From Streptomyces sp. NBC_00775 (lineage in GTDB: Bacteria; Actinomycetota; Actinomycetes; Streptomycetales; Streptomycetaceae): a DNA stretch of 64,000 bases. Where the stretch lies: positions 9,548,001 through 9,612,000 of the forward strand of contig NZ_CP108938.1 in NCBI RefSeq assembly GCF_036347135.1, given 5' to 3'. This document shows positions 1 through 64,000 of this stretch, in pieces (the first letter of the stretch is position 1; each line of letters opens with the position of its first letter). The notes beneath the pieces are model-generated. The model made no database searches. It worked only from the letters and a program-made list of their open reading frames with translations, and had not been told where the DNA came from. The translations under genes and the position numbers were made by a program.

Positions 1-3000
1 CACCGGCTGACCGCCGGCACACCGCTCGACCTCTTCCTGCTGGTCTCCTCGGCCGCCGGTGTCGTCGGCAACGCGGGCCAGGGCAACTACGCGGCGGCCA
101 ACGTCTTCCTCGACCAACTGGCCCATCACCGAAGGGCCCTGGGCCTGCCCGGCCTCTCGGTCTCCTTCGGCGCGTGGGCGGGCGAGGGCCTCGCCGCCGA
201 ACACGCCGACCTGGAGCGGATGGCCCGCCTCGGCCACCGCGCACTCACCCCCGACCAGGGCCGCGACCTCGTCGAACTCGCCCTGCGACGAGGCGCACCG
301 CACCTGGTCGCCTGGGCCCTGGACCTGCCCCGGCTGCGCGACCACACGGCGGCCGCGGGCGACGGTACGGCGGCGCTGTGGCGCTCGCTGCTCCCGGCTC
401 CCCGCACCGGCCAGGACGCCGGCGACGGCCTGGCGGACCGGCTGGCCCGGCTCCCTGAGACCGAACGCGCCGAACGCGTCCTGTCCCTGGTCCGCGAGGA
501 GGCCTCCCGCGCCCTCGGCCTGCGCTCGGCCGACTCCGTCCGCCCCGACCAGCCGCTGCGCGAACTCGGCATGGACTCGGTGACGGCGGTCGAACTCCGC
601 AACCGCATCGGCACCCGCATCGGCGCCAAGCTTCCCGCCACCCTGCTGTTCGACCACCCCACCGCCGCCCGGCTGGCCGAGTACCTGCTGACCACCGCCC
701 TCGCGACCGGCGACCGCGCCACCCGTCGCACCGCTCCCCAAAAGCAGCCCACCCGCACGGCTGCGTCCGCGGCTGACGAGCCGGTGGCCCTGGTGGCCAT
801 GGCCTGCCGTCTGCCGGGCGGCGTCAGCGACCCGGAAGACCTGTGGCACCTGGTCGCGGAGGGCCGCGACGCGGTGGGCCCGTTCCCGGCGGGACGCTGG
901 GACGTGGAGGCGCTGTACGACCCCGACCCGGACGCCATGGGCAAGTCGTACGCCCGCGAAGGCGGCTTCCTCGACGACAACGACCTGGAGACCTTCGACG
1001 CGGGCTTCTTCGGGATCACCCCGAAGGAAGCGGCCGCCATGGACCCGCAGCAGCGCCTGCTGCTGGAGACGGCGTGGGAGGCATTGGAGCGCGCCGGGAT
1101 CGTGCCCGACGACCTCGAAGGCAGCACCACCGGTGTGTACGTCGGCATGTTCGGCAGCGACTATCTGTCGGGCTCCCGACTCGACCAGCTGGACGGGTAC
1201 GTCGGTACGGGATCGGCGCTGAGCGTGGCCTCGGGACGGCTCGCGTACACGCTGGGGCTCACCGGCCCGGCGCTCACGGTCGACACGGCCTGCTCGTCGT
1301 CGCTCGTCGCGCTGCACCTGGCCGCGCACGCGCTGCGGTCGGGCGAGTGCGACCTCGCGCTCGCCGGCGGTGTGACGGTGATGGTGACGCCGGGAACCTT
1401 CGTCGAGTTCAGCCGGCTGCGGGGCCTGTCGCCGACCGGCCGCTGCCGCTCCTTCTCCGACGACGCCGACGGCGCCATCTGGGCCGAGGGCGCGGGCATG
1501 GTCGTACTGAAGCGGCTGAGTGACGCGCGGCGTGACGGTGACGAGGTGCTGGCCGTGCTGCGCGGCACGGCCATGAACCAGGACGGCCGCAGCCAGGGCC
1601 TGTCCGCGCCGAACGGTCCGGCACAGGAGCGGGTGATCCGGCGGGCGCTGGAGCTGTCCGGGCTGGAGCCCGCCGACATCGACTACGTGGAGGCGCACGG
1701 CACGGGCACGACACTGGGCGACCCGATCGAGGCGAACGCCCTGTCGCAGGTCTTCGGTGACTCGCGCCCGCAGGACCGCCCGCTGCACCTGGGTTCGCTC
1801 AAGTCCAACATCGGGCATACACAGGCGGCTTCGGGCGTGGTCGGGCTGATCAAGGTGGTGCAGTCACTGCGCCACCGGACCCTGCCGCGCACCCTGCACG
1901 CCGACACGCCCAGCAGGCACGTCGACTGGGACGGCAGCGGGCTGCACCTGCTGCACCAGACGGCGGCCTGGCCGTCGTCGCCGCAGCGCGTACGACGGGC
2001 CGGAGTGAGCGCCTTCGGGATCAGCGGAACCAACGCGCATGTGATCGTGGAGGAGGCCCCACCGGCCGACGCGCAGCCGACGGACCAACTCCCGCCGAGA
2101 AAGCGGATGTTCGTGCTCTCCGGCCGCAGTGAGGCCGCCCTTCGGGGGCAGGCCGCGCGGCTGGCCCAGTACGTGACCGAGGACACCGCCCTGCCGGAGA
2201 TCGCCCACACCCTGGCGCGGCACCGCGGCCACTTCGAACGGCGTGCGGCGATCGTGGCGGATGACCGGGACGAACTGCGGGACAGGCTCGCCGCGTTGGC
2301 GAGCGGACGGGCACCCCTCGCTCCGCCCCGCGAGGAGCGGACGGGCAAGGTGGCCTTCGTCTTCGCCGGGCACGGCGGTCAATGGCCGGGTATGGGCGTG
2401 GAGTTGATGGCGGGCTCGGACACGTTCCGCACGGAGCTGTCCCGCATCGACGAAGCGGTGCGCCGCCGGGTCGGCTGGTCCGTGCTCAACGCGCTGCGGG
2501 CGCCCGAGGAATTCACCCCGCTCGGCCGGACCGAGTTCCTGCAGCCGGTGCTCTTCGCGGTCAACGCGGCGCTTGCCGCCGCCTGGCGTGCGCTCGGCAT
2601 CGCCCCGGACGCCGTGGTCGGGCACAGCCTGGGCGAGATCGCCGCCGCCTACAGCGCGGGCGCCCTCACCCTGGACGACGCCGTGACCGTGGTGACCGGG
2701 CGCGCCCAGGCGGTCGTACCACTGGCGGGCAAGGGCGGCATGCTGTCCGTGGGACTGCCGCCCGCGCGGGTCGAGGATCTGCTCGCGCCGTACGCGGACC
2801 GCCTGTTCGTCGCCGCGGTCAACAGCGCCACCTCCACGGCCGTCTCCGGCGAGTCCGACGCGCTGGCCGCACTGCGCCACCACCTCGACGAGCAGGGAAT
2901 CCCCGCACGGCCGCTGTCGACTCCCTTCGCCTCGCACACCCCCTTGATGGACCCGCTCCGCGAAGAGCTGCTCGGTCGCTTCTCCGGCATCCGGGCCACC

Positions 3001-6000
3001 CGCACGCCGACGCCGCTGTACTCGACGGTGCTCGCCGAACCCCTGCCCGGGGACCGGCTCGACGCCGACTACTGGTACGCGAACCTCAGGGAGCCCGTCC
3101 GCTTCGCGGACACCGTCCGACGGATGCTGGACGACGGCTACCGTTACTTCGTCGAGCTGAGCCCGCACCCGTCGCTCATCTCGTCGATCGAGGCGGTGGC
3201 GGCCGAGGCCGGGATCGACGCGGTCGGCATCGGCTCGCTGCGCCGGCAGCAGGACGGGAGCGATGTCCTGCTGCGCAGGCTGGGGGAGTTGTACGTGGCC
3301 GGGCACACGCCCGACTGGCCGGTGCTGTTCCCGCGGGGCCGCCGGGTCGACCTGCCCACGTACGCTTTCGCCCGCGAACGCCACTGGCTCGCCCCCGCCC
3401 CGGCCACCGGGACGGCCGGCGGTTCACCGCTCCTCGGCACACACATCGAGGCCAGCGACGAAGTCGACCGGCACCTCTTCCAGACCGACATCGACCTGCG
3501 CGACAGCCGCTTCGCCTATCTCACCGACCACCGGGTCACGGGTGAGGTCTGGCTGCCCGGCGCCGCCTTCCTCGACATGGCCCTGGAGGCCGCGTCCGCG
3601 CTCCAGGGCGGCGGCGAAGTGCGGCTGACCGAGGTCAGGTTCCTGCAGCCGCTGTGTCTGGACGCGGACAAGCCCGTACGGCTGCAACTGGCCCTGCGGC
3701 CCGCCGAGGACGGCTGCCGCGAGTTCACCATCGCCTCGGCGACCGTCGGAGAGCGCGGCACGCGGTGGGAGCGGCACGTCAGCGGACGTGTCGCCGGCGC
3801 GGCCGAACCCATACCCGGTGCGGGCGAGCGGCTCGCCGCCCTCCGCGACCGTTGCGACGAAGAGGTCGAGCTGTCGGCCGTCTACGCCGGGCTCGCTGCC
3901 CTGGGCATCGACTACGGCCCGGCCTTCCGGGGCCTGGAAGAAGGCTGCCGTACGGACAGGGCGGCACTCGGCCGACTGGCCCGGACGCCCGCCGCCGGTC
4001 ATCTGCTGCACCCCGCGGTCCTCGACGCCGCCTTCCACGCGGCCGCCCTGCCCGGCGACGCGCCCGAGGGCCGGGCGTTCGTGCCCGCCGGCGTCGGACG
4101 ACTGCGATTCACCGGGCTGCGCACCACGCCCGCCTGGGTGACCTGCGAGCTGCGTTCCGCGGCCGGCGACACCGCGACCCTGGACCTGCGGCTGTGGGAC
4201 GAGGACGACCAACTGGTGCTGGAAGCCGAGGAGTTCGAACTGGCCGCGCTCTCACCCCTGGACGGTGCGCTCTTCGAGACCCGCTGGCAGCCCCGCCCGG
4301 CCGCGAAGGTGCCCTCGGCTAACGGCAGTTGGCTGATCCTGGCCGACAGCACCGGTGTCGCCGCCGAACTCGGCGAGCGCCTCGGCTCGACCGTGCCGCA
4401 GGTGATCGCCCGCCGGGGAGAGGCCTTCGCCGTCGAGGGTCCCGGCCGCTACGTCCTCGACCCGGCCGATCCGGACCAGCTGGCCCGGCTGCTCGACGAG
4501 GCGTTCCCGGACGGACTGCCCGAACAGGTGGTCCAGCTGTCCGCACTCGACGCCCCGGCGATCGAGGACGCGCGTACGGCCGAGGAGGCCGCACGGCTGT
4601 GCTGCCTGAGCACCCTGCATCTGGTGCGGACGCTCGCCGACCGCCCGCGGGGCCGGGCTCCCCGCCTGTTCGTCGTCGTACGGGGCAGCCAGGCCGCCGG
4701 TGACAGCACACAGGTGACGCACCCTCAGCAGGCGCTCGGCTGGGGCTTCGGCCTCGCCGTGGCGCAGGAGTATCCGGAGCTGTCGACCACACTGATCGAC
4801 CTGCCGGCCACGGACGGCGTCGCCGCCCTGTGGACGCAGTTGCGGCACGCGGACGACGAACGGCTGGTCGCGCTGCGGGAGTCGGGCCGTCTGGTGCCGC
4901 GGTTGGCCCGCACCCACGCCGACGACGGCGGTCACGGCGACATCACCCCGGACGGCGTGTACCTGATCACCGGAGGTCTGGGCGGTCTCGGCCGCGTCGT
5001 CGCCGAGCGACTGGTCCGCCGCGGCGCCCGCCGACTGGCCCTGCTGAGCCGAGGTACGCCCGACGCGGACACGGCGCACTGGATCAGGGACCTCGAAGAG
5101 CACGGCGTCGCCGTGCATCTCGCCCGCGCCGACGTCGCCGACCGCGAAGGACTGACGGCCGCCCTGGACGCCGTACGACGTGCGGCCGGCCCGATCGCCG
5201 GTGTCGTCCACGCGGCCGGTGTCCTCGACGACGCCACGGTGGCGAACCTGACCGACGAACGGGCCCTGCGCGTACTCGCCCCCAAGGTCCTCGGCACCAC
5301 CCTGCTCACCGAACTGATCCCGGAGGCCGGGAACCTCGTCCTCTTCGCCTCGGCGGCCGGTCTCCTCGGCTCCGCCGGGCAGAGCCCGTACTCGGCGGCG
5401 AACGCCTTCCTCGACGCCTGGGCGCACCACCTCGCCCGTACCGGCCGACGGGCGCTCAGCCTGGACTGGGGCGCCTGGACCGGCGTGGGCATGGTCGCCG
5501 AGTCCGGCACCCGGGCCGCCGAGACCAGCCGGTCCGGTCTGGTCGCGTTCTCCCCGCAGGACGGCGGTGAGCTGTTCGAGCGGGTACTGACCACCTCCCG
5601 CCGCCAGCTCGCTCCCCTCGCCCTGGACTGGGAGATGCTGGCCCTCGACCCGGACGCGGCACGCACCCGCCCGATCCTGGGCGACCTGATCACCGCCCCG
5701 ACGGGTACGGCGGACTCGGACGGTCTCGTCAAGAAGGTGTTCGCGGCGACCACGGACCACGACCGCGCGGTATGGCTCGAAGCGTACGTGCGCTCCAGGG
5801 TCACTGAGGTCTCCGGAGGCGCTGTGGACGTGTCCGCGACCACGGCCCTGAAGGAACTCGGCCTCGACTCCCTCATGCTGGTCCGGCTGCGCAATGCCTT
5901 CGCCCGTGAACTGGGCGCCGAACTCCCGGCCGCCGCGGTGTTCTCGGCGTCCGACATCCGCGGCCTGGCACGGACCCTGGGCGAGGCGCTGCCCGAGCGG

Positions 6001-9000
6001 GACACCGTGGCGCGGCGCGAGAGGGAGCCGGCCGCCGGCACCGCCGAGGTGCCCGAGAGCGAACTGCGGCCCGCGACCCGCGATGTCGTACGCCTGCTGC
6101 GCAGCGCCCGGCCGGACATGCCGGACGCGGCGCATGGCATCGGGCTGGCCGTACGGCTCACCACGCCGACCACCCACGAGACGCTCTCCGACGTCCTCAC
6201 CAGGCTCGCCGGCCGGCACGCGGCCCTGCGCACCGCGATCGTCAACGGCACCGGAGGCGAACGGGAGTTGAGGGTGGAACGGGAGCCGGCCGAGCCGCTG
6301 CTGCACTGGACGAACGTGGCCCCCGACGCCGAGCTCGACGCCGCCGACCGGCTACGCGGGCTGCTGGAGCCGCCGTTCGACCTGGCGAAGCCCTCGCTGT
6401 GGCGATTCGAGCTGCTCGACGCCGAAGTCCGGGGCCAGATCCTTGTGTTCGGCGCCCACCACGCGGTGAGCGATCTGCAGTCGCTGCTGCTCGTGGCAGG
6501 GGAGATCGACGCGGAACTGTCCGGCACCTCCCTCGGCGACGCCGTCACCAACCGCGACATCGACCAGCTGATCGAGGCCCAGCGACCCCAGCGGACCGAC
6601 GCCACCCCCGGCGAGGGCGCGGCCGAATGGCGCGAGGCCTTCCACGGCAGTGCGCGACTGGACCTGACGCTCGCCGCGCCGCGCCCGGCAGCACGCTCGT
6701 ACCGGGCGGGCAGCGTGACCGTGACGATCCCCGATGGGCTCATGGAACGGGTCTCGGCAGCCGCCGGCAGGCTCGCCATCACGCCCGCCGCCTTCTGCCT
6801 CGGCACCCTGACCGTGCTGCTGGCCCGGATGCGGGAGCGGGAGCGCTTCGTGCTCGCCGTGCCCGTGGACACGCGCATCCACGCCGACGCGTACGACGCG
6901 GTGGGCTTCTTCGGAGTGCCGGTGCCGTTCCCGGCCGAGGCCCGGGCGGGCGAGCGGATCGAGGACGTACTGCGCCGCACCGACGGCCGCCTCGACCGGG
7001 TCCTCGCCAAGGGCGCCATGTTCTCGGACGTGCTGTCGACGCTGGCCCGGCAGGGGCTGCACCGGGCGAACGCGCCGCTGGTGGAGGTGTACTTCAACTT
7101 CGTACGCTCCTCAGCGGGCCGCCTCGCCCACCTGGAGGTGCTGCCGGCCGGGACGGGCTACTCCGACCTCGACCTGATGATCACCATGACCCCGGACGAG
7201 GGCCGGATCAGGCTGGATCACAACCTCGACATCCTGGACGCGGCGACCTCCACGGGGCTGGGGGAGGAGTTCCTGCGACTGCTCGCGGAGGCTGTGCAGG
7301 ATCCGGCGACGCCGGTCCGTACAACGACGGACGCGACGGACGCGATGGTCGCGACGGACGCGACGGACGCGACGGTCGAGACAGTCCCTGCGATGTCCGA
7401 GGAGACCGGCCCCTCCCCGCGCCGCTCGCTCGCCCTCGCCGCCACCTTCGCCCTCGGCAATCTGCCGCTGCTCTGTGAGGCGGCGGTCGAGGAGGACGCG
7501 CGGGACGACGGCGGCCTGACGGTCGCGGAAGCCCCGTACCACCAGGTCCTCGCCGGCCTGCGCGACCCTTCGAGCGTCTTCGCCGACCCCGCCACGGCGG
7601 TGGGTGTGGTGCTGCTGCGGGCGGCGGACCTGGAACGGTTCGGCCCGGTGGACGACGTCCTGCTCGCCGAGCTGCGCACCGAGTACCCGGCCGCGCTGCG
7701 GGCCCTGTCCGAGCGGACCCGCAAGCCGCTGATCGTCGGCCTCCTGCCGTCCGCGCGAGCGGAGGACCGCCTGGCGCGCTGGGAGCGCGAAATCGCCGAC
7801 GAGCTGGCGGAGTTGCCCGGCATCGCGGTGCTGCGCCCTGACGACTGGACCCGGTACCACACCGTCGAGGAACGCTTCGACGAGCGGACCGAGCGGCTGG
7901 CCCACCTCCCCTTCACCCCGCACTTCCAGGCGGCGGTGGCCCTGCGTCTCGCCGAGGTCGTACGAGCGGTGCGGCGCCCCGCGCCCAAGGTGATCGCGGT
8001 GGACGGCGACGAGACCCTGTGGGGCGGGGTGGCCGGGGAGATCGGCCCGGACGCGGTGGACCTGACCGGCCCGCGTGCCCTGCTCGCGCGGCGGCTGTTG
8101 CGCTGGCGTGCCGCGGGCGCGCTGCTGGCGCTGGTCAGCAACAACGACGAGGACACGGTACGGGCCGTCCTGGACCGCCCCGACAGCCTGATGAAGGCGG
8201 AGCACTTCAGCGTGCTCTCCGCCGCCTGGGGCCCGAAGCCGGGCCGGCTGGCCGAGGCGGCACGCACGCTCAACCTCGGTCCGGACAGCTTCCTGTTCCT
8301 CGACGACAACCCGGTCGAGATCGCGGGAGTGCGGTCCGCGCTGCCGGAGGTGCTGTCGGTGACCTGCCCGCCCGCGGCCGAACTGGAGGAATTCCTGGGC
8401 CGGTTGTGGCCGCTGATACCGGCCGCGGCGACGGCCGAGGACGGACTGCGGGCACAGTTCTACGAGCAGGAGCGGGAACGGGACGCCGCACGCGAACAGG
8501 CCGGATCCGAGGAGGCCGGATTCGAGGAGTTCCTCGCCCACCTGGAACTCGAGGTCGACATCCGGGCCCTCTCCGAGGCCGACGTCGAGCGGGCCGGGCA
8601 ACTCGTCCGCCGTACCAACCAGTTCACCCTTCGCGCCCGGTCGGCCGACGGCGGCGATCTCGCCCGGTGGCGGGAGGGCGGCGAGGTGTGGACGGCGGCG
8701 GCCCGGGACCGGTTCGGCGACTACGGCCAGATCGGCCTGCTCGCCGTCCGCCGGGACGGCGACCAACTCGACGTCCTGGCCTGGCTGATGAGCTGCCGGG
8801 CACTCGGCCGAGGCGTCGAGGAACGCCTGTTGCGGTGGCTGGCCGACCGCGCCGACCAACTGGGCTGCGCGAAGGTCCGGCTGACGGCGGAGCGCACCCC
8901 GCGCAACGTACCGGCCCGCCGACTGCTGGCCGCGCTCGGCGGCGGCGACCAGGACGACCAGCTTCTGGAGAGCGTGGTCACGCCGGAACAGCTACGGGCC

Positions 9001-9024
9001 TTCCGCTCCTGGCGGCGGCAGTGA
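1..9024 (+). CDS. Modular type I polyketide synthase, 5' partial, ending in condensation-FkbH
   Basis: The reading frame is open from base 1, so the start lies left of the window; 3007 residues are visible. Domain order by nucleotide: end of a KR (1-300, catalytic Tyr codon 88), ACP (430-690, GMDS Ser codon 577), KS (778-2055, Cys codon 1291, His codons 1696 and 1816), AT (2350-3250, GHSLGE Ser codon 2626), DH (3420-4250, HxxxGxxxxP His codon 3529, Asp codon 4024), KR (4260-5680, GGLGGLG, LDD motif of B-type KRs, Tyr codon 5389), ACP (5740-6000, GLDS Ser codon 5869), condensation domain (6060-7320, HHAVSDL), and a full FkbH domain (7430-9010, DGDET in place of the usual DLDNT, C-terminal GNAT-like part with MSCRALGRGVE). 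Every visible catalytic residue of the full module is present. There is no thioesterase; release is probably done by the next gene. FkbH proteins are known to move glyceryl from 1,3-bisphosphoglycerate to an ACP. The AT substrate is unclear (FASH at the specificity motif). Confidence 0.95.
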   Translation, partial: HRLTAGTPLDLFLLVSSAAGVVGNAGQGNYAAANVFLDQLAHHRRALGLPGLSVSFGAWAGEGLAAEHADLERMARLGHRALTPDQGRDLVELALRRGAPHLVAWALDLPRLRDHTAAAGDGTAALWRSLLPAPRTGQDAGDGLADRLARLPETERAERVLSLVREEASRALGLRSADSVRPDQPLRELGMDSVTAVELRNRIGTRIGAKLPATLLFDHPTAARLAEYLLTTALATGDRATRRTAPQKQPTRTAASAADEPVALVAMACRLPGGVSDPEDLWHLVAEGRDAVGPFPAGRWDVEALYDPDPDAMGKSYAREGGFLDDNDLETFDAGFFGITPKEAAAMDPQQRLLLETAWEALERAGIVPDDLEGSTTGVYVGMFGSDYLSGSRLDQLDGYVGTGSALSVASGRLAYTLGLTGPALTVDTACSSSLVALHLAAHALRSGECDLALAGGVTVMVTPGTFVEFSRLRGLSPTGRCRSFSDDADGAIWAEGAGMVVLKRLSDARRDGDEVLAVLRGTAMNQDGRSQGLSAPNGPAQERVIRRALELSGLEPADIDYVEAHGTGTTLGDPIEANALSQVFGDSRPQDRPLHLGSLKSNIGHTQAASGVVGLIKVVQSLRHRTLPRTLHADTPSRHVDWDGSGLHLLHQTAAWPSSPQRVRRAGVSAFGISGTNAHVIVEEAPPADAQPTDQLPPRKRMFVLSGRSEAALRGQAARLAQYVTEDTALPEIAHTLARHRGHFERRAAIVADDRDELRDRLAALASGRAPLAPPREERTGKVAFVFAGHGGQWPGMGVELMAGSDTFRTELSRIDEAVRRRVGWSVLNALRAPEEFTPLGRTEFLQPVLFAVNAALAAAWRALGIAPDAVVGHSLGEIAAAYSAGALTLDDAVTVVTGRAQAVVPLAGKGGMLSVGLPPARVEDLLAPYADRLFVAAVNSATSTAVSGESDALAALRHHLDEQGIPARPLSTPFASHTPLMDPLREELLGRFSGIRATRTPTPLYSTVLAEPLPGDRLDADYWYANLREPVRFADTVRRMLDDGYRYFVELSPHPSLISSIEAVAAEAGIDAVGIGSLRRQQDGSDVLLRRLGELYVAGHTPDWPVLFPRGRRVDLPTYAFARERHWLAPAPATGTAGGSPLLGTHIEASDEVDRHLFQTDIDLRDSRFAYLTDHRVTGEVWLPGAAFLDMALEAASALQGGGEVRLTEVRFLQPLCLDADKPVRLQLALRPAEDGCREFTIASATVGERGTRWERHVSGRVAGAAEPIPGAGERLAALRDRCDEEVELSAVYAGLAALGIDYGPAFRGLEEGCRTDRAALGRLARTPAAGHLLHPAVLDAAFHAAALPGDAPEGRAFVPAGVGRLRFTGLRTTPAWVTCELRSAAGDTATLDLRLWDEDDQLVLEAEEFELAALSPLDGALFETRWQPRPAAKVPSANGSWLILADSTGVAAELGERLGSTVPQVIARRGEAFAVEGPGRYVLDPADPDQLARLLDEAFPDGLPEQVVQLSALDAPAIEDARTAEEAARLCCLSTLHLVRTLADRPRGRAPRLFVVVRGSQAAGDSTQVTHPQQALGWGFGLAVAQEYPELSTTLIDLPATDGVAALWTQLRHADDERLVALRESGRLVPRLARTHADDGGHGDITPDGVYLITGGLGGLGRVVAERLVRRGARRLALLSRGTPDADTAHWIRDLEEHGVAVHLARADVADREGLTAALDAVRRAAGPIAGVVHAAGVLDDATVANLTDERALRVLAPKVLGTTLLTELIPEAGNLVLFASAAGLLGSAGQSPYSAANAFLDAWAHHLARTGRRALSLDWGAWTGVGMVAESGTRAAETSRSGLVAFSPQDGGELFERVLTTSRRQLAPLALDWEMLALDPDAARTRPILGDLITAPTGTADSDGLVKKVFAATTDHDRAVWLEAYVRSRVTEVSGGAVDVSATTALKELGLDSLMLVRLRNAFARELGAELPAAAVFSASDIRGLARTLGEALPERDTVARREREPAAGTAEVPESELRPATRDVVRLLRSARPDMPDAAHGIGLAVRLTTPTTHETLSDVLTRLAGRHAALRTAIVNGTGGERELRVEREPAEPLLHWTNVAPDAELDAADRLRGLLEPPFDLAKPSLWRFELLDAEVRGQILVFGAHHAVSDLQSLLLVAGEIDAELSGTSLGDAVTNRDIDQLIEAQRPQRTDATPGEGAAEWREAFHGSARLDLTLAAPRPAARSYRAGSVTVTIPDGLMERVSAAAGRLAITPAAFCLGTLTVLLARMRERERFVLAVPVDTRIHADAYDAVGFFGVPVPFPAEARAGERIEDVLRRTDGRLDRVLAKGAMFSDVLSTLARQGLHRANAPLVEVYFNFVRSSAGRLAHLEVLPAGTGYSDLDLMITMTPDEGRIRLDHNLDILDAATSTGLGEEFLRLLAEAVQDPATPVRTTTDATDAMVATDATDATVETVPAMSEETGPSPRRSLALAATFALGNLPLLCEAAVEEDARDDGGLTVAEAPYHQVLAGLRDPSSVFADPATAVGVVLLRAADLERFGPVDDVLLAELRTEYPAALRALSERTRKPLIVGLLPSARAEDRLARWEREIADELAELPGIAVLRPDDWTRYHTVEERFDERTERLAHLPFTPHFQAAVALRLAEVVRAVRRPAPKVIAVDGDETLWGGVAGEIGPDAVDLTGPRALLARRLLRWRAAGALLALVSNNDEDTVRAVLDRPDSLMKAEHFSVLSAAWGPKPGRLAEAARTLNLGPDSFLFLDDNPVEIAGVRSALPEVLSVTCPPAAELEEFLGRLWPLIPAAATAEDGLRAQFYEQERERDAAREQAGSEEAGFEEFLAHLELEVDIRALSEADVERAGQLVRRTNQFTLRARSADGGDLARWREGGEVWTAAARDRFGDYGQIGLLAVRRDGDQLDVLAWLMSCRALGRGVEERLLRWLADRADQLGCAKVRLTAERTPRNVPARRLLAALGGGDQDDQLLESVVTPEQLRAFRSWRRQ
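7327..7382 (+). repeat. Short 9-bp-unit repeats in the linker between C and FkbH domains
   Basis: The inter-domain linker is built from repeated gcgacggac-like units, coding a run of Asp-Ala-Thr triplets broken by Met-Val and Thr-Val. All unit lengths keep the frame. It looks like a slippage-prone flexible tether. The changes of unit number would alter linker length but not the domains. Confidence 0.7.
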
Positions 9025-9125
9025 GCGGGTGGGAAGCGGGTCGGCCGCCTCTGGCGGCAGTGGCCCTGAGGGATGGGAAGCAGTGGCAGTGAGCGAGTGG
9101 ACCGTGCACAGAGTGAAGGGCTCTC

Positions 9126-11600
9126 ATGCGTGATGTGAACGAGGCCGCGCCGGCGTACGCCGGACAGCGGGCGACCGGCGAGTCGATCGAGCGGGGCGGC
9201 GGCGGGCTCGGCGTGGACGCCCTGCTGGCCAAGGTCAGGACCGCCGAGGCGCCCTCGCCGACCGGCCCTGACGCCGGTTCGGATCCCGGTTCCCGTACCG
9301 CCCCGGCTCCCCCGGTCCCGGACGTGGACGGGCTGGCCACCGCCATCGCCGCCGCGGCGGGCCCGCATCTGCCCGAGGGACACCTCTCGCCCGACGCCGA
9401 CTTCTTCGACGCCGGTGGCAGTTCCGTCGGCGCCGTAGAACTCGTCGCGCAGCTGGAACGCGAACTTGGCCTGGAGATCAGCCTGGACGACGTGTTCGCC
9501 GACGCCCGGCCCCGCAGCCTCGCCCAGCGCTGGCTGTCGACCGCGGGAGCCACGGCGGTCCTCTCGGTCCCGGCGCTGCCCGCGGGAAGCCTGGCGGCCT
9601 CGGCCCCGGCCACTTCGGGAACCTCGCCCACCCCGGGCACCCTTCCGCTCTCCGCCGCGGGCACCCGCCCGGCCGCCGCCCCGGGCACCCTTCCCGTCCC
9701 GGCCCCCCGCACCCCACCCGCGACGGCGATCACGACCCGGCCGGGCAACAGCGACACCCCCTACTCCATGGCCCGTCCCGAGGACCTCGACCAGATCCTG
9801 GCCGACCTCTCCCTCGCCGACCGTCTGCCCTGGACCAGCACGCCCGAGGCGTTGCCGCCCCGCCGGATCCTGCTGACCGGTGCCACCGGCTTCCTCGGCA
9901 GCCATATGCTCCTCGACCTGTTGCGGCACAGCGACGCGCACGTCTACTGCCTGGTCCGCGCCGCCGACGAGGAGACGGCCACCGCCCGGCTCGGCGACGC
10001 GCTCAAGAGCTACCGGCTGCCCTGGTCGTCGGAGGTCCGCCGCCGGGTGACCGTGCTCCCCGGCGACATCAGGCGCCCGCACCTGGGCCTGTCCGACGAG
10101 CTGTGGAACGCGCTCGCCCATGAGCTGGACAGCGTGGTCGGCGTGGCGGCGGCCGTGGACTTCCTGCGCGGCTACCAGTCGCTCAGGCAGAGCAATGTCA
10201 TCGGCTCACTGACCCTCGCCGAACTGGCGGCGACCGGCCGGCCCAAGCCGCTGCACCACATTTCCTCGATCGCGGTCTTCAACGAGGTCGGCATCACGGC
10301 CATGGGCGAGGACGACCCGCTCGCCCACGTCGACCGCCTCATCGCGGGCTACGACCAGACGAAGTGGGCCGCCGAGGTCGCTCTGCGCCGGGCTCGCGAC
10401 CACGGTCTGATCGTCACGGCCATGCGCCCCGGCGGCATCGGCGGCCACACCAGGACCGGCGCCTACAACCCGCAGGACCTCAGCAGCGGCCTCATCTCGG
10501 CCTTCGGCCGCTTCCGCACCGTGCCCGCCTTCCACTATCTGAACGCGGCCCCGGTCGACTGGGTGAGCCGGGTCGCGGTCGGCGTCGTCTGCGAACCCGA
10601 CGCGTGGGGCTACGACTACCACCTCACCGGCGTACCCAACACCCTCGACGACGTCGTACGGGACATGGCGTTCGGCGGCATGCACGTACGCGTACAGGAC
10701 TGGGACGAGTGGCGCACCGACGCCCTGGCCCGCCTGGAGGCCGAGCCCGTGCCCGAACTGGGCTTCCTGGCACGGGTGTTGCAGAGCCCCACCGCCCTCA
10801 AGCTGTGCGAGGCGACACTGAAGGGCCCGGCGGCCACCGACGACCGTACCGCCGCGCTCGTCGAGACGCTCGGGCTCCCGCCGGCGGCCCGCTATGACGC
10901 CCAGGCCCAGCTGAAGACGTTCGAGCGGCTCGCCCAGGACGGCCTGGCCCGGCTGCCACACAAGGACGACCAGCCGTACCTGTGGTTCTCCGAGACGACC
11001 GAGGGCGGTGTCGGCCCGGTCGGAGCCCCCGCCGACACCCCCTGCTCGATGGCGCTCACCCTCTCCATCGCGAGCATGTACCAGTTGGTGAAGGAACGCC
11101 GGGTCGACGTCAGCGGCGAGCTGACCTGCCCGGCGGTGCACCCCGAACCCCTGGTCGTCGAGCGCGGCGACGTCTGGATCCGCCCCGACGAAGGCATCCC
11201 GCACCAGCACGGTCTGCGGCACCAACTCCTCACCTACCGGCTGTCGTTGCTCGACGCCGACGGCGGGCGCTGGTGGCTGGAGGGCAACAAGCACGCCCGG
11301 GCCCGCCGTGACGTCTGGCGGCAGACCCGCGCGCTGACGGTCGAGATCGGCCGCGAGGGCGAACCGGCAGCGCTGGCCGGCGAGGTCGTCGTGCCCGCCG
11401 ACAGCTACATACGTGACCAGGTCGACGGCATCAAGGTCGACCCGCGCCTGAGCAGCCAGGAGAAGCGGGCCGCCAAGCTGACCTGGCTCGCCTGGTTCGG
11501 CCTGGAGATGGGCCGCGGCCTGCTCGGCCCCTTCGCCCGGGCCGCGGCCGACCTCCTCGACCTGCGCCGCACCCAGACCCCCTCGGAGCACCGCCGATGA
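9126..11600 (+). CDS. ACP-thioester reductase-(GMC/hydrolase-associated domain) fusion protein
   Basis: 824 residues; starts 101 bp after the PKS stop with an AAGGG ribosome site. Residues about 60-140 are an acyl carrier protein (GGSS, phosphopantetheine Ser codon 9423). A Pro/Ala/Thr-rich linker follows to about residue 215. Residues about 245-610 are a thioester reductase of the NAD(P)H Rossmann type (TGATGFLGSH; Tyr codon 10350 and Lys codon 10362 in YDQTK), as in terminal R domains that release NRPS/PKS products as aldehydes or alcohols. Residues about 620-810 resemble, from memory, the stretch between the GMC oxidoreductase and hydrolase parts of long actinobacterial cholesterol-oxidase-like proteins; its function is unknown to me. 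The ACP is probably the carrier that the FkbH domain charges. The 3' end overlaps the next start by 4 bp (ATGA), so the two are likely co-translated. Confidence 0.9.
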   Translation: MRDVNEAAPAYAGQRATGESIERGGGGLGVDALLAKVRTAEAPSPTGPDAGSDPGSRTAPAPPVPDVDGLATAIAAAAGPHLPEGHLSPDADFFDAGGSSVGAVELVAQLERELGLEISLDDVFADARPRSLAQRWLSTAGATAVLSVPALPAGSLAASAPATSGTSPTPGTLPLSAAGTRPAAAPGTLPVPAPRTPPATAITTRPGNSDTPYSMARPEDLDQILADLSLADRLPWTSTPEALPPRRILLTGATGFLGSHMLLDLLRHSDAHVYCLVRAADEETATARLGDALKSYRLPWSSEVRRRVTVLPGDIRRPHLGLSDELWNALAHELDSVVGVAAAVDFLRGYQSLRQSNVIGSLTLAELAATGRPKPLHHISSIAVFNEVGITAMGEDDPLAHVDRLIAGYDQTKWAAEVALRRARDHGLIVTAMRPGGIGGHTRTGAYNPQDLSSGLISAFGRFRTVPAFHYLNAAPVDWVSRVAVGVVCEPDAWGYDYHLTGVPNTLDDVVRDMAFGGMHVRVQDWDEWRTDALARLEAEPVPELGFLARVLQSPTALKLCEATLKGPAATDDRTAALVETLGLPPAARYDAQAQLKTFERLAQDGLARLPHKDDQPYLWFSETTEGGVGPVGAPADTPCSMALTLSIASMYQLVKERRVDVSGELTCPAVHPEPLVVERGDVWIRPDEGIPHQHGLRHQLLTYRLSLLDADGGRWWLEGNKHARARRDVWRQTRALTVEIGREGEPAALAGEVVVPADSYIRDQVDGIKVDPRLSSQEKRAAKLTWLAWFGLEMGRGLLGPFARAAADLLDLRRTQTPSEHRR

Positions 11601-12733
11601 TCCTCAGAACGACCAACTCCCGTACCTGGCCCGCGATGCGCAAGGTGAGGACCACCGCGGCCCTGCGCCCCCTTCGGCACCGCCTCGATCCGGCGACGGT
11701 CGAGGAGATCCCCTTCCGGGCGGGCGACGGCGTACGCCTCGGCCTGACCCGTATCGACAGCGGCGAGCCGGACCGGCCCGCCGTACTGCTCCTGCACGGG
11801 CACACCGCCTCCGCCGACATGTTCCTGCTGCCCGAGACCCGCAACCTGGTCGACGTCCTCCTCGACGACGGCTACGAGCCCTGGCTGCTCGACTGGCGGG
11901 GCAGCTGCCGGCTGCCGTACAACGAGACGGGCCAGAGGTACACGTACGACGATGTCGCCCTGTACGACATCCCCGAGGCCGTCTCCCACATCCGGCAACG
12001 CATCGGCGACCGGCCGCTGTTCGTGGTCGCCCACTGCATCGGCTCGCTCACGCTGTCGCTGAGCATGACGGCGGGGCTGGTGCCGGGGCTCGCGGGCGTG
12101 GTGTCGCAGGGGGTGTTCCTGACGCCGAAGCTGGCGGGCCGCACCTCGCTGCGGATGTCGGTGGCCGGGGAGCTGCTGAAGTCCCGGATCGATCACATCC
12201 CGGTCGACTTCCGCACGGTGGGCTTCTGGTCGAAGTACACCCCGCTGTTCGCACTGGCCTCCCGGAAGGCGAGCTGCCCGGATCCGACCTGCCAGATCCT
12301 GCACAACTCGGCCTGGGGGACCGGCGCTTCACTGTTCGTGCACGAGCACCTGTCCGAGGCGACCCACCACCGGCTCGCCGAGCTGCTCGGACCCGCGCCG
12401 CTGTGGATCCTGCCGCATCTGCGCCGCATCGAGCTGGCCCGTACGGTGGTGCGCTGGCACGACGGCGACCACCGCTACCGGGCGCTGCCGCCCAACGCGC
12501 TGGACGCCGCCGCCCGTATCGACACCCCCGTCCTGCTGCTCGCGGGCAGCGAGAACGGCCTGTGGCTGGATTCCCAGAAGCTCTGCCACGACGTACTCGC
12601 CCGCAGACAGCCTCAGCTGGACGTGACGTACACCGAGATCCCCGGCTACGGCCACCTCGACACGTTCCTCGGCCGGGGCGCCGCTCTCGACGTGTTCGGG
12701 CACATCCTCGATTTCCTCGGCGAACAACGGTGA
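11597..12733 (+). CDS. Alpha/beta hydrolase with Cys at the nucleophile elbow
   Basis: 378 residues, translationally coupled to the reductase gene. The fold signature is clear: LLLHGHTAS oxyanion region, nucleophile elbow AHCIGS (Cys codon 12035) in place of the usual GxSxG, late GYGHLDTF with the catalytic His, and an acidic residue in ENGLWLD. It resembles the C-terminal hydrolase part of long GMC-oxidoreductase/hydrolase proteins, whose preceding domain is fused to the neighbouring reductase. A Cys nucleophile is known in PHA synthases (GxCxG) and in some thioesterase-like enzymes, so acyl transfer is as likely as hydrolysis. Probable role: a final acyl transfer or hydrolysis on the released polyketide. 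Substrate unknown. Confidence 0.85.
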   Translation: MILRTTNSRTWPAMRKVRTTAALRPLRHRLDPATVEEIPFRAGDGVRLGLTRIDSGEPDRPAVLLLHGHTASADMFLLPETRNLVDVLLDDGYEPWLLDWRGSCRLPYNETGQRYTYDDVALYDIPEAVSHIRQRIGDRPLFVVAHCIGSLTLSLSMTAGLVPGLAGVVSQGVFLTPKLAGRTSLRMSVAGELLKSRIDHIPVDFRTVGFWSKYTPLFALASRKASCPDPTCQILHNSAWGTGASLFVHEHLSEATHHRLAELLGPAPLWILPHLRRIELARTVVRWHDGDHRYRALPPNALDAAARIDTPVLLLAGSENGLWLDSQKLCHDVLARRQPQLDVTYTEIPGYGHLDTFLGRGAALDVFGHILDFLGEQR

Positions 12734-12749
12734 CGGCGGCCCGGGCGGC

Positions 12750-12774
12750 CGGTTACCGTACGCGTCAGTAACCG
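12750..12774. promoter_or_regulatory. 7-bp inverted repeat before the second hydrolase gene
   Basis: CGGTTAC and GTAACCG flank an 11-base loop in the 62-bp gap between hydrolase genes, 21 bp before the next ATG. There is no T-run, so an operator or weak attenuator is more likely than a terminator. Confidence 0.35.
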
Positions 12775-12795
12775 ACCGCACCGCAGGAGGCACCG

Positions 12796-13575
12796 ATGCC
12801 GCAGCTCGAAGTCGACGGCGCAGCACTGACGTACGACGACGAGGGCCCCCGGGACGGTGACGGCGTGCCCCTGGTGTTCATCCACGGCTGGACGGCCAAC
12901 CGGCACCGCTGGGACCACCAGGTGGCGCACTTCTCGTCCAAGCGGCGGGTCATACGGCTCGACCTGCGCGGGCACGGCGAGAGCACCGGGTCGGGAGCGC
13001 GAGCGGTCGACGAGCTGGCCCGGGACGTCATCGCCCTCCTCGACCACCTGGAGGTCGACCGGTTCGTCCCGGTCGGCCACTCCATGGGCGGGATGATCTC
13101 GCAGACCCTCGCCCTCGCCCACCCCGAGCGGGTCGAGCGCATGGTGCTGGTGGACTCGATCAGCCGGATGACCTACAGCCGGGGGCGGGGCCTGCTGATG
13201 GCGGTGTCCACGCTGGTGCCGTTCAAGCTGTTCGTCGCCGCCAATATCCAGCGGGCGTTCGCCCCCGGCTACCCCCGCGATGAGATCCGCGGCTACGTCA
13301 AGGCCTCCGCGGCGACGCCCAAGGAGGTGGTGATGACCTGCTACGGCGCCATGCGCGACTTCGACGTCCTGGACCGCGTCGGCGAGATCACGGCACCCAC
13401 CCTCCTGGTGCACGGTTTCCACGACATCCAGCTGCCCGTCTCGCAGATGCTGCGGATGGCGAAGGCCTACCCGGACGCGGTGGTACGCATCGTGGACGCC
13501 GGCCACGAACTCCCGGTGGAGAAGCCGGCCGAACTGACGTCGACGCTCGACTGGTTCCTGACCGGCCGGGCGTGA
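12796..13575 (+). CDS. Alpha/beta hydrolase
   Basis: 259 residues; ATG preceded by GCAGGAGGCACCG, a strong ribosome site. Motifs: FIHGWTAN oxyanion loop, DLRGHGES, nucleophile elbow GHSMGG, acidic residue in HGFHDIQLP, and catalytic His in DAGHELP. These give a complete Ser-Asp-His triad of the canonical single-domain fold, as in type II thioesterases, esterases and haloperoxidase-like enzymes. It is the second of four hydrolases in a row on this strand. A small inverted repeat lies just upstream, so expression may be separately tuned. Substrate cannot be told from the sequence. Confidence 0.85.
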   Translation: MPQLEVDGAALTYDDEGPRDGDGVPLVFIHGWTANRHRWDHQVAHFSSKRRVIRLDLRGHGESTGSGARAVDELARDVIALLDHLEVDRFVPVGHSMGGMISQTLALAHPERVERMVLVDSISRMTYSRGRGLLMAVSTLVPFKLFVAANIQRAFAPGYPRDEIRGYVKASAATPKEVVMTCYGAMRDFDVLDRVGEITAPTLLVHGFHDIQLPVSQMLRMAKAYPDAVVRIVDAGHELPVEKPAELTSTLDWFLTGRA

Positions 13576-13714
13576 GGACCCCGGGCGCCGAGGCGTCGGG
13601 CTGTCTTTCCGGCACTTTGGCTGCGGCGCCCGTGACCGCGCCGGACACTGAAGGGAACCTCCCGGCGGGCCGTCCCCGAGCCCTGTCACCCCACGCGCTC
13701 CGAGGAGTCACGGC

Positions 13715-14530
13715 ATGCCGCTTCTTCGTACAGGTGACCTGAACCTCTACTACCAGGTCGCCGGGGAGGGCGATCCGCTCGTCTTCGTCCACGGCTCCTG
13801 GAACGACCACACATCGTGGCAGCCCGCGATCGAAGCCGACCTCCGGTCGTCGTTCCGGGTGATCAGCTTCGACCGTCGTGGCCACGGGCAGAGCGAGGCG
13901 GGGCCGGGCCAGGGCACCCGCCGACAGGACGAGGACGACCTCGAGGCCCTGATCGAGCGGCTCGGACCCGCGCCCGCGCACGTGGCCGGCAACTCCTTCG
14001 GCGCGTCGATCTCGCTCGGTCTGGCCGCACGCCGCCCCGAGCTGTTCCGCACCATCACGGTCCACGAGCCCCCGCTCGTCGGGCTCGTGGCCGACGACCC
14101 GGACGCCATGAAGGAACTGGCTCCGGCGAAAGCCTCGATCGACGCGGCCCTCGACCATCTCCGCAAGGGCGAGTACGAGCAGGGCGCGCGGCAGTTCGTG
14201 GAGGAGGTCGCACTCGGACCCGGCATGTGGGACCGGCTGCCCGCCGAGACGCGCGAGACATTCGTGCACAACGCGCCCACCTGGCTGGACGAACAGTCCG
14301 ACCCGGTCTGGGACCAGCTGGACGTGGCAGCCCTCGCGCGCTGCACCGCGCCCGTGCTGCTGAGCCGCGGCACCGAGAGCCCGCAGTGGCTGAGCACGAT
14401 CCTCGACCGGCTGGCCGCGGCCCTGCCACACGCACAGCGGCAGACCCTCGAAGGATCGGGGCACATCCCCCACGTCACCCATCCAGAGCAGTACGTCGCC
14501 GCACTCACCCGCTTCATCCGGGCGGCCTGA
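13715..14530 (+). CDS. Alpha/beta hydrolase
   Basis: 271 residues; ATG follows CCGAGGAGTCACGGC. Motifs: FVHGSWND, FDRRGHGQS, nucleophile elbow GNSFGA, and His in GSGHIPHV. The acid partner is probably in the SRGTESPQW stretch, where the usual Asp seems to be replaced by Glu. The 139-bp gap to the previous gene suggests its own promoter. The family includes esterases and C-C bond hydrolases. Third of four adjacent hydrolases; possibly cluster tailoring, possibly unrelated housekeeping at the cluster edge. Confidence 0.82.
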   Translation: MPLLRTGDLNLYYQVAGEGDPLVFVHGSWNDHTSWQPAIEADLRSSFRVISFDRRGHGQSEAGPGQGTRRQDEDDLEALIERLGPAPAHVAGNSFGASISLGLAARRPELFRTITVHEPPLVGLVADDPDAMKELAPAKASIDAALDHLRKGEYEQGARQFVEEVALGPGMWDRLPAETRETFVHNAPTWLDEQSDPVWDQLDVAALARCTAPVLLSRGTESPQWLSTILDRLAAALPHAQRQTLEGSGHIPHVTHPEQYVAALTRFIRAA

Positions 14531-14713
14531 GACACCTCCCCGAGGTCCCCCGGGCCCCGGGCGGGGACGACGCCGCGCCGGCGATGCCATCGGCGGACTT
14601 CCGTGCCACAGCGCGGGCCCTGCCGCCGATCGGTACTGTCGGAAGTGATCACCGCTCGCTGTCCGCTCCCGGTTCCCGGACCCGGGCGGCCGAGCGGAAG
14701 GAGGCAGGGCGTC

Positions 14714-15532
14714 GTGACCGTGATCTCCCTGAAGTCCGCGCAGGTACGGGAAGGGCTCACCCTCCCCTATGGCGAAGCCGGGTACCCCAGCGGCACACCG
14801 GTCCTCTTCGTGCACGGGCTGGCCGACTCCTGGTGGTCCTTCGAGCCCCTCCTCAGACGCCTCCCGGCGTCCTTGCACGGCTACGCACCCACCCAGCGCG
14901 GCCACGGCGACGCCGACCGCCCTCCCGACGGCTACGCCCCCGAGGACTTCGCCTCCGATCTCGTGGCCTTCCTCGACGCCGTCGACATCCGCCGCGCCCT
15001 CCTCGTCGGATCCTCCAGCGGCGGCGTGCCCGCCCGCATGGTCGCGGGCAGCCACCCCGACCGGATCGCGGGACTGGTACTGATCGGCGTCCCCGGGACA
15101 CTTGAGGACAAGCCGGCGGTGACCGCGATGCGGGAGACCGTCCAGGGCCTCTCCGATCCCGTCCCCCGCGAGTTCGTCGAGGAGTTCCTGGCCGGCATGG
15201 TGGCCAGGCCGGTCGCCAGAGGACTCATGGAGACCATGATCGAGGAAAGCCTCAAGGTCCCCGCCCACGTCTGGAAAGACACCCTGAGCGGTCTGCTCGA
15301 AGCCGATCTCCCCGCGACCCTCGCAGGCATCCTGGTGCCCACGCTCGTCATCTGGGGCGACCAGGACGACTTCCTGCCGCGCGGCGACCAGCAGACCATC
15401 CTGGACGCCATCCACGGAGCGCGCCTTCTCACGTACGAAGGCGTAGGCCATGTCGTCCACTGGGAAGAGCCCGAACGCGTCGTCGCCGACATCGCCGCCT
15501 TCGCCGCGGAGCGGTCGTACGAAGCGGAATGA
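14714..15532 (+). CDS. Alpha/beta hydrolase
   Basis: 272 residues. The open frame extends upstream to 14603, but a GTG at 14714 has AAGGAGG at the right distance, so I start there. Motifs: LFVHGLADSWW, nucleophile GSSSGG, acid GDQDDF, and His in GVGHVVHWEEP, a full triad in the order seen in 2-hydroxymuconate-semialdehyde-hydrolase-like enzymes. It ends the run of four hydrolases. Its stop codon overlaps the start of a 36-codon frame. Substrate unknown. Confidence 0.82.
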   Translation: MTVISLKSAQVREGLTLPYGEAGYPSGTPVLFVHGLADSWWSFEPLLRRLPASLHGYAPTQRGHGDADRPPDGYAPEDFASDLVAFLDAVDIRRALLVGSSSGGVPARMVAGSHPDRIAGLVLIGVPGTLEDKPAVTAMRETVQGLSDPVPREFVEEFLAGMVARPVARGLMETMIEESLKVPAHVWKDTLSGLLEADLPATLAGILVPTLVIWGDQDDFLPRGDQQTILDAIHGARLLTYEGVGHVVHWEEPERVVADIAAFAAERSYEAE

Positions 15533-15639
15533 GGGGCAGGACCGCGCTGCCGGAGCACGCGGCGGCGGAGGCCTCGGACCTGCGCGGCGTTGTGGTGCTG
15601 CGCAGGGGACCCGCGGCCCCCGCCGACGTCAGCGTGTGA
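15529..15639 (+). CDS. Possible 36-residue coupled micro-ORF
   Basis: An ATG overlaps the preceding stop as ATGA and opens 36 codons (start MRGRTALPEH, end PADVSV). No recognisable family. It may be a remnant of a longer gene or chance, since any short frame survives easily at this GC content. The coupled start is the only positive sign. Confidence 0.25.
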   Translation: MRGRTALPEHAAAEASDLRGVVVLRRGPAAPADVSV

Positions 15640-15643
15640 GGGC

Positions 15644-15907
15644 TCAGGACGTCTCGTCGTCCGGCTTCGCCGGCTGCTCCTTGCTCGTAGGGTCGTCCTC
15701 GGAGGTGTCGAGTTCGTGCATCCGGCGATGGATGGCCTCGCGCAGGCTCTCACCGCCAGGTCGCGTGGGAGCGGTGGCGGCGGGATCCGCCGGTGGTCCG
15801 GCCGGATGCTCCGGCGGTTCGGACGCGAGCTGATCGATCACCTCATGCAGGTGGTCGGCGCGGTCCTTGCCGTCGTTCTTCTCGTCTGCCACGTTCTCGT
15901 CTGCCAC
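15644..15907 (-). CDS. Small acidic hypothetical protein
   Basis: 87 residues from a GTG preceded by CGGAGG. The frame stays open further upstream into the neighbouring gene, but only this start has a ribosome site and it falls 50 bp after that gene's stop. The protein is rich in Asp, Glu, Lys and Pro, begins VADENVADEKNDGKDRADH, and has no membrane segment or Cys. Charge and lack of hydrophobic core suggest a disordered or helical accessory protein, likely co-transcribed with the upstream gene. Confidence 0.6.
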   Translation of the reverse strand: MADENVADEKNDGKDRADHLHEVIDQLASEPPEHPAGPPADPAATAPTRPGGESLREAIHRRMHELDTSEDDPTSKEQPAKPDDETS

Positions 15908-15957
15908 GGCGCACCTCCGTTCCGGGCGGTCCGAGTGCGGTCGTCCTCCCCATTGTC

Positions 15958-16839
15958 CTACCCGTTGTCCTGATCGCCCTCTTCCCAGGTGCCTTCGACG
16001 ACGGGCCCGGCCTGTAGCTCGTCGACGCGGCTGCGCCACCCGTTGGCGCGGGACTGGGTGGACTCCTTCACCGCGGCGGTCAGGGTGCGGGCGGCGGCGA
16101 AGCGATCGGACCGAGGGCCACTGGCGGCGATGCGCGCGATGGTTCCCGTACGGGAGTCGATGGCCGAGCGCAGGCTGCCGGCGCGGGCGGTCAGACGGCC
16201 CAGGTCGCGGAAGCGGGGCTGGTCGCTGTCGAACCAGATCTGCTGCCACCAGTGGTCGCTGACCGGGTCGTGCCAGCTGATGTAGCCGCCGGGCAGGATC
16301 TTGCGCGGGCCGTCCAGCTTGCCGGTGAAGCTGTAGCGCACACCGGGGGCGGCGACCGGGTCGTAGAAGTTCGGGGTGAAGAAGTCCGACATCAGCATGC
16401 CGTTGATGGTGTAGCCGTTCTCCGGCGCCTCCGACGGATCCGCGACCTCCACGAGGAACTCCACCACGCCCTGGCCGGGCTTGGGGGACTGGCCGGCGAC
16501 CAGCCGGTTGCCGCCGGGGTCGCCGAGCATCTCCAGCATCTCGTGGCTGGCGGTCATCGACCAGCTGTCGCTGTACTCGATCAGCGAGAAGGGCTGGCCG
16601 TTGTTGTCGAGGTGGACACCGGCCGCTCCGGCCTGCTGGATGTCATCACGGACGATCATGGGCCAGTAGCCGACCGGAACGTCGTCGAGCTTGTCGAAGG
16701 CGTCGACGCTGGCCGGGATCTTCCAGATCGGGTCGAAGTCCCGGATGGCCTGTTTCTGTAGCGCGGCGGCGACCCGGTTGAGCTGGGACGGGGTGATCTG
16801 GTCGCTCTCGGACACCAGGGCAAGGTGGGTGACAAGCAT
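15958..16839 (-). CDS. Conserved hypothetical protein with an HExxE motif
   Basis: 293 residues; ATG preceded by ACAGGAGCCCGGC. The core holds SHEMLEMLGDP, so a His-Glu-x-x-Glu arrangement resembling zinc or iron sites, followed by an acidic EFLVEVADPSEA strand and an aromatic segment (SWHDPVSDHWWQQIWF). No signal peptide or membrane helix is evident. I do not recognise an experimentally characterised relative; a metal-dependent enzyme is a guess from HEMLE. The last 70 residues look like a separate helical tail. Followed by a small acidic protein gene on the same strand. Confidence 0.75.
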   Translation of the reverse strand: MLVTHLALVSESDQITPSQLNRVAAALQKQAIRDFDPIWKIPASVDAFDKLDDVPVGYWPMIVRDDIQQAGAAGVHLDNNGQPFSLIEYSDSWSMTASHEMLEMLGDPGGNRLVAGQSPKPGQGVVEFLVEVADPSEAPENGYTINGMLMSDFFTPNFYDPVAAPGVRYSFTGKLDGPRKILPGGYISWHDPVSDHWWQQIWFDSDQPRFRDLGRLTARAGSLRSAIDSRTGTIARIAASGPRSDRFAAARTLTAAVKESTQSRANGWRSRVDELQAGPVVEGTWEEGDQDNG

Positions 16840-16883
16840 GCCGGGCTCCTGTTCGACGGGGACCTTTCAACAGGCAGGATGCC

Positions 16884-16904
16884 GTAACGTCACCACTTCG
16901 TTAC
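16884..16904. promoter_or_regulatory. Inverted repeat upstream of the HExxE protein gene
   Basis: GTAACG and CGTTAC are separated by 9 bases, about 45 bp before the gene's ATG on the minus strand. The spacing fits a regulator-binding dyad in the promoter region. No binding protein can be named. Confidence 0.3.
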
Positions 16905-16974
16905 CGCATGTCGCGGCCGATGGCCCGCATGGAGTAGGAACTCGGCATCCATCCATTCGACGCCGGCTACGCCG

Positions 16975-18204
16975 TCACAACCGGACGATGATCAGCGCGG
17001 TGTCGTCGGTGGCGCCCCCCGGCGGGAGCAGTTCGAGGAGGACGGCGTCGGCGAGGGTCTCCGGGTCGGCGTCCCGGTGGCGGAGCAGGGCGGCGGCGAG
17101 ACGGTCGAGTCCGGCGTCGATGTCCTCGCCCCGGCGTTCGATCAGTCCGTCGGTGTACAGCACGACGGTGGCGCCGTCGGTGAAGGTCGTGGTGGCCTGG
17201 GGTCTGGGGACCGGGTCGGGCCGGGCATCGAGGGGCGGGTCGGTGGCCTGGTCGAGGAACTCCACACGACCGTCGGCGTGGACCAGCGCGGGCGGGGGGT
17301 GCCCGGCGCTGCTGTAGGTGATGGTGTGGTGGTCGAAGTCGATGAACGTCGTGACCGCGGTGGCCGATTCGGCGCCGTCGACCACATGGGCGTACCGTCC
17401 CAGGACGTTCAGCGCCTGGGCGGGGCCCTCCGCGACGCGGGAGGCGGCGGTGAGCGCGCTGCGCAGCTGGCCCATCACGCCGGCGGCCTCCAGACCGTGG
17501 CCGACCACGTCGCCCACGGCCACGCCGATGCGGTTGCCGCCCACGAGCTCGACCAGGTCGTACCAGTCCCCGCATACGTTCAGCGCGCCCACCGCGGGCC
17601 GGTAGCGCACGGCGGTGCGGCGGTGTGCCGTCAGTTGGGGGGCGGGCAGCATGGCTTTCTGCAAGGCCAGCGCCACCTCGCGCTCGCGGGCGTGGGCCTG
17701 GCGCAGACGTTCATTGACTTCCTGCAGTTCGCGGGCGCGGGTGTACAGCTCGGCTTCGAGCACCCGGGCTCGGTTCCCGCCCGGTCCGCCGCGGGCCCGG
17801 ATCAGTTCGGTGACCTCCTCGACCCGGTGGATCAGCAGCACCACCTTCCCGTCGGGGCCGTGCACCGGCGCGTTGACCGGACTCCAGTAGCGCTCCTCCC
17901 ACTCTCCGGGCCGGTCGGGGGATGCGACGTCGTACCGCTGCAGGGCCATGGCGTCGCGCTCGCCGGTGCTCAGTACCCGGAGCAGCGAGGCCTCCAGGTT
18001 GCGCATGCCCGTCGCGGTGGAGTCGTTCGGGTTGTCCGGGAAGACATCGAACAGGTACCGGCCGATCAGCTGCTCCCGGGTGCGCCCGGTCATGTGGAGG
18101 AACTCGTCGTTGGCGTCCGCGTACACGAGCTGGGGCGTGAGCAGCGCCACCATGCCGGGAAGGGCCCGGAACATCGCCGCGTAGTCGATCCGCGCGTCCG
18201 TCAT
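16975..18204 (-). CDS. PAS domain-SpoIIE (PP2C) serine phosphatase
   Basis: 409 residues from the ATG at 18204; an earlier in-frame start lacks a ribosome site. Residues 1-140 are a PAS sensor (MFRALPGMVALLTPQLVYADAN), about 150-190 a coiled-coil linker (TRARELQEVNERLRQ), and 195-405 a SpoIIE/RsbU phosphatase with metal motifs GDWYDL, GDVVGHGLEAA, YTDGLI and a final DDTALIIV. Such proteins dephosphorylate anti-anti-sigma factors in partner-switching cascades. No cognate anti-sigma or antagonist gene is adjacent. Cytosolic. Confidence 0.88.
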   Translation of the reverse strand: MTDARIDYAAMFRALPGMVALLTPQLVYADANDEFLHMTGRTREQLIGRYLFDVFPDNPNDSTATGMRNLEASLLRVLSTGERDAMALQRYDVASPDRPGEWEERYWSPVNAPVHGPDGKVVLLIHRVEEVTELIRARGGPGGNRARVLEAELYTRARELQEVNERLRQAHAREREVALALQKAMLPAPQLTAHRRTAVRYRPAVGALNVCGDWYDLVELVGGNRIGVAVGDVVGHGLEAAGVMGQLRSALTAASRVAEGPAQALNVLGRYAHVVDGAESATAVTTFIDFDHHTITYSSAGHPPPALVHADGRVEFLDQATDPPLDARPDPVPRPQATTTFTDGATVVLYTDGLIERRGEDIDAGLDRLAAALLRHRDADPETLADAVLLELLPPGGATDDTALIIVRL

Positions 18205-18270
18205 AGTGCCGCCACCTCGCTGCCGATATCGCACATTTTCGCATGGTTCGATCGGCTGGACCTGGCGGTG

Positions 18271-18483
18271 TCAGTACCCCGGGAGGGTATCGGCAAAGAA
18301 GGGTGACTTGGAAAGTCCCGACGGCCGAGGGTCGGCGGGCCACTTCGTGGGCGTCCTCGGTGTGAGGGCCGGCGTGCGGAGGATGAGTTCGGCCATCCGC
18401 TCGTCGGCGCCGGGTCCGGCCCGGCCGGACTTGTCGGCGAGCGGCCGATGGCCCCGCTTGTGAACCGAGTTGTCAGCCGTCAC
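18271..18483 (-). CDS. Possible 70-residue ORF coupled to the DeoR gene
   Basis: A GTG overlaps the DeoR stop (GTGA) and opens 70 codons rich in Pro, Arg and Ala. No known domain. The overlap geometry is suggestive, but frames of this size are common by chance here. It is otherwise the only content of the 275-bp gap between the phosphatase and DeoR genes. Confidence 0.22.
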   Translation of the reverse strand: MTADNSVHKRGHRPLADKSGRAGPGADERMAELILRTPALTPRTPTKWPADPRPSGLSKSPFFADTLPGY

Positions 18484-19259
18484 ACGGCGACAACCCTCAC
18501 CCCCGCCTCCTCGAACCGCCGCACTGTCTCCGCCCCCACCGCCGCGTCCGTGACCAGCGTGTCCACCGACTCGGCCGCGCAGATCCGGGCGAACGCGCGC
18601 TGTCCCAGCTTGCTGGAGTCGGCGGCGACGACGACGCGCTCGGCGCGCTCGCACAGCAGGCGGTTGATCGCGGCCTCCGCCTCGTCGTGGGCGGCCGCGC
18701 CGTGTGTGGGGTCGAAGGCGACCACGCCGAGCACGGCGACGTCGATGGTGATCTGGCCGAGCACGCCGTCCGCGAGCGGTCCGATGAGCTCGTAGGACTG
18801 CGGGCGCGCGACCCCGCCGGTCACCACGATCTTGAACTGGGGGCGGACGGCGAGCTCGTTGGCGATGTTCAGCGCGTTCGTGACGACGGTCAACGCGGGG
18901 GAGCCGGAGGCGAGATCGGGGCGGACCGCCAGGGCGCGGGCCACCTCGGTGGTCGTGGTGCCGCCGGTCAGGCCCACCGCCTCGCCGGGGGCGATGAGGT
19001 CGGCCACCGCCTTCGCGATGCGCTGCTTCTCCGAGGCGTGGCGTGCGGTCTTGTAGCGCAGGGGCAGTTCGTACGAGACGCCGTGGACGACCGCGCCGCC
19101 CCGGGTGCGGACGAGCATCTGCTGCTCGGCGAGCTGGTCGAAGTCGCGCCGGATCGTGGCGGCCGACACCTCCAGCTGGGCCGCGGCGTCCTCGACATCC
19201 AGGCGGCCCCGCTCAACGAGCAGTTCCAGCAGCGCCTTCCAGCGGGCGTCGCGCGACAT
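18480..19259 (-). CDS. DeoR-family transcriptional regulator
   Basis: 259 residues; ATG at 19259 has GGAGG six bases upstream, better than the GTG six bases earlier. N-terminal winged helix with the DeoR signature (LDVEDAAAQLEVSAATIRRDFDQL), then a sugar-phosphate-sensing domain (GEAVGLTGGTTTTEVA, VVTNALNIANEL, VVTGG). DeoR regulators usually repress sugar-phosphate genes until the phosphosugar binds. It is divergent from SIS-isomerase and class II aldolase genes, with a dyad-flanked promoter between, so it most likely controls that pair and itself. Confidence 0.9.
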   Translation of the reverse strand: MSRDARWKALLELLVERGRLDVEDAAAQLEVSAATIRRDFDQLAEQQMLVRTRGGAVVHGVSYELPLRYKTARHASEKQRIAKAVADLIAPGEAVGLTGGTTTTEVARALAVRPDLASGSPALTVVTNALNIANELAVRPQFKIVVTGGVARPQSYELIGPLADGVLGQITIDVAVLGVVAFDPTHGAAAHDEAEAAINRLLCERAERVVVAADSSKLGQRAFARICAAESVDTLVTDAAVGAETVRRFEEAGVRVVAV

Positions 19260-19315
19260 CCGCACCCTCCATTCCTCGATCTTCCGCGACCCTAGCGCAC
19301 CCCGTTCCCCCTCGA

Positions 19316-19363
19316 ATGCTTGATTGTGCTCGAAACCTCGCTATATCTTGCAGGAACAAGCAT
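19316..19363. promoter_or_regulatory. Promoter of the SIS-aldolase operon flanked by a 7-bp inverted repeat
   Basis: ATGCTTG (19316-19322) and CAAGCAT (19357-19363) bracket a good promoter for the plus strand: -35 TTGATT (19320-19325), 16-bp spacer, -10 TATATC (19342-19347). A repressor bound to both arms would cover or loop the promoter. The adjacent DeoR protein is the obvious candidate. Confidence 0.55.
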
Positions 19364-19381
19364 CAGTGGGAGGGGTACGGC

Positions 19382-20272
19382 ATGAGCCATGTCGAGAACG
19401 AGCTGAGCAGTCAGCCCGAGTGCTGGATCCGCGCCGCCGGGCAGGCCGCCGCGCACGGGGCCGCGCTGCCCGCGGCGGGGGAGCGGGTCGCGATCGTGGG
19501 GTGCGGCACCTCGTTCTTCATGGCACAGGCCGTGGCCGCGCTGCGCGAACAGTCCGGGCAGGGCGAGACGGACGCCTTCGCCGCGTCGGAGTTCCCGCAC
19601 GGGCGCTCGTACGACCGTGTCGTCGCCCTCACCCGCTCCGGCACCACCACCGAGGTGCTGGAACTTCTTGGGCACCTTCGGGGACGTACGCGTACGACGG
19701 CCGTCACCGCCGACCCCGAGACCCCCGTGATGGAGTCCGCGGACGACATCGTCGTGCTCGACTACGCCGACGAGCGGTCCGTGGTGCAGACGCGGTTCGC
19801 GACCACCGCGCTCACGCTGCTCCGGGCCCATCTCGGGCTGCACTCCGACGCCGTCGTCGCCGACGCCCGCACCGCACTGGAGGCGCCCCTGCCCGAAGGG
19901 CTCGTCGAGTGCGCGCAGTTCACCTTCCTCGGCCGCGGCTGGACCGTCGGGCTCGCCAACGAGGCCGGGCTCAAGATGCGTGAGGCCTCGCTCGCCTGGA
20001 CCGAGGCCTACCCGGCGATGGAGTACCGGCACGGCCCGATCAGCATCACCACCCGGGGCACCGCCACCTGGATGCTCGGCGAGGCACCCGAAGGGCTGGC
20101 CCAACAGGTGCGTGAGACCGGCGGGTTGTGGGTGGCCGGCGCGCTCGACCCGCTCGCCGAACTCGTCCGGGCCCAGCGCCTGGCGGTCGCCGTCGCCGTG
20201 GCCCGCGGGCTGAACCCCGACCAGCCGCGCCACCTGACGCGCTCGGTGATCCTCAGCCAGACGGCCCACTGA
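19382..20272 (+). CDS. SIS-domain sugar-phosphate isomerase/deaminase (AgaS-like)
   Basis: 296 residues; ATG preceded by GGGAGGGGTACGGC. Two SIS sub-domains: VAIVGCGTSFFMAQAVAAL near residue 35 and FLGRGWTVGLANEAGLKMREAS near residue 190, with the phosphosugar-binding SGTTTEVLE segment. GlmS-like C-terminal and AgaS-type enzymes interconvert or deaminate hexosamine phosphates. Co-directional with a tagatose-bisphosphate-type aldolase 34 bp downstream, so the likely path is galactosamine or N-acetylgalactosamine 6-phosphate to tagatose phosphate to trioses. A matching 6-phosphofructokinase-type or deacetylase gene is not adjacent. Confidence 0.85.
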   Translation: MSHVENELSSQPECWIRAAGQAAAHGAALPAAGERVAIVGCGTSFFMAQAVAALREQSGQGETDAFAASEFPHGRSYDRVVALTRSGTTTEVLELLGHLRGRTRTTAVTADPETPVMESADDIVVLDYADERSVVQTRFATTALTLLRAHLGLHSDAVVADARTALEAPLPEGLVECAQFTFLGRGWTVGLANEAGLKMREASLAWTEAYPAMEYRHGPISITTRGTATWMLGEAPEGLAQQVRETGGLWVAGALDPLAELVRAQRLAVAVAVARGLNPDQPRHLTRSVILSQTAH

Positions 20273-20306
20273 ACCGGGCTCAACCACCCACCGAGAAGGA
20301 GGAGTT

Positions 20307-21164
20307 GTGCCCCTCGCAGCAACCGGTGAACTGGTCGTCGCGGCCGCCGAGGCGCGGACCGCCGTCGCCGCCTTCAACATCATCACCCTGGAACACGTCG
20401 AGGCTGTCATCGCGGGAGCCGAGTCAGTCGCCGCGCCGGTCGTCCTCCAAGTCAGCGAGAACGCGGTGAAGTTCCGCTACGGACGGCTGCTCCCGCTGGC
20501 CCGTGCCGTGACCGCGGCGGCCGAACGCGCCTCGGTGCCCGTGGCGTTGCACCTCGACCACGTCCAGAGCGACGACCTGCTGCGGCAGGCGCCCGGCGCC
20601 GGGTTCAGCTCCGTTATGTACGACGCGGCACGGCTGCCCTACGAGGAGAACCTCGCCGCCACCCGGGCCGCCGCCGACTGGGCGCACGCCCAAGGGCTGT
20701 GGATCGAGGCCGAGTTGGGGGAGATCGGCGGCAAGACGGGGTCGGCCGGGCCGCCGCTCGACGCGCACGCGCCCGGCGCCCGTACCGACCCCGCGGAGGC
20801 CCGCGCCTTCGTGGCCGACTCCGGCGTGGACGCCCTGGCCGTCGCCATCGGCAGCTCGCACGCGATGACCACCCGCACCGCCACCCTCGACCACGACCTC
20901 CTCAAGCGGCTGACCGCCGCGCTCGACGTGCCACTCGTCCTGCACGGCTCCTCCGGAGTGCCGGACGACCAGCTGGCGGCGGCCGTCGCGGGCGGCATCG
21001 CCAAGGTCAATGTCGGCACGGCGCTGAACATCGCGATGACCGGCGCCATCCGGGAGTTCCTCGCCTCCCACCCCGAAGCGGTGGACTCACGCAAATACCT
21101 CAGCGTGGGGCGGGAGGCGATGGCGCAGACGGTGGCGCGGCTCATCGGCGTACTGCGTCCCTGA
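20307..21164 (+). CDS. Class II (zinc) aldolase, tagatose/fructose-bisphosphate type
   Basis: 285 residues; GTG preceded by GAGAAGGAGGAGTT. Zinc and phosphate motifs are intact: HLDHVQSDD (metal His and catalytic Asp), EAELGEIGGKTG, IGSSHAM, VLHGSSGVP and KVNVGTALN. The family cleaves tagatose-1,6- or fructose-1,6-bisphosphate into glyceraldehyde-3-phosphate and dihydroxyacetone phosphate (or a related ketose phosphate). Operon partner of the SIS enzyme and presumably under the same DeoR control. It ends 5 bp from the convergent neighbour with no hairpin between. Confidence 0.9.
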   Translation: MPLAATGELVVAAAEARTAVAAFNIITLEHVEAVIAGAESVAAPVVLQVSENAVKFRYGRLLPLARAVTAAAERASVPVALHLDHVQSDDLLRQAPGAGFSSVMYDAARLPYEENLAATRAAADWAHAQGLWIEAELGEIGGKTGSAGPPLDAHAPGARTDPAEARAFVADSGVDALAVAIGSSHAMTTRTATLDHDLLKRLTAALDVPLVLHGSSGVPDDQLAAAVAGGIAKVNVGTALNIAMTGAIREFLASHPEAVDSRKYLSVGREAMAQTVARLIGVLRP

Positions 21165-21169
21165 GTGAA

Positions 21170-21451
21170 TCAAGCGGCGTCGGTCTCCACGAGCTTCTCG
21201 AAGAAGAACTCGTGCTTGAGGAACGACGTGTCGTACTCACGCCCTGGATACGGCGGAATGAGCTGCGCCGCCTGGAACAGCCGCCAGCCGTCCTCCAGGG
21301 CGTGCACACCGCACTTGTACGGGGGTTCGTCACTGTCCCCGGTCGTGGGAGACGTACGGCCGGTGCCGTCGTAGACCGACCAGCCCACCACGTCCGAGTC
21401 GAGCGCCGAGGTGGCCAGATAGAGCACGAGAACCTGCTGACGGATACTCAT
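21170..21451 (-). CDS. Hypothetical protein coupled to the PhyH dioxygenase
   Basis: 93 residues, start ATG overlapping the dioxygenase stop by 4 bp, so the two are co-translated. Visible features: MSIRQQVLVLYLATSALDSD, a VVGWSVYDG segment, and PPYKCGVHALEDGWRLFQ, ending with an acidic helix (LKHEFFFEKLVETD). No membrane segment. Not recognised; the layout resembles small conserved proteins of oxidoreductase operons. Confidence 0.7.
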   Translation of the reverse strand: MSIRQQVLVLYLATSALDSDVVGWSVYDGTGRTSPTTGDSDEPPYKCGVHALEDGWRLFQAAQLIPPYPGREYDTSFLKHEFFFEKLVETDAA

Positions 21452-22281
21452 ACGGCGTCCCCCTGAGGGCGGTTGGAAACCCGGGTCACCCAGTGGTCCA
21501 GGTCGAAGGAGTCGTCCCCGGTGAGCGAGCGCCACAGCAGGACACGGTTGTAGACCTCAAGACGGCCGGTGGCGGGCTCGTACCACGGGAACGTCCTGCC
21601 GAGTTCCTCGGCGACGCGCGGGTCCCCGAGATCCGAGATGTCCCACAGCCGCCGCTGGCGCACCGCCGGATTGAAGCGGATCTTGAACATATAGCGCACC
21701 GTGTCACTGTCGTTGCGCCGCCCGCCGTGCCACAGCCCATGGTGCAGAAACACCACGGTGCCGGCCGGGCAGACAAGGCGGCTCTGCCCGCGCAGGTTCT
21801 GGTAGCGCCCCGTGTCCGACTCGTTGGTCCGCCGCAGATGACTGCCCGGCACGCTGAGAGTGCCGCCCATATCGAGGGTGACGTCCTGCGGGTAGTACAT
21901 CAACTGGACGTCGAAGGCGTCGGTGCGTACGTCGATGATCGCGTCCCCGTGCAGCGGCTGCGCCTGTCCCTCGCGGGGCTCGCGGATGTGGACGGCGTGA
22001 TGGTCGACGGTCGCTCCGGGGCCGACAAGACTGTGCAACGCACCAGCGACGGCAGGGAGTTCGAGGAGACGGCGGACGAAGGACCCCTCCGGATAGGCGT
22101 CCGGCACCGGGCTGCCGTACGGCACGCCGGGCAGGCCCTCGCTCAGCACCTCCATCCCCTCGGCATTCATCTCCGGCGGCACCACGGCGTCGAGGCGCAG
22201 TGAGCCGTGGGCCACGAAACGCGCCATCCGCACCGAGCTCAGCAGCCGCGTGCCGGTCGTCTGCTCCAACGTGTTGGTCAT
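21448..22281 (-). CDS. Phytanoyl-CoA dioxygenase (PhyH)-family protein
   Basis: 277 residues from the ATG at 22281 (a TTG nine bases earlier is possible). Fe(II) facial triad: HGD in PLHGDAIIDVRT and a distal His in FLHHGLWHGG; the 2-oxoglutarate Arg is probably in the YMFKIRF stretch. The family hydroxylates varied small molecules with Fe(II), O2 and 2-oxoglutarate. It heads a two-gene unit and is divergent from an AraC regulator 70 bp away. TACGTT lies 7 bases before the start with no ribosome site, so the mRNA may be leaderless. Confidence 0.85.
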   Translation of the reverse strand: MTNTLEQTTGTRLLSSVRMARFVAHGSLRLDAVVPPEMNAEGMEVLSEGLPGVPYGSPVPDAYPEGSFVRRLLELPAVAGALHSLVGPGATVDHHAVHIREPREGQAQPLHGDAIIDVRTDAFDVQLMYYPQDVTLDMGGTLSVPGSHLRRTNESDTGRYQNLRGQSRLVCPAGTVVFLHHGLWHGGRRNDSDTVRYMFKIRFNPAVRQRRLWDISDLGDPRVAEELGRTFPWYEPATGRLEVYNRVLLWRSLTGDDSFDLDHWVTRVSNRPQGDAV

Positions 22282-22352
22282 GCGAGTCAACGTAGGACCG
22301 GCCCCCTCGTCCGCGCGTTGGCCCCACTCACCACTGCTGGTAGTTTTTCACC

Positions 22353-23126
22353 ATGCGGGAGACGGAACTTCACCTCGGCGAACCGCCCGCCGTCGTCAAC
22401 ATCGGCGTCGGCGTGCACGGCGTCGCGAGCCCCACGGACGTCTTCCGGCTGCCGGAGCTGTGGCAACTGCACCTCTACCAGTACGAAGCCGAGCTGACCG
22501 TCGACGGCACGGCGCACGCCATCCGCCCCGGCCGCGTGAGCCTGGTCCCGCCCGGCACCACCGTCCGCTACCGCTACCAGGGCCGCTCCGAACACCTCTA
22601 CGCCCACCTGCGGATCACCGCCGCGGGACCGTCGCGCACCATCCCTGTCATGCAGGACGCGGGACCCGAACTCCCCACGCTCTCGGGCCTGTTGCTGCAC
22701 GCGATCGCGGCGGCGCCCGGCACGCCGGAGCGCACCCGGGCCGAGATCTGGACCGCGCTGTGGCGCATCGCCGACCTGACACCGCCCGCCGTGACGAGCC
22801 CGGGCCCCCACCCGGCGGTCGGCACGGCGATCGCGCACATCGAGGCGCACCTCGCCACCCCGCTCGCCATCCCCGAGATCGCCCGCGCCGCCGGGGTCTC
22901 CCACAACCACCTCACCCGGCTCTTCCGCACCGAGACGGGCACCACGGTCGTGGCCTACATCCGGCGCCGCAGACTGGAGCGCGCCCACCACCTGCTGCGC
23001 GCCTCGACCCTGTCCATCCCGGCCGTGGCCGCCTCCGTAGGCATCCCCGACCTCCAGGCCTTCAACAAGGCGTGCCGCCGCGAACTCGGCGCCTCGCCCC
23101 GTGTGCTGCGCGGAGCTACTTCTTGA
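22353..23126 (+). CDS. AraC-family transcriptional regulator
   Basis: 257 residues. The N-terminal half is a cupin-like sensing domain (HLYQYEAELTVDG, RPGRVSLVPPGT). The C-terminal 100 residues are the double helix-turn-helix (IPEIARAAGVSHNHLTRLFR and a second HTH ending near KACRRELG). TAGTTT lies six bases before the ATG and there is no ribosome site, suggesting leaderless expression. It probably activates the divergent dioxygenase pair. Its 3' end overlaps the convergent methyltransferase gene by 11 bp. Confidence 0.88.
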   Translation: MRETELHLGEPPAVVNIGVGVHGVASPTDVFRLPELWQLHLYQYEAELTVDGTAHAIRPGRVSLVPPGTTVRYRYQGRSEHLYAHLRITAAGPSRTIPVMQDAGPELPTLSGLLLHAIAAAPGTPERTRAEIWTALWRIADLTPPAVTSPGPHPAVGTAIAHIEAHLATPLAIPEIARAAGVSHNHLTRLFRTETGTTVVAYIRRRRLERAHHLLRASTLSIPAVAASVGIPDLQAFNKACRRELGASPRVLRGATS

Positions 23127-24258
23127 CCGCCCGGAGAATCACGAACTTGGCGTCGCCGGCGACGAGTTCACTGTTGCCGAAGAGGCGGCGCAGCTTCAGG
23201 TGGTAGCCGAGGTGACGATTGCCGATCACCCACAGCTCCCCGCCCGGCCGCAGCGCGCGCCGCGCCTCCGAGAACATCCGCCAGGCCGTGGTGTCCGTCG
23301 TCGCCTGGTGCGAGTGGAACGGCGGATTGTTGAGCACGAGGTCGACGCTTCCGGCGGGAACATCCGCCAGCCCGTCACCGACACGGAACTCCGCGTCCCC
23401 CTCGGCGTTCGCCCGGTAGGTCGCCTCGGCCGAGGCCACGGCCTGGTACGACTCGTCGGTGAACAGCACCTCGGCCTCGGGGTTGGCCAGCGCGACCGCC
23501 GTCCCCAGCACCCCGTTTCCGCAGCCCAGGTCCACGACACGCTCGGCACCGCGGCTGCGCGGCAGATGCTGGAGGAAGAACCGGGTGCCGATGTCGAGGC
23601 GGTCGGCGCAGAAGACGCCCGCGTGGTTGACGACGGTGCGGCCGGATGCCTGACCGATGCCGTCGGGGAGCTCGTAGCTGTACGGCCACGGGTTGGCGTC
23701 CCGCGCGATCCCCGCCAGCGGGGTGCAGAAGATGAGCCGGGCCTTCTTCTCGGCCAGCGAGGTGCGGGTCGGGCCCAGGATCCGCTCGAAGAGGTGCAGC
23801 GTCGAGGTGTGGATCTCCTTGACCATCCCGGTGCCGACGACGACCGTCCCCTCGTGCACACCGGGCGCCAGCCGGTGCAGCTGGTCCTCAAGGAGAGCCA
23901 GGCTCTTCGGCACCCGGACGAGCAGCACGTCGATGCGCCCGGGCGGGGCGTCCTGCGTGGTGAGGAGCTGTACCGCGTCCTCTTCGGCACCGGCCCGCGC
24001 CAGATTCGCCCGCGTCGCCTCCTGCGCGAGGAACGAGTCGGTGATCTGCGTCGGCCGGTGCGCCGACAGCGCGGTGGCGAGCGCACCCCACCGGTCGCCG
24101 ACCACCACGACCGATCCGGTCAGCGGGGTCCCGCTCTCCGCGAGGTGCCGCAGCAGATAGGTGTCGGCGGCGTCCCAGGCCCGCAGCTGCTCGCGGGGGT
24201 CCTCGGGAAAACGGGCCAGCTCGTACTCGCCCCAGGGTGTGCTCATCCGGTCGTTCAT
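23116..24258 (-). CDS. rlmG: RlmG-like 23S rRNA guanine methyltransferase
   Basis: 380 residues. N-terminal half is a catalytically silent Rossmann-like domain (VVVVGDRWGALATALS). The C-terminal half is an active SAM domain: VVDLGCGNGVLGTAVAL, then FTDESYQAVASAEATY, and the NPPF motif (LVLNNPPFHSHQ) of exocyclic amino methyltransferases. This two-domain build and length match RlmG/RsmC proteins, which methylate a guanine N2 of rRNA. RlmG versus RsmC is not settled by the sequence. A second ATG is available at 24246. Confidence 0.8.
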   Translation of the reverse strand: MNDRMSTPWGEYELARFPEDPREQLRAWDAADTYLLRHLAESGTPLTGSVVVVGDRWGALATALSAHRPTQITDSFLAQEATRANLARAGAEEDAVQLLTTQDAPPGRIDVLLVRVPKSLALLEDQLHRLAPGVHEGTVVVGTGMVKEIHTSTLHLFERILGPTRTSLAEKKARLIFCTPLAGIARDANPWPYSYELPDGIGQASGRTVVNHAGVFCADRLDIGTRFFLQHLPRSRGAERVVDLGCGNGVLGTAVALANPEAEVLFTDESYQAVASAEATYRANAEGDAEFRVGDGLADVPAGSVDLVLNNPPFHSHQATTDTTAWRMFSEARRALRPGGELWVIGNRHLGYHLKLRRLFGNSELVAGDAKFVILRAVKK

Positions 24259-24395
24259 CGTGGGTCAAGGCTAAGCGGTGCCGGGGAAGTGCGGGCACGC
24301 CCCCACGCCGCCCGGCACGCACCCGCACTTCCCCGGCCCCGCTTGGCCGAGCCGCAGCTCAGCCCCGGTCCGGCCGGGTGCGCGAGGATGGGGTC

Positions 24396-25055
24396 ATGTC
24401 CATGGACGCCGAACTGTTCCCCCGGAGCCGGACGGAGATCGCGCCCGACGCGGTACACGTCCCGGACTGGCTGGACGCCGACCACCAGCGGCAGCTTCTG
24501 GAGGCCTGCCGGGCCTGGGCCCGCCCGCCGGCCGGCCTGCGCACGGTTCGCACGCCCGGCGGCGGGACGATGACCTCCCGGCAGGTCTGCCTCGGCTGGC
24601 ACTGGTATCCGTACGGGTACGCGCGCACCGTGGTCGACGGCGACGGCTCCCCGGTCAAGCCCTTCCCTGCCTGGCTGGCCGACCTCGCCCACGACGCGGC
24701 GCGCGACGCCCTCGGCCCGGTGGCCGTCGCCGCGACAGCCCCGTACGACATCGCACTGATCAACTTCTACGACACCGACGCCCGCATGGGCATGCACCGC
24801 GACAGCGACGAGCAGTCGGAAGCGCCGGTGGTGTCGCTGAGCCTCGGCGACACCTGCGTCTTCCGGTTCGGGAACACCGAGTCCCGCGCGCGGCCGTACA
24901 CGGATGTCGAGCTGCGCAGCGGCGATCTCTTCGTGTTCGGCGGGGCGTCGCGGCTCGCGTATCACGGGGTGCCGCGGGTGTACGCGGGCACGGCGCCGCC
25001 CGAGTTGGGGCTGACCGGCCGGCTGAACGTCACCCTCCGGGTCAGCGGCTTGTAG
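24396..25055 (+). CDS. alkB: AlkB-family Fe(II)/2-oxoglutarate dioxygenase
   Basis: 219 residues. The AlkB fold is clear: INFYDTDARMGMHRDSDE gives the HxD metal pair, LAYHGVPRV the distal His, and GRLNVTLR the 2-oxoglutarate Arg; LSLGDTCVFRFG is the substrate-lid strand. These enzymes reverse N-alkyl damage on DNA or RNA by oxidative demethylation. GAGGAT lies six bases before the start without a ribosome site, so it is possibly leaderless. It is a single gene divergent from the methyltransferase. Confidence 0.88.
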   Translation: MSMDAELFPRSRTEIAPDAVHVPDWLDADHQRQLLEACRAWARPPAGLRTVRTPGGGTMTSRQVCLGWHWYPYGYARTVVDGDGSPVKPFPAWLADLAHDAARDALGPVAVAATAPYDIALINFYDTDARMGMHRDSDEQSEAPVVSLSLGDTCVFRFGNTESRARPYTDVELRSGDLFVFGGASRLAYHGVPRVYAGTAPPELGLTGRLNVTLRVSGL

Positions 25056-25127
25056 GCCGTACGTCTCCGAGGCCGCTCGGCGACCGGACGGGCCCCGTCA
25101 TCAGCGGATCATGGGAGACTCGCCCTC

Positions 25128-26369
25128 ATGAACGGCAAGGCGGGCCCCCGGACGGCGGGGGAAGGGAACACGCGGACGCGGCTGGACCGGGGGCGCGGAG
25201 CGCTCGGGCCGGCGCTGGAGCTCGTGCACACCGGGCGTGCGCCGACGCGTGCCGTGCTCACCGCCGAACTGGGCGTCACCCGGGCGACCGCGGGCGCGGT
25301 GGCCGCGGAGCTGGAGGCGCTGGGGCTGATCCGGGTCGACGCGCGGCCCGGGGCGGCCGCCGGTTCGCAGGGGAGGCCCTCGCACCGGCTCGAGGTCGCC
25401 GAGGACGGGCCCGTGGCGCTCGCCGCGCAGGTGCACGCCGACGGCTTCCGCGCCGCGCTGGTCGGGCTCGGCGGCCGGATCGTCGCCACCGCGCCCGGCT
25501 GCGAGACCGTGGATGCCGACCCGGCGAAGGTGCTCGGCTCCGTCGTCGAGGCCGGCGCCGAACTGCTGCGCGACACCGGGCGACGCTGTGTGGGCGCCGG
25601 ACTAGCCGTGCCGTCCGCCGTCGCCGAACCCGAGGGGCTCGCGCTCAACCCGCTGCACCTGGCCTGGCCCGCGGGCTCTCCGGTGCGCCAGATCTTCGCC
25701 GAGCGGGTGCGTGCGGCCGGCATCCAGGGACCCGCGTTCGCCGCCAACGACGTCAACCTCGCCGCCCTCGCCGAGCATCGCCACGGTGCGGGCCGCGGCG
25801 CCCGCGACCTGCTGTGCGTGGCCACCGGCCACCGGGGCGTCGGCGGCGCGCTCGTGCTCGACGGGCGGCTGCACACGGGCAGTTCGGGGCTCGCCCTCGA
25901 AGTCGGTCACCTCACCGTCAACCCCGAGGGCCGCCCCTGCTACTGCGGCAGCCGCGGCTGCCTCGACGTCGAGGCGGACCCGCTGGCCTTCCTCACCGCG
26001 GCGGGCCGCGACCCCGGCCCCGAGGTGTCGCTGCTCCAGCAGGCCAACGACCTGATCCGCGGGCAGTACGACGATCCGGGCGTCCGCACGGCCGTCGAAG
26101 CCCTGATCGACCGCCTCGGCCTCGGCCTCGCGGGCCTGGTCAACATCCTCAACCCGGACCGCATCATCCTCGGCGGACTGCACCGCACCCTGCTCGACGC
26201 CGACCCGGACCGGCTGCGCGCCGTCGTCGCCGACCGCAGCCTGTGGGGGCAGAGCGGCGGCGTACCCATCCTCGCGTGCACGCTGGACCACAACAGCCTC
26301 GTGGGGGCTGCCGAGTTGGCGTGGCAGCCGGTGCTCGACGATCCGCCGGCGGCGCTGGCCGGGGTCTGA
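25128..26369 (+). CDS. ROK-family transcriptional regulator
   Basis: 413 residues. N-terminal winged helix (residues about 25-75: PTRAVLTAELGVTRATAGAV), then a ROK sugar-kinase fold with the zinc loop GRPCYCGSRGCLDVEA and ANDVNLAALAEHR. The kinase-type catalytic Asp region (AANDVN) is present, but with the DNA-binding domain the usual role is a sugar-responsive repressor. No transport or catabolic operon is adjacent. It follows the AlkB gene by 72 bp. Confidence 0.88.
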   Translation: MNGKAGPRTAGEGNTRTRLDRGRGALGPALELVHTGRAPTRAVLTAELGVTRATAGAVAAELEALGLIRVDARPGAAAGSQGRPSHRLEVAEDGPVALAAQVHADGFRAALVGLGGRIVATAPGCETVDADPAKVLGSVVEAGAELLRDTGRRCVGAGLAVPSAVAEPEGLALNPLHLAWPAGSPVRQIFAERVRAAGIQGPAFAANDVNLAALAEHRHGAGRGARDLLCVATGHRGVGGALVLDGRLHTGSSGLALEVGHLTVNPEGRPCYCGSRGCLDVEADPLAFLTAAGRDPGPEVSLLQQANDLIRGQYDDPGVRTAVEALIDRLGLGLAGLVNILNPDRIILGGLHRTLLDADPDRLRAVVADRSLWGQSGGVPILACTLDHNSLVGAAELAWQPVLDDPPAALAGV

Positions 26370-26409
26370 GAGGTCAGGAATCGGTCGGCTTCACCGCGCC
26401 GCGACCGCA

Positions 26410-26715
26410 TCAGGAGCCGGTCAGGCTCCACAGTGCCGCGACCAGCGGACGTCGCAGGTCCGTCCGGCGCACGCACAACCCGATCGGGAACGGCTCGGGC
26501 GGAGGATCCGCGGGAATCACCGACAGGCGCTCGCGCACCGCACTGTGATCGAGTACGAGGCGGGGGACCACGCCCGTGCCACAGCCGAGCGCGACCAGGG
26601 CCAACAGCCCTTCGTGGCCGTCCGGTTCGGTGGCCACCTCGAAAGCCGTGCCGTGCGCGCGGAACCAGCGGTCCGCCGCCTCGCGGACAAGGCCTCGGTG
26701 GGGGAGTACGAAGGG
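26410..26715 (-). pseudogene. 3' fragment of a LysR-family regulator
   Basis: About 100 codons match the last third of a LysR effector domain (PFVLPHRGLVREAADRWF, LVALGCGTGVVPRLVLDH, LCVRRTDLRRPLVAALW). The DNA-binding domain and first half of the effector domain are missing. Similarity ends at about 26715, where an opposite fragment begins. The frame continues upstream only as low-complexity sequence, so there is no plausible start. Confidence 0.75.
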
Positions 26716-26729
26716 GCCCCGAGCCCCGG

Positions 26730-26930
26730 GAGAACTGCTCCCGCACGGCCCGCCTCGGCGCCCGCCGCTGGGGCCCGCGCTTCCAGGCGGCGTACGAGCA
26801 GATCGCCTTTCCGGGGGCGGCCGCGCCGACGGATCCGGCACTGATCGAGGACTTCACCGCCCACCCGATGCACGACGCCCTGGCCGCGGCCGCCGAACTC
26901 CGACCCTCCGTGGACATTTCCGTGGCCTAG
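26730..26930 (+). pseudogene. 3' fragment of an unidentified gene
   Basis: About 66 codons from ENCSRTARLGARRWGPRF to RPSVDISVA look like a natural protein end (helical, sensible composition) but have no start. I do not recognise the family with confidence. With the LysR fragment it forms a back-to-back pair whose 5' halves are both gone. Confidence 0.5.
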
Positions 26931-26940
26931 GTCTGTCGGC

Positions 26941-27873
26941 TCAGGGCCACGCGACCGCGAAGGCGCGCCCGGGATTCTCGGTGAGCATGCGGTCCACCAG
27001 GTCCCTGCCCAGGGCGAGTTCGAGCCTCGGGCGCACCCGTCGCAGCAGATACGGCATCCCGGGGCCGCCGTTGACCGAGCGGGCGGCGGCGGTCGTCGTG
27101 TCGCCGCCCAGGAGCAGGCGGTGGCCGAAACCGGCGTCGGCGAGGGCGCGTACGGCGTTCGGCATACGCCAGTCGGTGGCGTGGTGGGCGCGTGAAGGAC
27201 CGTCGAAGGCGAGGTACGCGCCCGCCTCGGCGGCCTCGCGCTGCACCACGAAGTCCGGCGAGCGATTGAGGTGGCCCAGGATCACCCGGTGCGGGGGCAC
27301 GCCCAACTCGCCGCACAGCAGGTCGAGTACGTCGAGGGCGCCCGTGCCCAGCTCCAGGTGGACGGCGATCGGCGCCCCCGTGGCGTGGTGGGCCTCGGCC
27401 GCGGCGGTCATCGTCCAGCGGGCGTGAGCGTCGAGGGCGTGGAAGCCGCCCGCGACCTTGATGAGTCCGGCCCGGACCCCGGAGGTGCCGATGCCTGTCG
27501 TGAGTTCGGAGACGAAGAGAGCCGACAGCTTGTCGCGCAACTCGGAGAGCGACTCGGGCGTGTAGTGCGCCGCCTGGTGCAGCCCGGTCGCGGCGACCAC
27601 CTGAACGCCGGTGTCGCGGGCCAGCAGCGGCAGGTCCGCGGCGCGCCGCCCCAGGCCGTACGGCGTCCACTGCACCACGCTTGTGCCGCCCTGCGCGCGG
27701 AACGCGGCCAGCTCGGCCCGCGCGGCGGACGCGTCGCGCAGTTCCTGGCCGGGGAGTTGGGGGCTGCCGAAGAAGAGGTGGTCGTGCGCGTCGCACACGC
27801 CCAGGTCCTCGGGGCGCACGTCCCCGAGGACCGTACGGACTGTCTCCGCGAGGGCGTGAGGGGCAGTGCTCAC
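26941..27873 (-). CDS. Phosphotriesterase-family metal-dependent hydrolase
   Basis: 310 residues from a GTG that overlaps the upstream stop (GTGA). Metal-ligand pattern of the amidohydrolase/PTE family: DAHDHL, a Lys in LIKVAGGF, His in AVHLELG, His in LGHLNRSPD, and Asp in LLLGGDTTT. Family members are lactonases or phosphotriesterase-like enzymes. Last gene of the TetR-cupin-DUF4865-PTE operon. The opposite pseudogene fragment ends 10 bp beyond its stop. Confidence 0.85.
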   Translation of the reverse strand: MSTAPHALAETVRTVLGDVRPEDLGVCDAHDHLFFGSPQLPGQELRDASAARAELAAFRAQGGTSVVQWTPYGLGRRAADLPLLARDTGVQVVAATGLHQAAHYTPESLSELRDKLSALFVSELTTGIGTSGVRAGLIKVAGGFHALDAHARWTMTAAAEAHHATGAPIAVHLELGTGALDVLDLLCGELGVPPHRVILGHLNRSPDFVVQREAAEAGAYLAFDGPSRAHHATDWRMPNAVRALADAGFGHRLLLGGDTTTAAARSVNGGPGMPYLLRRVRPRLELALGRDLVDRMLTENPGRAFAVAWP

Positions 27874-28454
27874 CACTGCCGACCCCGCGGCAGCCGGTCG
27901 CGTTCCGGTGCCGACAGGTGCAGCACCTGGAAGATCTCCCCCGACGCCTTGGGGGAGTCGTGGTCCCACAGCGAGAAGTGCACCAGCTCCCAGTGGTGCG
28001 GATCGACGGCCGCCGCCACGCAGACCGCGCCGTCCAGCGCGGCCAGTCGCCCCGCCTCGCGCACGGCCTCCTCCGTCACCTCGGACAGGTCCACTCCCTC
28101 GGGCACGGGCCGGCGCCGACGCACCGCGACCTTGGCGGGCGACCCGGCGGCGCCGCCCTCCTCGTACGCGAGACCCGTCCAGTGCTGCACCACCGGCCGC
28201 CCGAAATCGTTGACGAGCCCCTGGAACGCGCCGCCCCAGAGGAAGGAGTTCATGCCCTCGGTGGTGTTCCACAGGTAGAACGGTGCGTACTGGTTGACCG
28301 GCGAACCGTCCACCCCGCGCTCACGCATCAGATACGTCTTGAACCCGAGCCCGTCCCAGTCGTCGAGCAGGTGCCCGATCCGGGAGACACGCCTGCGGAT
28401 GATGTCCATGTCGTAGTCGGCGGGGAAGGTGAGTTCGTACTGCATGGCGTGCAT
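27870..28454 (-). CDS. DUF4865-family protein
   Basis: 194 residues; ATG preceded by GAGGAGGCACCC. Start MHAMQYELTFPADYDMDIIRRR, with the YAPFYLWNTTEGMNSFLWG core that marks the family. No catalytic motif is known to me; the fold is probably a ferredoxin-like dimer similar to small monooxygenases, which is an inference from size and aromatic content. It sits 11 bp after the cupin gene and is coupled to the phosphotriesterase gene. Confidence 0.82.
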   Translation of the reverse strand: MHAMQYELTFPADYDMDIIRRRVSRIGHLLDDWDGLGFKTYLMRERGVDGSPVNQYAPFYLWNTTEGMNSFLWGGAFQGLVNDFGRPVVQHWTGLAYEEGGAAGSPAKVAVRRRRPVPEGVDLSEVTEEAVREAGRLAALDGAVCVAAAVDPHHWELVHFSLWDHDSPKASGEIFQVLHLSAPERDRLPRGRQW

Positions 28455-28465
28455 CGGGTGCCTCC

Positions 28466-28861
28466 TCAGGCGGGGTACTCATCCGATCCGACGTGCTTGT
28501 CCCACTCCGTGGTCGTGCCGTCCTCGGCCGCCTCGACGACCGCTAGATGTGTCATGAAGGTCCGGGGCGCGGCCCCGTGCCAGTGCCACTCGCCGGGCTC
28601 GATCCACACGGTGTCGCCGGCGCGGATCGCCTCGACGTCACCCCCCTTGCGCCGCACCAGGCCCTCGCCCTCCAGGACGTGCAGGACCTGACCGTGCGGG
28701 TGGCGGTGCCAGGCGGTGTGCGCGCCGGGCGCGAAGTGGACGTTGAACATCCGCAGCCGGGAGGGGGATTCGGGTACGGCGACCTCGTCGAGCCACACCG
28801 TCCCCGTGAAGTTCTCAGCCGGTCCCTGCTGGGTGTCGGGGCGCTTCCTGGTGATGTGCAC
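28466..28861 (-). CDS. Cupin-domain protein
   Basis: 131 residues from a GTG with AAGGAAG upstream. Single cupin barrel: HRHPHGQVLHVLEGEGLVRR carries the first metal motif and WIEPGEWHWHG the second. Small cupins of this type bind a metal and act as oxygenases, isomerases or ligand sensors. It starts 14 bp after the TetR stop in the same operon. Confidence 0.85.
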   Translation of the reverse strand: MHITRKRPDTQQGPAENFTGTVWLDEVAVPESPSRLRMFNVHFAPGAHTAWHRHPHGQVLHVLEGEGLVRRKGGDVEAIRAGDTVWIEPGEWHWHGAAPRTFMTHLAVVEAAEDGTTTEWDKHVGSDEYPA

Positions 28862-28875
28862 GTAAGTGAACTTCC

Positions 28876-29436
28876 TTATCGGAGAGGCGAGAGCAGGGCG
28901 AGCAGTCCCCGGACCCCTGTGTCGAAGGCGGCGGGCCGGCCGGACGCGCGGGCCAGTACATAGCCGCCCTGGACGGTCGCGAGGATCGTCGCGGCGATCT
29001 CCTCCGCGTCGAGCGTGGGCGCGAACTGGCCCTGCTTCTTGCCCTCTTCGACGATTCCGGCCAGTCGCTCGCGCAGCCAGTCGATCGTCTCGTCGACCGG
29101 GGCGCGCAACTCGTCGCTCGCGATCACGTCCGGGTCCATCGTCAGCCGCCCGACCGGGCAGCCGCGCAGGACGTCACGCTCACGGCGCAGATACGCCTCG
29201 ATGCGCTCGTACGGCGACCCGGGCGAGCTCAGTACGCCCTCGGCGGTGGCCCGCATCTCCTCGGCGGTGCGGCGGATCGCGGCCAGGGCGAGATCGGGCT
29301 TGCCCTTGAAGTGGTGGTACATGCTGCCCTGCCCCGCGCCCGCGTGCTCCTGGATGGCCTTGGGGCTCGTACCCACGTAGCCGCGCTCCCACAGGAGTTC
29401 GCGCGTTGACTCGATCAGTCGCTCCGGAGTGCTCAT
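28876..29436 (-). CDS. TetR-family transcriptional regulator
   Basis: 186 residues from the ATG at 29436; a longer frame to 29586 lacks a ribosome site and runs through the operator. N-terminal HTH (GYVGTSPKAIQEHAGAGQGSMYHHFKGK) and a C-terminal domain with GCPVGRLTMDPDV, a feature of the YxaF/LmrA-like group. It leads the cupin-DUF4865-phosphotriesterase operon and faces the SHOCT-ABC-FtsX operon. A palindrome begins 9 bp from its start, so autoregulation is likely. Confidence 0.88.
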   Translation of the reverse strand: MSTPERLIESTRELLWERGYVGTSPKAIQEHAGAGQGSMYHHFKGKPDLALAAIRRTAEEMRATAEGVLSSPGSPYERIEAYLRRERDVLRGCPVGRLTMDPDVIASDELRAPVDETIDWLRERLAGIVEEGKKQGQFAPTLDAEEIAATILATVQGGYVLARASGRPAAFDTGVRGLLALLSPLR

Positions 29437-29444
29437 GAAGCCAC

Positions 29445-29464
29445 TGTACATACTAGTAGGTACA
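29445..29464. promoter_or_regulatory. TetR-type operator, 20-bp palindrome
   Basis: TGTACATACTAGTAGGTACA is a palindrome centred on CTAG with one mismatched pair of ten. It begins 9 bases upstream of the TetR start codon and 150 bp before the divergent exporter operon. Position and symmetry fit a TetR-dimer site. The core 16 bases resemble two sites near 61.0-61.1 kb. Confidence 0.7.
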
Positions 29465-29613
29465 GACGTCGAGGGCTGAAGGAAGCAGTCGGCGACTCCC
29501 CGCGTACTCCCGGGGAGGTACACGCACGGCCGCTGGCCGTACGACGACGCGGACCCCGTCCCGGAGCGAGTCTCGAAGCATCGCAACAGATCCCACCGAG
29601 GAGATGACCTCAG

Positions 29614-29925
29614 ATGCAGACCCTGGCGAACTGGGACGGCGGACCCGGCCCGTGGATCCTCTTCTTCCCGCTGATCTGGGCAACCGCCGTGATCGGCGTC
29701 GTGACCGTCCTGCGCCGCACCGTCGGACGCGGTCGCCGCGGCCCGTGGCGCGCGATGGGCGGCGGCTTCGGCCCTGACGGCGATTCCCGCCCGACGGGTG
29801 ACGCGCCGATCGCCGTGCTCGGCCGCCGCTTCGCCTCCGGCGAGATCGACGAGGACGAGTACTGGCGCCGGCTCTCCGTCCTGGACGAGCAGTTCGGGCG
29901 TACGGGCAAGGGGGGAGCGGCGTGA
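29614..29925 (+). CDS. SHOCT-domain small membrane protein
   Basis: 103 residues. One N-terminal membrane helix (about residues 13-33), a basic Gly/Arg segment, then a SHOCT domain (AVLGRRFASGEIDEDEYWRR). SHOCT domains are short oligomerisation modules often found in ABC exporter operons. The stop overlaps the ATPase start (GTGA), so the products are probably made in step. Confidence 0.85.
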   Translation: MQTLANWDGGPGPWILFFPLIWATAVIGVVTVLRRTVGRGRRGPWRAMGGGFGPDGDSRPTGDAPIAVLGRRFASGEIDEDEYWRRLSVLDEQFGRTGKGGAA

Positions 29926-30680
29926 CCAGCGCGACCACGACGCGTCATGCCGCGGGTGTCACCGACGCCGTCAAGGTGTACGGCGGCGGAGACACCGCCG
30001 TGAGGGCCCTGGACGGGGTGAGCGTCGGCTTTCCGGCCGGGCGCTTCACCGCGATCATGGGGCCCTCGGGCTCCGGCAAGTCCACCCTGATGCACTGCGC
30101 GGCGGGCCTGGACACGCTCACCTCCGGAGCCGCGTTCATCGGCGGCACCGAACTGGGCACGCTCGACGACCGGCGCCTGACACTCCTGCGCCGCGACCGC
30201 ATCGGCTTCGTCTTCCAGGCGTTCAACCTGGTCCCGACGCTGACCGTCGCGGAGAACATCACCCTGCCGATGGACCTCGCCGGATCCAAGGGCTCCCGTG
30301 AGTGGACCGAGGCGCTCATCGACGTCGTCGGCCTGCGTGACCGGCTCCACCACCGCCCCGGCGAACTCTCCGGCGGACAGCAGCAACGCGTCGCCGTGGC
30401 ACGGGCGTTCGCCGGACAGCCCGACGTCGTCTTCGCCGACGAACCCACCGGCAACCTCGACTCCCGCTCCGGCGAGGAGGTCCTGAACCTCCTCGGCCGT
30501 GCGGTGCGCCAGATGGGCCGTACGGTCGTCATGGTCACCCACGACCCGGTCGCCGCCGCGCACGCCGACGAGGTCGTCTTCCTCGCCGACGGACGCCTCG
30601 TCGACCGGATGGAGTCCCCGACGGCCGAGAAGGTCCTCGACCGGTTGAAGGCCTTCGACGGCGCGGGGGCCCGGTCATGA
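29922..30680 (+). CDS. ABC transporter ATPase (MacB/LolD type)
   Basis: 252 residues. Walker A GPSGSGKST, Q-loop near VFQAFNLVPTLT, signature LSGGQQQRVAVARAFAG, Walker B VVFADEPTGNLDS, and H-loop MVTHD are all intact. The sequence type is the one paired with FtsX/MacB permeases that move lipids, lipoproteins or drugs. It overlaps both neighbours by 4 bp and is opposite the TetR operon. Confidence 0.93.
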   Translation: MTSATTTRHAAGVTDAVKVYGGGDTAVRALDGVSVGFPAGRFTAIMGPSGSGKSTLMHCAAGLDTLTSGAAFIGGTELGTLDDRRLTLLRRDRIGFVFQAFNLVPTLTVAENITLPMDLAGSKGSREWTEALIDVVGLRDRLHHRPGELSGGQQQRVAVARAFAGQPDVVFADEPTGNLDSRSGEEVLNLLGRAVRQMGRTVVMVTHDPVAAAHADEVVFLADGRLVDRMESPTAEKVLDRLKAFDGAGARS

Positions 30681-33238
30681 ACGCCTCGCTGCGCATCAGT
30701 GTCGCGTCCCTGCGCGCCCACAAACGACGCTTCGCCGGTACGTTCCTGGCGGTGCTCCTCGGTGTCGCCTTCCTGGCCGGAACACTCGTCATGGGCGACA
30801 CACTTCGAGCCGGCTTCGACACGATGTTCGGCAACGCGACGAAGGGCACCGACGCCGTCGTCCGCAGTGCCGACACCATCACCACGCCCGGCGAGAGTCA
30901 GGGCGTACGCCGGCCCGTCGACACCGGCCTCGTGAAGACGATCGAGAAGACTCCGGGTGTCGCGGCCGCCGTGCCCGACATCCAGGGCGCGGGCCAGCTG
31001 GTCGGCTCCGACGGCAAGTCCATCGGTGGCCAGGGCCCGCCCACTCTCGCGGGCAACTGGATCGAGGACACCGAGCTCAACGCGTACCAACTCGCCGAGG
31101 GCCGCGCTCCGTCGAAGTCCGGTGAGGTCGTCGTCAACCGGGGCGCCGCCAAGAAGGGCGACCTGAAGATCGGCGACACGACGACCCTGCGTACGCCCGA
31201 CCCCGTCAGGGTGACGATCGTGGGCCTCGCCACCTTCGGCGGCGAGGACGGCATGGCGCAGGTGACGTTCACCGGAATGACGCAGGCCGACGCGGAGAAG
31301 TACCTCACCGCGAAGCCCGGCGAGGCCGCGAGCATCCGTGTGCGGGCCGGCCCCGGCGTCAGTCAGCAGAGGCTTGTATCCGACCTGACTCCAGTCCTGC
31401 CCCAGGGAGTTGAGGCCATCACGGGTCAGGAGTCGGCGCAGGAGAACACCGACATGATCTCCAGCCAGTTCCTGACCATCTTCACGACCTTCCTGCTCGT
31501 CTTCTCCGGCATCGCGCTGCTGGTCGCGACCTTCTCCATTCACAACACCTTCGCGATCGTCGTCGCCCAACGCACCCGCGAGAACGCCCTGTTGCGCGCC
31601 CTCGGCGCCTCCCGCCGCCAGATCACCGTCTCGACCCTGGTCGAGGCGAGTGTGGTCGCCGTGACAGCGTCGGCCGTGGGCCTCGCGGGCGGCATCGGTG
31701 TCGCGGCCGGGCTGCAGGCACTGTTCCCGGCCATCGGATTCCCCTTCCCCGAAGGCGACTTGGTGATCAGCGGCCTGTCCATGCTGCTCCCGTTGGCGGT
31801 CGGCATCGTGGTCTGCCTCGGCTCCGCGCTGCTGCCCGCCGCACGCGCCGGACGCACCGCTCCGCTGGCCGCACTGCGCGAGACGGCCGTCGACCAGTCC
31901 GGGGCCTCGCGCGGGCGGGCGATCGCCGGCGGTGGTCTGGCGGCCCTGGCGGTCGCCCTCACCCTCACCGGCGTACTGGCCAGTACGTCCTTGTGGCTCG
32001 CCGGCCTCGGCGCCGTCCTGGCGCTCGCCGCCTTCGTCGTCCTCGGCCCCGTCGCGTCGTCGACAGCCGTACGGGTTCTCGGCAGCCCCCTGGACAAGCT
32101 GCGCGGCGTCACCGGCGGACTCGCCCGGCGCAACGCGCTGCGCAGCCCGAAGCGGACGGCCGCCACCGCGAGTGCCCTGATGATCGGCGTGGCCGTCGTC
32201 TCGCTGTTCACGGTCTTCGGCGCGTCGCTCAAGGCCACCATGGACCAGACGGTCGCCCGGTCCTTCGCCGGCGATGTCGCCGTCAGCAGCCCCTCGTTCG
32301 GCGCCGGCGGCAGCGGACTGAGCCCGAAGCTGGCTCCCGCGATCGCGCGGCAGCCGACCGTCGAGCACGCCGTCGGCCTCGGCCGCGGTGTCGCCGAAGT
32401 CAACGGCAAGGGGCGCGCGTTGACGGTCACCGACCCGGTCACGCTCGGCAAGGTCTTCGACCTGGGCGACGTACGGGGCTCGCTGAACGACCTGGGCACC
32501 GACGGCCTCGCCCTCACCAGGAAGGAGGCCGACAAGCAGCACCTCACGACCGGTGACACGGCCCAGCTCGCCTTCACCGACGGCAAGAAGGAGAACTTCA
32601 CCGTCCGCGCGGTCTACGGCCGGTCGGAACTCGCGGGCGACTACGTCATCACCCGCGCCGCCTGGGCCCCGCACCGCACTCAGGACTCCGACACGCTCGT
32701 CGCCGTCTCCTTCAGGAACGGCGTGAGCACGGCCGACGGCAAGGCGGCGGTGCGGAAGGTCTCGGAACAGTACGGCAACCCCGAGGTGCAGACCCGCGAC
32801 GAGTACGCGCAGTCCTCGGCCGGTGGCATCGACATGATGCTCACCCTGGTCTACGCGCTGCTCGCCCTCGCGGTGCTCATCGCACTGCTCGGCATCGCCA
32901 ACACGCTGACCCTCGCGATCCACGAGCGCACCCGTGAACTCGGACTGCTGCGGGCCGTCGGACAGACCCGGGCGCAGCTGCGCGCCATGGTCCGCTGGGA
33001 GTCGGTCCTGGTGGCCGCGTTCGGCACGGCGGGCGGGCTCGCCCTCGGTGCCTTCCTCGGCTGGGTGCTCGTCAAGGCCTCCGACGGCGCCTCGGACAGC
33101 GCCTTCGCCTTCGCGCTGCCGCCCGCGCGGCTCGCCGTGGTGGCGCTGGTGGGCCTCGCGGCCGGAGCCCTCGCGGGCCTGCGCCCGGCGCGGCGGGCGG
33201 CACGCCTGGACGTGCTGCGCGCCATCGCCACCGAGTGA
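30677..33238 (+). CDS. ABC transporter permease with two FtsX domains
   Basis: 853 residues. N-terminal helix (about 18-38), an extracytoplasmic MacB-PCD-like domain to about 235, FtsX helices about 255-385, a further hydrophobic block at 420-465, a second external region, and a second FtsX domain about 715-845. Repeated ERTRELGLLRAVGQTR-like motifs before the membrane helices mark both halves. With the ATPase it forms an exporter; substrate not evident. Likely repressed by the divergent TetR. Confidence 0.92.
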   Translation: MNASLRISVASLRAHKRRFAGTFLAVLLGVAFLAGTLVMGDTLRAGFDTMFGNATKGTDAVVRSADTITTPGESQGVRRPVDTGLVKTIEKTPGVAAAVPDIQGAGQLVGSDGKSIGGQGPPTLAGNWIEDTELNAYQLAEGRAPSKSGEVVVNRGAAKKGDLKIGDTTTLRTPDPVRVTIVGLATFGGEDGMAQVTFTGMTQADAEKYLTAKPGEAASIRVRAGPGVSQQRLVSDLTPVLPQGVEAITGQESAQENTDMISSQFLTIFTTFLLVFSGIALLVATFSIHNTFAIVVAQRTRENALLRALGASRRQITVSTLVEASVVAVTASAVGLAGGIGVAAGLQALFPAIGFPFPEGDLVISGLSMLLPLAVGIVVCLGSALLPAARAGRTAPLAALRETAVDQSGASRGRAIAGGGLAALAVALTLTGVLASTSLWLAGLGAVLALAAFVVLGPVASSTAVRVLGSPLDKLRGVTGGLARRNALRSPKRTAATASALMIGVAVVSLFTVFGASLKATMDQTVARSFAGDVAVSSPSFGAGGSGLSPKLAPAIARQPTVEHAVGLGRGVAEVNGKGRALTVTDPVTLGKVFDLGDVRGSLNDLGTDGLALTRKEADKQHLTTGDTAQLAFTDGKKENFTVRAVYGRSELAGDYVITRAAWAPHRTQDSDTLVAVSFRNGVSTADGKAAVRKVSEQYGNPEVQTRDEYAQSSAGGIDMMLTLVYALLALAVLIALLGIANTLTLAIHERTRELGLLRAVGQTRAQLRAMVRWESVLVAAFGTAGGLALGAFLGWVLVKASDGASDSAFAFALPPARLAVVALVGLAAGALAGLRPARRAARLDVLRAIATE

Positions 33239-33291
33239 GCCACCGAGGGACGTACGACCCTGCGATGTGCCAGGTGGGGGTCACCGCCCGG

Positions 33292-33807
33292 TCAGCCGGC
33301 AACGGCGGACCGGGCGGGAGCGTGTTCCGGCCTGCGCCCGTCGACGGCGTGCCTGCGCGTGGTCTCGCGGGCCGTGTCGTGCGGCGGACGGAGGGGCACC
33401 GTCAGCACGGGCGTCGGTGCCGGAAGCGTGAACCACACGACCTTGCCCGACTCGCCGTCGGGACGCACACCCCAGCTCTCGCTCACCGCGGCGACCATGG
33501 CGAGGCCGCGTCCGCAGGTGGCGCCCGGGTCCGCGTCCCGCACCTCGGGAAGGCGGGGGTCGTGGTCGTGCACCGAGACCGTGAGCCGGTCGAGCAGCAG
33601 CTCGATCTCCACGGTGCACAGCTTGTCGGGCTGGGCGTGCCGGTGGACGTTGGTCAGCAGCTCGGTCACGCCGAGCGCGGCCCGGTCTATCAAGGGGTCC
33701 AGATGCCAGTAGCGCAACTGCGCAGAGACGATTCTGCGGACCTGGCCGATCCGCGACGGCAGGGCTTGGAGCTCCACCGTGCAATGCCTGCTTGGCTGGC
33801 TGATCAC
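33292..33807 (-). CDS. Anti-sigma-type ATP-binding protein (HATPase_c)
   Basis: 171 residues. GHKL motifs: N-box ELLTNVHRHA, a degenerate G1 in VSVHDHDPRLPEV, and G2 GRGLAMVAA. This is the RsbW/SpoIIAB-like kinase fold found in many streptomycete copies that bind sigma or anti-anti-sigma factors. The last 40 residues are Arg/Pro-rich and probably disordered. The N-terminal SRHCTVELQA is the usual beta-strand lead-in. Confidence 0.82.
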   Translation of the reverse strand: MISQPSRHCTVELQALPSRIGQVRRIVSAQLRYWHLDPLIDRAALGVTELLTNVHRHAQPDKLCTVEIELLLDRLTVSVHDHDPRLPEVRDADPGATCGRGLAMVAAVSESWGVRPDGESGKVVWFTLPAPTPVLTVPLRPPHDTARETTRRHAVDGRRPEHAPARSAVAG

Positions 33808-34080
33808 GGCTGCGACTCCCCGAATTGAGGTCCGGAAGAAGACGGAGATCGGATCCAGCAGGGTGGCTGAGTGGAACGGCCGCCTGCTGTGGTGGCCGGC
33901 GGGCTGGTTCGCAGCGTTATCGCCGGTAAACCCAGAGTGATGTGAGACCAGCGTGACTCAGGGGGTGCGGTCCTGCAACTCGCGGCACTTTCCGCCACCG
34001 CGGCCGCTGTTCCGGCCGCCGCGCCCCGCTGCCACACGTCATCGCTCAAGCAGCTGAGCCCTGCCGCCCCGCGTACTGCT

Positions 34081-34404
34081 TCAGCCGCTGCGTCCGGCCG
34101 CCTTGCGTACCGCGTCGATGAACCGGCGCGCCGAGGGCGGCCCCGGCTTGCCGGGAGCGGGATCGTGCTCACCGAGTATGAGGGAGTAGCGCGTGCCGTT
34201 GACATCCGCCAGCGCCCGGTCCTCGTGGGCGAACCAGGGCTTCGACGCGCGCACCGCCTGCACCGGCGCGCTGTCGATCTCGCTGCCGTAACTGGTGAGC
34301 AACTGCAGCCTGCCGTCGCTGATCCGGACCTGTCCGGCCCGGGTGAGCGAGCGCAGCCTCTTCCCGATCCGCACGCCTGTGGCCGTGAACTCCGGCTCCG
34401 CCAT
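34081..34404 (-). CDS. Conserved hypothetical protein
   Basis: 107 residues from an ATG at 34404; upstream frame has no better start. The body contains FTATGVRIGKRLRSLTRAGQ and LTSYGSEIDSAPVQAVRASK, so a beta-rich basic small domain. No known catalytic motif. Not recognised beyond conservation-like composition. Flanked by a 360-bp non-coding stretch upstream and a 273-bp stretch downstream that I could not assign. Confidence 0.55.
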   Translation of the reverse strand: MAEPEFTATGVRIGKRLRSLTRAGQVRISDGRLQLLTSYGSEIDSAPVQAVRASKPWFAHEDRALADVNGTRYSLILGEHDPAPGKPGPPSARRFIDAVRKAAGRSG

Positions 34405-34763
34405 GATGCCCCGCCCCCTTGTGCGCTTCGGCTGTGCCCTGTCGTGGTCCCGCGTCGGGCCGTGACCCAGTGTGCACCGCTCCGGCCACCGCCTCGCGCG
34501 AGGCGGCCGGCACGCGGACACGCCCCGTGCGGTGCAGTCTGCCCGCAGGCGGCGACGAGCACCAGTGCGCATGGCGAGGTGACGGCCCCGGCGGAAGCAC
34601 ACTCCGGGATGCGCCCCCGTCGCCGGGCCGAACCGTCCCCCAGGGGTGCCTTTGGGCTGCTCAAAGGTGTGTTTATGCAGGTGAGAAGCGTGCGCAAGGT
34701 GTTTATGATCGAGGCGTCCGACCAGCTGAACCGGCGTCGGCGCGATGTGTAAGGAGCCCCGCC
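34405..34763. promoter_or_regulatory. Intergenic region with a 9-bp direct repeat before the PLP enzyme gene
   Basis: Within this 359-bp gap GTGTTTATG occurs at 34669-34677 and 34699-34707, exactly 30 bp apart, about three turns of helix. Both copies are preceded by AAG-like bases. They lie 57-95 bp before the GTG start of the PLP enzyme, the position of an activator or repressor site. No other gene content is seen. Confidence 0.45.
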
Positions 34764-35888
34764 GTGAGCAGCCCCCAGCAGACCCGGACCGGCGAAACCC
34801 TCGATGTCGACCACAGTGACGCGGAGTACCGGGCCTGGCTCAAAGAAGCCGTCCGCAAGGTCCAGGCCGACGCCAACCGTTCGGCCGACACGCACCTGCT
34901 GCGTTTCCCCCTGCCCGAGAAGTGGGGCATCGACCTGTACCTGAAGGACGAGTCGACCCACCCCACCGGCAGCCTCAAGCACCGCCTCGCCCGCTCCCTC
35001 TTCCTGTACGGGCTGTGCAATGGCTGGATCCGGCCCGGCCGTCCCGTCATCGAGGCGTCCAGCGGCTCGACGGCGGTCTCCGAGGCCTATTTCGCGGGGC
35101 TCATCGGCGTGCCCTTCATCGCGGTCATGCCGCGCACGACGAGCGCCGAGAAGTGCCGTCTGATCGAGTTCCACGGCGGGCAGTGCCACTTCGTGGACGA
35201 CTCGCGCAAGATGTACGAGGAGTCCGCCGCGCTCGCGGTCGAGACGGGCGGCCACTACATGGACCAGTTCACCTACGCGGAACGGGCCACGGACTGGCGC
35301 GGAAACAACAACATCGCCGAATCCATTTTCCGCCAGCTGGAGTTGGAGCGATTCCCGGAACCGGCGTGGATCGTCGCCACGGCCGGTACCGGCGGCACCT
35401 CGGCGACCCTCGCCCGCTACGTCCACTACATGCAGTACGACACCCGCATCTGCGTCGCCGACCCGGAGAACTCCTGTTTCTTCGAGGGCTGGACCACCGG
35501 CGATCCGGACGTCACCTGTGACTGCGGCTCACGCATCGAGGGCATCGGACGGCCGCGCATGGAGCCGAGCTTCGTACCGGGCGCCATCGACCGGATGATG
35601 AAGGTGCCGGACGCGGCGAGCGTCGCCGCCGTACGAGCCCTGGAACAGGCCATCGGCCGCAAGGCGGGCGGCTCGACCGGCACCGGCCTGTGGAGCGCGC
35701 TGAAGATCGTCGCCGAGATGGTGGCCGAGGGGCGCTCGGGGAGCGTGGTGACGCTGCTGTGCGACCCCGGGGACCGCTACCTCGACAAGTACTACTCGGA
35801 CCAGTGGCTGGCCGAACAAGGGCTGGACATCGCGCCGTACACGGCGGCGATCACCTCCCTGCTGGAGACGGGCGTCTGGCCGGCCTGA
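34764..35888 (+). CDS. PLP-dependent cysteine synthase-family enzyme (Cds1-like)
   Basis: 374 residues from a GTG with TAAGGAGCCCCGCC. Fold type II PLP signature with catalytic Lys in [11 protein letters not shown]; phosphate-binding glycines in [11 protein letters not shown]; substrate loop [16 protein letters not shown]. The N-terminal [20 protein letters not shown] resembles mycobacterial Cds1, an L-cysteine desulfhydrase. So either cysteine breakdown to pyruvate, sulfide and ammonia, or beta-replacement synthesis; the former is my preferred reading but rests on memory of family resemblance. Upstream direct repeats suggest specific regulation. Confidence 0.8.
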
Positions 35889-35910
35889 CCTCGGCGGGGC
35901 GCTCGTGACG

Positions 35911-35988
35911 TCGGGCGTGCGCGACCTGTGACATCAGGCGTACATGAAGTCGGGCGTGCGCCGCCTGTGACATCAGGCGTACGTGATC
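35911..35988. repeat. Two tandem 39-bp repeats between convergent genes
   Basis: Units 35911-35949 and 35950-35988 share about 33 of 39 bases (TCGGGCGTGCGC, CCTGTGACATCAGGCGTAC). A third degenerate half-copy (GCGTCAGGCGTGAG) follows. They fill the gap between the PLP enzyme and the convergent SRPBCC gene. No T-run, so not a classic terminator. Confidence 0.7.
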
Positions 35989-36010
35989 CGAGCGCGCGTC
36001 GGCTGTTGCG

Positions 36011-36490
36011 TCAGGCGTGAGTGGAGGCCAGCCGACGGTCCAGCGCCATCACCGCGTCGCGGAAGGCGCGGCCCAGGCCCGCCCGCCCGAGCCTCAGGGC
36101 CAGCCGGAAGGGTACTGCGCCGTCGGTGGCGAAGGTCCACTGGACGCGCGTGCCCTTCCCGGCCGGCGTCAGTCGCCACTCCTCGGCCAGGGCGCGGGCC
36201 CCGGGCGCGTTCGTGACGTCCACCCGGTACGCGTACACCTCGGGAGCCCTGGCCGCGAGGACCGCCTCCTCGAAACGCGTGCCGCCCCTGAGCCGGACCT
36301 CGCGCCCGGCGCCGTCCTGGGTCGGCCGGGCCAGCGTCACGGCCGAGAACCACTCGCTCCAGCCGGACACGTCCTCGGCGAGCGCGTGGAAGACCGCCTC
36401 CGGGGAAGCCGCCACCTCCCGCGCGAACACCAGACGCAGTGGAGCGGTCTCGATGAAGTCGAGTCCCACCGGACGCAGACGGCGTGCCAT
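36011..36490 (-). CDS. SRPBCC-family protein (polyketide cyclase/dehydrase-like)
   Basis: 159 residues. Pattern FAREVAASPEAVFHALAEDVSGWSEW at the start and a C-terminal amphipathic helix (GRAGLGRAFRDAVMALDRRL) fit the START/SRPBCC helix-grip fold. Middle strand VRLRGGTRFEEAVLAARAPEVY builds the pocket. Such proteins bind hydrophobic ligands; most orphan copies have no known ligand. It faces the PLP enzyme gene. Confidence 0.78.
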   Translation of the reverse strand: MARRLRPVGLDFIETAPLRLVFAREVAASPEAVFHALAEDVSGWSEWFSAVTLARPTQDGAGREVRLRGGTRFEEAVLAARAPEVYAYRVDVTNAPGARALAEEWRLTPAGKGTRVQWTFATDGAVPFRLALRLGRAGLGRAFRDAVMALDRRLASTHA

Positions 36491-36632
36491 GGACGGAACC
36501 CCCTAGCGGGAACGGAGTCCCGGGCGGCATTGGGCGGTGACCAGGGCGCGCCCCTGCCGTGGGTGGCGCGAGCAGCGTCACGGGCGGCGCGGGGACGCCC
36601 TGGAGGGCAGCGTCACCATAGCTGGCGGACCG

Positions 36633-37463
36633 TCAGATGTCTGTACCGTCTCCGGGCTCACCGGCCACCACCAGACGCCTCAGGTGTTCCGCGATCTCCG
36701 CGCGTGCCTCGGCCGGCAGCCCGGCGTCGGTGACCAGCGTGTCGACCTGTTCGAGCGCGGCGAACGAACTCAGGCCCACCGTGCCCCACTTGGTGTGGTC
36801 GGCGACCACGACGACACGCCGCGCGGACTGCACCAGCCGCCGGTTGGTCTCGGCCTCCGCCAGGTTCGGCGTCGACAGGCCCGCCTCGACCGATATCCCG
36901 TGGACACCGAGGAAGAGCACATCGAAGTGCAGCGCCGCGATGGCCTGATCGGCGACGGGCCCGACGAGGGAGTCGGACGGCGTGCGCACCCCACCGGTCA
37001 GGACGACCGTGGCGGCGCCCTGCCGCTGACCGGAGGAACGCTGCGCCGAGTGGAACACGTCCGCCACGCGTACCGAGTTGGTGACCACGGTCAGGTCCGG
37101 CACATCAAGGAGCTGATGGGCCAGCGCGTACGTCGTCGTGCCACCGGAGAGCGCGATCGCCGAGCCCGGCGCGACCAACTCGGCGGCGGCGCGCGCGATG
37201 TCCTCCTTGGCGGTCAGCTCCAGACCGGACTTGGCCTCGAAGCCCGGCTCGTGCGTGCTCGCCTCGACCACCGGCACCGCGCCGCCGTGCACCTTCTCCA
37301 CGACGCCCTGACGGGCGAGCGCGTCGAGGTCGCGGCGGACCGTCATGTCGGAGACGCCGAGCTTCCGGGTCAGTTCGTTCACACGGACGCCACCGCGGCG
37401 TCGCACCTCGTCGAGGATCAGGGCACGGCGCTGCTCCGCGAGGAGGTTCTGATTCTCACTCAC
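36633..37463 (-). CDS. DeoR-family transcriptional regulator
   Basis: 276 residues from the GTG at 37463 (CCGGAGC upstream); a GTG at 37490 is also in frame. N-terminal winged helix RVNELTRKLGVSDMTVRRDLDAL and the sugar-phosphate domain with SAIALSGGTTTYALAHQL, VVTNSVRVADV and VVLTGGV. A second DeoR copy besides the one at 18.5 kb. No sugar operon flanks it, so the target is unlinked or the divergent hydrolase gene. Confidence 0.88.
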   Translation of the reverse strand: MSENQNLLAEQRRALILDEVRRRGGVRVNELTRKLGVSDMTVRRDLDALARQGVVEKVHGGAVPVVEASTHEPGFEAKSGLELTAKEDIARAAAELVAPGSAIALSGGTTTYALAHQLLDVPDLTVVTNSVRVADVFHSAQRSSGQRQGAATVVLTGGVRTPSDSLVGPVADQAIAALHFDVLFLGVHGISVEAGLSTPNLAEAETNRRLVQSARRVVVVADHTKWGTVGLSSFAALEQVDTLVTDAGLPAEARAEIAEHLRRLVVAGEPGDGTDI

Positions 37464-37742
37464 GCCCGCTCCGGTCCCTTCGCCGCCCACTGCCCGTCAC
37501 TCCGTCCGAACCCACTCCCACGTGGACATTCTCCTTGTCCGAGGTCCTGAGGACGACCCATCCTCGCACGGGTCACCGACAGTCGCGCCACTGCCCGCAC
37601 GGACACCGGGTCCCTCCGGTGCCGTCACTTTCACACGTATCGGGGAGATTCCGTGACTACCGGTGTGCGCGACCCCCGGAGTGGAGATCCTTGTGCCTGC
37701 ACATGACACACGCAACAGGCGGCACGGGGGAAGTGCAGAACA

Positions 37743-40100
37743 GTGGAACGTGCACGGGAACATGGATCGACCGGGGAGCTCGACAGCCCCGCGCAGCGGC
37801 CCGAAGGGGTCGAAACCGCCCTTGAACTCCTGGTCCACGGAGTCGGCGGCACCACACCCGAGGAGATGCTGGGCGATCCGCGGACGGTCCGGATCACCGG
37901 CGACGCGACGGCGGCGGTCTACCGGCGCGTCGACGACGCCGACGCGGAACAGCGTCCCGACGACCACCGCGGCGAGCCGGTGCGCGAGGCCTATGTGTGG
38001 TGCAACCTCACCTCGGGCAACGGCGCCCGCGCCCTGTGGCTGTTGCTGCTGCCCTTCATGGTCGTCAACCTCGCGCACTGGATGCGCCCCACCACCCGGG
38101 GCCGCAAGCGGACGATCCGCCTGTACGGCCTGCTCGTGCGACTCGCCGGACTCACCCTCACGGTGCTGCTGGTCGCCGCCGCCTGCGAGGTCGCCCTCGA
38201 CCTGACCGCCTGGCAGTGCGCGGGCACGCGCGCGTGCGCCCGGGAACACTCCTGGCTGGGATTCCTCTCACCGGCCGGGTCCGGCGGCTGGTGGAGTCAG
38301 CCGGGCCGCCGGCTCGCCCTGGCCTGCCTGGTGCCCGCCGCCCTGACCGGCCTCCTGTGGTACCTGTCCCACCGCACCTGGAGCGCGTACGAGTCGCAGC
38401 AGCCGATGTCCCGCAGGGCGGAGCCCGACGAGGAGACCGGACGCACCGGTCTCGGCCGGCCCGGTTTCTGGTACGGGCGCCGTCTGGTGGCCCGGCTGCG
38501 CGCCGCGCACACCGCCGCGGGCTTCCTGACGATCGCGGCGGCCGTCGGCACCTCCGCCGCCCGCTACGACCGTGCCTCCGGAGGCCCCGCCGTACTCGAC
38601 ACGCTGGGCCGGCTCCTGGACGCAACTCTTGTCGTGGGCGCGGCCATTGTGCTGTGGGTGGTCTGCCGCCGCGGCCGCAGCGAGAACCGGCTCGACCAGG
38701 AACTGGACCAGACCCTGGTGCGCTGGCTGCCCATGAGCTCGATCGCCCTGCTCGCCCTGACCCTGGTGTACGCCGGGTGGTCACGGCCGGACTGGCACTC
38801 GGCGCGGCGACTGCCCGGCGACATGACGTTCGGCGCCATCGCCCTCCTCCAGTGCCTGCTTGTCATCGCACTCGGCGTGGTCGCCCGCATCCTGTACCGC
38901 ACCCGTCCCGACACGCGCACCGCGATGCGCGGCCTCGCCGGTCCCGCCGTCGCGATGCTCGCCTGTGCGCTGGGCGGCGTGATGTCCGGCGGGGTCTCCC
39001 AGCGTGTCGCCGACTGGCTGGACGGCACCCGGGACTCGATCCCGGGTCCGCCCGTCCTGCTGACCTGGCAGGCGTCCGTGATCCCTCCGCTGCTCGTCGT
39101 ACTGCTGGCCCTCATGGGATGGCTGGCCCGGCGGACCTGGCAAATGCGGAGCCAGGAGGTGGACGCCGTGGAGCTCGACTACAAGGGAGAGCCCAAGGAC
39201 ACCGCCCGCACCCGCCGCATCGCGAGCACGCGCGCGATGGCCGCCCTCACCGACCGGGCGCCCCGCATGGTCGGCGTCATCTCGTTCGTGACGCTGCTCC
39301 TGGGCGCCGGAGCCCTGACGGGTGCCCTGACGGCCGAGGAGCCTCCGGGCACGGCCGCGCAGGGGGCGTACGCCTTCGTCCAGGGCGCCGCCGAGACCGC
39401 GCAGGCGCTGGGATCCTGGCTGATCGGCTTCGGCTTCATACTGTTCGTCACCTGGGGCCGCCGCGCCTACAAGGACCCCGCCGCCCGCCGCACCATCGGC
39501 ATCCTCTGGGACGTCGGCACGTTCTGGCCGCGCGCCGCCCACCCCTTCGCACCGCCGTGCTACGCCGAGCGCGCCGTGCCCGATCTGACCTGGCGCATGG
39601 TGACCTGGATCCGCGCCACCGGCGGGCGGCTCGTGCTCTCCGGGCATTCCCAGGGCAGTGTGCTGGCGGCCGCCGCGGCCTGGCAGCTGAAGCCGTCCGT
39701 ACGCAAACGGGTCGCCCTGCTCACCTACGGCTCCCCCCTGGAGCGACTGTACGGGCGCTGGTTCCCGGCCCACTTCGGCCCGGCCGCTCTCACCTCGCTG
39801 CACCGCGAGGTCGCCTGCTGGCGCAATCTGTACCGCCTGACCGACCCCATAGGCGGGCCCGTCCGGCTGCCCGGCGACTGCGGCCCCCAGGTCGACCGCG
39901 AGGCCCTCAAGGACCCGCTCGCCTACGGACGCACCGAGCGGCATCCGCTGCCCGCGCCGATCCTCGGCCACTCCGACTACCAGGCGGACCCGGCCTTCGC
40001 CGAGGAGCGTGAACGGCTGCTGGCGCGACTGCGGCCGGATCTGCCCGGGCCACGGCCCGGAGGTGACGCTCAGGGCAGCTCCGGCAGATCCTCCGAATAG
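37743..40100 (+). CDS. Multi-pass membrane protein with C-terminal serine-hydrolase domain
   Basis: 785 residues from a GTG. A short N-terminal segment contains LLVHGVGGT, which looks like a first half of an alpha/beta hydrolase motif; membrane segments follow near residues 100-115, 130-160, 195-215, 260-275, 290-315, 335-350, 370-395, 405-425, 435-455, 510-530 and 560-580. The C-terminal 170 residues hold a nucleophile elbow VLSGHSQGSVLAAA, then LLTYGSPLERLYG. So the hydrolase core is split around a large membrane insert. Possible lipid esterase. It is convergent with the AAA gene and overlaps it by 31 bp. Confidence 0.75.
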   Translation: MERAREHGSTGELDSPAQRPEGVETALELLVHGVGGTTPEEMLGDPRTVRITGDATAAVYRRVDDADAEQRPDDHRGEPVREAYVWCNLTSGNGARALWLLLLPFMVVNLAHWMRPTTRGRKRTIRLYGLLVRLAGLTLTVLLVAAACEVALDLTAWQCAGTRACAREHSWLGFLSPAGSGGWWSQPGRRLALACLVPAALTGLLWYLSHRTWSAYESQQPMSRRAEPDEETGRTGLGRPGFWYGRRLVARLRAAHTAAGFLTIAAAVGTSAARYDRASGGPAVLDTLGRLLDATLVVGAAIVLWVVCRRGRSENRLDQELDQTLVRWLPMSSIALLALTLVYAGWSRPDWHSARRLPGDMTFGAIALLQCLLVIALGVVARILYRTRPDTRTAMRGLAGPAVAMLACALGGVMSGGVSQRVADWLDGTRDSIPGPPVLLTWQASVIPPLLVVLLALMGWLARRTWQMRSQEVDAVELDYKGEPKDTARTRRIASTRAMAALTDRAPRMVGVISFVTLLLGAGALTGALTAEEPPGTAAQGAYAFVQGAAETAQALGSWLIGFGFILFVTWGRRAYKDPAARRTIGILWDVGTFWPRAAHPFAPPCYAERAVPDLTWRMVTWIRATGGRLVLSGHSQGSVLAAAAAWQLKPSVRKRVALLTYGSPLERLYGRWFPAHFGPAALTSLHREVACWRNLYRLTDPIGGPVRLPGDCGPQVDREALKDPLAYGRTERHPLPAPILGHSDYQADPAFAEERERLLARLRPDLPGPRPGGDAQGSSGRSSE

Positions 40101-42502
40101 AGCAGCGTGAGGTCGTCCGTGCTCGGCTCGTCCAGCTGGGCGACCCGCCCCGCGTGCCGCTCGACCATCGCCTCGAAGGTCTGCCGAGCGGTGCGGCCGT
40201 TGCCGAAGGCGGGTCCCTTCGGGATCGCCGTGAAGTACTTCAGCAGTGCCTCGGCCGCGCCCGGGGCCAGCCGGTACTCGTGCTCCTCGGCCTGCTGCTC
40301 CACGATCCGCAGCAACTCCTCGGGGAGGTAATCGCTGAAGGTGATGGTTCGTGAGAAGCGCGACGCCACACCGGGGTTGACCGAAAGGAACCGCTCCATC
40401 TCGGCCGTGTAGCCCGCGACGATCACCACCACCGCCTCCCGGTGGTCCTCCATCAGCTTCACCAGCGTGTCGATGGCCTCGCGCCCGAAGTCACGGCCCG
40501 AGTCCTCCGGCGACAGCGCGTACGCCTCGTCGACGAACAGCACGCCGCCGCGCGCCCGGTCGAACGCCTCCTGGGTACGGATCGCGGTGGAGCCGATGTG
40601 CTCGCCGACCAGGTCCACCCGGGACACCTCGACGAGATGCCCCTTCTCCAGCACACCGAGCGAGGCGAGGATCTCGCCGTACAGCCGGGCGACCGTCGTC
40701 TTGCCGGTGCCGGGGGAGCCCGTGAACACCAGATGGCGCCGTACGGAGGCCGCCTTGAGGCCCGCCTGCTGCCGCCGGCGGCCCACCTCGATCATGTCGG
40801 TGAGGGCCCGCACCTCACGCTTGACGCTCTCCAGGCCCACCAGCGTGTCGAGTTCACCGAGAACGGCCTTCGACGTGCGCGCCGGCTGCGCGGGCTCCGC
40901 GACGGCCACGAGCGGCTCCTGCTCGGTGGTGCGCTGGCCCGGGATCGCGCCCAGCAGGCTCGGTGACGGGCTCGACGTCAGTACGGCCGTCTCGTGCGCC
41001 GGGGGCCGCGGGCCGGCGCTCTCGTCGCTCGTGCAGTCCTCGACGACCGGGCCACCGCCGGCGCCCTGCCCGGCGCCGTCCGCGAACTCGTAACCCCCGC
41101 GCGCACAACGCTCCGTACGGCACTTCTTCAGCGTCGCGCGGCAGCCGTCGATCACATGGAAGCCGTAGCCCCCGCTGTCCGTCACCCGGCAGTTGAGGAA
41201 GCTGCCCCGGCCGCCCGCCGACACGTAGAAGCCCGCCTCGGCCGGTGAGGTGACCGTGCAGCGCTCGATGGTGGGATCGGCGCCCTTGGTGACGATCACG
41301 CCGGTCTGTGTGCCGTCCACGGTGCAGCCGGACAGTGTGCCGCCGCTGCCGTGGTCGCGGAACCAGGCGCCCGTCGCGGCGTCCCGGATACGGCAGTCGT
41401 CCAGCTGTGCGGTGGCGCCGTCGCTCACCGAGACGGCCGTGTTCCGCACTTGGGAGAGATCACTGTCGACGACGTCCGCGCGCGAACCCCGGTCGAGCAC
41501 GAACAGGGCGTCCGGGACGTCGTGCACCCGGCACGACTCGAGGACCGCGGTCGCGCCGTCGCTGACCCACACCGCGGGGTAGTCGCCCGTGCTGTCGAAG
41601 ATCTCGCACTGGTTGGCGTCCACGCGCGTGCCCGGGTCCCAGACCGACAGGCCGTTGCGCCCGAACTGCCGCACGCTGGTGCGGGTCAGCGTGAGGACCG
41701 AGCGCGAGCGCAGATCGACCGCGTTCTCCGGGATGTCGTGGATACGGCAGTCGGCGAGCGTCAGCACCGCGTCCGTGTCGAGCGTGACGCCGTCCGCGGT
41801 CGTACGGTGCACATCGCAGTCGGTGAGATGAGCCGTGGCCCGCCCGGTGATCTGCACCCCGGAACCCTTGACCTCGTACACCTCGCAGCCGACGGCCTCC
41901 AGCGACGAGTTCTCACCGGTCACCGACAGGCCCGCGCCGGAGGCGTGGTGCACCCGGCAGCGCTCCAGACGCGGATGGGCGCCCCCGCGGACCGCGACGC
42001 CCGACTGACCGGCCGCGACGACCTCGCACTCCTCGAACACCCCACCGCCGCCGTCCAGTACGGCGATGCCGATGCCGGCCGGATTGTCGACCGTGCAACG
42101 CCGCACGGTCGGACGGGCCCCTCCGCGTACCTCGATCCCGGCCGCGGACCGCGTGACGATCCGCACGTCCAGGAGCTCCGGCGTGCCCTCCTCGACGAGC
42201 AGCGCGGGCGCGGCCGAGTCCTGGCCTTCCACATGCAGGTCCTGGACCACGGCGGAGGCGCGCACGGTCAGCGGCACCCCGTCCACCGGCGCGATGCGCA
42301 CGGAGCCGGGGAAGCCCTCGGGGCCGCGCAGCGTCACCGCGCGCTGCACCACCAGGTTTTCCCGGTAGGTGCCGGGAGCGACGGTGAGTACATCGCCGTC
42401 TGCGGCGGCCTCCAGGGCGGCGGCCAGCGATGCGTACTCTCCCGTGCGGCGCCGCCACCGCGAGGTGCCGGTGTGCGTCACCTGGACCGTGCCCTGTGCC
42501 AT
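40070..42502 (-). CDS. Right-handed beta-helix / CbxX-type AAA ATPase fusion
   Basis: 810 residues. Residues 20-470 form repeated beta-helix turns with pectate-lyase-like repeats (HHASGAGLSVTGENSSLEAV, DVHRTTADGVTLD), introduced by AALEAAADGDVLTVAPGTY. Residues 530-800 are a CbxX/CfqX AAA module (Walker A GSPGTGKTT, Walker B GGVLFVDEAYAL, sensor SRFSRTITFSDY), the type seen in EccA of ESX systems and in Rubisco activases. So a remodelling motor joined to a putative carbohydrate- or protein-binding solenoid. No signal peptide, so it is cytosolic. Its partners are not evident. Confidence 0.85.
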   Translation of the reverse strand: MAQGTVQVTHTGTSRWRRRTGEYASLAAALEAAADGDVLTVAPGTYRENLVVQRAVTLRGPEGFPGSVRIAPVDGVPLTVRASAVVQDLHVEGQDSAAPALLVEEGTPELLDVRIVTRSAAGIEVRGGARPTVRRCTVDNPAGIGIAVLDGGGGVFEECEVVAAGQSGVAVRGGAHPRLERCRVHHASGAGLSVTGENSSLEAVGCEVYEVKGSGVQITGRATAHLTDCDVHRTTADGVTLDTDAVLTLADCRIHDIPENAVDLRSRSVLTLTRTSVRQFGRNGLSVWDPGTRVDANQCEIFDSTGDYPAVWVSDGATAVLESCRVHDVPDALFVLDRGSRADVVDSDLSQVRNTAVSVSDGATAQLDDCRIRDAATGAWFRDHGSGGTLSGCTVDGTQTGVIVTKGADPTIERCTVTSPAEAGFYVSAGGRGSFLNCRVTDSGGYGFHVIDGCRATLKKCRTERCARGGYEFADGAGQGAGGGPVVEDCTSDESAGPRPPAHETAVLTSSPSPSLLGAIPGQRTTEQEPLVAVAEPAQPARTSKAVLGELDTLVGLESVKREVRALTDMIEVGRRRQQAGLKAASVRRHLVFTGSPGTGKTTVARLYGEILASLGVLEKGHLVEVSRVDLVGEHIGSTAIRTQEAFDRARGGVLFVDEAYALSPEDSGRDFGREAIDTLVKLMEDHREAVVVIVAGYTAEMERFLSVNPGVASRFSRTITFSDYLPEELLRIVEQQAEEHEYRLAPGAAEALLKYFTAIPKGPAFGNGRTARQTFEAMVERHAGRVAQLDEPSTDDLTLLYSEDLPELP

Positions 42503-42660
42503 GGCGCTGTTGTGCCCCCACCTCGTCGTACGCGGGTCCTGCGAGGCCGTACTGAAACCCCGTCGGGATCAAGGACAGCCTCTCACGACGGTGCCGAACA
42601 GTTCGGCCGGTCCACCGTAGCGTGCGCGGGGACGCCCGGTTGACCGGAGCGGAAAGGCTG

Positions 42661-43266
42661 TCAGCTGCCGGTGCCGGTCCTGCCCCAGTCGGGGCCCGCC
42701 CTGTCCCACGCCTGGTCCCAACGGGCATACCGGCGACGGACCATGCGCCAGAGGATCAGCCGCCTGCCGCCCTCGACGAGTCCCGCGCACATCAGGGCCG
42801 CGCCGAACCCGGCCAGCACGGCGTGCGTCGTCGCGGTGGCGCTGTCCAGCGGGCGGCCCACTATTCGGCCGTGCAGGTCGGTCCAGATCGTGAAGTGGTC
42901 CCCGTGGTGGGGGGACTTGAGGGCGGCTGTCACCGTGCCGTGCCGCGCGGTGCCGTCCGGTGCCGTCCAGTCGGCCAGTACGCGACTGTGGGCGTCCCGT
43001 ACCGACGATGTCTCGGGGTCGGGCTCCAGAGGGCTGCGGGACAGCTTCTTGAGGACGGTGGCCGCCACCTCGTGGCGGGTCTGACGCTGCTCCCGCACGG
43101 ACCGCTGCAAGGCGTCCTGGGCCGCGGCCCCGACGACGGCGCCGAGCAGGGGCGCGGCGACGAGGACGAGCAGGACGGCCGCCAGGGCCAGCCAGGCCTC
43201 GGCCAGATCGGTCGTGCGGCGCAGCGGATTGTGCCGCCAGCGCCAGAGTCCGCTGATAGCTCGCAC
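42661..43266 (-). CDS. Rv1733c-like two-helix membrane protein
   Basis: 201 residues from a GTG with AAGGGGG upstream. N-terminal helix (LALAAVLLVLVAAPLLGAVV) and a second near residue 155 (AVLAGFGAALMCAGLV), with an extracytoplasmic domain between (HGDHFTIWTDLHGRIV). Layout matches mycobacterial Rv1733c-type proteins of unknown function. Tail Asp/Trp-rich. No partner nearby. Confidence 0.7.
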   Translation of the reverse strand: MRAISGLWRWRHNPLRRTTDLAEAWLALAAVLLVLVAAPLLGAVVGAAAQDALQRSVREQRQTRHEVAATVLKKLSRSPLEPDPETSSVRDAHSRVLADWTAPDGTARHGTVTAALKSPHHGDHFTIWTDLHGRIVGRPLDSATATTHAVLAGFGAALMCAGLVEGGRRLILWRMVRRRYARWDQAWDRAGPDWGRTGTGS

Positions 43267-43453
43267 CGTCCCGCACCCCCTTCCGCGTCCGTGATAACCC
43301 GCAGCGGAGCCGTTCACGCGAGAGCCCGGGTAAGAGAGAGCGAAATCACCCTCCCCATGGGCCTCTCATGAACTCCTCACGAAGTCTCAACGATCGTGCC
43401 CGCGGCCCGGGTTCCCTCCGTGAACGCCCATTCGCGGAACTGGATCGCACGGG

Positions 43454-44278
43454 CTATTCGAGGACGATGACCGGATCGCCGACGCGCACCGTGCCGGGGG
43501 ACTCGGGGACCAGGTTCTGCCCGAAGACCAGCTGGCCGCCGAAGCGGCGGTGGCGTCCAAGGGTGCGCAGGGGTTCCTTGCCGCGCTCGGCGGAGTCCTG
43601 GTCGGTGGTGGTCACGACGCATCGGCCGCACATTCTGGCGACCCGGAAGGTGACCTCGCCGATGGCGATCCGGGACCAGTCGTCCTCGGCCCAGGCGGTG
43701 GTGCCGGACACGACCACGCTCGGCCGGAAACGGCTCATCGGGAGTGGTCCCTCATGGGCGTGCTCGCCCTGCGCGATCAAGGAGTTGAGGGCCTTCAGCG
43801 AGGCGAGTGTGGTGACCAGCAGCGGATAGCCGTCGGCGAAGCTGACGGTCTCGCCCGGGAGTGCGAAATCAGGGTCGACAGGCCGGCGCGTGGCCGGATC
43901 GTCCATGTGGACGAGGCGCACGTCGGCGCCCAGATAGTCGCTGCACCAGGCATGCGCGGCGGCGTCGGCGAGGACGGCCTCCACCTTGTCGCCGAAGATG
44001 TCCAGCGTCGTCGTGCCGACCGGCTCGGGCACGGGGACGTTCACCGGCTCGCGGCCCTCCGCGGACAGCCGTATGCCGCCGCCGGGCAGCAGCTCGGCGG
44101 CGGCGAGTGCCAGACGTGGCTGCTGGCGTTGCGTGACGACCTTTCCCCCGTCGTCGATCAGTACCCAGCGTCGGTCCCCGGCCAGCCCCCAGGGCTCCAC
44201 GACGGCTTCCCGGGGTGACTGGCCCCGGAACGCCTTGACCGGATGGACATGGATCGAGTGCAGCTCCGCGTTCCCCAT
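43454..44278 (-). CDS. MOSC-domain protein
   Basis: 274 residues from the ATG at 44278; ATG 44287 and GTG 44308 are alternatives and none has a good ribosome site. N-terminal beta-barrel (LHSIHVHPVKAFRG), and a C-terminal MOSC domain with the conserved Cys in CGRCVVTTTDQDS, plus FGQNLVP and VRVGDPVIVLE. Family members such as YcbX and mARC carry molybdenum cofactor and reduce N-hydroxylated compounds. Assigned on the motif; substrate unknown. Confidence 0.85.
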   Translation of the reverse strand: MGNAELHSIHVHPVKAFRGQSPREAVVEPWGLAGDRRWVLIDDGGKVVTQRQQPRLALAAAELLPGGGIRLSAEGREPVNVPVPEPVGTTTLDIFGDKVEAVLADAAAHAWCSDYLGADVRLVHMDDPATRRPVDPDFALPGETVSFADGYPLLVTTLASLKALNSLIAQGEHAHEGPLPMSRFRPSVVVSGTTAWAEDDWSRIAIGEVTFRVARMCGRCVVTTTDQDSAERGKEPLRTLGRHRRFGGQLVFGQNLVPESPGTVRVGDPVIVLE

Positions 44279-44323
44279 GACACCCATGGTGCCAGCAGGC
44301 ACCGACAATCCGGTGCGAATGAC

Positions 44324-44752
44324 TCAGTAGCCGCGGTACTGCTGGCCGTTGTACGGATCCTGGTAGGGAGCCGGAGCGGGACGGGGAGCCGCGGGGCGCA
44401 TCGCCTCGTAGCCGGTGCCGGCCGCCATCGGGCGCTGCTGCTGCGGCTGGCCGCCCGGGTAACCGCGCGGTCCCCCCGCCTGCTGCGGGATGTACGGCGC
44501 GGGGGCCTGCTGGAGCGGTGAGGGCTGCTGGGCCTGCGGGTAGCCGTACGAGGCCTGATGGGAAGGGCCGGCCGGCAGAGCGGGAAGCGCCGACGGAAGG
44601 GCGGGCAAATGGCTGCCCGTGTCGTAGGCGGCGGGAACCCGGATCGGAGCGATCTGGGGGGTGCCCCGCTCGGCGACGAGGGAGTCGTAGATCGGGGTGT
44701 CCTGGAAGGCGGAGTAGTAACCGCCGCCATAGGTGGAGCGGGGGGAGGTCAT
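44324..44752 (-). CDS. DUF6643-type Pro/Gln-rich hypothetical protein
   Basis: 142 residues from an ATG with GAGG upstream on the reverse strand. Start MTSPRSTYGGGYYSAFQDTP, PIYDSLVAERGTPQIAPIRVP is a compact motif, then a low-complexity Pro/Gln/Ala tail (QQPSPLQQAPAPYIPQQAG). Probably disordered after residue 55. Conserved in the genus as far as I recall, function unknown. It is divergent from the TerD gene with 293 bp between. Confidence 0.65.
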   Translation of the reverse strand: MTSPRSTYGGGYYSAFQDTPIYDSLVAERGTPQIAPIRVPAAYDTGSHLPALPSALPALPAGPSHQASYGYPQAQQPSPLQQAPAPYIPQQAGGPRGYPGGQPQQQRPMAAGTGYEAMRPAAPRPAPAPYQDPYNGQQYRGY

Positions 44753-45045
44753 GGCACATAAGTTAAGCCCACGATGTGCTGGTTGGGGAGACCGATAAGA
44801 GGGTTGTTTTCCGTGTCGGCAGTGACGCGGGATCCCCAATGCGAGCGAACTCGGCAAAAAAGGACGCCAAAGAGGGTTCAGATCGTGTAAAGGCCGAGTT
44901 CCTGGCGGGTTACCGGCGGTTGACCATGGATCTTCCTGTGCGGGTCATGGGAGTTCGATGGGTCGGGGGATTAGGTTTGGCTCGGAGGGGGCCCGCGGAC
45001 TGCTCGAGGCGCGGCCCGGCGCGGAGACACGTGATGGGGGCGTAC

Positions 45046-46395
45046 ATGTCAATGTCTAAGGGATCGAATGTTCCTGTCCCGACGACCGCGCTGCGCGTGG
45101 AATTGGGATGGCGTTCAGGACCCGGAGTACCCGACGCGGATGCCTCCGCGTTGTTGCTGGTCTCCGGAAAGGTCCGTTCGGACGGCGACTTCGTCTTCTA
45201 CAACCAGCCGTCGCACTCCTCCGGCGCCGTGCGGCACGAGGGCAAACGGGACACCGGTGGCCAGGTGACCGACGCACTGCTCGTCGACCTCACGCGCGTC
45301 GAGCCCGCGATCGAGACGGTGGTGCTGGCCGCCTCCGCCGACGGCGGCACCTTCGGACGGGTGCCGGGCCTCTACATCCGGGTGCTCGACGCGCAGCGGG
45401 GCACGGAGGTCGCACGTTTCGACAGCGCCGACGCGACCATTGAGACCGCCTTCGTGCTCGGCGAGCTCTACCGGCGCCAGGGCGCCTGGAAGTTCCGCGC
45501 GGTCGGACAGGGCTACAGCAGCGGACTCGAAGGACTGGCCACGGACTACGGGATCACGGTGGACGAGCCGCAGCACGCGGCACCCGCCGCCGCGCCGCCC
45601 GCGCCCGGCACCCGCGTCCAGGGTCCGCCGCCCGTGGCTCCACCGGTGACCATGCCTGCGCCGGGGACGACGCCTTTGCCGGTCGCCCCGCCCGTGACGA
45701 TGGCCCCGCCCCCGATGGCTCCGCCGACCGCCCCGCCCACGGCTCCTTCGGCTCCGGTGCGCCTGTCCAAGGTCACGCTCACCAAGGAGGCCCCCTCGGT
45801 CTCGCTCGCCAAGCAGGGCGGCACGTCCGGTGCCATGCGCGTGAACCTCAACTGGCAGGTGCGCAAGCAGTTCTCGGGATGGGGCAGCAAGCGGGGCCGT
45901 GCCGTCGCGATGCACGCGGACCTCGACCTCGACCTGTGTGCCCTGTACGAGCTCTCGGACGGCCGCAAGGGAGTCGTCCAGGCACTCGGCAACGCCTTCG
46001 GGGCGCTGCACCAGCCGCCGTACATCCATCTCGACGGCGACGACCGCACCGGCGCCGTGGCCAGTGGCGAGAACCTGTCCATCAACCTCGACCACAAGCA
46101 GAGCTTTCGGCGCATCCTCATCTTCGTGACCATCTACGAAGGAGCGCGTTCCTTCGCCGACCTGCACGCCACGGTCACCCTGCAACCGCTGGGCGGCGCC
46201 CCGGTCGACTTCTCGCTCGACGAGTGCACGGTGCCCTCGACCGTCTGCGCCCTCGCCCTCATCACCAACAACGGCGGCGACCTGGTCGTCCAGCGCGAGG
46301 CCCGCTACCTGGTCCCCGAGCGTGGCGTGAGCCCGCAGCGCACCGTGGACTACGCCTACGGGTGGGGCATGAACTGGACCCCCGGCAGGAAGTGA
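45046..46395 (+). CDS. TerD-family protein with two domains and a Pro-rich linker
   Basis: 449 residues from the ATG at 45046 (GGGGG at proper spacing; ATG 45034 also possible). Residues 5-165 are a TerD domain ([53 protein letters not shown]). A Pro/Ala/Thr linker spans about 170-240, then a second TerD-like domain from 250 to the end ([18 protein letters not shown]). TerD proteins bind calcium and sit in tellurite/stress complexes. Upstream region is non-coding and AT-richer (gaactcggcaaaaaaggac). It stands alone, not in a ter operon. Confidence 0.85.
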
Positions 46396-46399
46396 GCGA

Positions 46400-47575
46400 T
46401 CAGCTCTCGTCGAGCGCGGTGCCGGGGCGCGTGTAGGTGCGGCCCTTCCAGGCCGCGCCGCGCCCCCGGTAGTGCTGCACCGCGGAATCGACGGTCATGA
46501 GGAGGTACAAGAACGCGGTGACCGGCAGCAGCGGAGCGAGCCACAGGGGCTGCCGGTAGTAGCGGAGCATCGGCACATAGGTGACCGTCATCAGCAGCCA
46601 CGCGAGCCCCCCGGCCGTCGCCGCCCACGCGTTTCCCGCGGCGAGGCCCACCGCGAGAGCCACCGGTGGCGCCAGGTAGACCACCGCAAGACCGGCGACC
46701 GTCCCGGCGAGCAGCAGCGGGTTGTGCCGCAGCTGGGCGTACGCGCTGCGCGAGACCATCCGCCACAGGTCGTGCAGTCGCGGATACGGCCGCACGCTGT
46801 CCACCCGGTCGGCGAGCCCCAGCCAGACATGGCCGCCGGATCCCTTGACCGTCCGGGCGAGCGCCACGTCGTCGATCACGGCATGCCGGATCGCGTCCGG
46901 AATCCGCGCCCGCTCGGCGGCATCCGCGCGCAGCAGGACACATCCGCCCGCAGCGGCCGCCGTCCGCGAGCCCTTCACCGCGATCCGGCGGAACGGGTAG
47001 AGCTGTGCGAAGAAGTAGACGAAGGCGGGCACGACGAGCCGCTCCCACACGCTCTCCACGCGCAGCCGGGCCATCTGCGAGACGACATCGAAGCCACCGG
47101 TACGCGCTGCCGCGACCAACTCGCGCAGGCTGTCCGGGGCATGGGCGATGTCCGCGTCCGTGAGCAGCAGGAATTCGGGTGCACGCGCGCGTGCCAGGCC
47201 GATGCCGTGGCGCACGGCCCAGAGCTTGCCCGTCCAGCCCTCCGGCGGCTCTCCCGGCGAGTCGACGGTGAGCGGCAGCCCCCCGCGCGTGCGGGCGAGC
47301 TCACGGGCGAGTTCCCCGGTGCCGTCCGAGCTGCCGTCGTCGACGAGGAAGACCTCCGCCCGCCCGGGATAGTCCTGGGCGAGGAGCGACGGCAGGCTCG
47401 CGGGCAGCACGGCGGCCTCGTCGCGCGCGGGGACGACGACGCAGACGGAGGGCCAGTCGTCCGGGTCCGTGCGGGCCGGCAGCCTGATGTCCGTGCGCCA
47501 GAAGAAGCCCTGGCAGAGCAGCAGCCACAACCAGGCGGCGAGTGATCCGGCGGCGATCCACACAATGGCGCTCAC
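46400..47575 (-). CDS. Family 2 glycosyltransferase, HpnB-like
   Basis: 391 residues from the GTG at 47575. A signal-anchor-like N-terminal helix (WIAAGSLAAWLWLLLCQ), GT-A domain with VVVPARDEAAVLPASL, VDDGSSDGT, TDADIAHAPDSL and a QxxRW-like region, then three C-terminal membrane helices (LLLAGTVAGLAVVYL, VALAVGLAAGN, WLAPLLPVTAFLYLL). Similar to the hopene-associated HpnB group but no hpn cluster is here, so the acceptor is open. Its start lies 57 bp from the divergent racemase start; the stop is 4 bp from the TerD stop. Confidence 0.82.
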   Translation of the reverse strand: MSAIVWIAAGSLAAWLWLLLCQGFFWRTDIRLPARTDPDDWPSVCVVVPARDEAAVLPASLPSLLAQDYPGRAEVFLVDDGSSDGTGELARELARTRGGLPLTVDSPGEPPEGWTGKLWAVRHGIGLARARAPEFLLLTDADIAHAPDSLRELVAAARTGGFDVVSQMARLRVESVWERLVVPAFVYFFAQLYPFRRIAVKGSRTAAAAGGCVLLRADAAERARIPDAIRHAVIDDVALARTVKGSGGHVWLGLADRVDSVRPYPRLHDLWRMVSRSAYAQLRHNPLLLAGTVAGLAVVYLAPPVALAVGLAAGNAWAATAGGLAWLLMTVTYVPMLRYYRQPLWLAPLLPVTAFLYLLMTVDSAVQHYRGRGAAWKGRTYTRPGTALDES

Positions 47576-47632
47576 GGGCGCAGTCTGCCCCACCGGACCG
47601 ACTCGTCGGAGCGCATCGTCTATCGTGACCGG

Positions 47633-48418
47633 GTGAAGATCGCGCTCATGGACTCCGGAATCGGCCTGCTTCCCGCCGCGGCCGCGATACGCCGTCTGCG
47701 ACCCGACGCGGATCTCGTGCTCTCCTGGGACCCGGACGGGATGCCCTGGGGGCCGCGCACGCCACAGGACATCACACGGCGCGCCCTGGCGGTCGCCGAG
47801 GCCGCTGCCGCGCACGGTCCCGATGTCCTGATCGTCGCCTGCAACACGGCCTCCGTCCACTCCCTGCCCGAGCTGCGTGCACGGTTCGAACCGGATCTGC
47901 CGATCATCGGCACGGTCCCGGCGATCAAACCGGCCGCCGCGGGAGGCGGGCCCGTCGCGATCTGGGCGACACCCGCCACCACCGGGAGCCCTTACCAGCG
48001 CGGTCTCATCCGTGAGTTCGCCGATGGCGTGGCGGTCACCGAAGTGCCCTGCCCGGGGCTCGCGGACGCCGTGCACCACGCCGACGAGGCGGCCACCGAC
48101 GCCGCGATCGCCGCGGCCGCCGCACTCACCCCCGACGACGTGACGACGGTCGTACTGGGCTGCACCAACTACGAACTGGTCGGCGAGCGCATCCGCGCGG
48201 CCGTGCAGAAGCCCGGACACGCGCCCCTCATCCTTCATGGCACGGCCGGAGCGGTCGCCGCCCAGGCGCTGCGCAGGATCGGTGAGCTCCCGGAACCCGG
48301 GGCACCCGCCGAATCCCGCCTCACGGTCATGCTCAGCGGCCAGGAGGGCGTGCTGCCCGCGACCGCGCTCGCGTATGCGGAAGGCCGCCTCCTGTCGGCG
48401 GTCAGCCCGGCGCGCTGA
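47633..48418 (+). CDS. Aspartate/glutamate racemase-family protein
   Basis: 261 residues. Catalytic cysteines are both present: VACNTASV and LGCTNYEL. MDSGIGLLPAAAAIRRL is the MurI-type N-terminus. Glutamate racemases make D-glutamate for peptidoglycan; a second copy may be catabolic. Start GTG follows TATCGT with six bases between and no ribosome site, so the transcript is probably leaderless. Divergent from the glycosyltransferase. Confidence 0.85.
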   Translation: MKIALMDSGIGLLPAAAAIRRLRPDADLVLSWDPDGMPWGPRTPQDITRRALAVAEAAAAHGPDVLIVACNTASVHSLPELRARFEPDLPIIGTVPAIKPAAAGGGPVAIWATPATTGSPYQRGLIREFADGVAVTEVPCPGLADAVHHADEAATDAAIAAAAALTPDDVTTVVLGCTNYELVGERIRAAVQKPGHAPLILHGTAGAVAAQALRRIGELPEPGAPAESRLTVMLSGQEGVLPATALAYAEGRLLSAVSPAR

Positions 48419-48549
48419 CCGACGGTCACTCTGCGTACGGCCATGGTCGGCCACCGCGTGAACGCCCTCCGTACGGCGACCCTCCACCCGGAGTAGTGAC
48501 GCTCAGCAACACGGTGCCCGCGGTGCGGAACCTGAGTACCCTCATTGAC

Positions 48550-49095
48550 ATGAGGGACCACCCCCACGGCGAAGACACCCCGAACCCGGAGATCTGGACC
48601 GGTCGCGCGACCAACCGCGTCCAGTGGCTGCCCGCGCTCGGCGGCGCCGCCTGCCTGGCGCTCGGTATCGAGCTGGCCGTCGACTCCGTCTGGACGTCGG
48701 GCACGGCCCCGCTCGTCATGTCCGTGGTCGGGTGCATCGCGGCCGGACTGCTCATCCTCTTCGGCACGCTCGCGTTCGTGCACGTGGCCGTGAAGGTCGA
48801 CAAGGACTGCGTGGAAGTGCGCTGCGGCCACATCGGTCTGCCGCGCCGCCGCATCCCTCTCTCACAGGTCGTCGGCGCCGACTTCGCGCCCCAGGTCACC
48901 CCGCGCCAGTGGGGCGGCTGGGGCTACCGCTGGCGGCCCGAGCTGGGGACCGCCGTCATCGTCCGGCGCGGCGAGGGCGTGGTGCTGCGGCTCGGCGACG
49001 GTCATACGTTCACGATCACGGTGGACAACGCGGAGGCGGCGGTACGGATCATCCGTGACCGGCTGCGGCCGGCCACCCCCGGCACCCTGGTCTGA
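48550..49095 (+). CDS. Membrane protein with PH-like domain
   Basis: 181 residues from the ATG at 48550. Two helices (LPALGGAACLALGIELAV, VMSVVGCIAAGLLILFG) then a cytoplasmic beta-rich part (VDKDCVEVRCGHIGLPRRRI, GWGYRWRPELGTAVIVRRGEG, ending in an amphipathic helix). The pattern resembles bacterial PH-like membrane proteins. TACCCT lies seven bases before the ATG, so leaderless expression fits. Function unknown. Confidence 0.65.
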   Translation: MRDHPHGEDTPNPEIWTGRATNRVQWLPALGGAACLALGIELAVDSVWTSGTAPLVMSVVGCIAAGLLILFGTLAFVHVAVKVDKDCVEVRCGHIGLPRRRIPLSQVVGADFAPQVTPRQWGGWGYRWRPELGTAVIVRRGEGVVLRLGDGHTFTITVDNAEAAVRIIRDRLRPATPGTLV

Positions 49096-49125
49096 CCTGG
49101 ACCGGGCCGCCGTGGCGTAACGCCC

Positions 49126-50199
49126 TCACGGCCCCAGACGGTCGCCCCGCGAACGGTCCGCGCCCTCCATGAGGTGCTGCCCCTCGTCGACCAGCGGCCG
49201 TGCCGTGGCGAGCCCCGCGAGCAGGCCCGCGCCGGCCGTCACCGTGGTGAAGCTCAGAGCGTTGCCGATCGACGCGATGGCGGCCAGTGCCGTCAGGGCC
49301 GCGCCCGCCGTCAGGGCGATCGGTGTGGGGCGCGGGGTGCGCCACAGCGCGTACAGGACCCAGCAGAACACCGCGGCGAGCAGTGCCACGCCGATCACGC
49401 CCTGCTCGGCCGCCTGCTGCAGAGGCGCGGAGTGGGGTTTGCCGTCGGGCAGCAGCGACTGCGTGACCGTCGGGCTGAGTTCTCCGTAGCGTCCGGGCCC
49501 CACACCCAGCGCCGGATCCTGGCGGGCCAGGCGGAGCGCGTCGTGCCAGAGCAGGACCCGGTGCTGGGTGAGCTGCCCCTCCAGGGAGGCGGTCAGACCG
49601 TCGGGCAGCGCGTCCTCGGCGATCGCCCAGGTCGCTCCCGTCACGAGCGCCGCGGTGAGCGCGAGGCCCGTGAGCCCCAGGGCGCGGCGGCGCATCCGGG
49701 CGGCGGCGAGCGAACAGAGCAGGACCCCGGTACAGGTGACGAACCCGGTGGTCGACCCCAGCAGCGCCGCGGTCACCGCGATCCCGGCGGCCAGCAGCCT
49801 CAACGCCAGGCGCAGCGCCTGCGTGCGTGCCGCCCAGGCCGCGCAGCACGCGGCTCCGGCGGAGAGCGTCAGCAGCGCGGCCGTGGCGCCCGTGTGTCCG
49901 AGCGGCAAGCTGATCTGCGGGCCGGGAGTGACGATCGCGAGGCCGAGTCCGGCGAGCGCCCCGGCGCAGGGGGCGGCGACCGGCAGGAGTGCCCCGAGGA
50001 TCCGCCCCGAGGCGTAACCGGCAGCCACCGCGAGCACCGCCAGCAGTACGCCCTCGGGCCTGCCGTCGTGCGCGGCCGCTGTGATCAACGACCAGACGGC
50101 GCATGCCGCGAGCACGATCACGCCCGTGGCGTCCGAAGCATTGCGTCTTTCGCCCGCGGCCGCTGAATCGGCCGCGGACGTCATCCCCGTGGACCCCAC
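49126..50199 (-). CDS. O-antigen ligase/Wzy-like membrane protein
   Basis: 357 residues. About ten hydrophobic segments. The family's external loop shows as HRVLLWHDALRLARQDPALG, VGPGRYGELSP and HSAPLQQAAEQGVIG, holding the conserved Arg and His of WaaL/Wzy_C proteins. In Gram-positive bacteria such proteins polymerise or ligate polysaccharides. The gene is shorter than many ligases (often 400+). ATG 50184 is an alternative start. Not within a polysaccharide cluster. Confidence 0.72.
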   Translation of the reverse strand: MGSTGMTSAADSAAAGERRNASDATGVIVLAACAVWSLITAAAHDGRPEGVLLAVLAVAAGYASGRILGALLPVAAPCAGALAGLGLAIVTPGPQISLPLGHTGATAALLTLSAGAACCAAWAARTQALRLALRLLAAGIAVTAALLGSTTGFVTCTGVLLCSLAAARMRRRALGLTGLALTAALVTGATWAIAEDALPDGLTASLEGQLTQHRVLLWHDALRLARQDPALGVGPGRYGELSPTVTQSLLPDGKPHSAPLQQAAEQGVIGVALLAAVFCWVLYALWRTPRPTPIALTAGAALTALAAIASIGNALSFTTVTAGAGLLAGLATARPLVDEGQHLMEGADRSRGDRLGP

Positions 50200-50411
50200 C
50201 CCGTCGCCCCCCGACTATGCCGAGCCCCGGCCGCCGTGGCCGCATCCGGCCGCAGGTCAGAGGCTCGGGCACACCGTAACGGGTGATGCGCCGGTTTGTG
50301 GACAAGTTGCGCAGGAACGTTGCTGCAGATGCGTGCGGAGCGTCCTGCCGGACAGCCGCTTTCCCACCGGGGCCGACGAGACCGTGCTGTCGGCGCCCAG
50401 GTCACGCGCCG

Positions 50412-50417
50412 TACACT
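50412..50417 (+). promoter_or_regulatory. Candidate -10 of a leaderless lnt transcript
   Basis: TACACT is followed by six bases and the GTG of lnt. No ribosome site precedes the start. The same -10-to-start spacing recurs at the racemase, NUDIX and SDR genes. Confidence 0.5.
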
Positions 50418-50423
50418 CCCCGA

Positions 50424-52037
50424 GTGACCGCCACCGCAACCACCGTAGACGAGCCGGAACAGCTCGAACCCCAGGCCGCACCCGCCTCGCGCGGTGCCGG
50501 ACTGGTGCGGCGCCTCGTTCCGGCCGCCGCCGCGACGCTCTCCGGAGTGCTGCTGTACGTCAGTTTTCCCCCACGGACCCTGTGGTGGCTCGCCCTGCCG
50601 GCCTTCGCGGTCTTCGCCTGGACCCTCCGCGGCCGCACCTGGAAGGCGGGTCTCGGGCTCGGCTATCTGTTCGGCCTCGGGTTCCTGCTGCCGCTGCTCG
50701 TGTGGACCGGTGTCGAGGTCGGCCCCGGTCCGTGGCTGGCCCTTGCGGCGGTCGAGGCGGTGTACATCGCGCTCGTCGGCGCGGGCATCACGGTCATCTC
50801 CCGGCTGCCCGCGTGGCCAGTGTGGGCGGCCGCGGTGTGGATCGCGGGCGAGGCGGCACGCGCGCGTGCGCCGTTCGGCGGCTTCCCCTGGGGAAAGATC
50901 GCCTTCGGGCAGGCCGACGGAGTGTTCCTGCCGCTCGCCGCGGCGGGCGGCACCCCGGTGCTCGGCTTCGCGGTCGTGCTCAGCGGCTTCGGTCTCTACG
51001 AGATCGTGCGCCTGGTCCTCGAAGGCCGCCGCACCCGTGCCGTCCAGCGAGGCGCAGCGGCGGTGGCGCTGCTCAGCGTCGCCGTCCCTGTCGTGGGTGC
51101 GCTCGCCGCACGGACGCTGGTGAGCGACAAGGCCGAGAACGGGACGGCGACCGTCGCGGTCATCCAGGGCAACGTGCCGCGTGCGGGGCTCGAGTTCAAC
51201 GCCCAGCGGCGCGCGGTCCTCGACTACCACGCGCGCGAGACCGAGCGGCTGGCCGCCAAGGTCAAGGCCGGCAAAGTCGCACAGCCCGACTTCGTGCTGT
51301 GGCCCGAGAACTCCTCCGACATCGACCCGTTCGCCAACTCCGACGCGCGCGCCGTGATCGACCGGGCGGCCAAGGCGATCGGCGCCCCCATCTCGGTGGG
51401 CGGCGTCGTCGAGCGGGACGGCAAGCTCTACAACGAGCAGATCCTGTGGGACCCGGAGAAGGGCGCCGTCGACACGTACGACAAGCGGCAGGTCCAGCCC
51501 TTCGGCGAGTACCTCCCGATGCGGTCGCTGCTCGGGGCGATCAACAAGAACTGGACCACCATGGTCCGTCAGGACTTCAGCCGGGGCACCAAGCCGGGCG
51601 TGTTCACGATGGACGGCACCAAGGTCGGCCTGGTCACCTGCTACGAGGCCGCCTTCGACTGGGCGGTGCGCTCCGAGGTCACCGACGGCGCCCAGCTGAT
51701 CTCGGTGCCCAGCAACAACGCGACCTTCGACCGCAGCGAGATGACCTACCAGCAGCTCGCCATGTCCCGCGTCCGCGCCGTGGAGCACAGCCGCACCGTC
51801 ACGGTGCCGGTGACGAGCGGCGTCAGCGCCGTGATCATGCCGGACGGGAAGATCACCCAGAAGACCGGGATGTTCGTGGCCGACTCGCTGGTCCAGAAGG
51901 TGCCGCTGCGCTCCTCCGAGACCCCGGCCACGAAGCTCGGGATCCTCCCCGAGATGCTCCTGGTGCTCGTCGCGGCGGGCGGGCTCGGCTGGGGCGTGGC
52001 GACGGCGGTCCGCGGACGGCGGAGCACCGGCGTCTGA
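50424..52037 (+). CDS. lnt: Apolipoprotein N-acyltransferase
   Basis: 537 residues from the GTG at 50424. Six or so N-terminal membrane helices, then a nitrilase domain with the Glu-Lys-Cys triad: FVLWPENSSD, VDTYDKRQVQPFGEYLPM, and VTCYEAAF. One helix ends the protein (LLVLVAAGGLGWGVATAV). Lnt transfers an acyl chain to the N-terminal Cys of lipoproteins on the outer face of the membrane. Streptomycetes often have two; this copy stands alone. GFPWGKIAFGQ is the conserved early membrane motif. Confidence 0.93.
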   Translation: MTATATTVDEPEQLEPQAAPASRGAGLVRRLVPAAAATLSGVLLYVSFPPRTLWWLALPAFAVFAWTLRGRTWKAGLGLGYLFGLGFLLPLLVWTGVEVGPGPWLALAAVEAVYIALVGAGITVISRLPAWPVWAAAVWIAGEAARARAPFGGFPWGKIAFGQADGVFLPLAAAGGTPVLGFAVVLSGFGLYEIVRLVLEGRRTRAVQRGAAAVALLSVAVPVVGALAARTLVSDKAENGTATVAVIQGNVPRAGLEFNAQRRAVLDYHARETERLAAKVKAGKVAQPDFVLWPENSSDIDPFANSDARAVIDRAAKAIGAPISVGGVVERDGKLYNEQILWDPEKGAVDTYDKRQVQPFGEYLPMRSLLGAINKNWTTMVRQDFSRGTKPGVFTMDGTKVGLVTCYEAAFDWAVRSEVTDGAQLISVPSNNATFDRSEMTYQQLAMSRVRAVEHSRTVTVPVTSGVSAVIMPDGKITQKTGMFVADSLVQKVPLRSSETPATKLGILPEMLLVLVAAGGLGWGVATAVRGRRSTGV

Positions 52038-52080
52038 GGACCGGGTCCCGGAGCACAACTGGCTCATGGCACCGGCCCAT

Positions 52081-52086
52081 TAGGGT
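52081..52086 (+). promoter_or_regulatory. Candidate -10 TAGGGT before the NUDIX gene
   Basis: TAGGGT ends six bases before the ATG at 52093 and there is no ribosome site. It matches the element before the SDR gene in sequence and spacing. Confidence 0.5.
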
Positions 52087-52092
52087 CGGTGC

Positions 52093-52566
52093 ATGGCTAC
52101 TCCTGATTTCATCCGCACGATCCGTGCCACCGCCGGGCAGCAGCTGCTCTGGCTGCCCGGCGTCACCGCCCTCGTCTTCGACGACGAGGGCAGGGTGCTC
52201 CTCGGGCGCAGGGCCGACACCGGCAAGTGGGCGGTCATCGCCGGAATGCCGGACCCGGGGGAGCAGCCCGCGGCCTGCGCCGTCCGCGAGGTGTACGAGG
52301 AGACGGCCGTACGGTGTGTTCCCGAGCGCGTCGTCCTCGTACAGGCCCTGAAGCAGATCACGTACGAGAACGGCGACATCTGTCAGTTCATGGACATCAC
52401 GATCCGTTGCCGGGCCGTCGGCGGCGAAGCCCGTGTCAACGACGACGAGTCGCTGGAAGTCGGCTGGTTCGACGTGGACGCCCTGCCGGAGCTGAACGAG
52501 CACGCACGCTTCCGGATCAAGCAGGCACTGACCGACGTACCTACATGGTTCGACCCTATGACCTGA
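52093..52566 (+). CDS. NUDIX hydrolase
   Basis: 157 residues. Nudix box GMPDPGEQPAACAVREVYEE, followed by TAV, matches GX5EX7REUXEEXGU except an Ala for the last Gly. Preceded by VTALVFDDEGRVLLGRRAD, and a C-terminal DDESLEVGWFDVDALPEL. These enzymes hydrolyse nucleoside diphosphate derivatives. Substrate open. Likely leaderless. Confidence 0.9.
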   Translation: MATPDFIRTIRATAGQQLLWLPGVTALVFDDEGRVLLGRRADTGKWAVIAGMPDPGEQPAACAVREVYEETAVRCVPERVVLVQALKQITYENGDICQFMDITIRCRAVGGEARVNDDESLEVGWFDVDALPELNEHARFRIKQALTDVPTWFDPMT

Positions 52567-52614
52567 GGCTGAAGTGTGTGTGGTGGCCATATCGGCCGGG
52601 GCGAGAGCGCTGCC

Positions 52615-52620
52615 TAGGGT
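52615..52620 (+). promoter_or_regulatory. Candidate -10 TAGGGT before the SDR gene
   Basis: TAGGGT is six bases upstream of the ATG at 52627, with no ribosome site. Same element and spacing as before the NUDIX gene. Confidence 0.5.
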
Positions 52621-52626
52621 CGAGAC

Positions 52627-53427
52627 ATGACCGCGCCCAGCGCCCTCTCGGGCCCCCACGCCTCCGCCCTCGACCTCGGCGGCCGAACCGCCCTCGTCAC
52701 CGGCGCCGCGGGCGGCATCGGCCGCGCGTGCGCGCTACGGCTCGCCGCCGCCGGAGCCAAGGTGCGAGCGGTCGACCGGGACGCCGCAGGCCTGGACGCG
52801 CTGGCCGAACCGGCCCAGGGTCTCGCGGGCACCGTCGAGCCGCGTGTCCTCGACCTCACCGACCTCGACGCGGCGGAACAGGCCGCCGCGGGCACCGATG
52901 TCCTCGTGAACAACGCCGGGCTGCAACTGGTGCGCCCCATCGAGGAGTTCCCGCCCGACGTCTTCCACACCGTGCTGACCGTGATGCTGGAGGCACCGTT
53001 CCGGCTCATCCGCGGAGCGCTGCCCCATATGTACGGGCAGGGCTGGGGCCGTATCGTCAATGTGTCGTCGGTCCATGGGCTGCGCGCCTCGGCGTTCAAA
53101 TCGGCGTATGTGGCCGCAAAACACGGTCTTGAGGGGCTCTCGAAAACCGCCGCCCTGGAAGGCGCACCCCATGGAGTCACCTCGAACTGTGTGAACCCCG
53201 CCTATGTGCGCACCCCACTGGTCGAGAAGCAGCTCGCCGACCAGGCGCAGGCGCACGGGATTCCGGCGGAGCGCGTGCTGGCCGAGGTGCTGCTGCAGGA
53301 CAGCGCGGTCAAGCGGCTCATCGAGCCGGCGGAGGTCGCGGAGGCGGTGGCCTATCTGTGCGGTCCGCAGGCGGCCTTCATCACCGGTACGTCGCTGGCG
53401 CTGGACGGCGGCTGGACCGCGCACTGA
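52627..53427 (+). CDS. Short-chain dehydrogenase, 3-hydroxybutyrate-dehydrogenase-like
   Basis: 266 residues. TALVTGAAGGIGRACAL cofactor loop (TGxxxGIG), VNNAGLQLVRPIEEF, catalytic Ser in IVNVSSVHG and YVAAKHG (YxxxK). The C-terminal AFITGTSLALDGGWTAH is standard. Length and the PHGVTSNCVNPAYVRTPLVE segment resemble PHB-granule-type 3-hydroxybutyrate dehydrogenases. The Asp in AVDRD after strand 2 favours NAD. Not in an operon with the NUDIX gene. Confidence 0.85.
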   Translation: MTAPSALSGPHASALDLGGRTALVTGAAGGIGRACALRLAAAGAKVRAVDRDAAGLDALAEPAQGLAGTVEPRVLDLTDLDAAEQAAAGTDVLVNNAGLQLVRPIEEFPPDVFHTVLTVMLEAPFRLIRGALPHMYGQGWGRIVNVSSVHGLRASAFKSAYVAAKHGLEGLSKTAALEGAPHGVTSNCVNPAYVRTPLVEKQLADQAQAHGIPAERVLAEVLLQDSAVKRLIEPAEVAEAVAYLCGPQAAFITGTSLALDGGWTAH

Positions 53428-53506
53428 GCCGGAGCCGGTCAGGAGCACGTCATGAGTTGTCCACAGGGGCCCTGGTGCCGGGCCGCCGATGCGTAATCCT
53501 GTGAGC

Positions 53507-55432
53507 ATGTCCCGCGATCACGTGCAATCCGCCGAGCGCTCCGCCGACAGCGCCGAGGCGCCGTTTCTGGAACTCCTGGCCAGAGGCGCGTCCGCCGACG
53601 CGTACGAGCAGCCGGTGCTCCTCGCCCGCGCCGAGGGCCGTCCGCCCGAGCGCATCGCCGCGCTCGAACAGGCCAAGCTGCTGGCCCTGCGTGTGCGCTC
53701 GGAGATAGAGGGCCGGCGCCGCCGTGAGGCCGAGCTCTCCGCGCTGTTCGAGACCGCGCACGACCTGGCGGGCCTGCGCGACCTCGATGCCGTACTCCGG
53801 GCGATCGTGCAGCGGGCCCGGTCACTGCTGGGCACGGACGTCGCGTATCTGAGCCTGAACGACGCGGCCAGGGGCGACACCTACATGAGGGTCACCGAGG
53901 GTTCGGTGGCCGCACGCTTCCAGCAGCTGCGGCTCGGCATGGGGGAGGGACTGGGCGGACTCGTCGCGCAGACCGCCCGCCCGTATGTCACCGACGACTA
54001 CTTCAAGGACGAGCGTTTCCAGCACACCGGGGCCATCGACGCGGGCGTACGGGACGAAGGGCTCGTCGCGATTCTCGGCGTGCCGTTGATGATCGGGCCG
54101 CAGGTCATCGGGGTGCTGTTCGCGGCGGACCGGCGCGCGCGGGTCTTCGAGCGGGAGCAGATCGCCCTCCTCGGCTCGTTCGCGGCCCTGGCCGCAGCGG
54201 CGATCGACACGGCGAACTGGCTCACGGAGACCCGTTCCGCCCTCGACCGTCTGGGCCGCGCCAACGAGATCATCCGGGACCGCAGCTCAGTGATCGAGCG
54301 CGCGTCGGACGTCCACGACCGGCTCGCCGAACTCGTGCTGCGCGGCGGCGGGGTCCACGACGTGGCCGCCGCCGTGTCCGAAGTCCTCGACGGCACCGTC
54401 GAGTTCGCCGAGACGGGCGACGCACCGACCGCCGCTCTGGAGGCATCCCGCGCCGAGGGCCACGCCGTGCGGCACGGGGACGACTGGGTCGCCGCCGTGG
54501 CGGCCGGCGGCGAACTGCTCGGCACACTGATGCTGCGCGGGCATCCGGGCCTCGACCCCGTCGACCAGCGCACCCTGGAACGCGCCGCGATGGTCACATC
54601 ACTGCTCCTGCTCGCCAGACGCTCCGCCTCTGAGGCCGAACAGCGGGTCCGCGGCGAGCTGTTGGACGACCTGCTGGACGCCCGCGACCGCGATCCGCGT
54701 CTGCTGCGCGAGCGGGCCGCCCGCCTGCACGCCGATCTCGACGGTCCCCATGTGGTGCTGGCCGCCCGGCTCGACGCCACAGCCGCCGATGCCGACCAGG
54801 AGGCCGCCGCCCGCAGACGCCTGTGGTCCGCCGCCTCCCATCTCGCCACCACCCGGCACGGGCTGGCCGCGGCCCGCGAGGGCGGCACCGTCCTGCTGCT
54901 CCCCCTCGGCCCCGGCGACACCGCGACGACCCTGGCCCGCCGTACGGCCAGGGACCTCGGCACCGCCGTGCGTGAGGGGGTCACCGTCGGCGCCTCCGCG
55001 CCCGTCGAGCAGCTCGCCGCCCGCCCGGACGCCGTGGTCGCGGCGTACGCGGAGGGGCAGCGCTGCCTGGAAGCCCTGCGTCTGCTCGGCCGGGCCGGAG
55101 ACGGCGCCGCCGCCGAGGACTTCGGGTTTCTGGGGCTCCTGCTCGCCGGCGACCGGGACATCTCCGGCTTCGTCGACCGCACCATCGGCCGGGTGGTGAC
55201 GTACGACGAGCGGCGGGGCACCGATCTGCTGCGCACCCTCGACGCGTACTTCGCGTGCGGCATGAGTCCGGCGCGCACGAAGGACGACCTGCATGTGCAT
55301 GTGAACACGGTCGCGCAGCGGCTGGAGCGGGTGGGGCGGCTGCTCGGGGACGACTGGCAGAGCCCGGCCCGCGTGCTGGAGATCCAACTCGCCCTACGGC
55401 TGTACCGGTTGTCGTCCGCAGCTCCGCACTGA
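53507..55432 (+). CDS. GAF-domain PucR-type transcriptional regulator
   Basis: 641 residues from the ATG at 53507. N-terminal helical region, GAF domain about residues 70-235 (TDVAYLSLNDAARGDTYMRV, GVLFAADRRARVFEREQ), a second sensor-like region, and a C-terminal PucR HTH (TLDAYFACGMSPARTKDDLH, NTVAQRLERVGRLLG). Such regulators answer to small molecules and often control nearby transport or catabolic genes. The SDR lies 80 bp upstream on the same strand and an MHS transporter is convergent. Ends in an 18-bp hairpin. Confidence 0.86.
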   Translation: MSRDHVQSAERSADSAEAPFLELLARGASADAYEQPVLLARAEGRPPERIAALEQAKLLALRVRSEIEGRRRREAELSALFETAHDLAGLRDLDAVLRAIVQRARSLLGTDVAYLSLNDAARGDTYMRVTEGSVAARFQQLRLGMGEGLGGLVAQTARPYVTDDYFKDERFQHTGAIDAGVRDEGLVAILGVPLMIGPQVIGVLFAADRRARVFEREQIALLGSFAALAAAAIDTANWLTETRSALDRLGRANEIIRDRSSVIERASDVHDRLAELVLRGGGVHDVAAAVSEVLDGTVEFAETGDAPTAALEASRAEGHAVRHGDDWVAAVAAGGELLGTLMLRGHPGLDPVDQRTLERAAMVTSLLLLARRSASEAEQRVRGELLDDLLDARDRDPRLLRERAARLHADLDGPHVVLAARLDATAADADQEAAARRRLWSAASHLATTRHGLAAAREGGTVLLLPLGPGDTATTLARRTARDLGTAVREGVTVGASAPVEQLAARPDAVVAAYAEGQRCLEALRLLGRAGDGAAAEDFGFLGLLLAGDRDISGFVDRTIGRVVTYDERRGTDLLRTLDAYFACGMSPARTKDDLHVHVNTVAQRLERVGRLLGDDWQSPARVLEIQLALRLYRLSSAAPH

Positions 55433-55470
55433 CCCCCGTACACGTCAGCCGCGTACGGGGGTCAGTGCGG
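55424..55470. terminator. Bidirectional 18-bp hairpin terminator
   Basis: Arms 55424-55441 and 55453-55470 are perfectly complementary over 18 bp (CCGCACTGACCCCCGTAC and its reverse complement) with an 11-base loop. It includes the stop codon of the PucR gene and sits 17 bp from the convergent MHS stop, so it can serve both strands. No T-run, as is common in Streptomyces. Confidence 0.8.
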
Positions 55471-55486
55471 GCGTGGGGTCGGGGGT

Positions 55487-56872
55487 TCAGGCGGTGCGGG
55501 CGTCCGCCGTCGGGGCAGCCACGGGCCGATCGTCGGTCGGGGCGTCGACCTCGGCCAGGTCGCGGTGCCGTGTCTCCTTGGCGGCCCCCACCGCGATCAG
55601 CGTGACGACGGCCGCCGCGATCACATACAGGGAGATCGGTGTGGAGCTGCCGTAGTCGGACAGCAGGGCGGTCGCGATGAGCGGTGCGGGCGCGCCCGCC
55701 GCGACCGAGGCGAACTGGGCGCCGATCGAGGCACCCGAATAACGCATCCGGGTCGCGAACATCTCGGAGAAGAAGGCGGCCTGGGGCGCGTACATGGCGC
55801 CGTGCAGCACCAGGCCGACGGTGACGGCGAGGACCAGGTTCCCGAAACCCCCGGTGTCGATGAGGGAGAAGAACGGGAACATCCACAGGCCGACTCCGGC
55901 GGCGCCCAGCAGATAGACGGGCCGGCGGCCGATCCGGTCCGAGAGCGCGCCCCACGCCGGAATGACGGCGAAGTGCACGGCGGACGCGATGAGCACCGCG
56001 TTGAGCGCCGTCTGCCTGGAGACGCCGGCCGACGTGGTGGCGTACACGAGGATGAAGGCGGTGATCACGTAGTAGCTGATGTTCTCCGCCATCCGGGCGC
56101 CCATCGCGACCAGCACGTCGCGCCAGTGGTCACGCAGTACGGAGACCAGCGGCAGCTTCTCGGGCTCTTCGGCCCGCGCCCCCTTACGGGCCTCGGCCTG
56201 CGCCAACGCCTGCTTGAAGACCGGCGATTCATCGACAGACAGACGTATCCACAAACCGACGGCCACCAGGACGCCGGAGAGCAGGAACGGGATGCGCCAG
56301 CCCCAGGAGCCGAAGGCGTCGTCCGACAGCGTGGCGGTCAGCAGTGAGAGCACACCGGTGGCCAGGAGCTGCCCCGCGGGCGCCCCGGTCTGCGGCCACG
56401 AGGCCCAGAACCCGCGCCGCCTGGCGTCCCCGTGCTCGGACACCAGCAGGACGGCGCCGCCCCACTCGCCGCCCAGGGCGAAGCCCTGCACCAGACGCAG
56501 CGTGGTGAGCAGCACGGGGGCGGCGGCGCCGACGGTCGCGTGCGTGGGCAGCAGGCCGATGGCGAACGTCGCCCCGCCCATCAGCAGCAGGCTCAGCACC
56601 AGCAGCTTCTTGCGGCCGAGCCGGTCGCCGTAGTGCCCGAACACGAGCGCGCCGAGCGGCCGGGCGGCGAACCCGACCGCGTACGTCAGGAACGACAGCA
56701 GCGTGCCGACGAGCGGGTCGGAGTCCGGGAAGAACAGCTTGTTGAAGACGAGGGCGGCGGCCGAGCCGTAGAGGAAGAAGTCGTACCACTCGATGGTGGT
56801 GCCGATGAGGCTGGCGGCGACGATGCGCTTCAGGTTGTTCGGCGACGGTGGAGCGGGTGCTGCGGAGGCCAT
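55487..56872 (-). CDS. MHS-family MFS transporter
   Basis: 461 residues from the ATG at 56872 (GAGGAAG upstream). Twelve membrane segments. Signature motifs of the metabolite-H+ symporter family: GTTIEWYDFFLYG at the start, GHYGDRLGRKK (loop 2-3), VQGFALGGEWGGAVLLVSEH, and LSDRIGRRPVYL. Members import organic acids, betaines or shikimate. Convergent with the PucR regulator, which may control it. Substrate not deducible. Confidence 0.9.
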   Translation of the reverse strand: MASAAPAPPSPNNLKRIVAASLIGTTIEWYDFFLYGSAAALVFNKLFFPDSDPLVGTLLSFLTYAVGFAARPLGALVFGHYGDRLGRKKLLVLSLLLMGGATFAIGLLPTHATVGAAAPVLLTTLRLVQGFALGGEWGGAVLLVSEHGDARRRGFWASWPQTGAPAGQLLATGVLSLLTATLSDDAFGSWGWRIPFLLSGVLVAVGLWIRLSVDESPVFKQALAQAEARKGARAEEPEKLPLVSVLRDHWRDVLVAMGARMAENISYYVITAFILVYATTSAGVSRQTALNAVLIASAVHFAVIPAWGALSDRIGRRPVYLLGAAGVGLWMFPFFSLIDTGGFGNLVLAVTVGLVLHGAMYAPQAAFFSEMFATRMRYSGASIGAQFASVAAGAPAPLIATALLSDYGSSTPISLYVIAAAVVTLIAVGAAKETRHRDLAEVDAPTDDRPVAAPTADARTA

Positions 56873-57373
56873 GTGCGCCACTTCCTCGTGTGTGGTGGGG
56901 ACGGGTACGTGTCGGAACACCGTAGGAATCCGCACGTCAGGCGCACATGTGGCGGGACAACATACTTCGGGGCCGGAGTGTAAGCGTGGCCTCCACGTCT
57001 GCCTCGCGAAACCCGGACCAGGGGAGGACTAGGGGCTTTACGGGCGGCAGAACCAGCGGTGTCAGAGATGCGAAATTCGGGGTGATTTGACGGCGCGGTG
57101 CTGGCTCCGGTGCTGATTTTGTGCTGACTGAAAGTTCGAGTTCAGACGTGTCGCCCGGTGATGCCGGATGACGACGCACACCATTTCCCCAGTTCAGCTG
57201 GCTAGGGCTCCGCCACCCGGTACCGGCCTGTGTCGGCCCTCTACAGCGCGTCCGTGACCACTCCCGTGACCACGTGACCACCGCGCCGCCGACACGACGA
57301 CGGCCCCGCCTCGGCGACTGCAACGCCGGACGGGGCCTTGATCCGAACCCCTTCGGTACAAGGAGCCCAGACC
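56873..57373. other. 501-bp non-coding stretch with repeats and a hairpin
   Basis: No gene is supported here. It holds three GTGACCAC copies (57254-57261, 57266-57273, 57274-57281) and a two-part hairpin: outer arms 57302-57308 and 57331-57337, inner arms 57312-57316 and 57324-57328. The hairpin stands 37 bp before the ATG of the SpoIIE-like gene and could be a terminator or 5' leader structure. The left half is lower in GC than its surroundings. Confidence 0.5.
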
Positions 57374-58646
57374 ATGCAGGACCGTATCCCAGACGGCCCC
57401 GTGCGCGAGGCGTTCGAGCCGCCCCGATCCCTTCGAGGCGGACGATCTCATCCTTGCGCAGGAACTCGGCTCGCGCGCCGCCGTCGCCATCGACAACGCC
57501 CGGCGCTTCACCCAGCAGCAGCAGACCGCGTTCACCCTGCAAAGCAGCCTTCTGCCCCGGGCGGTCCCGGACCAGCCAGCCGTCGAGGTGGCCCTGCGGT
57601 ACCTGCCGGCCAGCGCGGCCCCGGGCCTGGGCGGCGACTGGTTCGACGTCATTCCCCTGTCCGGGGCTCGGGTCGCCCTCGTCGTCGGCGACGTGGTGGG
57701 ACGCGGCATCCACGCCGCTGCCACGATGGGCCGGCTGCGTACCGCCGTACACACGCTCGCCAGCCTCGACCTGGAACCGGACGAGGTTCTCTCCCGCCTG
57801 GACGACCTGATCACCTTGCTGGCGGCCGAACAGGAAGCATTCGGCGAACGGCCCGTGGGCGAGCAGGTCGTCGGCGCCACCTGCCTGTACGCCGTGTACG
57901 ACCCTGTCTCCCGGCGGTGCTCCGTGGCCCGCGCGGGCCACCCGCCTCCGGTGGTGACCGGTCCGGACGGACAGGCGGCCCTGCTCGACCTGCCCGCAGG
58001 CCCACCTCTCGGCCTGGGCGGCCTGCCGTTCGAGGCCCGGGAGATCGACCTGGCCGCGGGAAGCCTGCTGTGCCTGTACACCAACGGAATCATCGGCGAG
58101 CGCAACGTCGACGCAGACATCGGCCTGAGCAAGCTGTGCGCAGCGCTCACCCGCCCTGCGGACGAGCTGGAACGGACATGCCAAGCCGTGGTCGACTCGC
58201 TCGTGCCCGCGCACCCCAGCGACGACATCGCGTTGCTGATCGCCCGCACCCGCATGCTGCCACCGGAGGATGTCGCCTCCTGGCAGCTGACGCTGGAGCC
58301 TCTCGCCGCCGCCCGGGCTCGGGCATTGACCTCGGCCAAGCTGACCGAATGGGGCCTGGAGCACTTGGCGTTCAGCACCGAGTTGATCGCCAGCGAACTG
58401 GTCACCAACGCCTACCGGTACGCCAGTGGCCCTGCGACCCTGCGGCTGATCCGTGAACGGTTTCTGGTGTGCGAGGTCAGCGACACCAGCCACACCGCAC
58501 CACACCTGCGCCGCGCGCGTACCACCGACGAGGGCGGGCGTGGCCTGTTCCTGGTGGCCCAGATGGCCGAACGCTGGGGCACCCGCTACACCCGCGAAGG
58601 CAAAACGGTGTGGACCGAGCAACCACTGGCCGGCACGCTCACCTGA
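57374..58646 (+). pseudogene. SpoIIE phosphatase-HATPase regulator with a 5' frameshift
   Basis: An ATG at 57374 has AAGGAG nine bases before it and begins MQDRIPDGPVREAFEPP. About 48 bp in, the frame is lost: from 57423 the coding frame (PDPFEADDLILAQELGSRAA) has no start until a GTG at 57588, inside the phosphatase domain. Removing one C from the CCCC run at 57422-57425 rejoins them. The rest is intact: end of a GAF domain, SpoIIE core (GGDWFDVI, VGDVVGRGIHAAA, PSDDIALLI) and a C-terminal HATPase (ELVTNAYRYA, GGRGLFLVAQMA). Either a natural frameshift or a sequence error. The GAF domain lacks most of its body even after repair, so the gene may also be truncated. Confidence 0.7.
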
Positions 58647-58792
58647 CCGTCGCAGGCCATCGCGGTCGCCGACTCACACAGCGGCGCGTGTGTCGGCATA
58701 CGGCTGCCGTGGGGCCCGTGCGGGGCCTTGCCCTGGGCGGACTGAGGCGGCGGGAGCGAGGCCGCCTGCCCGGTCCGCCCCCGCCACCTTGG

Positions 58793-60409
58793 TCATTCGG
58801 CTGCGGCGAGCAGACGTGCCTCGCTCTCCTCGTACAGCCGCTGGCTCTCCCGGCTGTCAGCGCCGCGGCGCCGGTGGTCCAGACGGCTGCCCAGCCAGCC
58901 CGCCAGGTAACCGAACGGGATGGAGACCAGTCCGGTGGACTGCATCGGGAACCAGTGGAAGTCGGCGGTCGGGAAGACGGCGGACGGCGTGCCCGAGACG
59001 GCCTTGGAAAAGACCATCAGCACCAGCGCGCAGGCCGCGCCGCCATAGAGGGTGGCGAGCAGGCCGGTGCGCGTGAATCCTCTCCAGAACAGGGAGTAGG
59101 TCAGCGCGGGAGCCACTGCGGATGCCCCGATGCAGACGGCCAGAGTGGTCAGCACGCCGACGTCCCATTTTTGGACCAGGGTGGCGAGCCCGATGGCCAC
59201 GGTTCCCACGGCCACGCTCGTCCACGCCGCCACCATCATCTCCGTACGCGGCTCCGCCTGTCCCTGTCGCGCCGCATGGGCGAACAGGTCGTGGGCGAGC
59301 GACGAGGCCGCGGCCAGGGTCATCCCCGCGACCGAGGACAGCAGAGTGATGAACACCATTCCCGCCACGGCCGAGTAGAGAATCGTCGCACCCGCGGAGG
59401 CGGGGGCCCCGCCGAGCACCTGCGACAGCATGAGCACCGACGTCCTGCCATGCGGGTCGGCCGCGATGATGGACCGCGACCCCACCAGGGCTGCCGCGCC
59501 CGTACCCAAGATGATCACGAGCAGGCAGAAGGTGGTGACCGTGCCGACGGCCCACGACATGGAGCGACGCACGGCCGGTACGTCCTGCGCGGAGAACAGA
59601 CGCATGGTGATGTGGGGCAGGCAGGCCACGCCGAGAACCGCGGTGATCTGGAGACCGACGAAGTCCAGCCGGTCGCCGGCCGAGGTGCCCAACTGAAGGC
59701 CCTGCTGTAGGAAGGCGGGGCCCGTGCCGCTGCCGTGCTGGGCGGCCCTGAGCAGGTCTCCGGGGTTCCAGCCGAAGCGGTGCAGGACCAGGGCGGCGAC
59801 GACGACGCTGGTACCGAGCAGGATGACGATCTTGATCATCTGAAGGAGCGCGGTTCCCCGCATACCGCCGAGCGCCGCGTAAATGATCATCAGGCTGCCG
59901 ACGATGACGATGCATGCCGTCCTGGCTCCCGCCCCGTGCGGGATGTCCAGGATGAAGGTGAGCAGCGACCCGGCCCCGGAGAGCTGGACGACCAGGAAGG
60001 GCAGGGTCGCCGAAAGCGTAACGACGCAGGAAGCGATACGCACGGCCCGCCCGGGCATGGTGCGGGCCAGGACGTCGCCCATGGTGAACCTGCCGGCGTT
60101 GCGCAGAGGTTCGGCCAGCAGGAACATCAGCAGCACCAGGGACAAGGCGGTGCTGACCGTGAGGACATAGCCGTCGTATCCGGCGAGCGCGATGATGCCG
60201 CTGGTACTCAGCACCGTGGCCGCGGAGATGTAGTCGCCCGCAATGGCCAGGCCGTTCTTGAACGGGGTGAGCGAAAGGTAGCCGGTGTAGAAGTTCGTCA
60301 GGTCGTCGCGGTCCGGTCCCGTCATCACGCACATCAGCAGCGTGACGGTGACCAGGGCGGTGAAGAGGACGAGGACGGTGGCCTGCGACCCGGAGTCGAA
60401 GTCGGTCAT
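58793..60409 (-). CDS. Sodium:solute symporter (ActP-like)
   Basis: 538 residues from the ATG at 60409, overlapping the DUF485 stop by 4 bp. About thirteen membrane segments of the SSS family: TGYLSLTPFKNGLAIAGDYI and GYDGYVLTVSTALSLVLL early, ALGGMRGTALLQMIKIVIL, and LPHITMRLFSAQDVPAVRRS. Acetate or other short monocarboxylates are the usual cargo when paired with a DUF485 protein, known from ActP-YjcH. C-terminal tail is charged. Confidence 0.9.
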   Translation of the reverse strand: MTDFDSGSQATVLVLFTALVTVTLLMCVMTGPDRDDLTNFYTGYLSLTPFKNGLAIAGDYISAATVLSTSGIIALAGYDGYVLTVSTALSLVLLMFLLAEPLRNAGRFTMGDVLARTMPGRAVRIASCVVTLSATLPFLVVQLSGAGSLLTFILDIPHGAGARTACIVIVGSLMIIYAALGGMRGTALLQMIKIVILLGTSVVVAALVLHRFGWNPGDLLRAAQHGSGTGPAFLQQGLQLGTSAGDRLDFVGLQITAVLGVACLPHITMRLFSAQDVPAVRRSMSWAVGTVTTFCLLVIILGTGAAALVGSRSIIAADPHGRTSVLMLSQVLGGAPASAGATILYSAVAGMVFITLLSSVAGMTLAAASSLAHDLFAHAARQGQAEPRTEMMVAAWTSVAVGTVAIGLATLVQKWDVGVLTTLAVCIGASAVAPALTYSLFWRGFTRTGLLATLYGGAACALVLMVFSKAVSGTPSAVFPTADFHWFPMQSTGLVSIPFGYLAGWLGSRLDHRRRGADSRESQRLYEESEARLLAAAE

Positions 60410-60903
60410 CTCGCCACCCCCGGGGCCCGGCCGGCCGCCCGCTCCCTGACGGTGCGGGCCAACGGGTCCACCGCGCGTTGTGCGCTGCGCTCGTACGAGA
60501 AGACCGCCGCGAAGGTGACGACGAGCTGAAGGACCCCCAGGGCTATTCCCAGGCTCAGCTCCCCGGTGATCCTGGCCCCCATCAGCCCCGGTGCGTAGCA
60601 GGACAGCACCACGTACACCACGAAGGAGCCGAGCGCGGTGATCGTGGAGACCCGGCGGAGCACCCGGTAGGCCGAGCGAAGGGCGGCGAGGTCGGCGCTG
60701 TGGCGATGCGTCTCGTGCGCGTACGGTTCCTGCCGGGCGGCTTGCCCGTACCAGTCGTACGGAGAGTCGTCGTATCCGGACGGGGTGGGCTCCCGCCCCG
60801 GACCCCGCCCGTACGGCTCGTACCGAGGGGCGTGGCCGTACGGCTCGGTCCGCGGCTGCGGCCATTCCGGCTGCGGGTAATGCTCGTCATCGGGATATGT
60901 CAT
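60406..60903 (-). CDS. DUF485 membrane protein with Tyr/Pro-rich N-terminus
   Basis: 165 residues. The first 65 are Tyr/Pro/Glu/Gly-rich (QPEWPQPRTEPYGHAPRYEP), then the DUF485 core: RSAYRVLRRVSTITALGSFV, YVVLSCYAPGLMG and a second helix (IALGVLQLVVTFAAVF). Its E. coli counterpart YjcH accompanies ActP. Here it is co-translated with the symporter. The long N-terminus is an extra relative to the core family. Confidence 0.85.
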   Translation of the reverse strand: MTYPDDEHYPQPEWPQPRTEPYGHAPRYEPYGRGPGREPTPSGYDDSPYDWYGQAARQEPYAHETHRHSADLAALRSAYRVLRRVSTITALGSFVVYVVLSCYAPGLMGARITGELSLGIALGVLQLVVTFAAVFSYERSAQRAVDPLARTVRERAAGRAPGVAR

Positions 60904-60967
60904 CGCGTGGCCTTCCGATGCGGCTCGGATCCTTGGGGGCGGCTGGTGGAGAAGGGTGTGCGCACAA

Positions 60968-60983
60968 TACCGACTGGTTGGAA
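60968..60983. promoter_or_regulatory. Imperfect TetR-type palindrome O1
   Basis: TACCGACTGGTTGGAA lies 65 bp before the DUF485 start on the divergent side. Five of eight symmetric pairs match. It shares 13 of 16 bases with O2 at 61125. Confidence 0.4.
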
Positions 60984-61124
60984 TGCTGGGCGAGCCTGCG
61001 GGGAGTCACTTTTTGGGCTCGACGTGGCGTCCGGTGGGCGGCGTCCATCGACGGCTCGACGGCCTGTGAACCGTAGACGGGTGACGGGCGGAGCGGCCTG
61101 TGGCGTATATCACGGCAACCGACG

Positions 61125-61140
61125 TACCTACTGGTCGGTA
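61125..61140. promoter_or_regulatory. TetR-type palindrome O2 in the oxidoreductase promoter
   Basis: TACCTACTGGTCGGTA lies 33 bp before the ATG of the MDR gene; six of eight symmetric pairs match. It agrees with the reverse strand of the palindrome next to the TetR gene at 29445 at 13 of 16 positions. Confidence 0.55.
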
Positions 61141-61173
61141 TGGTCAGGGGTAGCCGCAACGACAGGAGGCGCG

Positions 61174-62181
61174 ATGTCTGCGACCAACCGCCAGATCCGA
61201 CTGGCAGCCCGCCCCGTGGGCGAGGTCGAACCCGATGACTGGGAGCACTGTGCGGGGCCCGTCGACGAACCGGGCCCGGGCCGGTTCACGGGCCGCACGC
61301 GCGTCATCTCCCTGGACCCGGCGATGCGGGGCTGGCTGGACGACCGTCCCTCCTACCTGCCGCCGGTGGGCATCGGTGAGGTGATGCGCGCCGGATCGGT
61401 CATCGAGGTCACCGCCTCCAGCCACCCCGACTTCCAGCCGGGTGATCACGTAGTCGGAATGTTCGGCGTCCAGGAGCACGTGGTCTCCGACGGCAACGGC
61501 GCCATGAAGATCGACACCTCCCTCGCCCCGCCCTCGACGTATCTGGGCGCACTGGGCATGCCCGGTATGACCGCCTATTTCGGCCTGCTGGACGTCGGGG
61601 CGTTGAAGGACGGCGAGACCGTCGTGGTGTCGGGGGCGGCCGGCGCGGTCGGTACCATCGCGGGTCAGATCGCGAAGGCCAAGGGCTGCCGGGTGGTGGG
61701 CATCGCCGGTGGGCCGGAGAAGTGTGCGTTGCTCACCGACGAACTGGGATTCGACGCAGCGATCGACTACCGCGCCGACGACGTCAGGAAGGCGCTGCGC
61801 CGGCACGCCCCCGACGGCATCGACGTCTACTTCGACAACGTGGGCGGCGACATCCTCGACGCTGCCCTGACCCGGCTGGCGATGCACGCGCGCGTCGTGG
61901 TCTGCGGTGCGATCAGTCAGTACAACAGCGCCACCCCGGTCAAGGGCCCCTCGAACTACCTGACACTGCTGGTGCGCCGCGCCCGGATGGAGGGATTCGT
62001 CGTCTTCGACCATGCCAAGCGCTATCCACAGGCCGCGCAGGACATCTCCGCCTGGATCGCCGACGGCCGCATCAAGGTCAAGGAGCACGTCGTGAGAGGG
62101 AGCGTGGACGACTTCCCCGAGACGCTGCAGATGCTCTTCCGTGGCGAGAACGTCGGCAAGCTCGTCCTGGAGCTGGCATGA
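61174..62181 (+). CDS. NADP-dependent MDR oxidoreductase
   Basis: 335 residues from the ATG at 61174 (ACAGGAGGCGCG). Medium-chain dehydrogenase without the structural zinc: VVSGAAGAVGTIAGQIAKAKG cofactor loop, YLGALGMPGMTAYFGLLDVG, DVYFDNVGGDILDAAL, and RMEGFVVFDHAKRYP, typical of the leukotriene-B4-dehydrogenase/CurA-like group that reduces alpha,beta-unsaturated carbonyls. Its promoter holds two TetR-like sites. Divergent from the DUF485-symporter pair. Confidence 0.9.
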   Translation: MSATNRQIRLAARPVGEVEPDDWEHCAGPVDEPGPGRFTGRTRVISLDPAMRGWLDDRPSYLPPVGIGEVMRAGSVIEVTASSHPDFQPGDHVVGMFGVQEHVVSDGNGAMKIDTSLAPPSTYLGALGMPGMTAYFGLLDVGALKDGETVVVSGAAGAVGTIAGQIAKAKGCRVVGIAGGPEKCALLTDELGFDAAIDYRADDVRKALRRHAPDGIDVYFDNVGGDILDAALTRLAMHARVVVCGAISQYNSATPVKGPSNYLTLLVRRARMEGFVVFDHAKRYPQAAQDISAWIADGRIKVKEHVVRGSVDDFPETLQMLFRGENVGKLVLELA

Positions 62182-62216
62182 CGGCCGCCGGGAGCGGGGC
62201 CGCGCTTTAAGGGTCG

Positions 62217-62240
62217 GCGAGGCCACTGCAGTGGCCTCGC
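62217..62240. repeat. Perfect 24-bp palindrome
   Basis: GCGAGGCCACTG is followed directly by its exact reverse complement, so the centre is a PstI-like CTGCAG. It lies 35 bp after the oxidoreductase stop and 15 bp before the IS3 remnant. No loop and no T-run. Possible cruciform, protein-binding dyad or leftover IS end. Confidence 0.8.
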
Positions 62241-62254
62241 AGCAGTTTGACTCT

Positions 62255-62440
62255 CTGCAGTGGTCAGCAGATCGGGCCGCTCGCCCTGGTCGGCCTCGGC
62301 CTGGCGGACCCATTGCCACAGGGCTTTCTTGTGGATGCCCAGGTCCCGGACGGCGTGCGAGACGGGGCGGCCGGGGTCCTCACCTCGCGGAGGGCTCGCT
62401 CACGCAACTCGTCGGGGTACTTCCAAGGCCGCGTAGTCAA
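62255..62440 (-). pseudogene. IS3-family OrfA remnant
   Basis: From about 62440 the reverse strand reads TTRPWKYPDELRERALREV, the usual N-terminus of IS3 OrfA proteins. After a frameshift near 62370 it continues AVRDLGIHKKALWQWVRQAE and ADQGERPDLLTTAE. No OrfB follows. So a truncated, frameshifted leftover. Confidence 0.75.
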
Positions 62441-62498
62441 GGCGAGTTCACGGTTGTCAACGCCCCGGAGACGGGGTCGTGCTGGCAGCCGGACGTTT

Positions 62499-63390
62499 TC
62501 ACTCGTCGTCAATCGCGTAGACGCCGCGGGCGATCCTGCGGAGGATGCCCTCGTGGACCCACCCGCCGAGTTCGGCACGTAGTCCGCGTGCGTCGTCCAA
62601 GCCGATCCCCCGGGCGATCTCGCAGGCGCGCCAGGAACGTGCCGGGTCGGTCCGCATCAACTGCAGCGTCCGGTCAAGTCGACCCACCGGGGCCTGTTGA
62701 CTCTGGTCCACGGTGATGGTCACGTCGCTGATGCGGGCCGCGCCGAGGACCTGGGCCTGGTCCGGCGGTGACGCGTACCGGGAGATCGGGCGCTTGACGC
62801 GGCGCGGGGCGATTCGCAGCCGATGCGACGGCAGCAGGTTCTCCAGAACAGCCTGTCCAATCCGGCCTGGTTCTCCGTTAGGCAGCACGCCTGCAGCGGC
62901 GATGACCTGGTCCTTGGCGGCTTCCAGGGGGACGGTGAACGAGGTGCGGTCGGGTCGGTTCCGGGCCTGGATTCGGCAACCTCCGCCATGGTCCGAGGCA
63001 CAGCCTGAGCGGCCAGGTGTGCTCATAGCTCCTGCTGGACACCGGCCGGGTCCTGGGAGCGCAGCAACAGTCCGGTCTGCAGCGTGTGACGCAGGGAGTG
63101 GAAGGCCGACTCGATCTCCCAGCGTTCGTGGTGGAGCGCGGCCAGTCCGGCGGCGGGATGGCGGCAGTGATCGAGGAGGGTGTGGCCAATCGGTAGTGTC
63201 CCTGCAGCCGCAGTCCTTGGGCGGTGGTTACGGCGATGAGCGCGTCGATGATCCGCAGCCGGACCCCGTTGATCCGTGTCAGATACGTTCCGTCGGGCAG
63301 CGGCGCCCAACGGGCCGGGGTGCGGGCCCCTTTGAGTCGGACCAGCAGCTGGGCGGGCGACCGACCCGATCGGTGGGCCATCTCGACCAT
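62499..63390 (-). pseudogene. Decayed IS4-type transposase
   Basis: Pieces in several frames line up in order with IS4-type transposases of Streptomyces: DGTYLTRINGVRLRIIDALI, then HERWEIESAFHSLRHTLQTG, then TSFTVPLEAAKDQVIAAAGV and PGRIGQAVLENLLPSHRLRI, and a winged-helix-like end (TLQLMRTDPARSWRACEIAR) that I recall as a usual C-terminal addition. At least two frameshifts separate them. The N-terminal catalytic part is missing or lies beyond 63390. Non-functional. Confidence 0.75.
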
Positions 63391-63453
63391 GTCCGAGGGC
63401 CTTTGCCCCCCCGTGGCCGCAAGGCCGGCCGACAGTGGGTGGGGTCCGGGGGC

Positions 63454-63891
63454 TCATGACTCGCGCAGCCAGTCGTCGGCCATTCCGTGCTCGGTCGGTC
63501 CGGTGGCCTGTGTGTGCCTGTCGTCGAAGCGGTAGGTGAGGTTGTCCACGACGTCGACGACACCGTCCAGCGGGCGCGTCGGACCCACCGCGACGGCGGC
63601 GCTGCGCCGCTTTCCAGCTGCCCGGTGAGCGTGACCGCACCGTCGTGGACGGCGACTTCGGAGATCTGGGGGCTGAGCCGGAGCGCGTCGGCGAACACCT
63701 CACGTTGCACGGCCTGCCAGATCTCCTCGGCGGAGCGCAGGAAGACCTGGAGCAGGTCGCGGCGGGTGACGATGTCGACGAGCCGGTCTTTTTCGTCGAC
63801 CATCGGGAGTCGTTCGATGCCGTGTCGCGTCATCAGCCGGGTGGCCTCCGGCAGGCCGCCTCCGCGGGACCGTCACGGCGGGCGCCGACAC
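63454..63891 (-). pseudogene. CBS-BON domain protein, frameshifted
   Basis: Reading the minus strand: VSAPAVTVP, frameshift, GLPEATRLMTRHGIERLPMV then RLVDIVTRRDLLQVFLRSAE (CBS), AVHDGAVTLTGQLES (BON), frameshift, PLDGVVDVVDNLTYRFDDR and GMADDWLRES before the stop. Two shifts break the frame, and the first CBS half is mostly off to the right or lost. Intact homologues are usual in stress regions of streptomycetes. It may be a true pseudogene or reflect sequence errors. Confidence 0.65.
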
Positions 63892-64000
63892 CAGCCGGCC
63901 GGCGGTGCGCGCCCGGACCAGGCAACCCCCCGACTGACGGCGAGTCAGGTAAGACCTGTGGAACCGCTCTGAGGGCCCCTCTGTTTCAGCGGTGTGTGCC
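63892..64000. other. Window edge without an assignable gene
   Basis: The minus strand may still read into the start of the CBS pseudogene (ARTAGRLVSAP), but no start or further domain is visible in the last 109 bases. Confidence 0.4.

Follow-up and report, generated by a model that had tools for sequence, protein, structure and literature searches.

The closest described relative of the locus reported here is the foxicin (fox) cluster of Streptomyces diastatochromogenes Tu6028, described in 2017 (PMC5318452). The gene table of that paper gives foxA (371 aa), foxBI (583 aa), foxBII (4807 aa, with the same domains as found here), foxBIII (945 aa), foxEI (378 aa) and foxEII (259 aa). In the sections cited here, FoxBI is labelled as an A domain and FoxBIII as PCP-TE, loading of FoxBIII with glyceryl by FkbH is already proposed, and the cluster is reported from Streptomyces only (PMC5318452). 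The product, foxicin A, is presented there as an amide of an aminoquinone, and its structure contains no glyceryl ester; the compound is lost upon disruption of foxBII (PMC5318452).

Two further types of module serve as points of comparison. BurF, the malleicyprol synthase, has the order PKS-ACP-C(HHxxxDx)-NEX-T-Red, and the cited part of the study reports that in vitro an ester linking the chain to a T-bound hydroxyacyl unit is formed and then reduced with NADPH to an aldehyde, which was trapped, with surrogates; activity was lost on mutating the C-domain His and the Red Tyr (PMC12304814). Its T domain is described as being loaded by other proteins and not by FkbH, the authors suppose that the HAD and acyltransferase parts have been lost, and the name NEX is taken from their work (PMC12304814). 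In BurF the reduction ends with the aldehyde, which goes on to cyclise, and myxalamid is given as the example of a four-electron release (PMC12304814). In vioprolide biosynthesis, as outlined in the sources, a FAAL-ACP-C-FkbH-T arrangement carries out glycerate esterification, and corramycin has the same module order (PMC8949500, PMC10099666).

The window, that is, the whole stretch of 64,000 nucleotides that was analysed, opens within a gene cluster which, judged by gene order and identity, is a foxicin-type (fox) cluster and as such already described. The preliminary description, which knew of no described pathway with this split between two proteins, is superseded on that point, FkbH-dependent glyceryl loading of FoxBIII being in print (PMC5318452). 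The features are as follows.

1..9024, + strand: foxBII-type PKS gene, 3′ part, ...KR-ACP-KS-AT-DH-KR-ACP-C-(NEX-like)-FkbH
5803..6015 (approximate ends), + strand: last PKS ACP, the donor carrier for the finished chain, motif LGLDSL
6148..7329, + strand: condensation domain (PF00668), motif HHAVSDL (HHxxxDx; the final G is missing, as in BurF)
7438..7965, + strand: N-terminal extension of FkbH (NEX-like region), placed by FkbH homology and position, with ends set by us
7978..8955, + strand: FkbH domain (HAD phosphatase and acyltransferase), DGDET at about 8002-8016 and conserved Cys (MSCR) at about 8794-8796
9126..11600, + strand: foxBIII-type gene, carrier protein, thioester reductase (TR) and C-terminal domain, 824 aa
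9369..9530 (about), + strand: carrier domain, PCP-like DFFDAGGSS (PP-binding, 1.2e-12)
9867..10793, + strand: thioester reductase domain, GATGFLG and GYDQTKW (TIGR01746), fold nearest the MxaA R domain
10923..11597, + strand: C-terminal beta-rich domain, remote kin of the GMC oxidoreductase C-terminus
11597..12733, + strand: E1, foxEI-type alpha/beta hydrolase of acid-lipase-like character, nucleophile Cys for Ser (VAHCIG), overlaps the TR stop codon
12796..13575, + strand: E2, foxEII-type alpha/beta hydrolase, GHSMG
13715..14530, + strand: E3, alpha/beta hydrolase
14603..15532, + strand: E4, alpha/beta hydrolase

The genome of the foxicin producer is represented by Streptomyces sp. Tue6028 (L041), which shows the same gene order and the published lengths, with frames of 945 aa (11169-14006), 378 aa (14003-15136) and 259 aa (15204-15983), and with a GNAT gene, a 490-aa frame and the ligase upstream of the PKS. 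Our locus likewise has the order FoxBI-BII-BIII-EI-EII with a PKS ending in C-FkbH, upstream of which an acyl-AMP ligase is preceded by a GNAT gene. The window TR protein is 77% identical to FoxBIII of Tue6028 over 793 columns and the other window domains are 74-90% identical, values that lie, for the domains and TR protein compared, within the published range of 73-96%. Both loci fall into one six-row clade of a quick tree (SH-aLRT 93). Their AT, DH and KR motifs match save for single residues, and the two share the pattern of two methylmalonyl-type ATs and an unusual DH1 motif, HxxxGxxxxS; we take the AT motif YASH to specify methylmalonyl, FASH being less clear. Because the AT and DH motifs agree, the side chains of the window product should equal those of Tue6028, given the same starters.

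The surroundings are less constant. Of 25 distinct upstream stretches, only 2 contain the GNAT gene of the foxA position, and the frame in the foxGI position was found in the producer only. Right of about 15.6 kb the window holds regulators, sugar genes and others with no evident link to the cluster. DeoR-SIS-aldolase genes at 18480-21164 stand at the place of the paper's foxRV, foxGII and foxGIII; since a DeoR gene lies within 10 kb downstream of the C-FkbH and TR genes in only two of 78 loci (L034 and L041), these genes are probably chromosomal neighbours. Further along, the frame at 37866-40100 (744 aa), which has a favourable codon signal and drew no Pfam hit at 1e-5, adjoins an 810-aa beta-helix/AAA protein on the opposite strand.

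The foxBII-type gene has its start some 5 kb upstream of the window (L003:14991, by gene call) and, once joined, reads 4677 aa without a stop, as far as the stop at 9024, in the domain order ACP-KS-AT-DH-KR-ACP-KS-AT-DH-KR-ACP-C-FkbH (Pfam/NCBIfam). Condensation (PF00668) matches residues 2050-2443 (6148-7329) at 1.7e-25 and FkbH (TIGR01686) residues 2660-2985 (7978-8955) at 6.2e-126 with the full model covered. The full-length FkbH domain retains both DxDxT and the conserved Cys, which has a catalytic role, as befits an FkbH glyceryltransferase/phosphatase, and it is single-copy in the 11.1 Mb genome. No carrier or thioesterase was found by Pfam/NCBIfam 3′ of FkbH in the PKS protein. The same models bear out the preliminary description of a PKS that terminates in C-FkbH with neither ACP nor TE, followed by a gene for an ACP and then a thioester reductase. 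What that account overlooked is that the roughly 175 aa separating C from FkbH are part of the N-terminal extension of FkbH proteins; the NEX-like region also occurs in free-standing FkbH proteins (frames of 724-734 aa), with a 41% match from query residue 2.

The protein encoded at 9126-11600 matches NAD_binding_4 at 1.1e-54 and the thioester reductase model TIGR01746 at 7.3e-73. It thus has the makings of a terminal thioester reductase, namely a carrier followed by an SDR-type R domain with GxxGxxG, YxxxK and a known R fold: the AlphaFold model (mean pLDDT 73) has the MxaA R domain as its best match (TM 0.85 by target length). The producer's FoxBIII is likewise composed of PP-binding and NAD_binding_4 without a thioesterase, and a thioesterase within FoxBIII was rejected, none being detected at E 0.001 in either the window protein or that of the producer. 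The published fox release step is probably mislabelled, and the TE label may stem from a UniRef name such as the "Thioester reductase (TE)" borne, in shortened form, by one relative. Our analysis proposes a correction of this step for the foxicin family.

Behind the reductase the protein continues for a further 225 aa or so, a domain likewise missed at first. In a comparison with 45 frames, this C-terminal domain matched the C-terminus of the two GMC proteins that adjoin Cys-type E1 relatives (2.4e-7 and 1.9e-4) and that of an 832-aa frame of G407 (2.7e-10). The C-terminal domain and E1 together resemble a pair adjoining GMC oxidoreductases in two actinobacterial genomes (L150, L151, L152).

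The FoxBI label also calls for revision. Among solved structures, the window FoxBI-type protein matches FadD32, FadD23, 3pbk and FadD28, named as fatty-acid-AMP ligases, at 6e-99 to 1e-62, and above these stand entries labelled as polyketide synthase and as saframycin synthetase B, which we take to be FAALs too; entries named for amino acid adenylation follow at 2e-42 or weaker. Being nearest FAALs and not amino-acid A domains, the FoxBI-type protein is, on these matches, a fatty acyl-AMP ligase. Of 26 upstream stretches, 25 contain a FAAL (24 of 25 once L165 and Tue6028, which are one contig, are counted together), and in both domain-mapped Nocardia frames (N. wallacei and N. stercoris) it forms the N-terminus of the PKS itself. 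These assignments bear on the published model, in which FoxBI, as an A domain, supplies an activated amino acid to which the chain is coupled on glyceryl-loaded FoxBIII, before a thioesterase cuts the product free. As far as the cited text goes, that model accounts for the nitrogen of foxicin A (PMC5318452). We nonetheless give it very little credence, given a FoxBI-type protein that is a FAAL by sequence and precedes the first ACP in both Nocardia frames, and a FoxBIII with a reductase in place of the thioesterase.

Conservation beyond the two foxicin genomes is extensive. Among 293 sampled genomes of the order, a C-FkbH query drew matches at E 1e-30 from 89. Both the C and FkbH parts occur in 34 of them, all of one genus, at 58-85% identity to the query apart from its own genome; the other matches are FkbH or C alone. 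Outside that genus, the named loci include a fox-type cluster in Amycolatopsis and the same genes on other lines in Nocardia, Kitasatospora, Actinacidiphila and Catenuloplanes. Altogether 78 named loci carry the C-FkbH fusion, 68 of them with at least 4.2 kb downstream. The check put forward with the first reading, a search of related loci for C-FkbH followed by carrier-TR genes, found the pair at 67 of the 68, in each case with E1; the remaining locus (L043), which spans a scaffold gap, has the carrier part only. Because the same TR gene recurs in this way, the arrangement cannot be put down to chance. FkbH DxDxT is present in 78/78 loci, the FkbH Cys motif in 77/78 (L110 being without it as read) and HHxxxD in 77/78 (L063 being without it as read), one locus having G at position seven of the motif. 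The reductase YxxxK is kept in 68/72, the four misses being contig ends or a gap. The strict GxxGFxG pattern is met by 66/72; L090 and L097 miss it, yet an alignment (A2) that contains both shows all three glycines unchanged throughout. The strict carrier motif is found in 48/72, the remainder being variant or outside the search pattern.

The assembly lines in front of these genes differ: a bimodular PKS in fox, a FAAL fused to the PKS in Nocardia, AMP-binding-KS-AT-DH-KR-ACP in S. albireticuli, and in S. coeruleorubidus (L123:10470-18218) a trans-AT-like KS-carriers-C-FkbH protein without AT or KR in its Pfam list. Because of this variety, C-FkbH, carrier-TR and E1 look like a portable cassette. 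The S. coeruleorubidus-type locus is adjoined by large divergent PKS/NRPS-like genes, and L121 is similar by BLAST. Some genomes, namely G006, G144 and Streptomyces sp. 1-11 (L077, L106), contain two distinct C-FkbH cassettes: a fox-type one and a second that belongs to another assembly line. Beyond the core of FAAL, PKS, TR, E1 and E2, no gene family downstream of E1 was found in more than 11 of 65 loci, and none upstream of the ligase in more than 11 of 26 stretches.

The partner of FkbH can be approached through other FkbH proteins. Among the 114 relatives listed, 52 are non-fox; 15 of these have a carrier, in all 15 behind FkbH, and one (P0180) reads C-NEX-FkbH-T. In the other 37 of the matches listed, mostly free-standing FkbH, no carrier was found. 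Since carriers follow FkbH elsewhere and the split falls between them, the carrier that opens the following gene would, by position, be the natural FkbH acceptor in trans. A fused C-FkbH-T-R protein, which would be direct proof of the pairing, was sought and is present in none of the 78 loci, nor was a reductase domain found among the 114 FkbH relatives listed (proteins of up to about 1700 aa).

Alongside the genes, domains, motifs and joint conservation observed here, we consider it reasonably probable that glyceryl ester formation followed by reductive release constitutes the off-loading end of the foxicin-type line. By homology, the FAAL would load a short acid onto the first ACP, and the two methylmalonyl-type modules would lengthen the chain, leaving it on the last ACP. 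FkbH (NEX-HAD-acyltransferase) would dephosphorylate 1,3-bisphosphoglycerate and transfer the glyceryl unit to the carrier of the separate reductase protein, as its homologues do. The C domain, being of the HHxxxDx type, would then esterify the chain onto a glyceryl hydroxyl, and the reductase domain would free either an O-acyl-glyceraldehyde or, if it reduced a second time, the alcohol. E1, the Cys-type acid-lipase-like hydrolase, might conceivably work on that ester thereafter. Glyceryl loading, esterification and reductive release were put forward in the preliminary description, and the likelihood of this route derives from the BurF reconstitution, the vioprolide precedent and the fact that the cassette keeps the HAD and acyltransferase parts. 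The retained motifs and the carrier order speak for it as well; the inference as to the product is countered by the amide found in foxicin A. Our full-text search of open-access papers returned none on reductive release from a glyceryl carrier in the fox cluster and, within the same scope, no assay of any fox-cluster enzyme.

Within this route, the reductase could deliver four electrons and free a mono-acylglycerol in place of the aldehyde. Sequence and fold both point to MxaA as the nearest solved R domain, and the cited study treats myxalamid as a four-electron case (PMC12304814). On the other side, how many electrons are delivered is not fixed by a resemblance in fold, and BurF halts at the aldehyde (PMC12304814). 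The variant is possible but doubtful.

The structure of foxicin A speaks against a glyceryl-ester product. Foxicin A may be formed later, for instance once E1 has transferred the chain; otherwise the acceptor would not be plain glyceryl. C domains usually form amides, and here the domain might do so with an amine-bearing unit on the trans carrier or a free amine, FkbH delivering a unit other than plain glyceryl or having another role. The isolated compound, being itself an amide in the available description, agrees with this (PMC5318452). We still think it unlikely: the conserved core delimited above contains neither an amine-forming nor a ring-forming gene, the C motif is HHxxxDx as in the ester-forming BurF, and a PF01959 AHBA synthase occurs in neither the producer nor the window genome but in 2 of the 23 genomes searched with it. 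The same search led us to reject a GriH-type 3,4-AHBA synthase as the origin of the foxicin aromatic ring, PF01959 (DHQS-type AHBA synthase) being presumably, like GriH, tied to 3,4-AHBA.

The four alpha/beta hydrolase genes 3′ of the TR gene (11597-15532), also absent from the preliminary description, could release the chain. E1 and E2 might act as stand-alone thioesterases, leaving the reductase on a shunt or idle. Their linkage favours such a role: E1 follows TR at 67 of 68 loci, at 66 of 67 its reading frame stays open through the TR stop codon, which makes co-translation with the reductase probable, and E2 is present at 38 of 47 fox-clade loci. Against it stand the R-domain YxxxK kept almost throughout, the absence of E2 from all 21 other loci, and the character of E1, which is acid-lipase-like with Cys as the nucleophile in 67/67 (VAHC/IAHC or VAQC; the related gastric lipase has VGHSQG). 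We therefore judge hydrolytic release very unlikely. E3 and E4 have no match above 50% identity in the 68 related loci with 6 kb downstream. Of four distant frames compared, two are E1 relatives with Cys, both of which adjoin GMC oxidoreductases, one has GHSMG and one is no evident E1. As GMC and TR enzymes both yield a carbonyl, the pair formed by the C-terminal domain and E1 may act on carbonyl lipids.

Returning to glyceryl-ester formation with reductive release, a wider proposal, speculative and decidedly on the improbable side, would make the cassette a portable reductive off-loader common to several unrelated lines. Soluble O-acyl-glyceraldehydes, or acylglycerols, would then be activated acyl donors from which E1 passes the chain to an amine, and beta-keto chains, as from the AT-less S. 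coeruleorubidus line, would give a hydroxymethyl-butenolide as in BurF, the butenolide being the product expected of that type by analogy. If true, E1 transfer to an amine would reconcile the glyceryl machinery with the foxicin A amide. The natural C-FkbH / T-R split pair would offer a two-protein in vitro system for ester off-loading from glycolytic 1,3-bisphosphoglycerate.

Set beside the known systems, the locus agrees with the Tu6028 cluster in the foxBI-BII-BIII-EI-EII order, domain order, FoxEI/EII lengths and AT/DH/KR motifs, and differs from it in lacking a gene at the foxGI position and in having two extra hydrolases. E1 resembles the gastric and lysosomal acid lipases (PDB 1hlg, 1k8q, 6v7n), the alignment of its profile with theirs running across the nucleophile elbow (E 3e-14 to 1e-9) and being only weak in the catalytic His region, the lipase nucleophile Ser being Cys in E1. 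The MxaA R domain (PDB 4u7w, 4w4t), best match to the window reductase domain in fold and sequence, is the terminus of the myxalamid PKS-NRPS and lies in cis with its line. With BurF, fox shares ACP-C with the C motif HHxxxDx, a T-Red pair and, by the proposed route, esterification followed by NADPH-driven release; the region behind C is a putative NEX, judged by position and FkbH homology. In BurF, T and Red are in cis, whereas the fox T-Red is a separate gene and FkbH retains its HAD and acyltransferase parts. The fox C-NEX-FkbH is likely an intact relative of BurF's lone NEX. The last fox module also has KR and DH, so that no beta-keto group is expected, and because their motifs look active a BurF-like ring closure is not expected either. 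With vioprolide, fox has in common the FAAL start and C-FkbH, the glycerate ester bond being that of vioprolide; in vioprolide and corramycin, as outlined in the cited work (PMC8949500, PMC10099666), T lies in cis behind FkbH, which is not the case here, no reductase is named, and the acid goes from FAAL-ACP directly to C with no PKS extension. The fox release chemistry would thus be a variation on BurF- and vioprolide-type modules.
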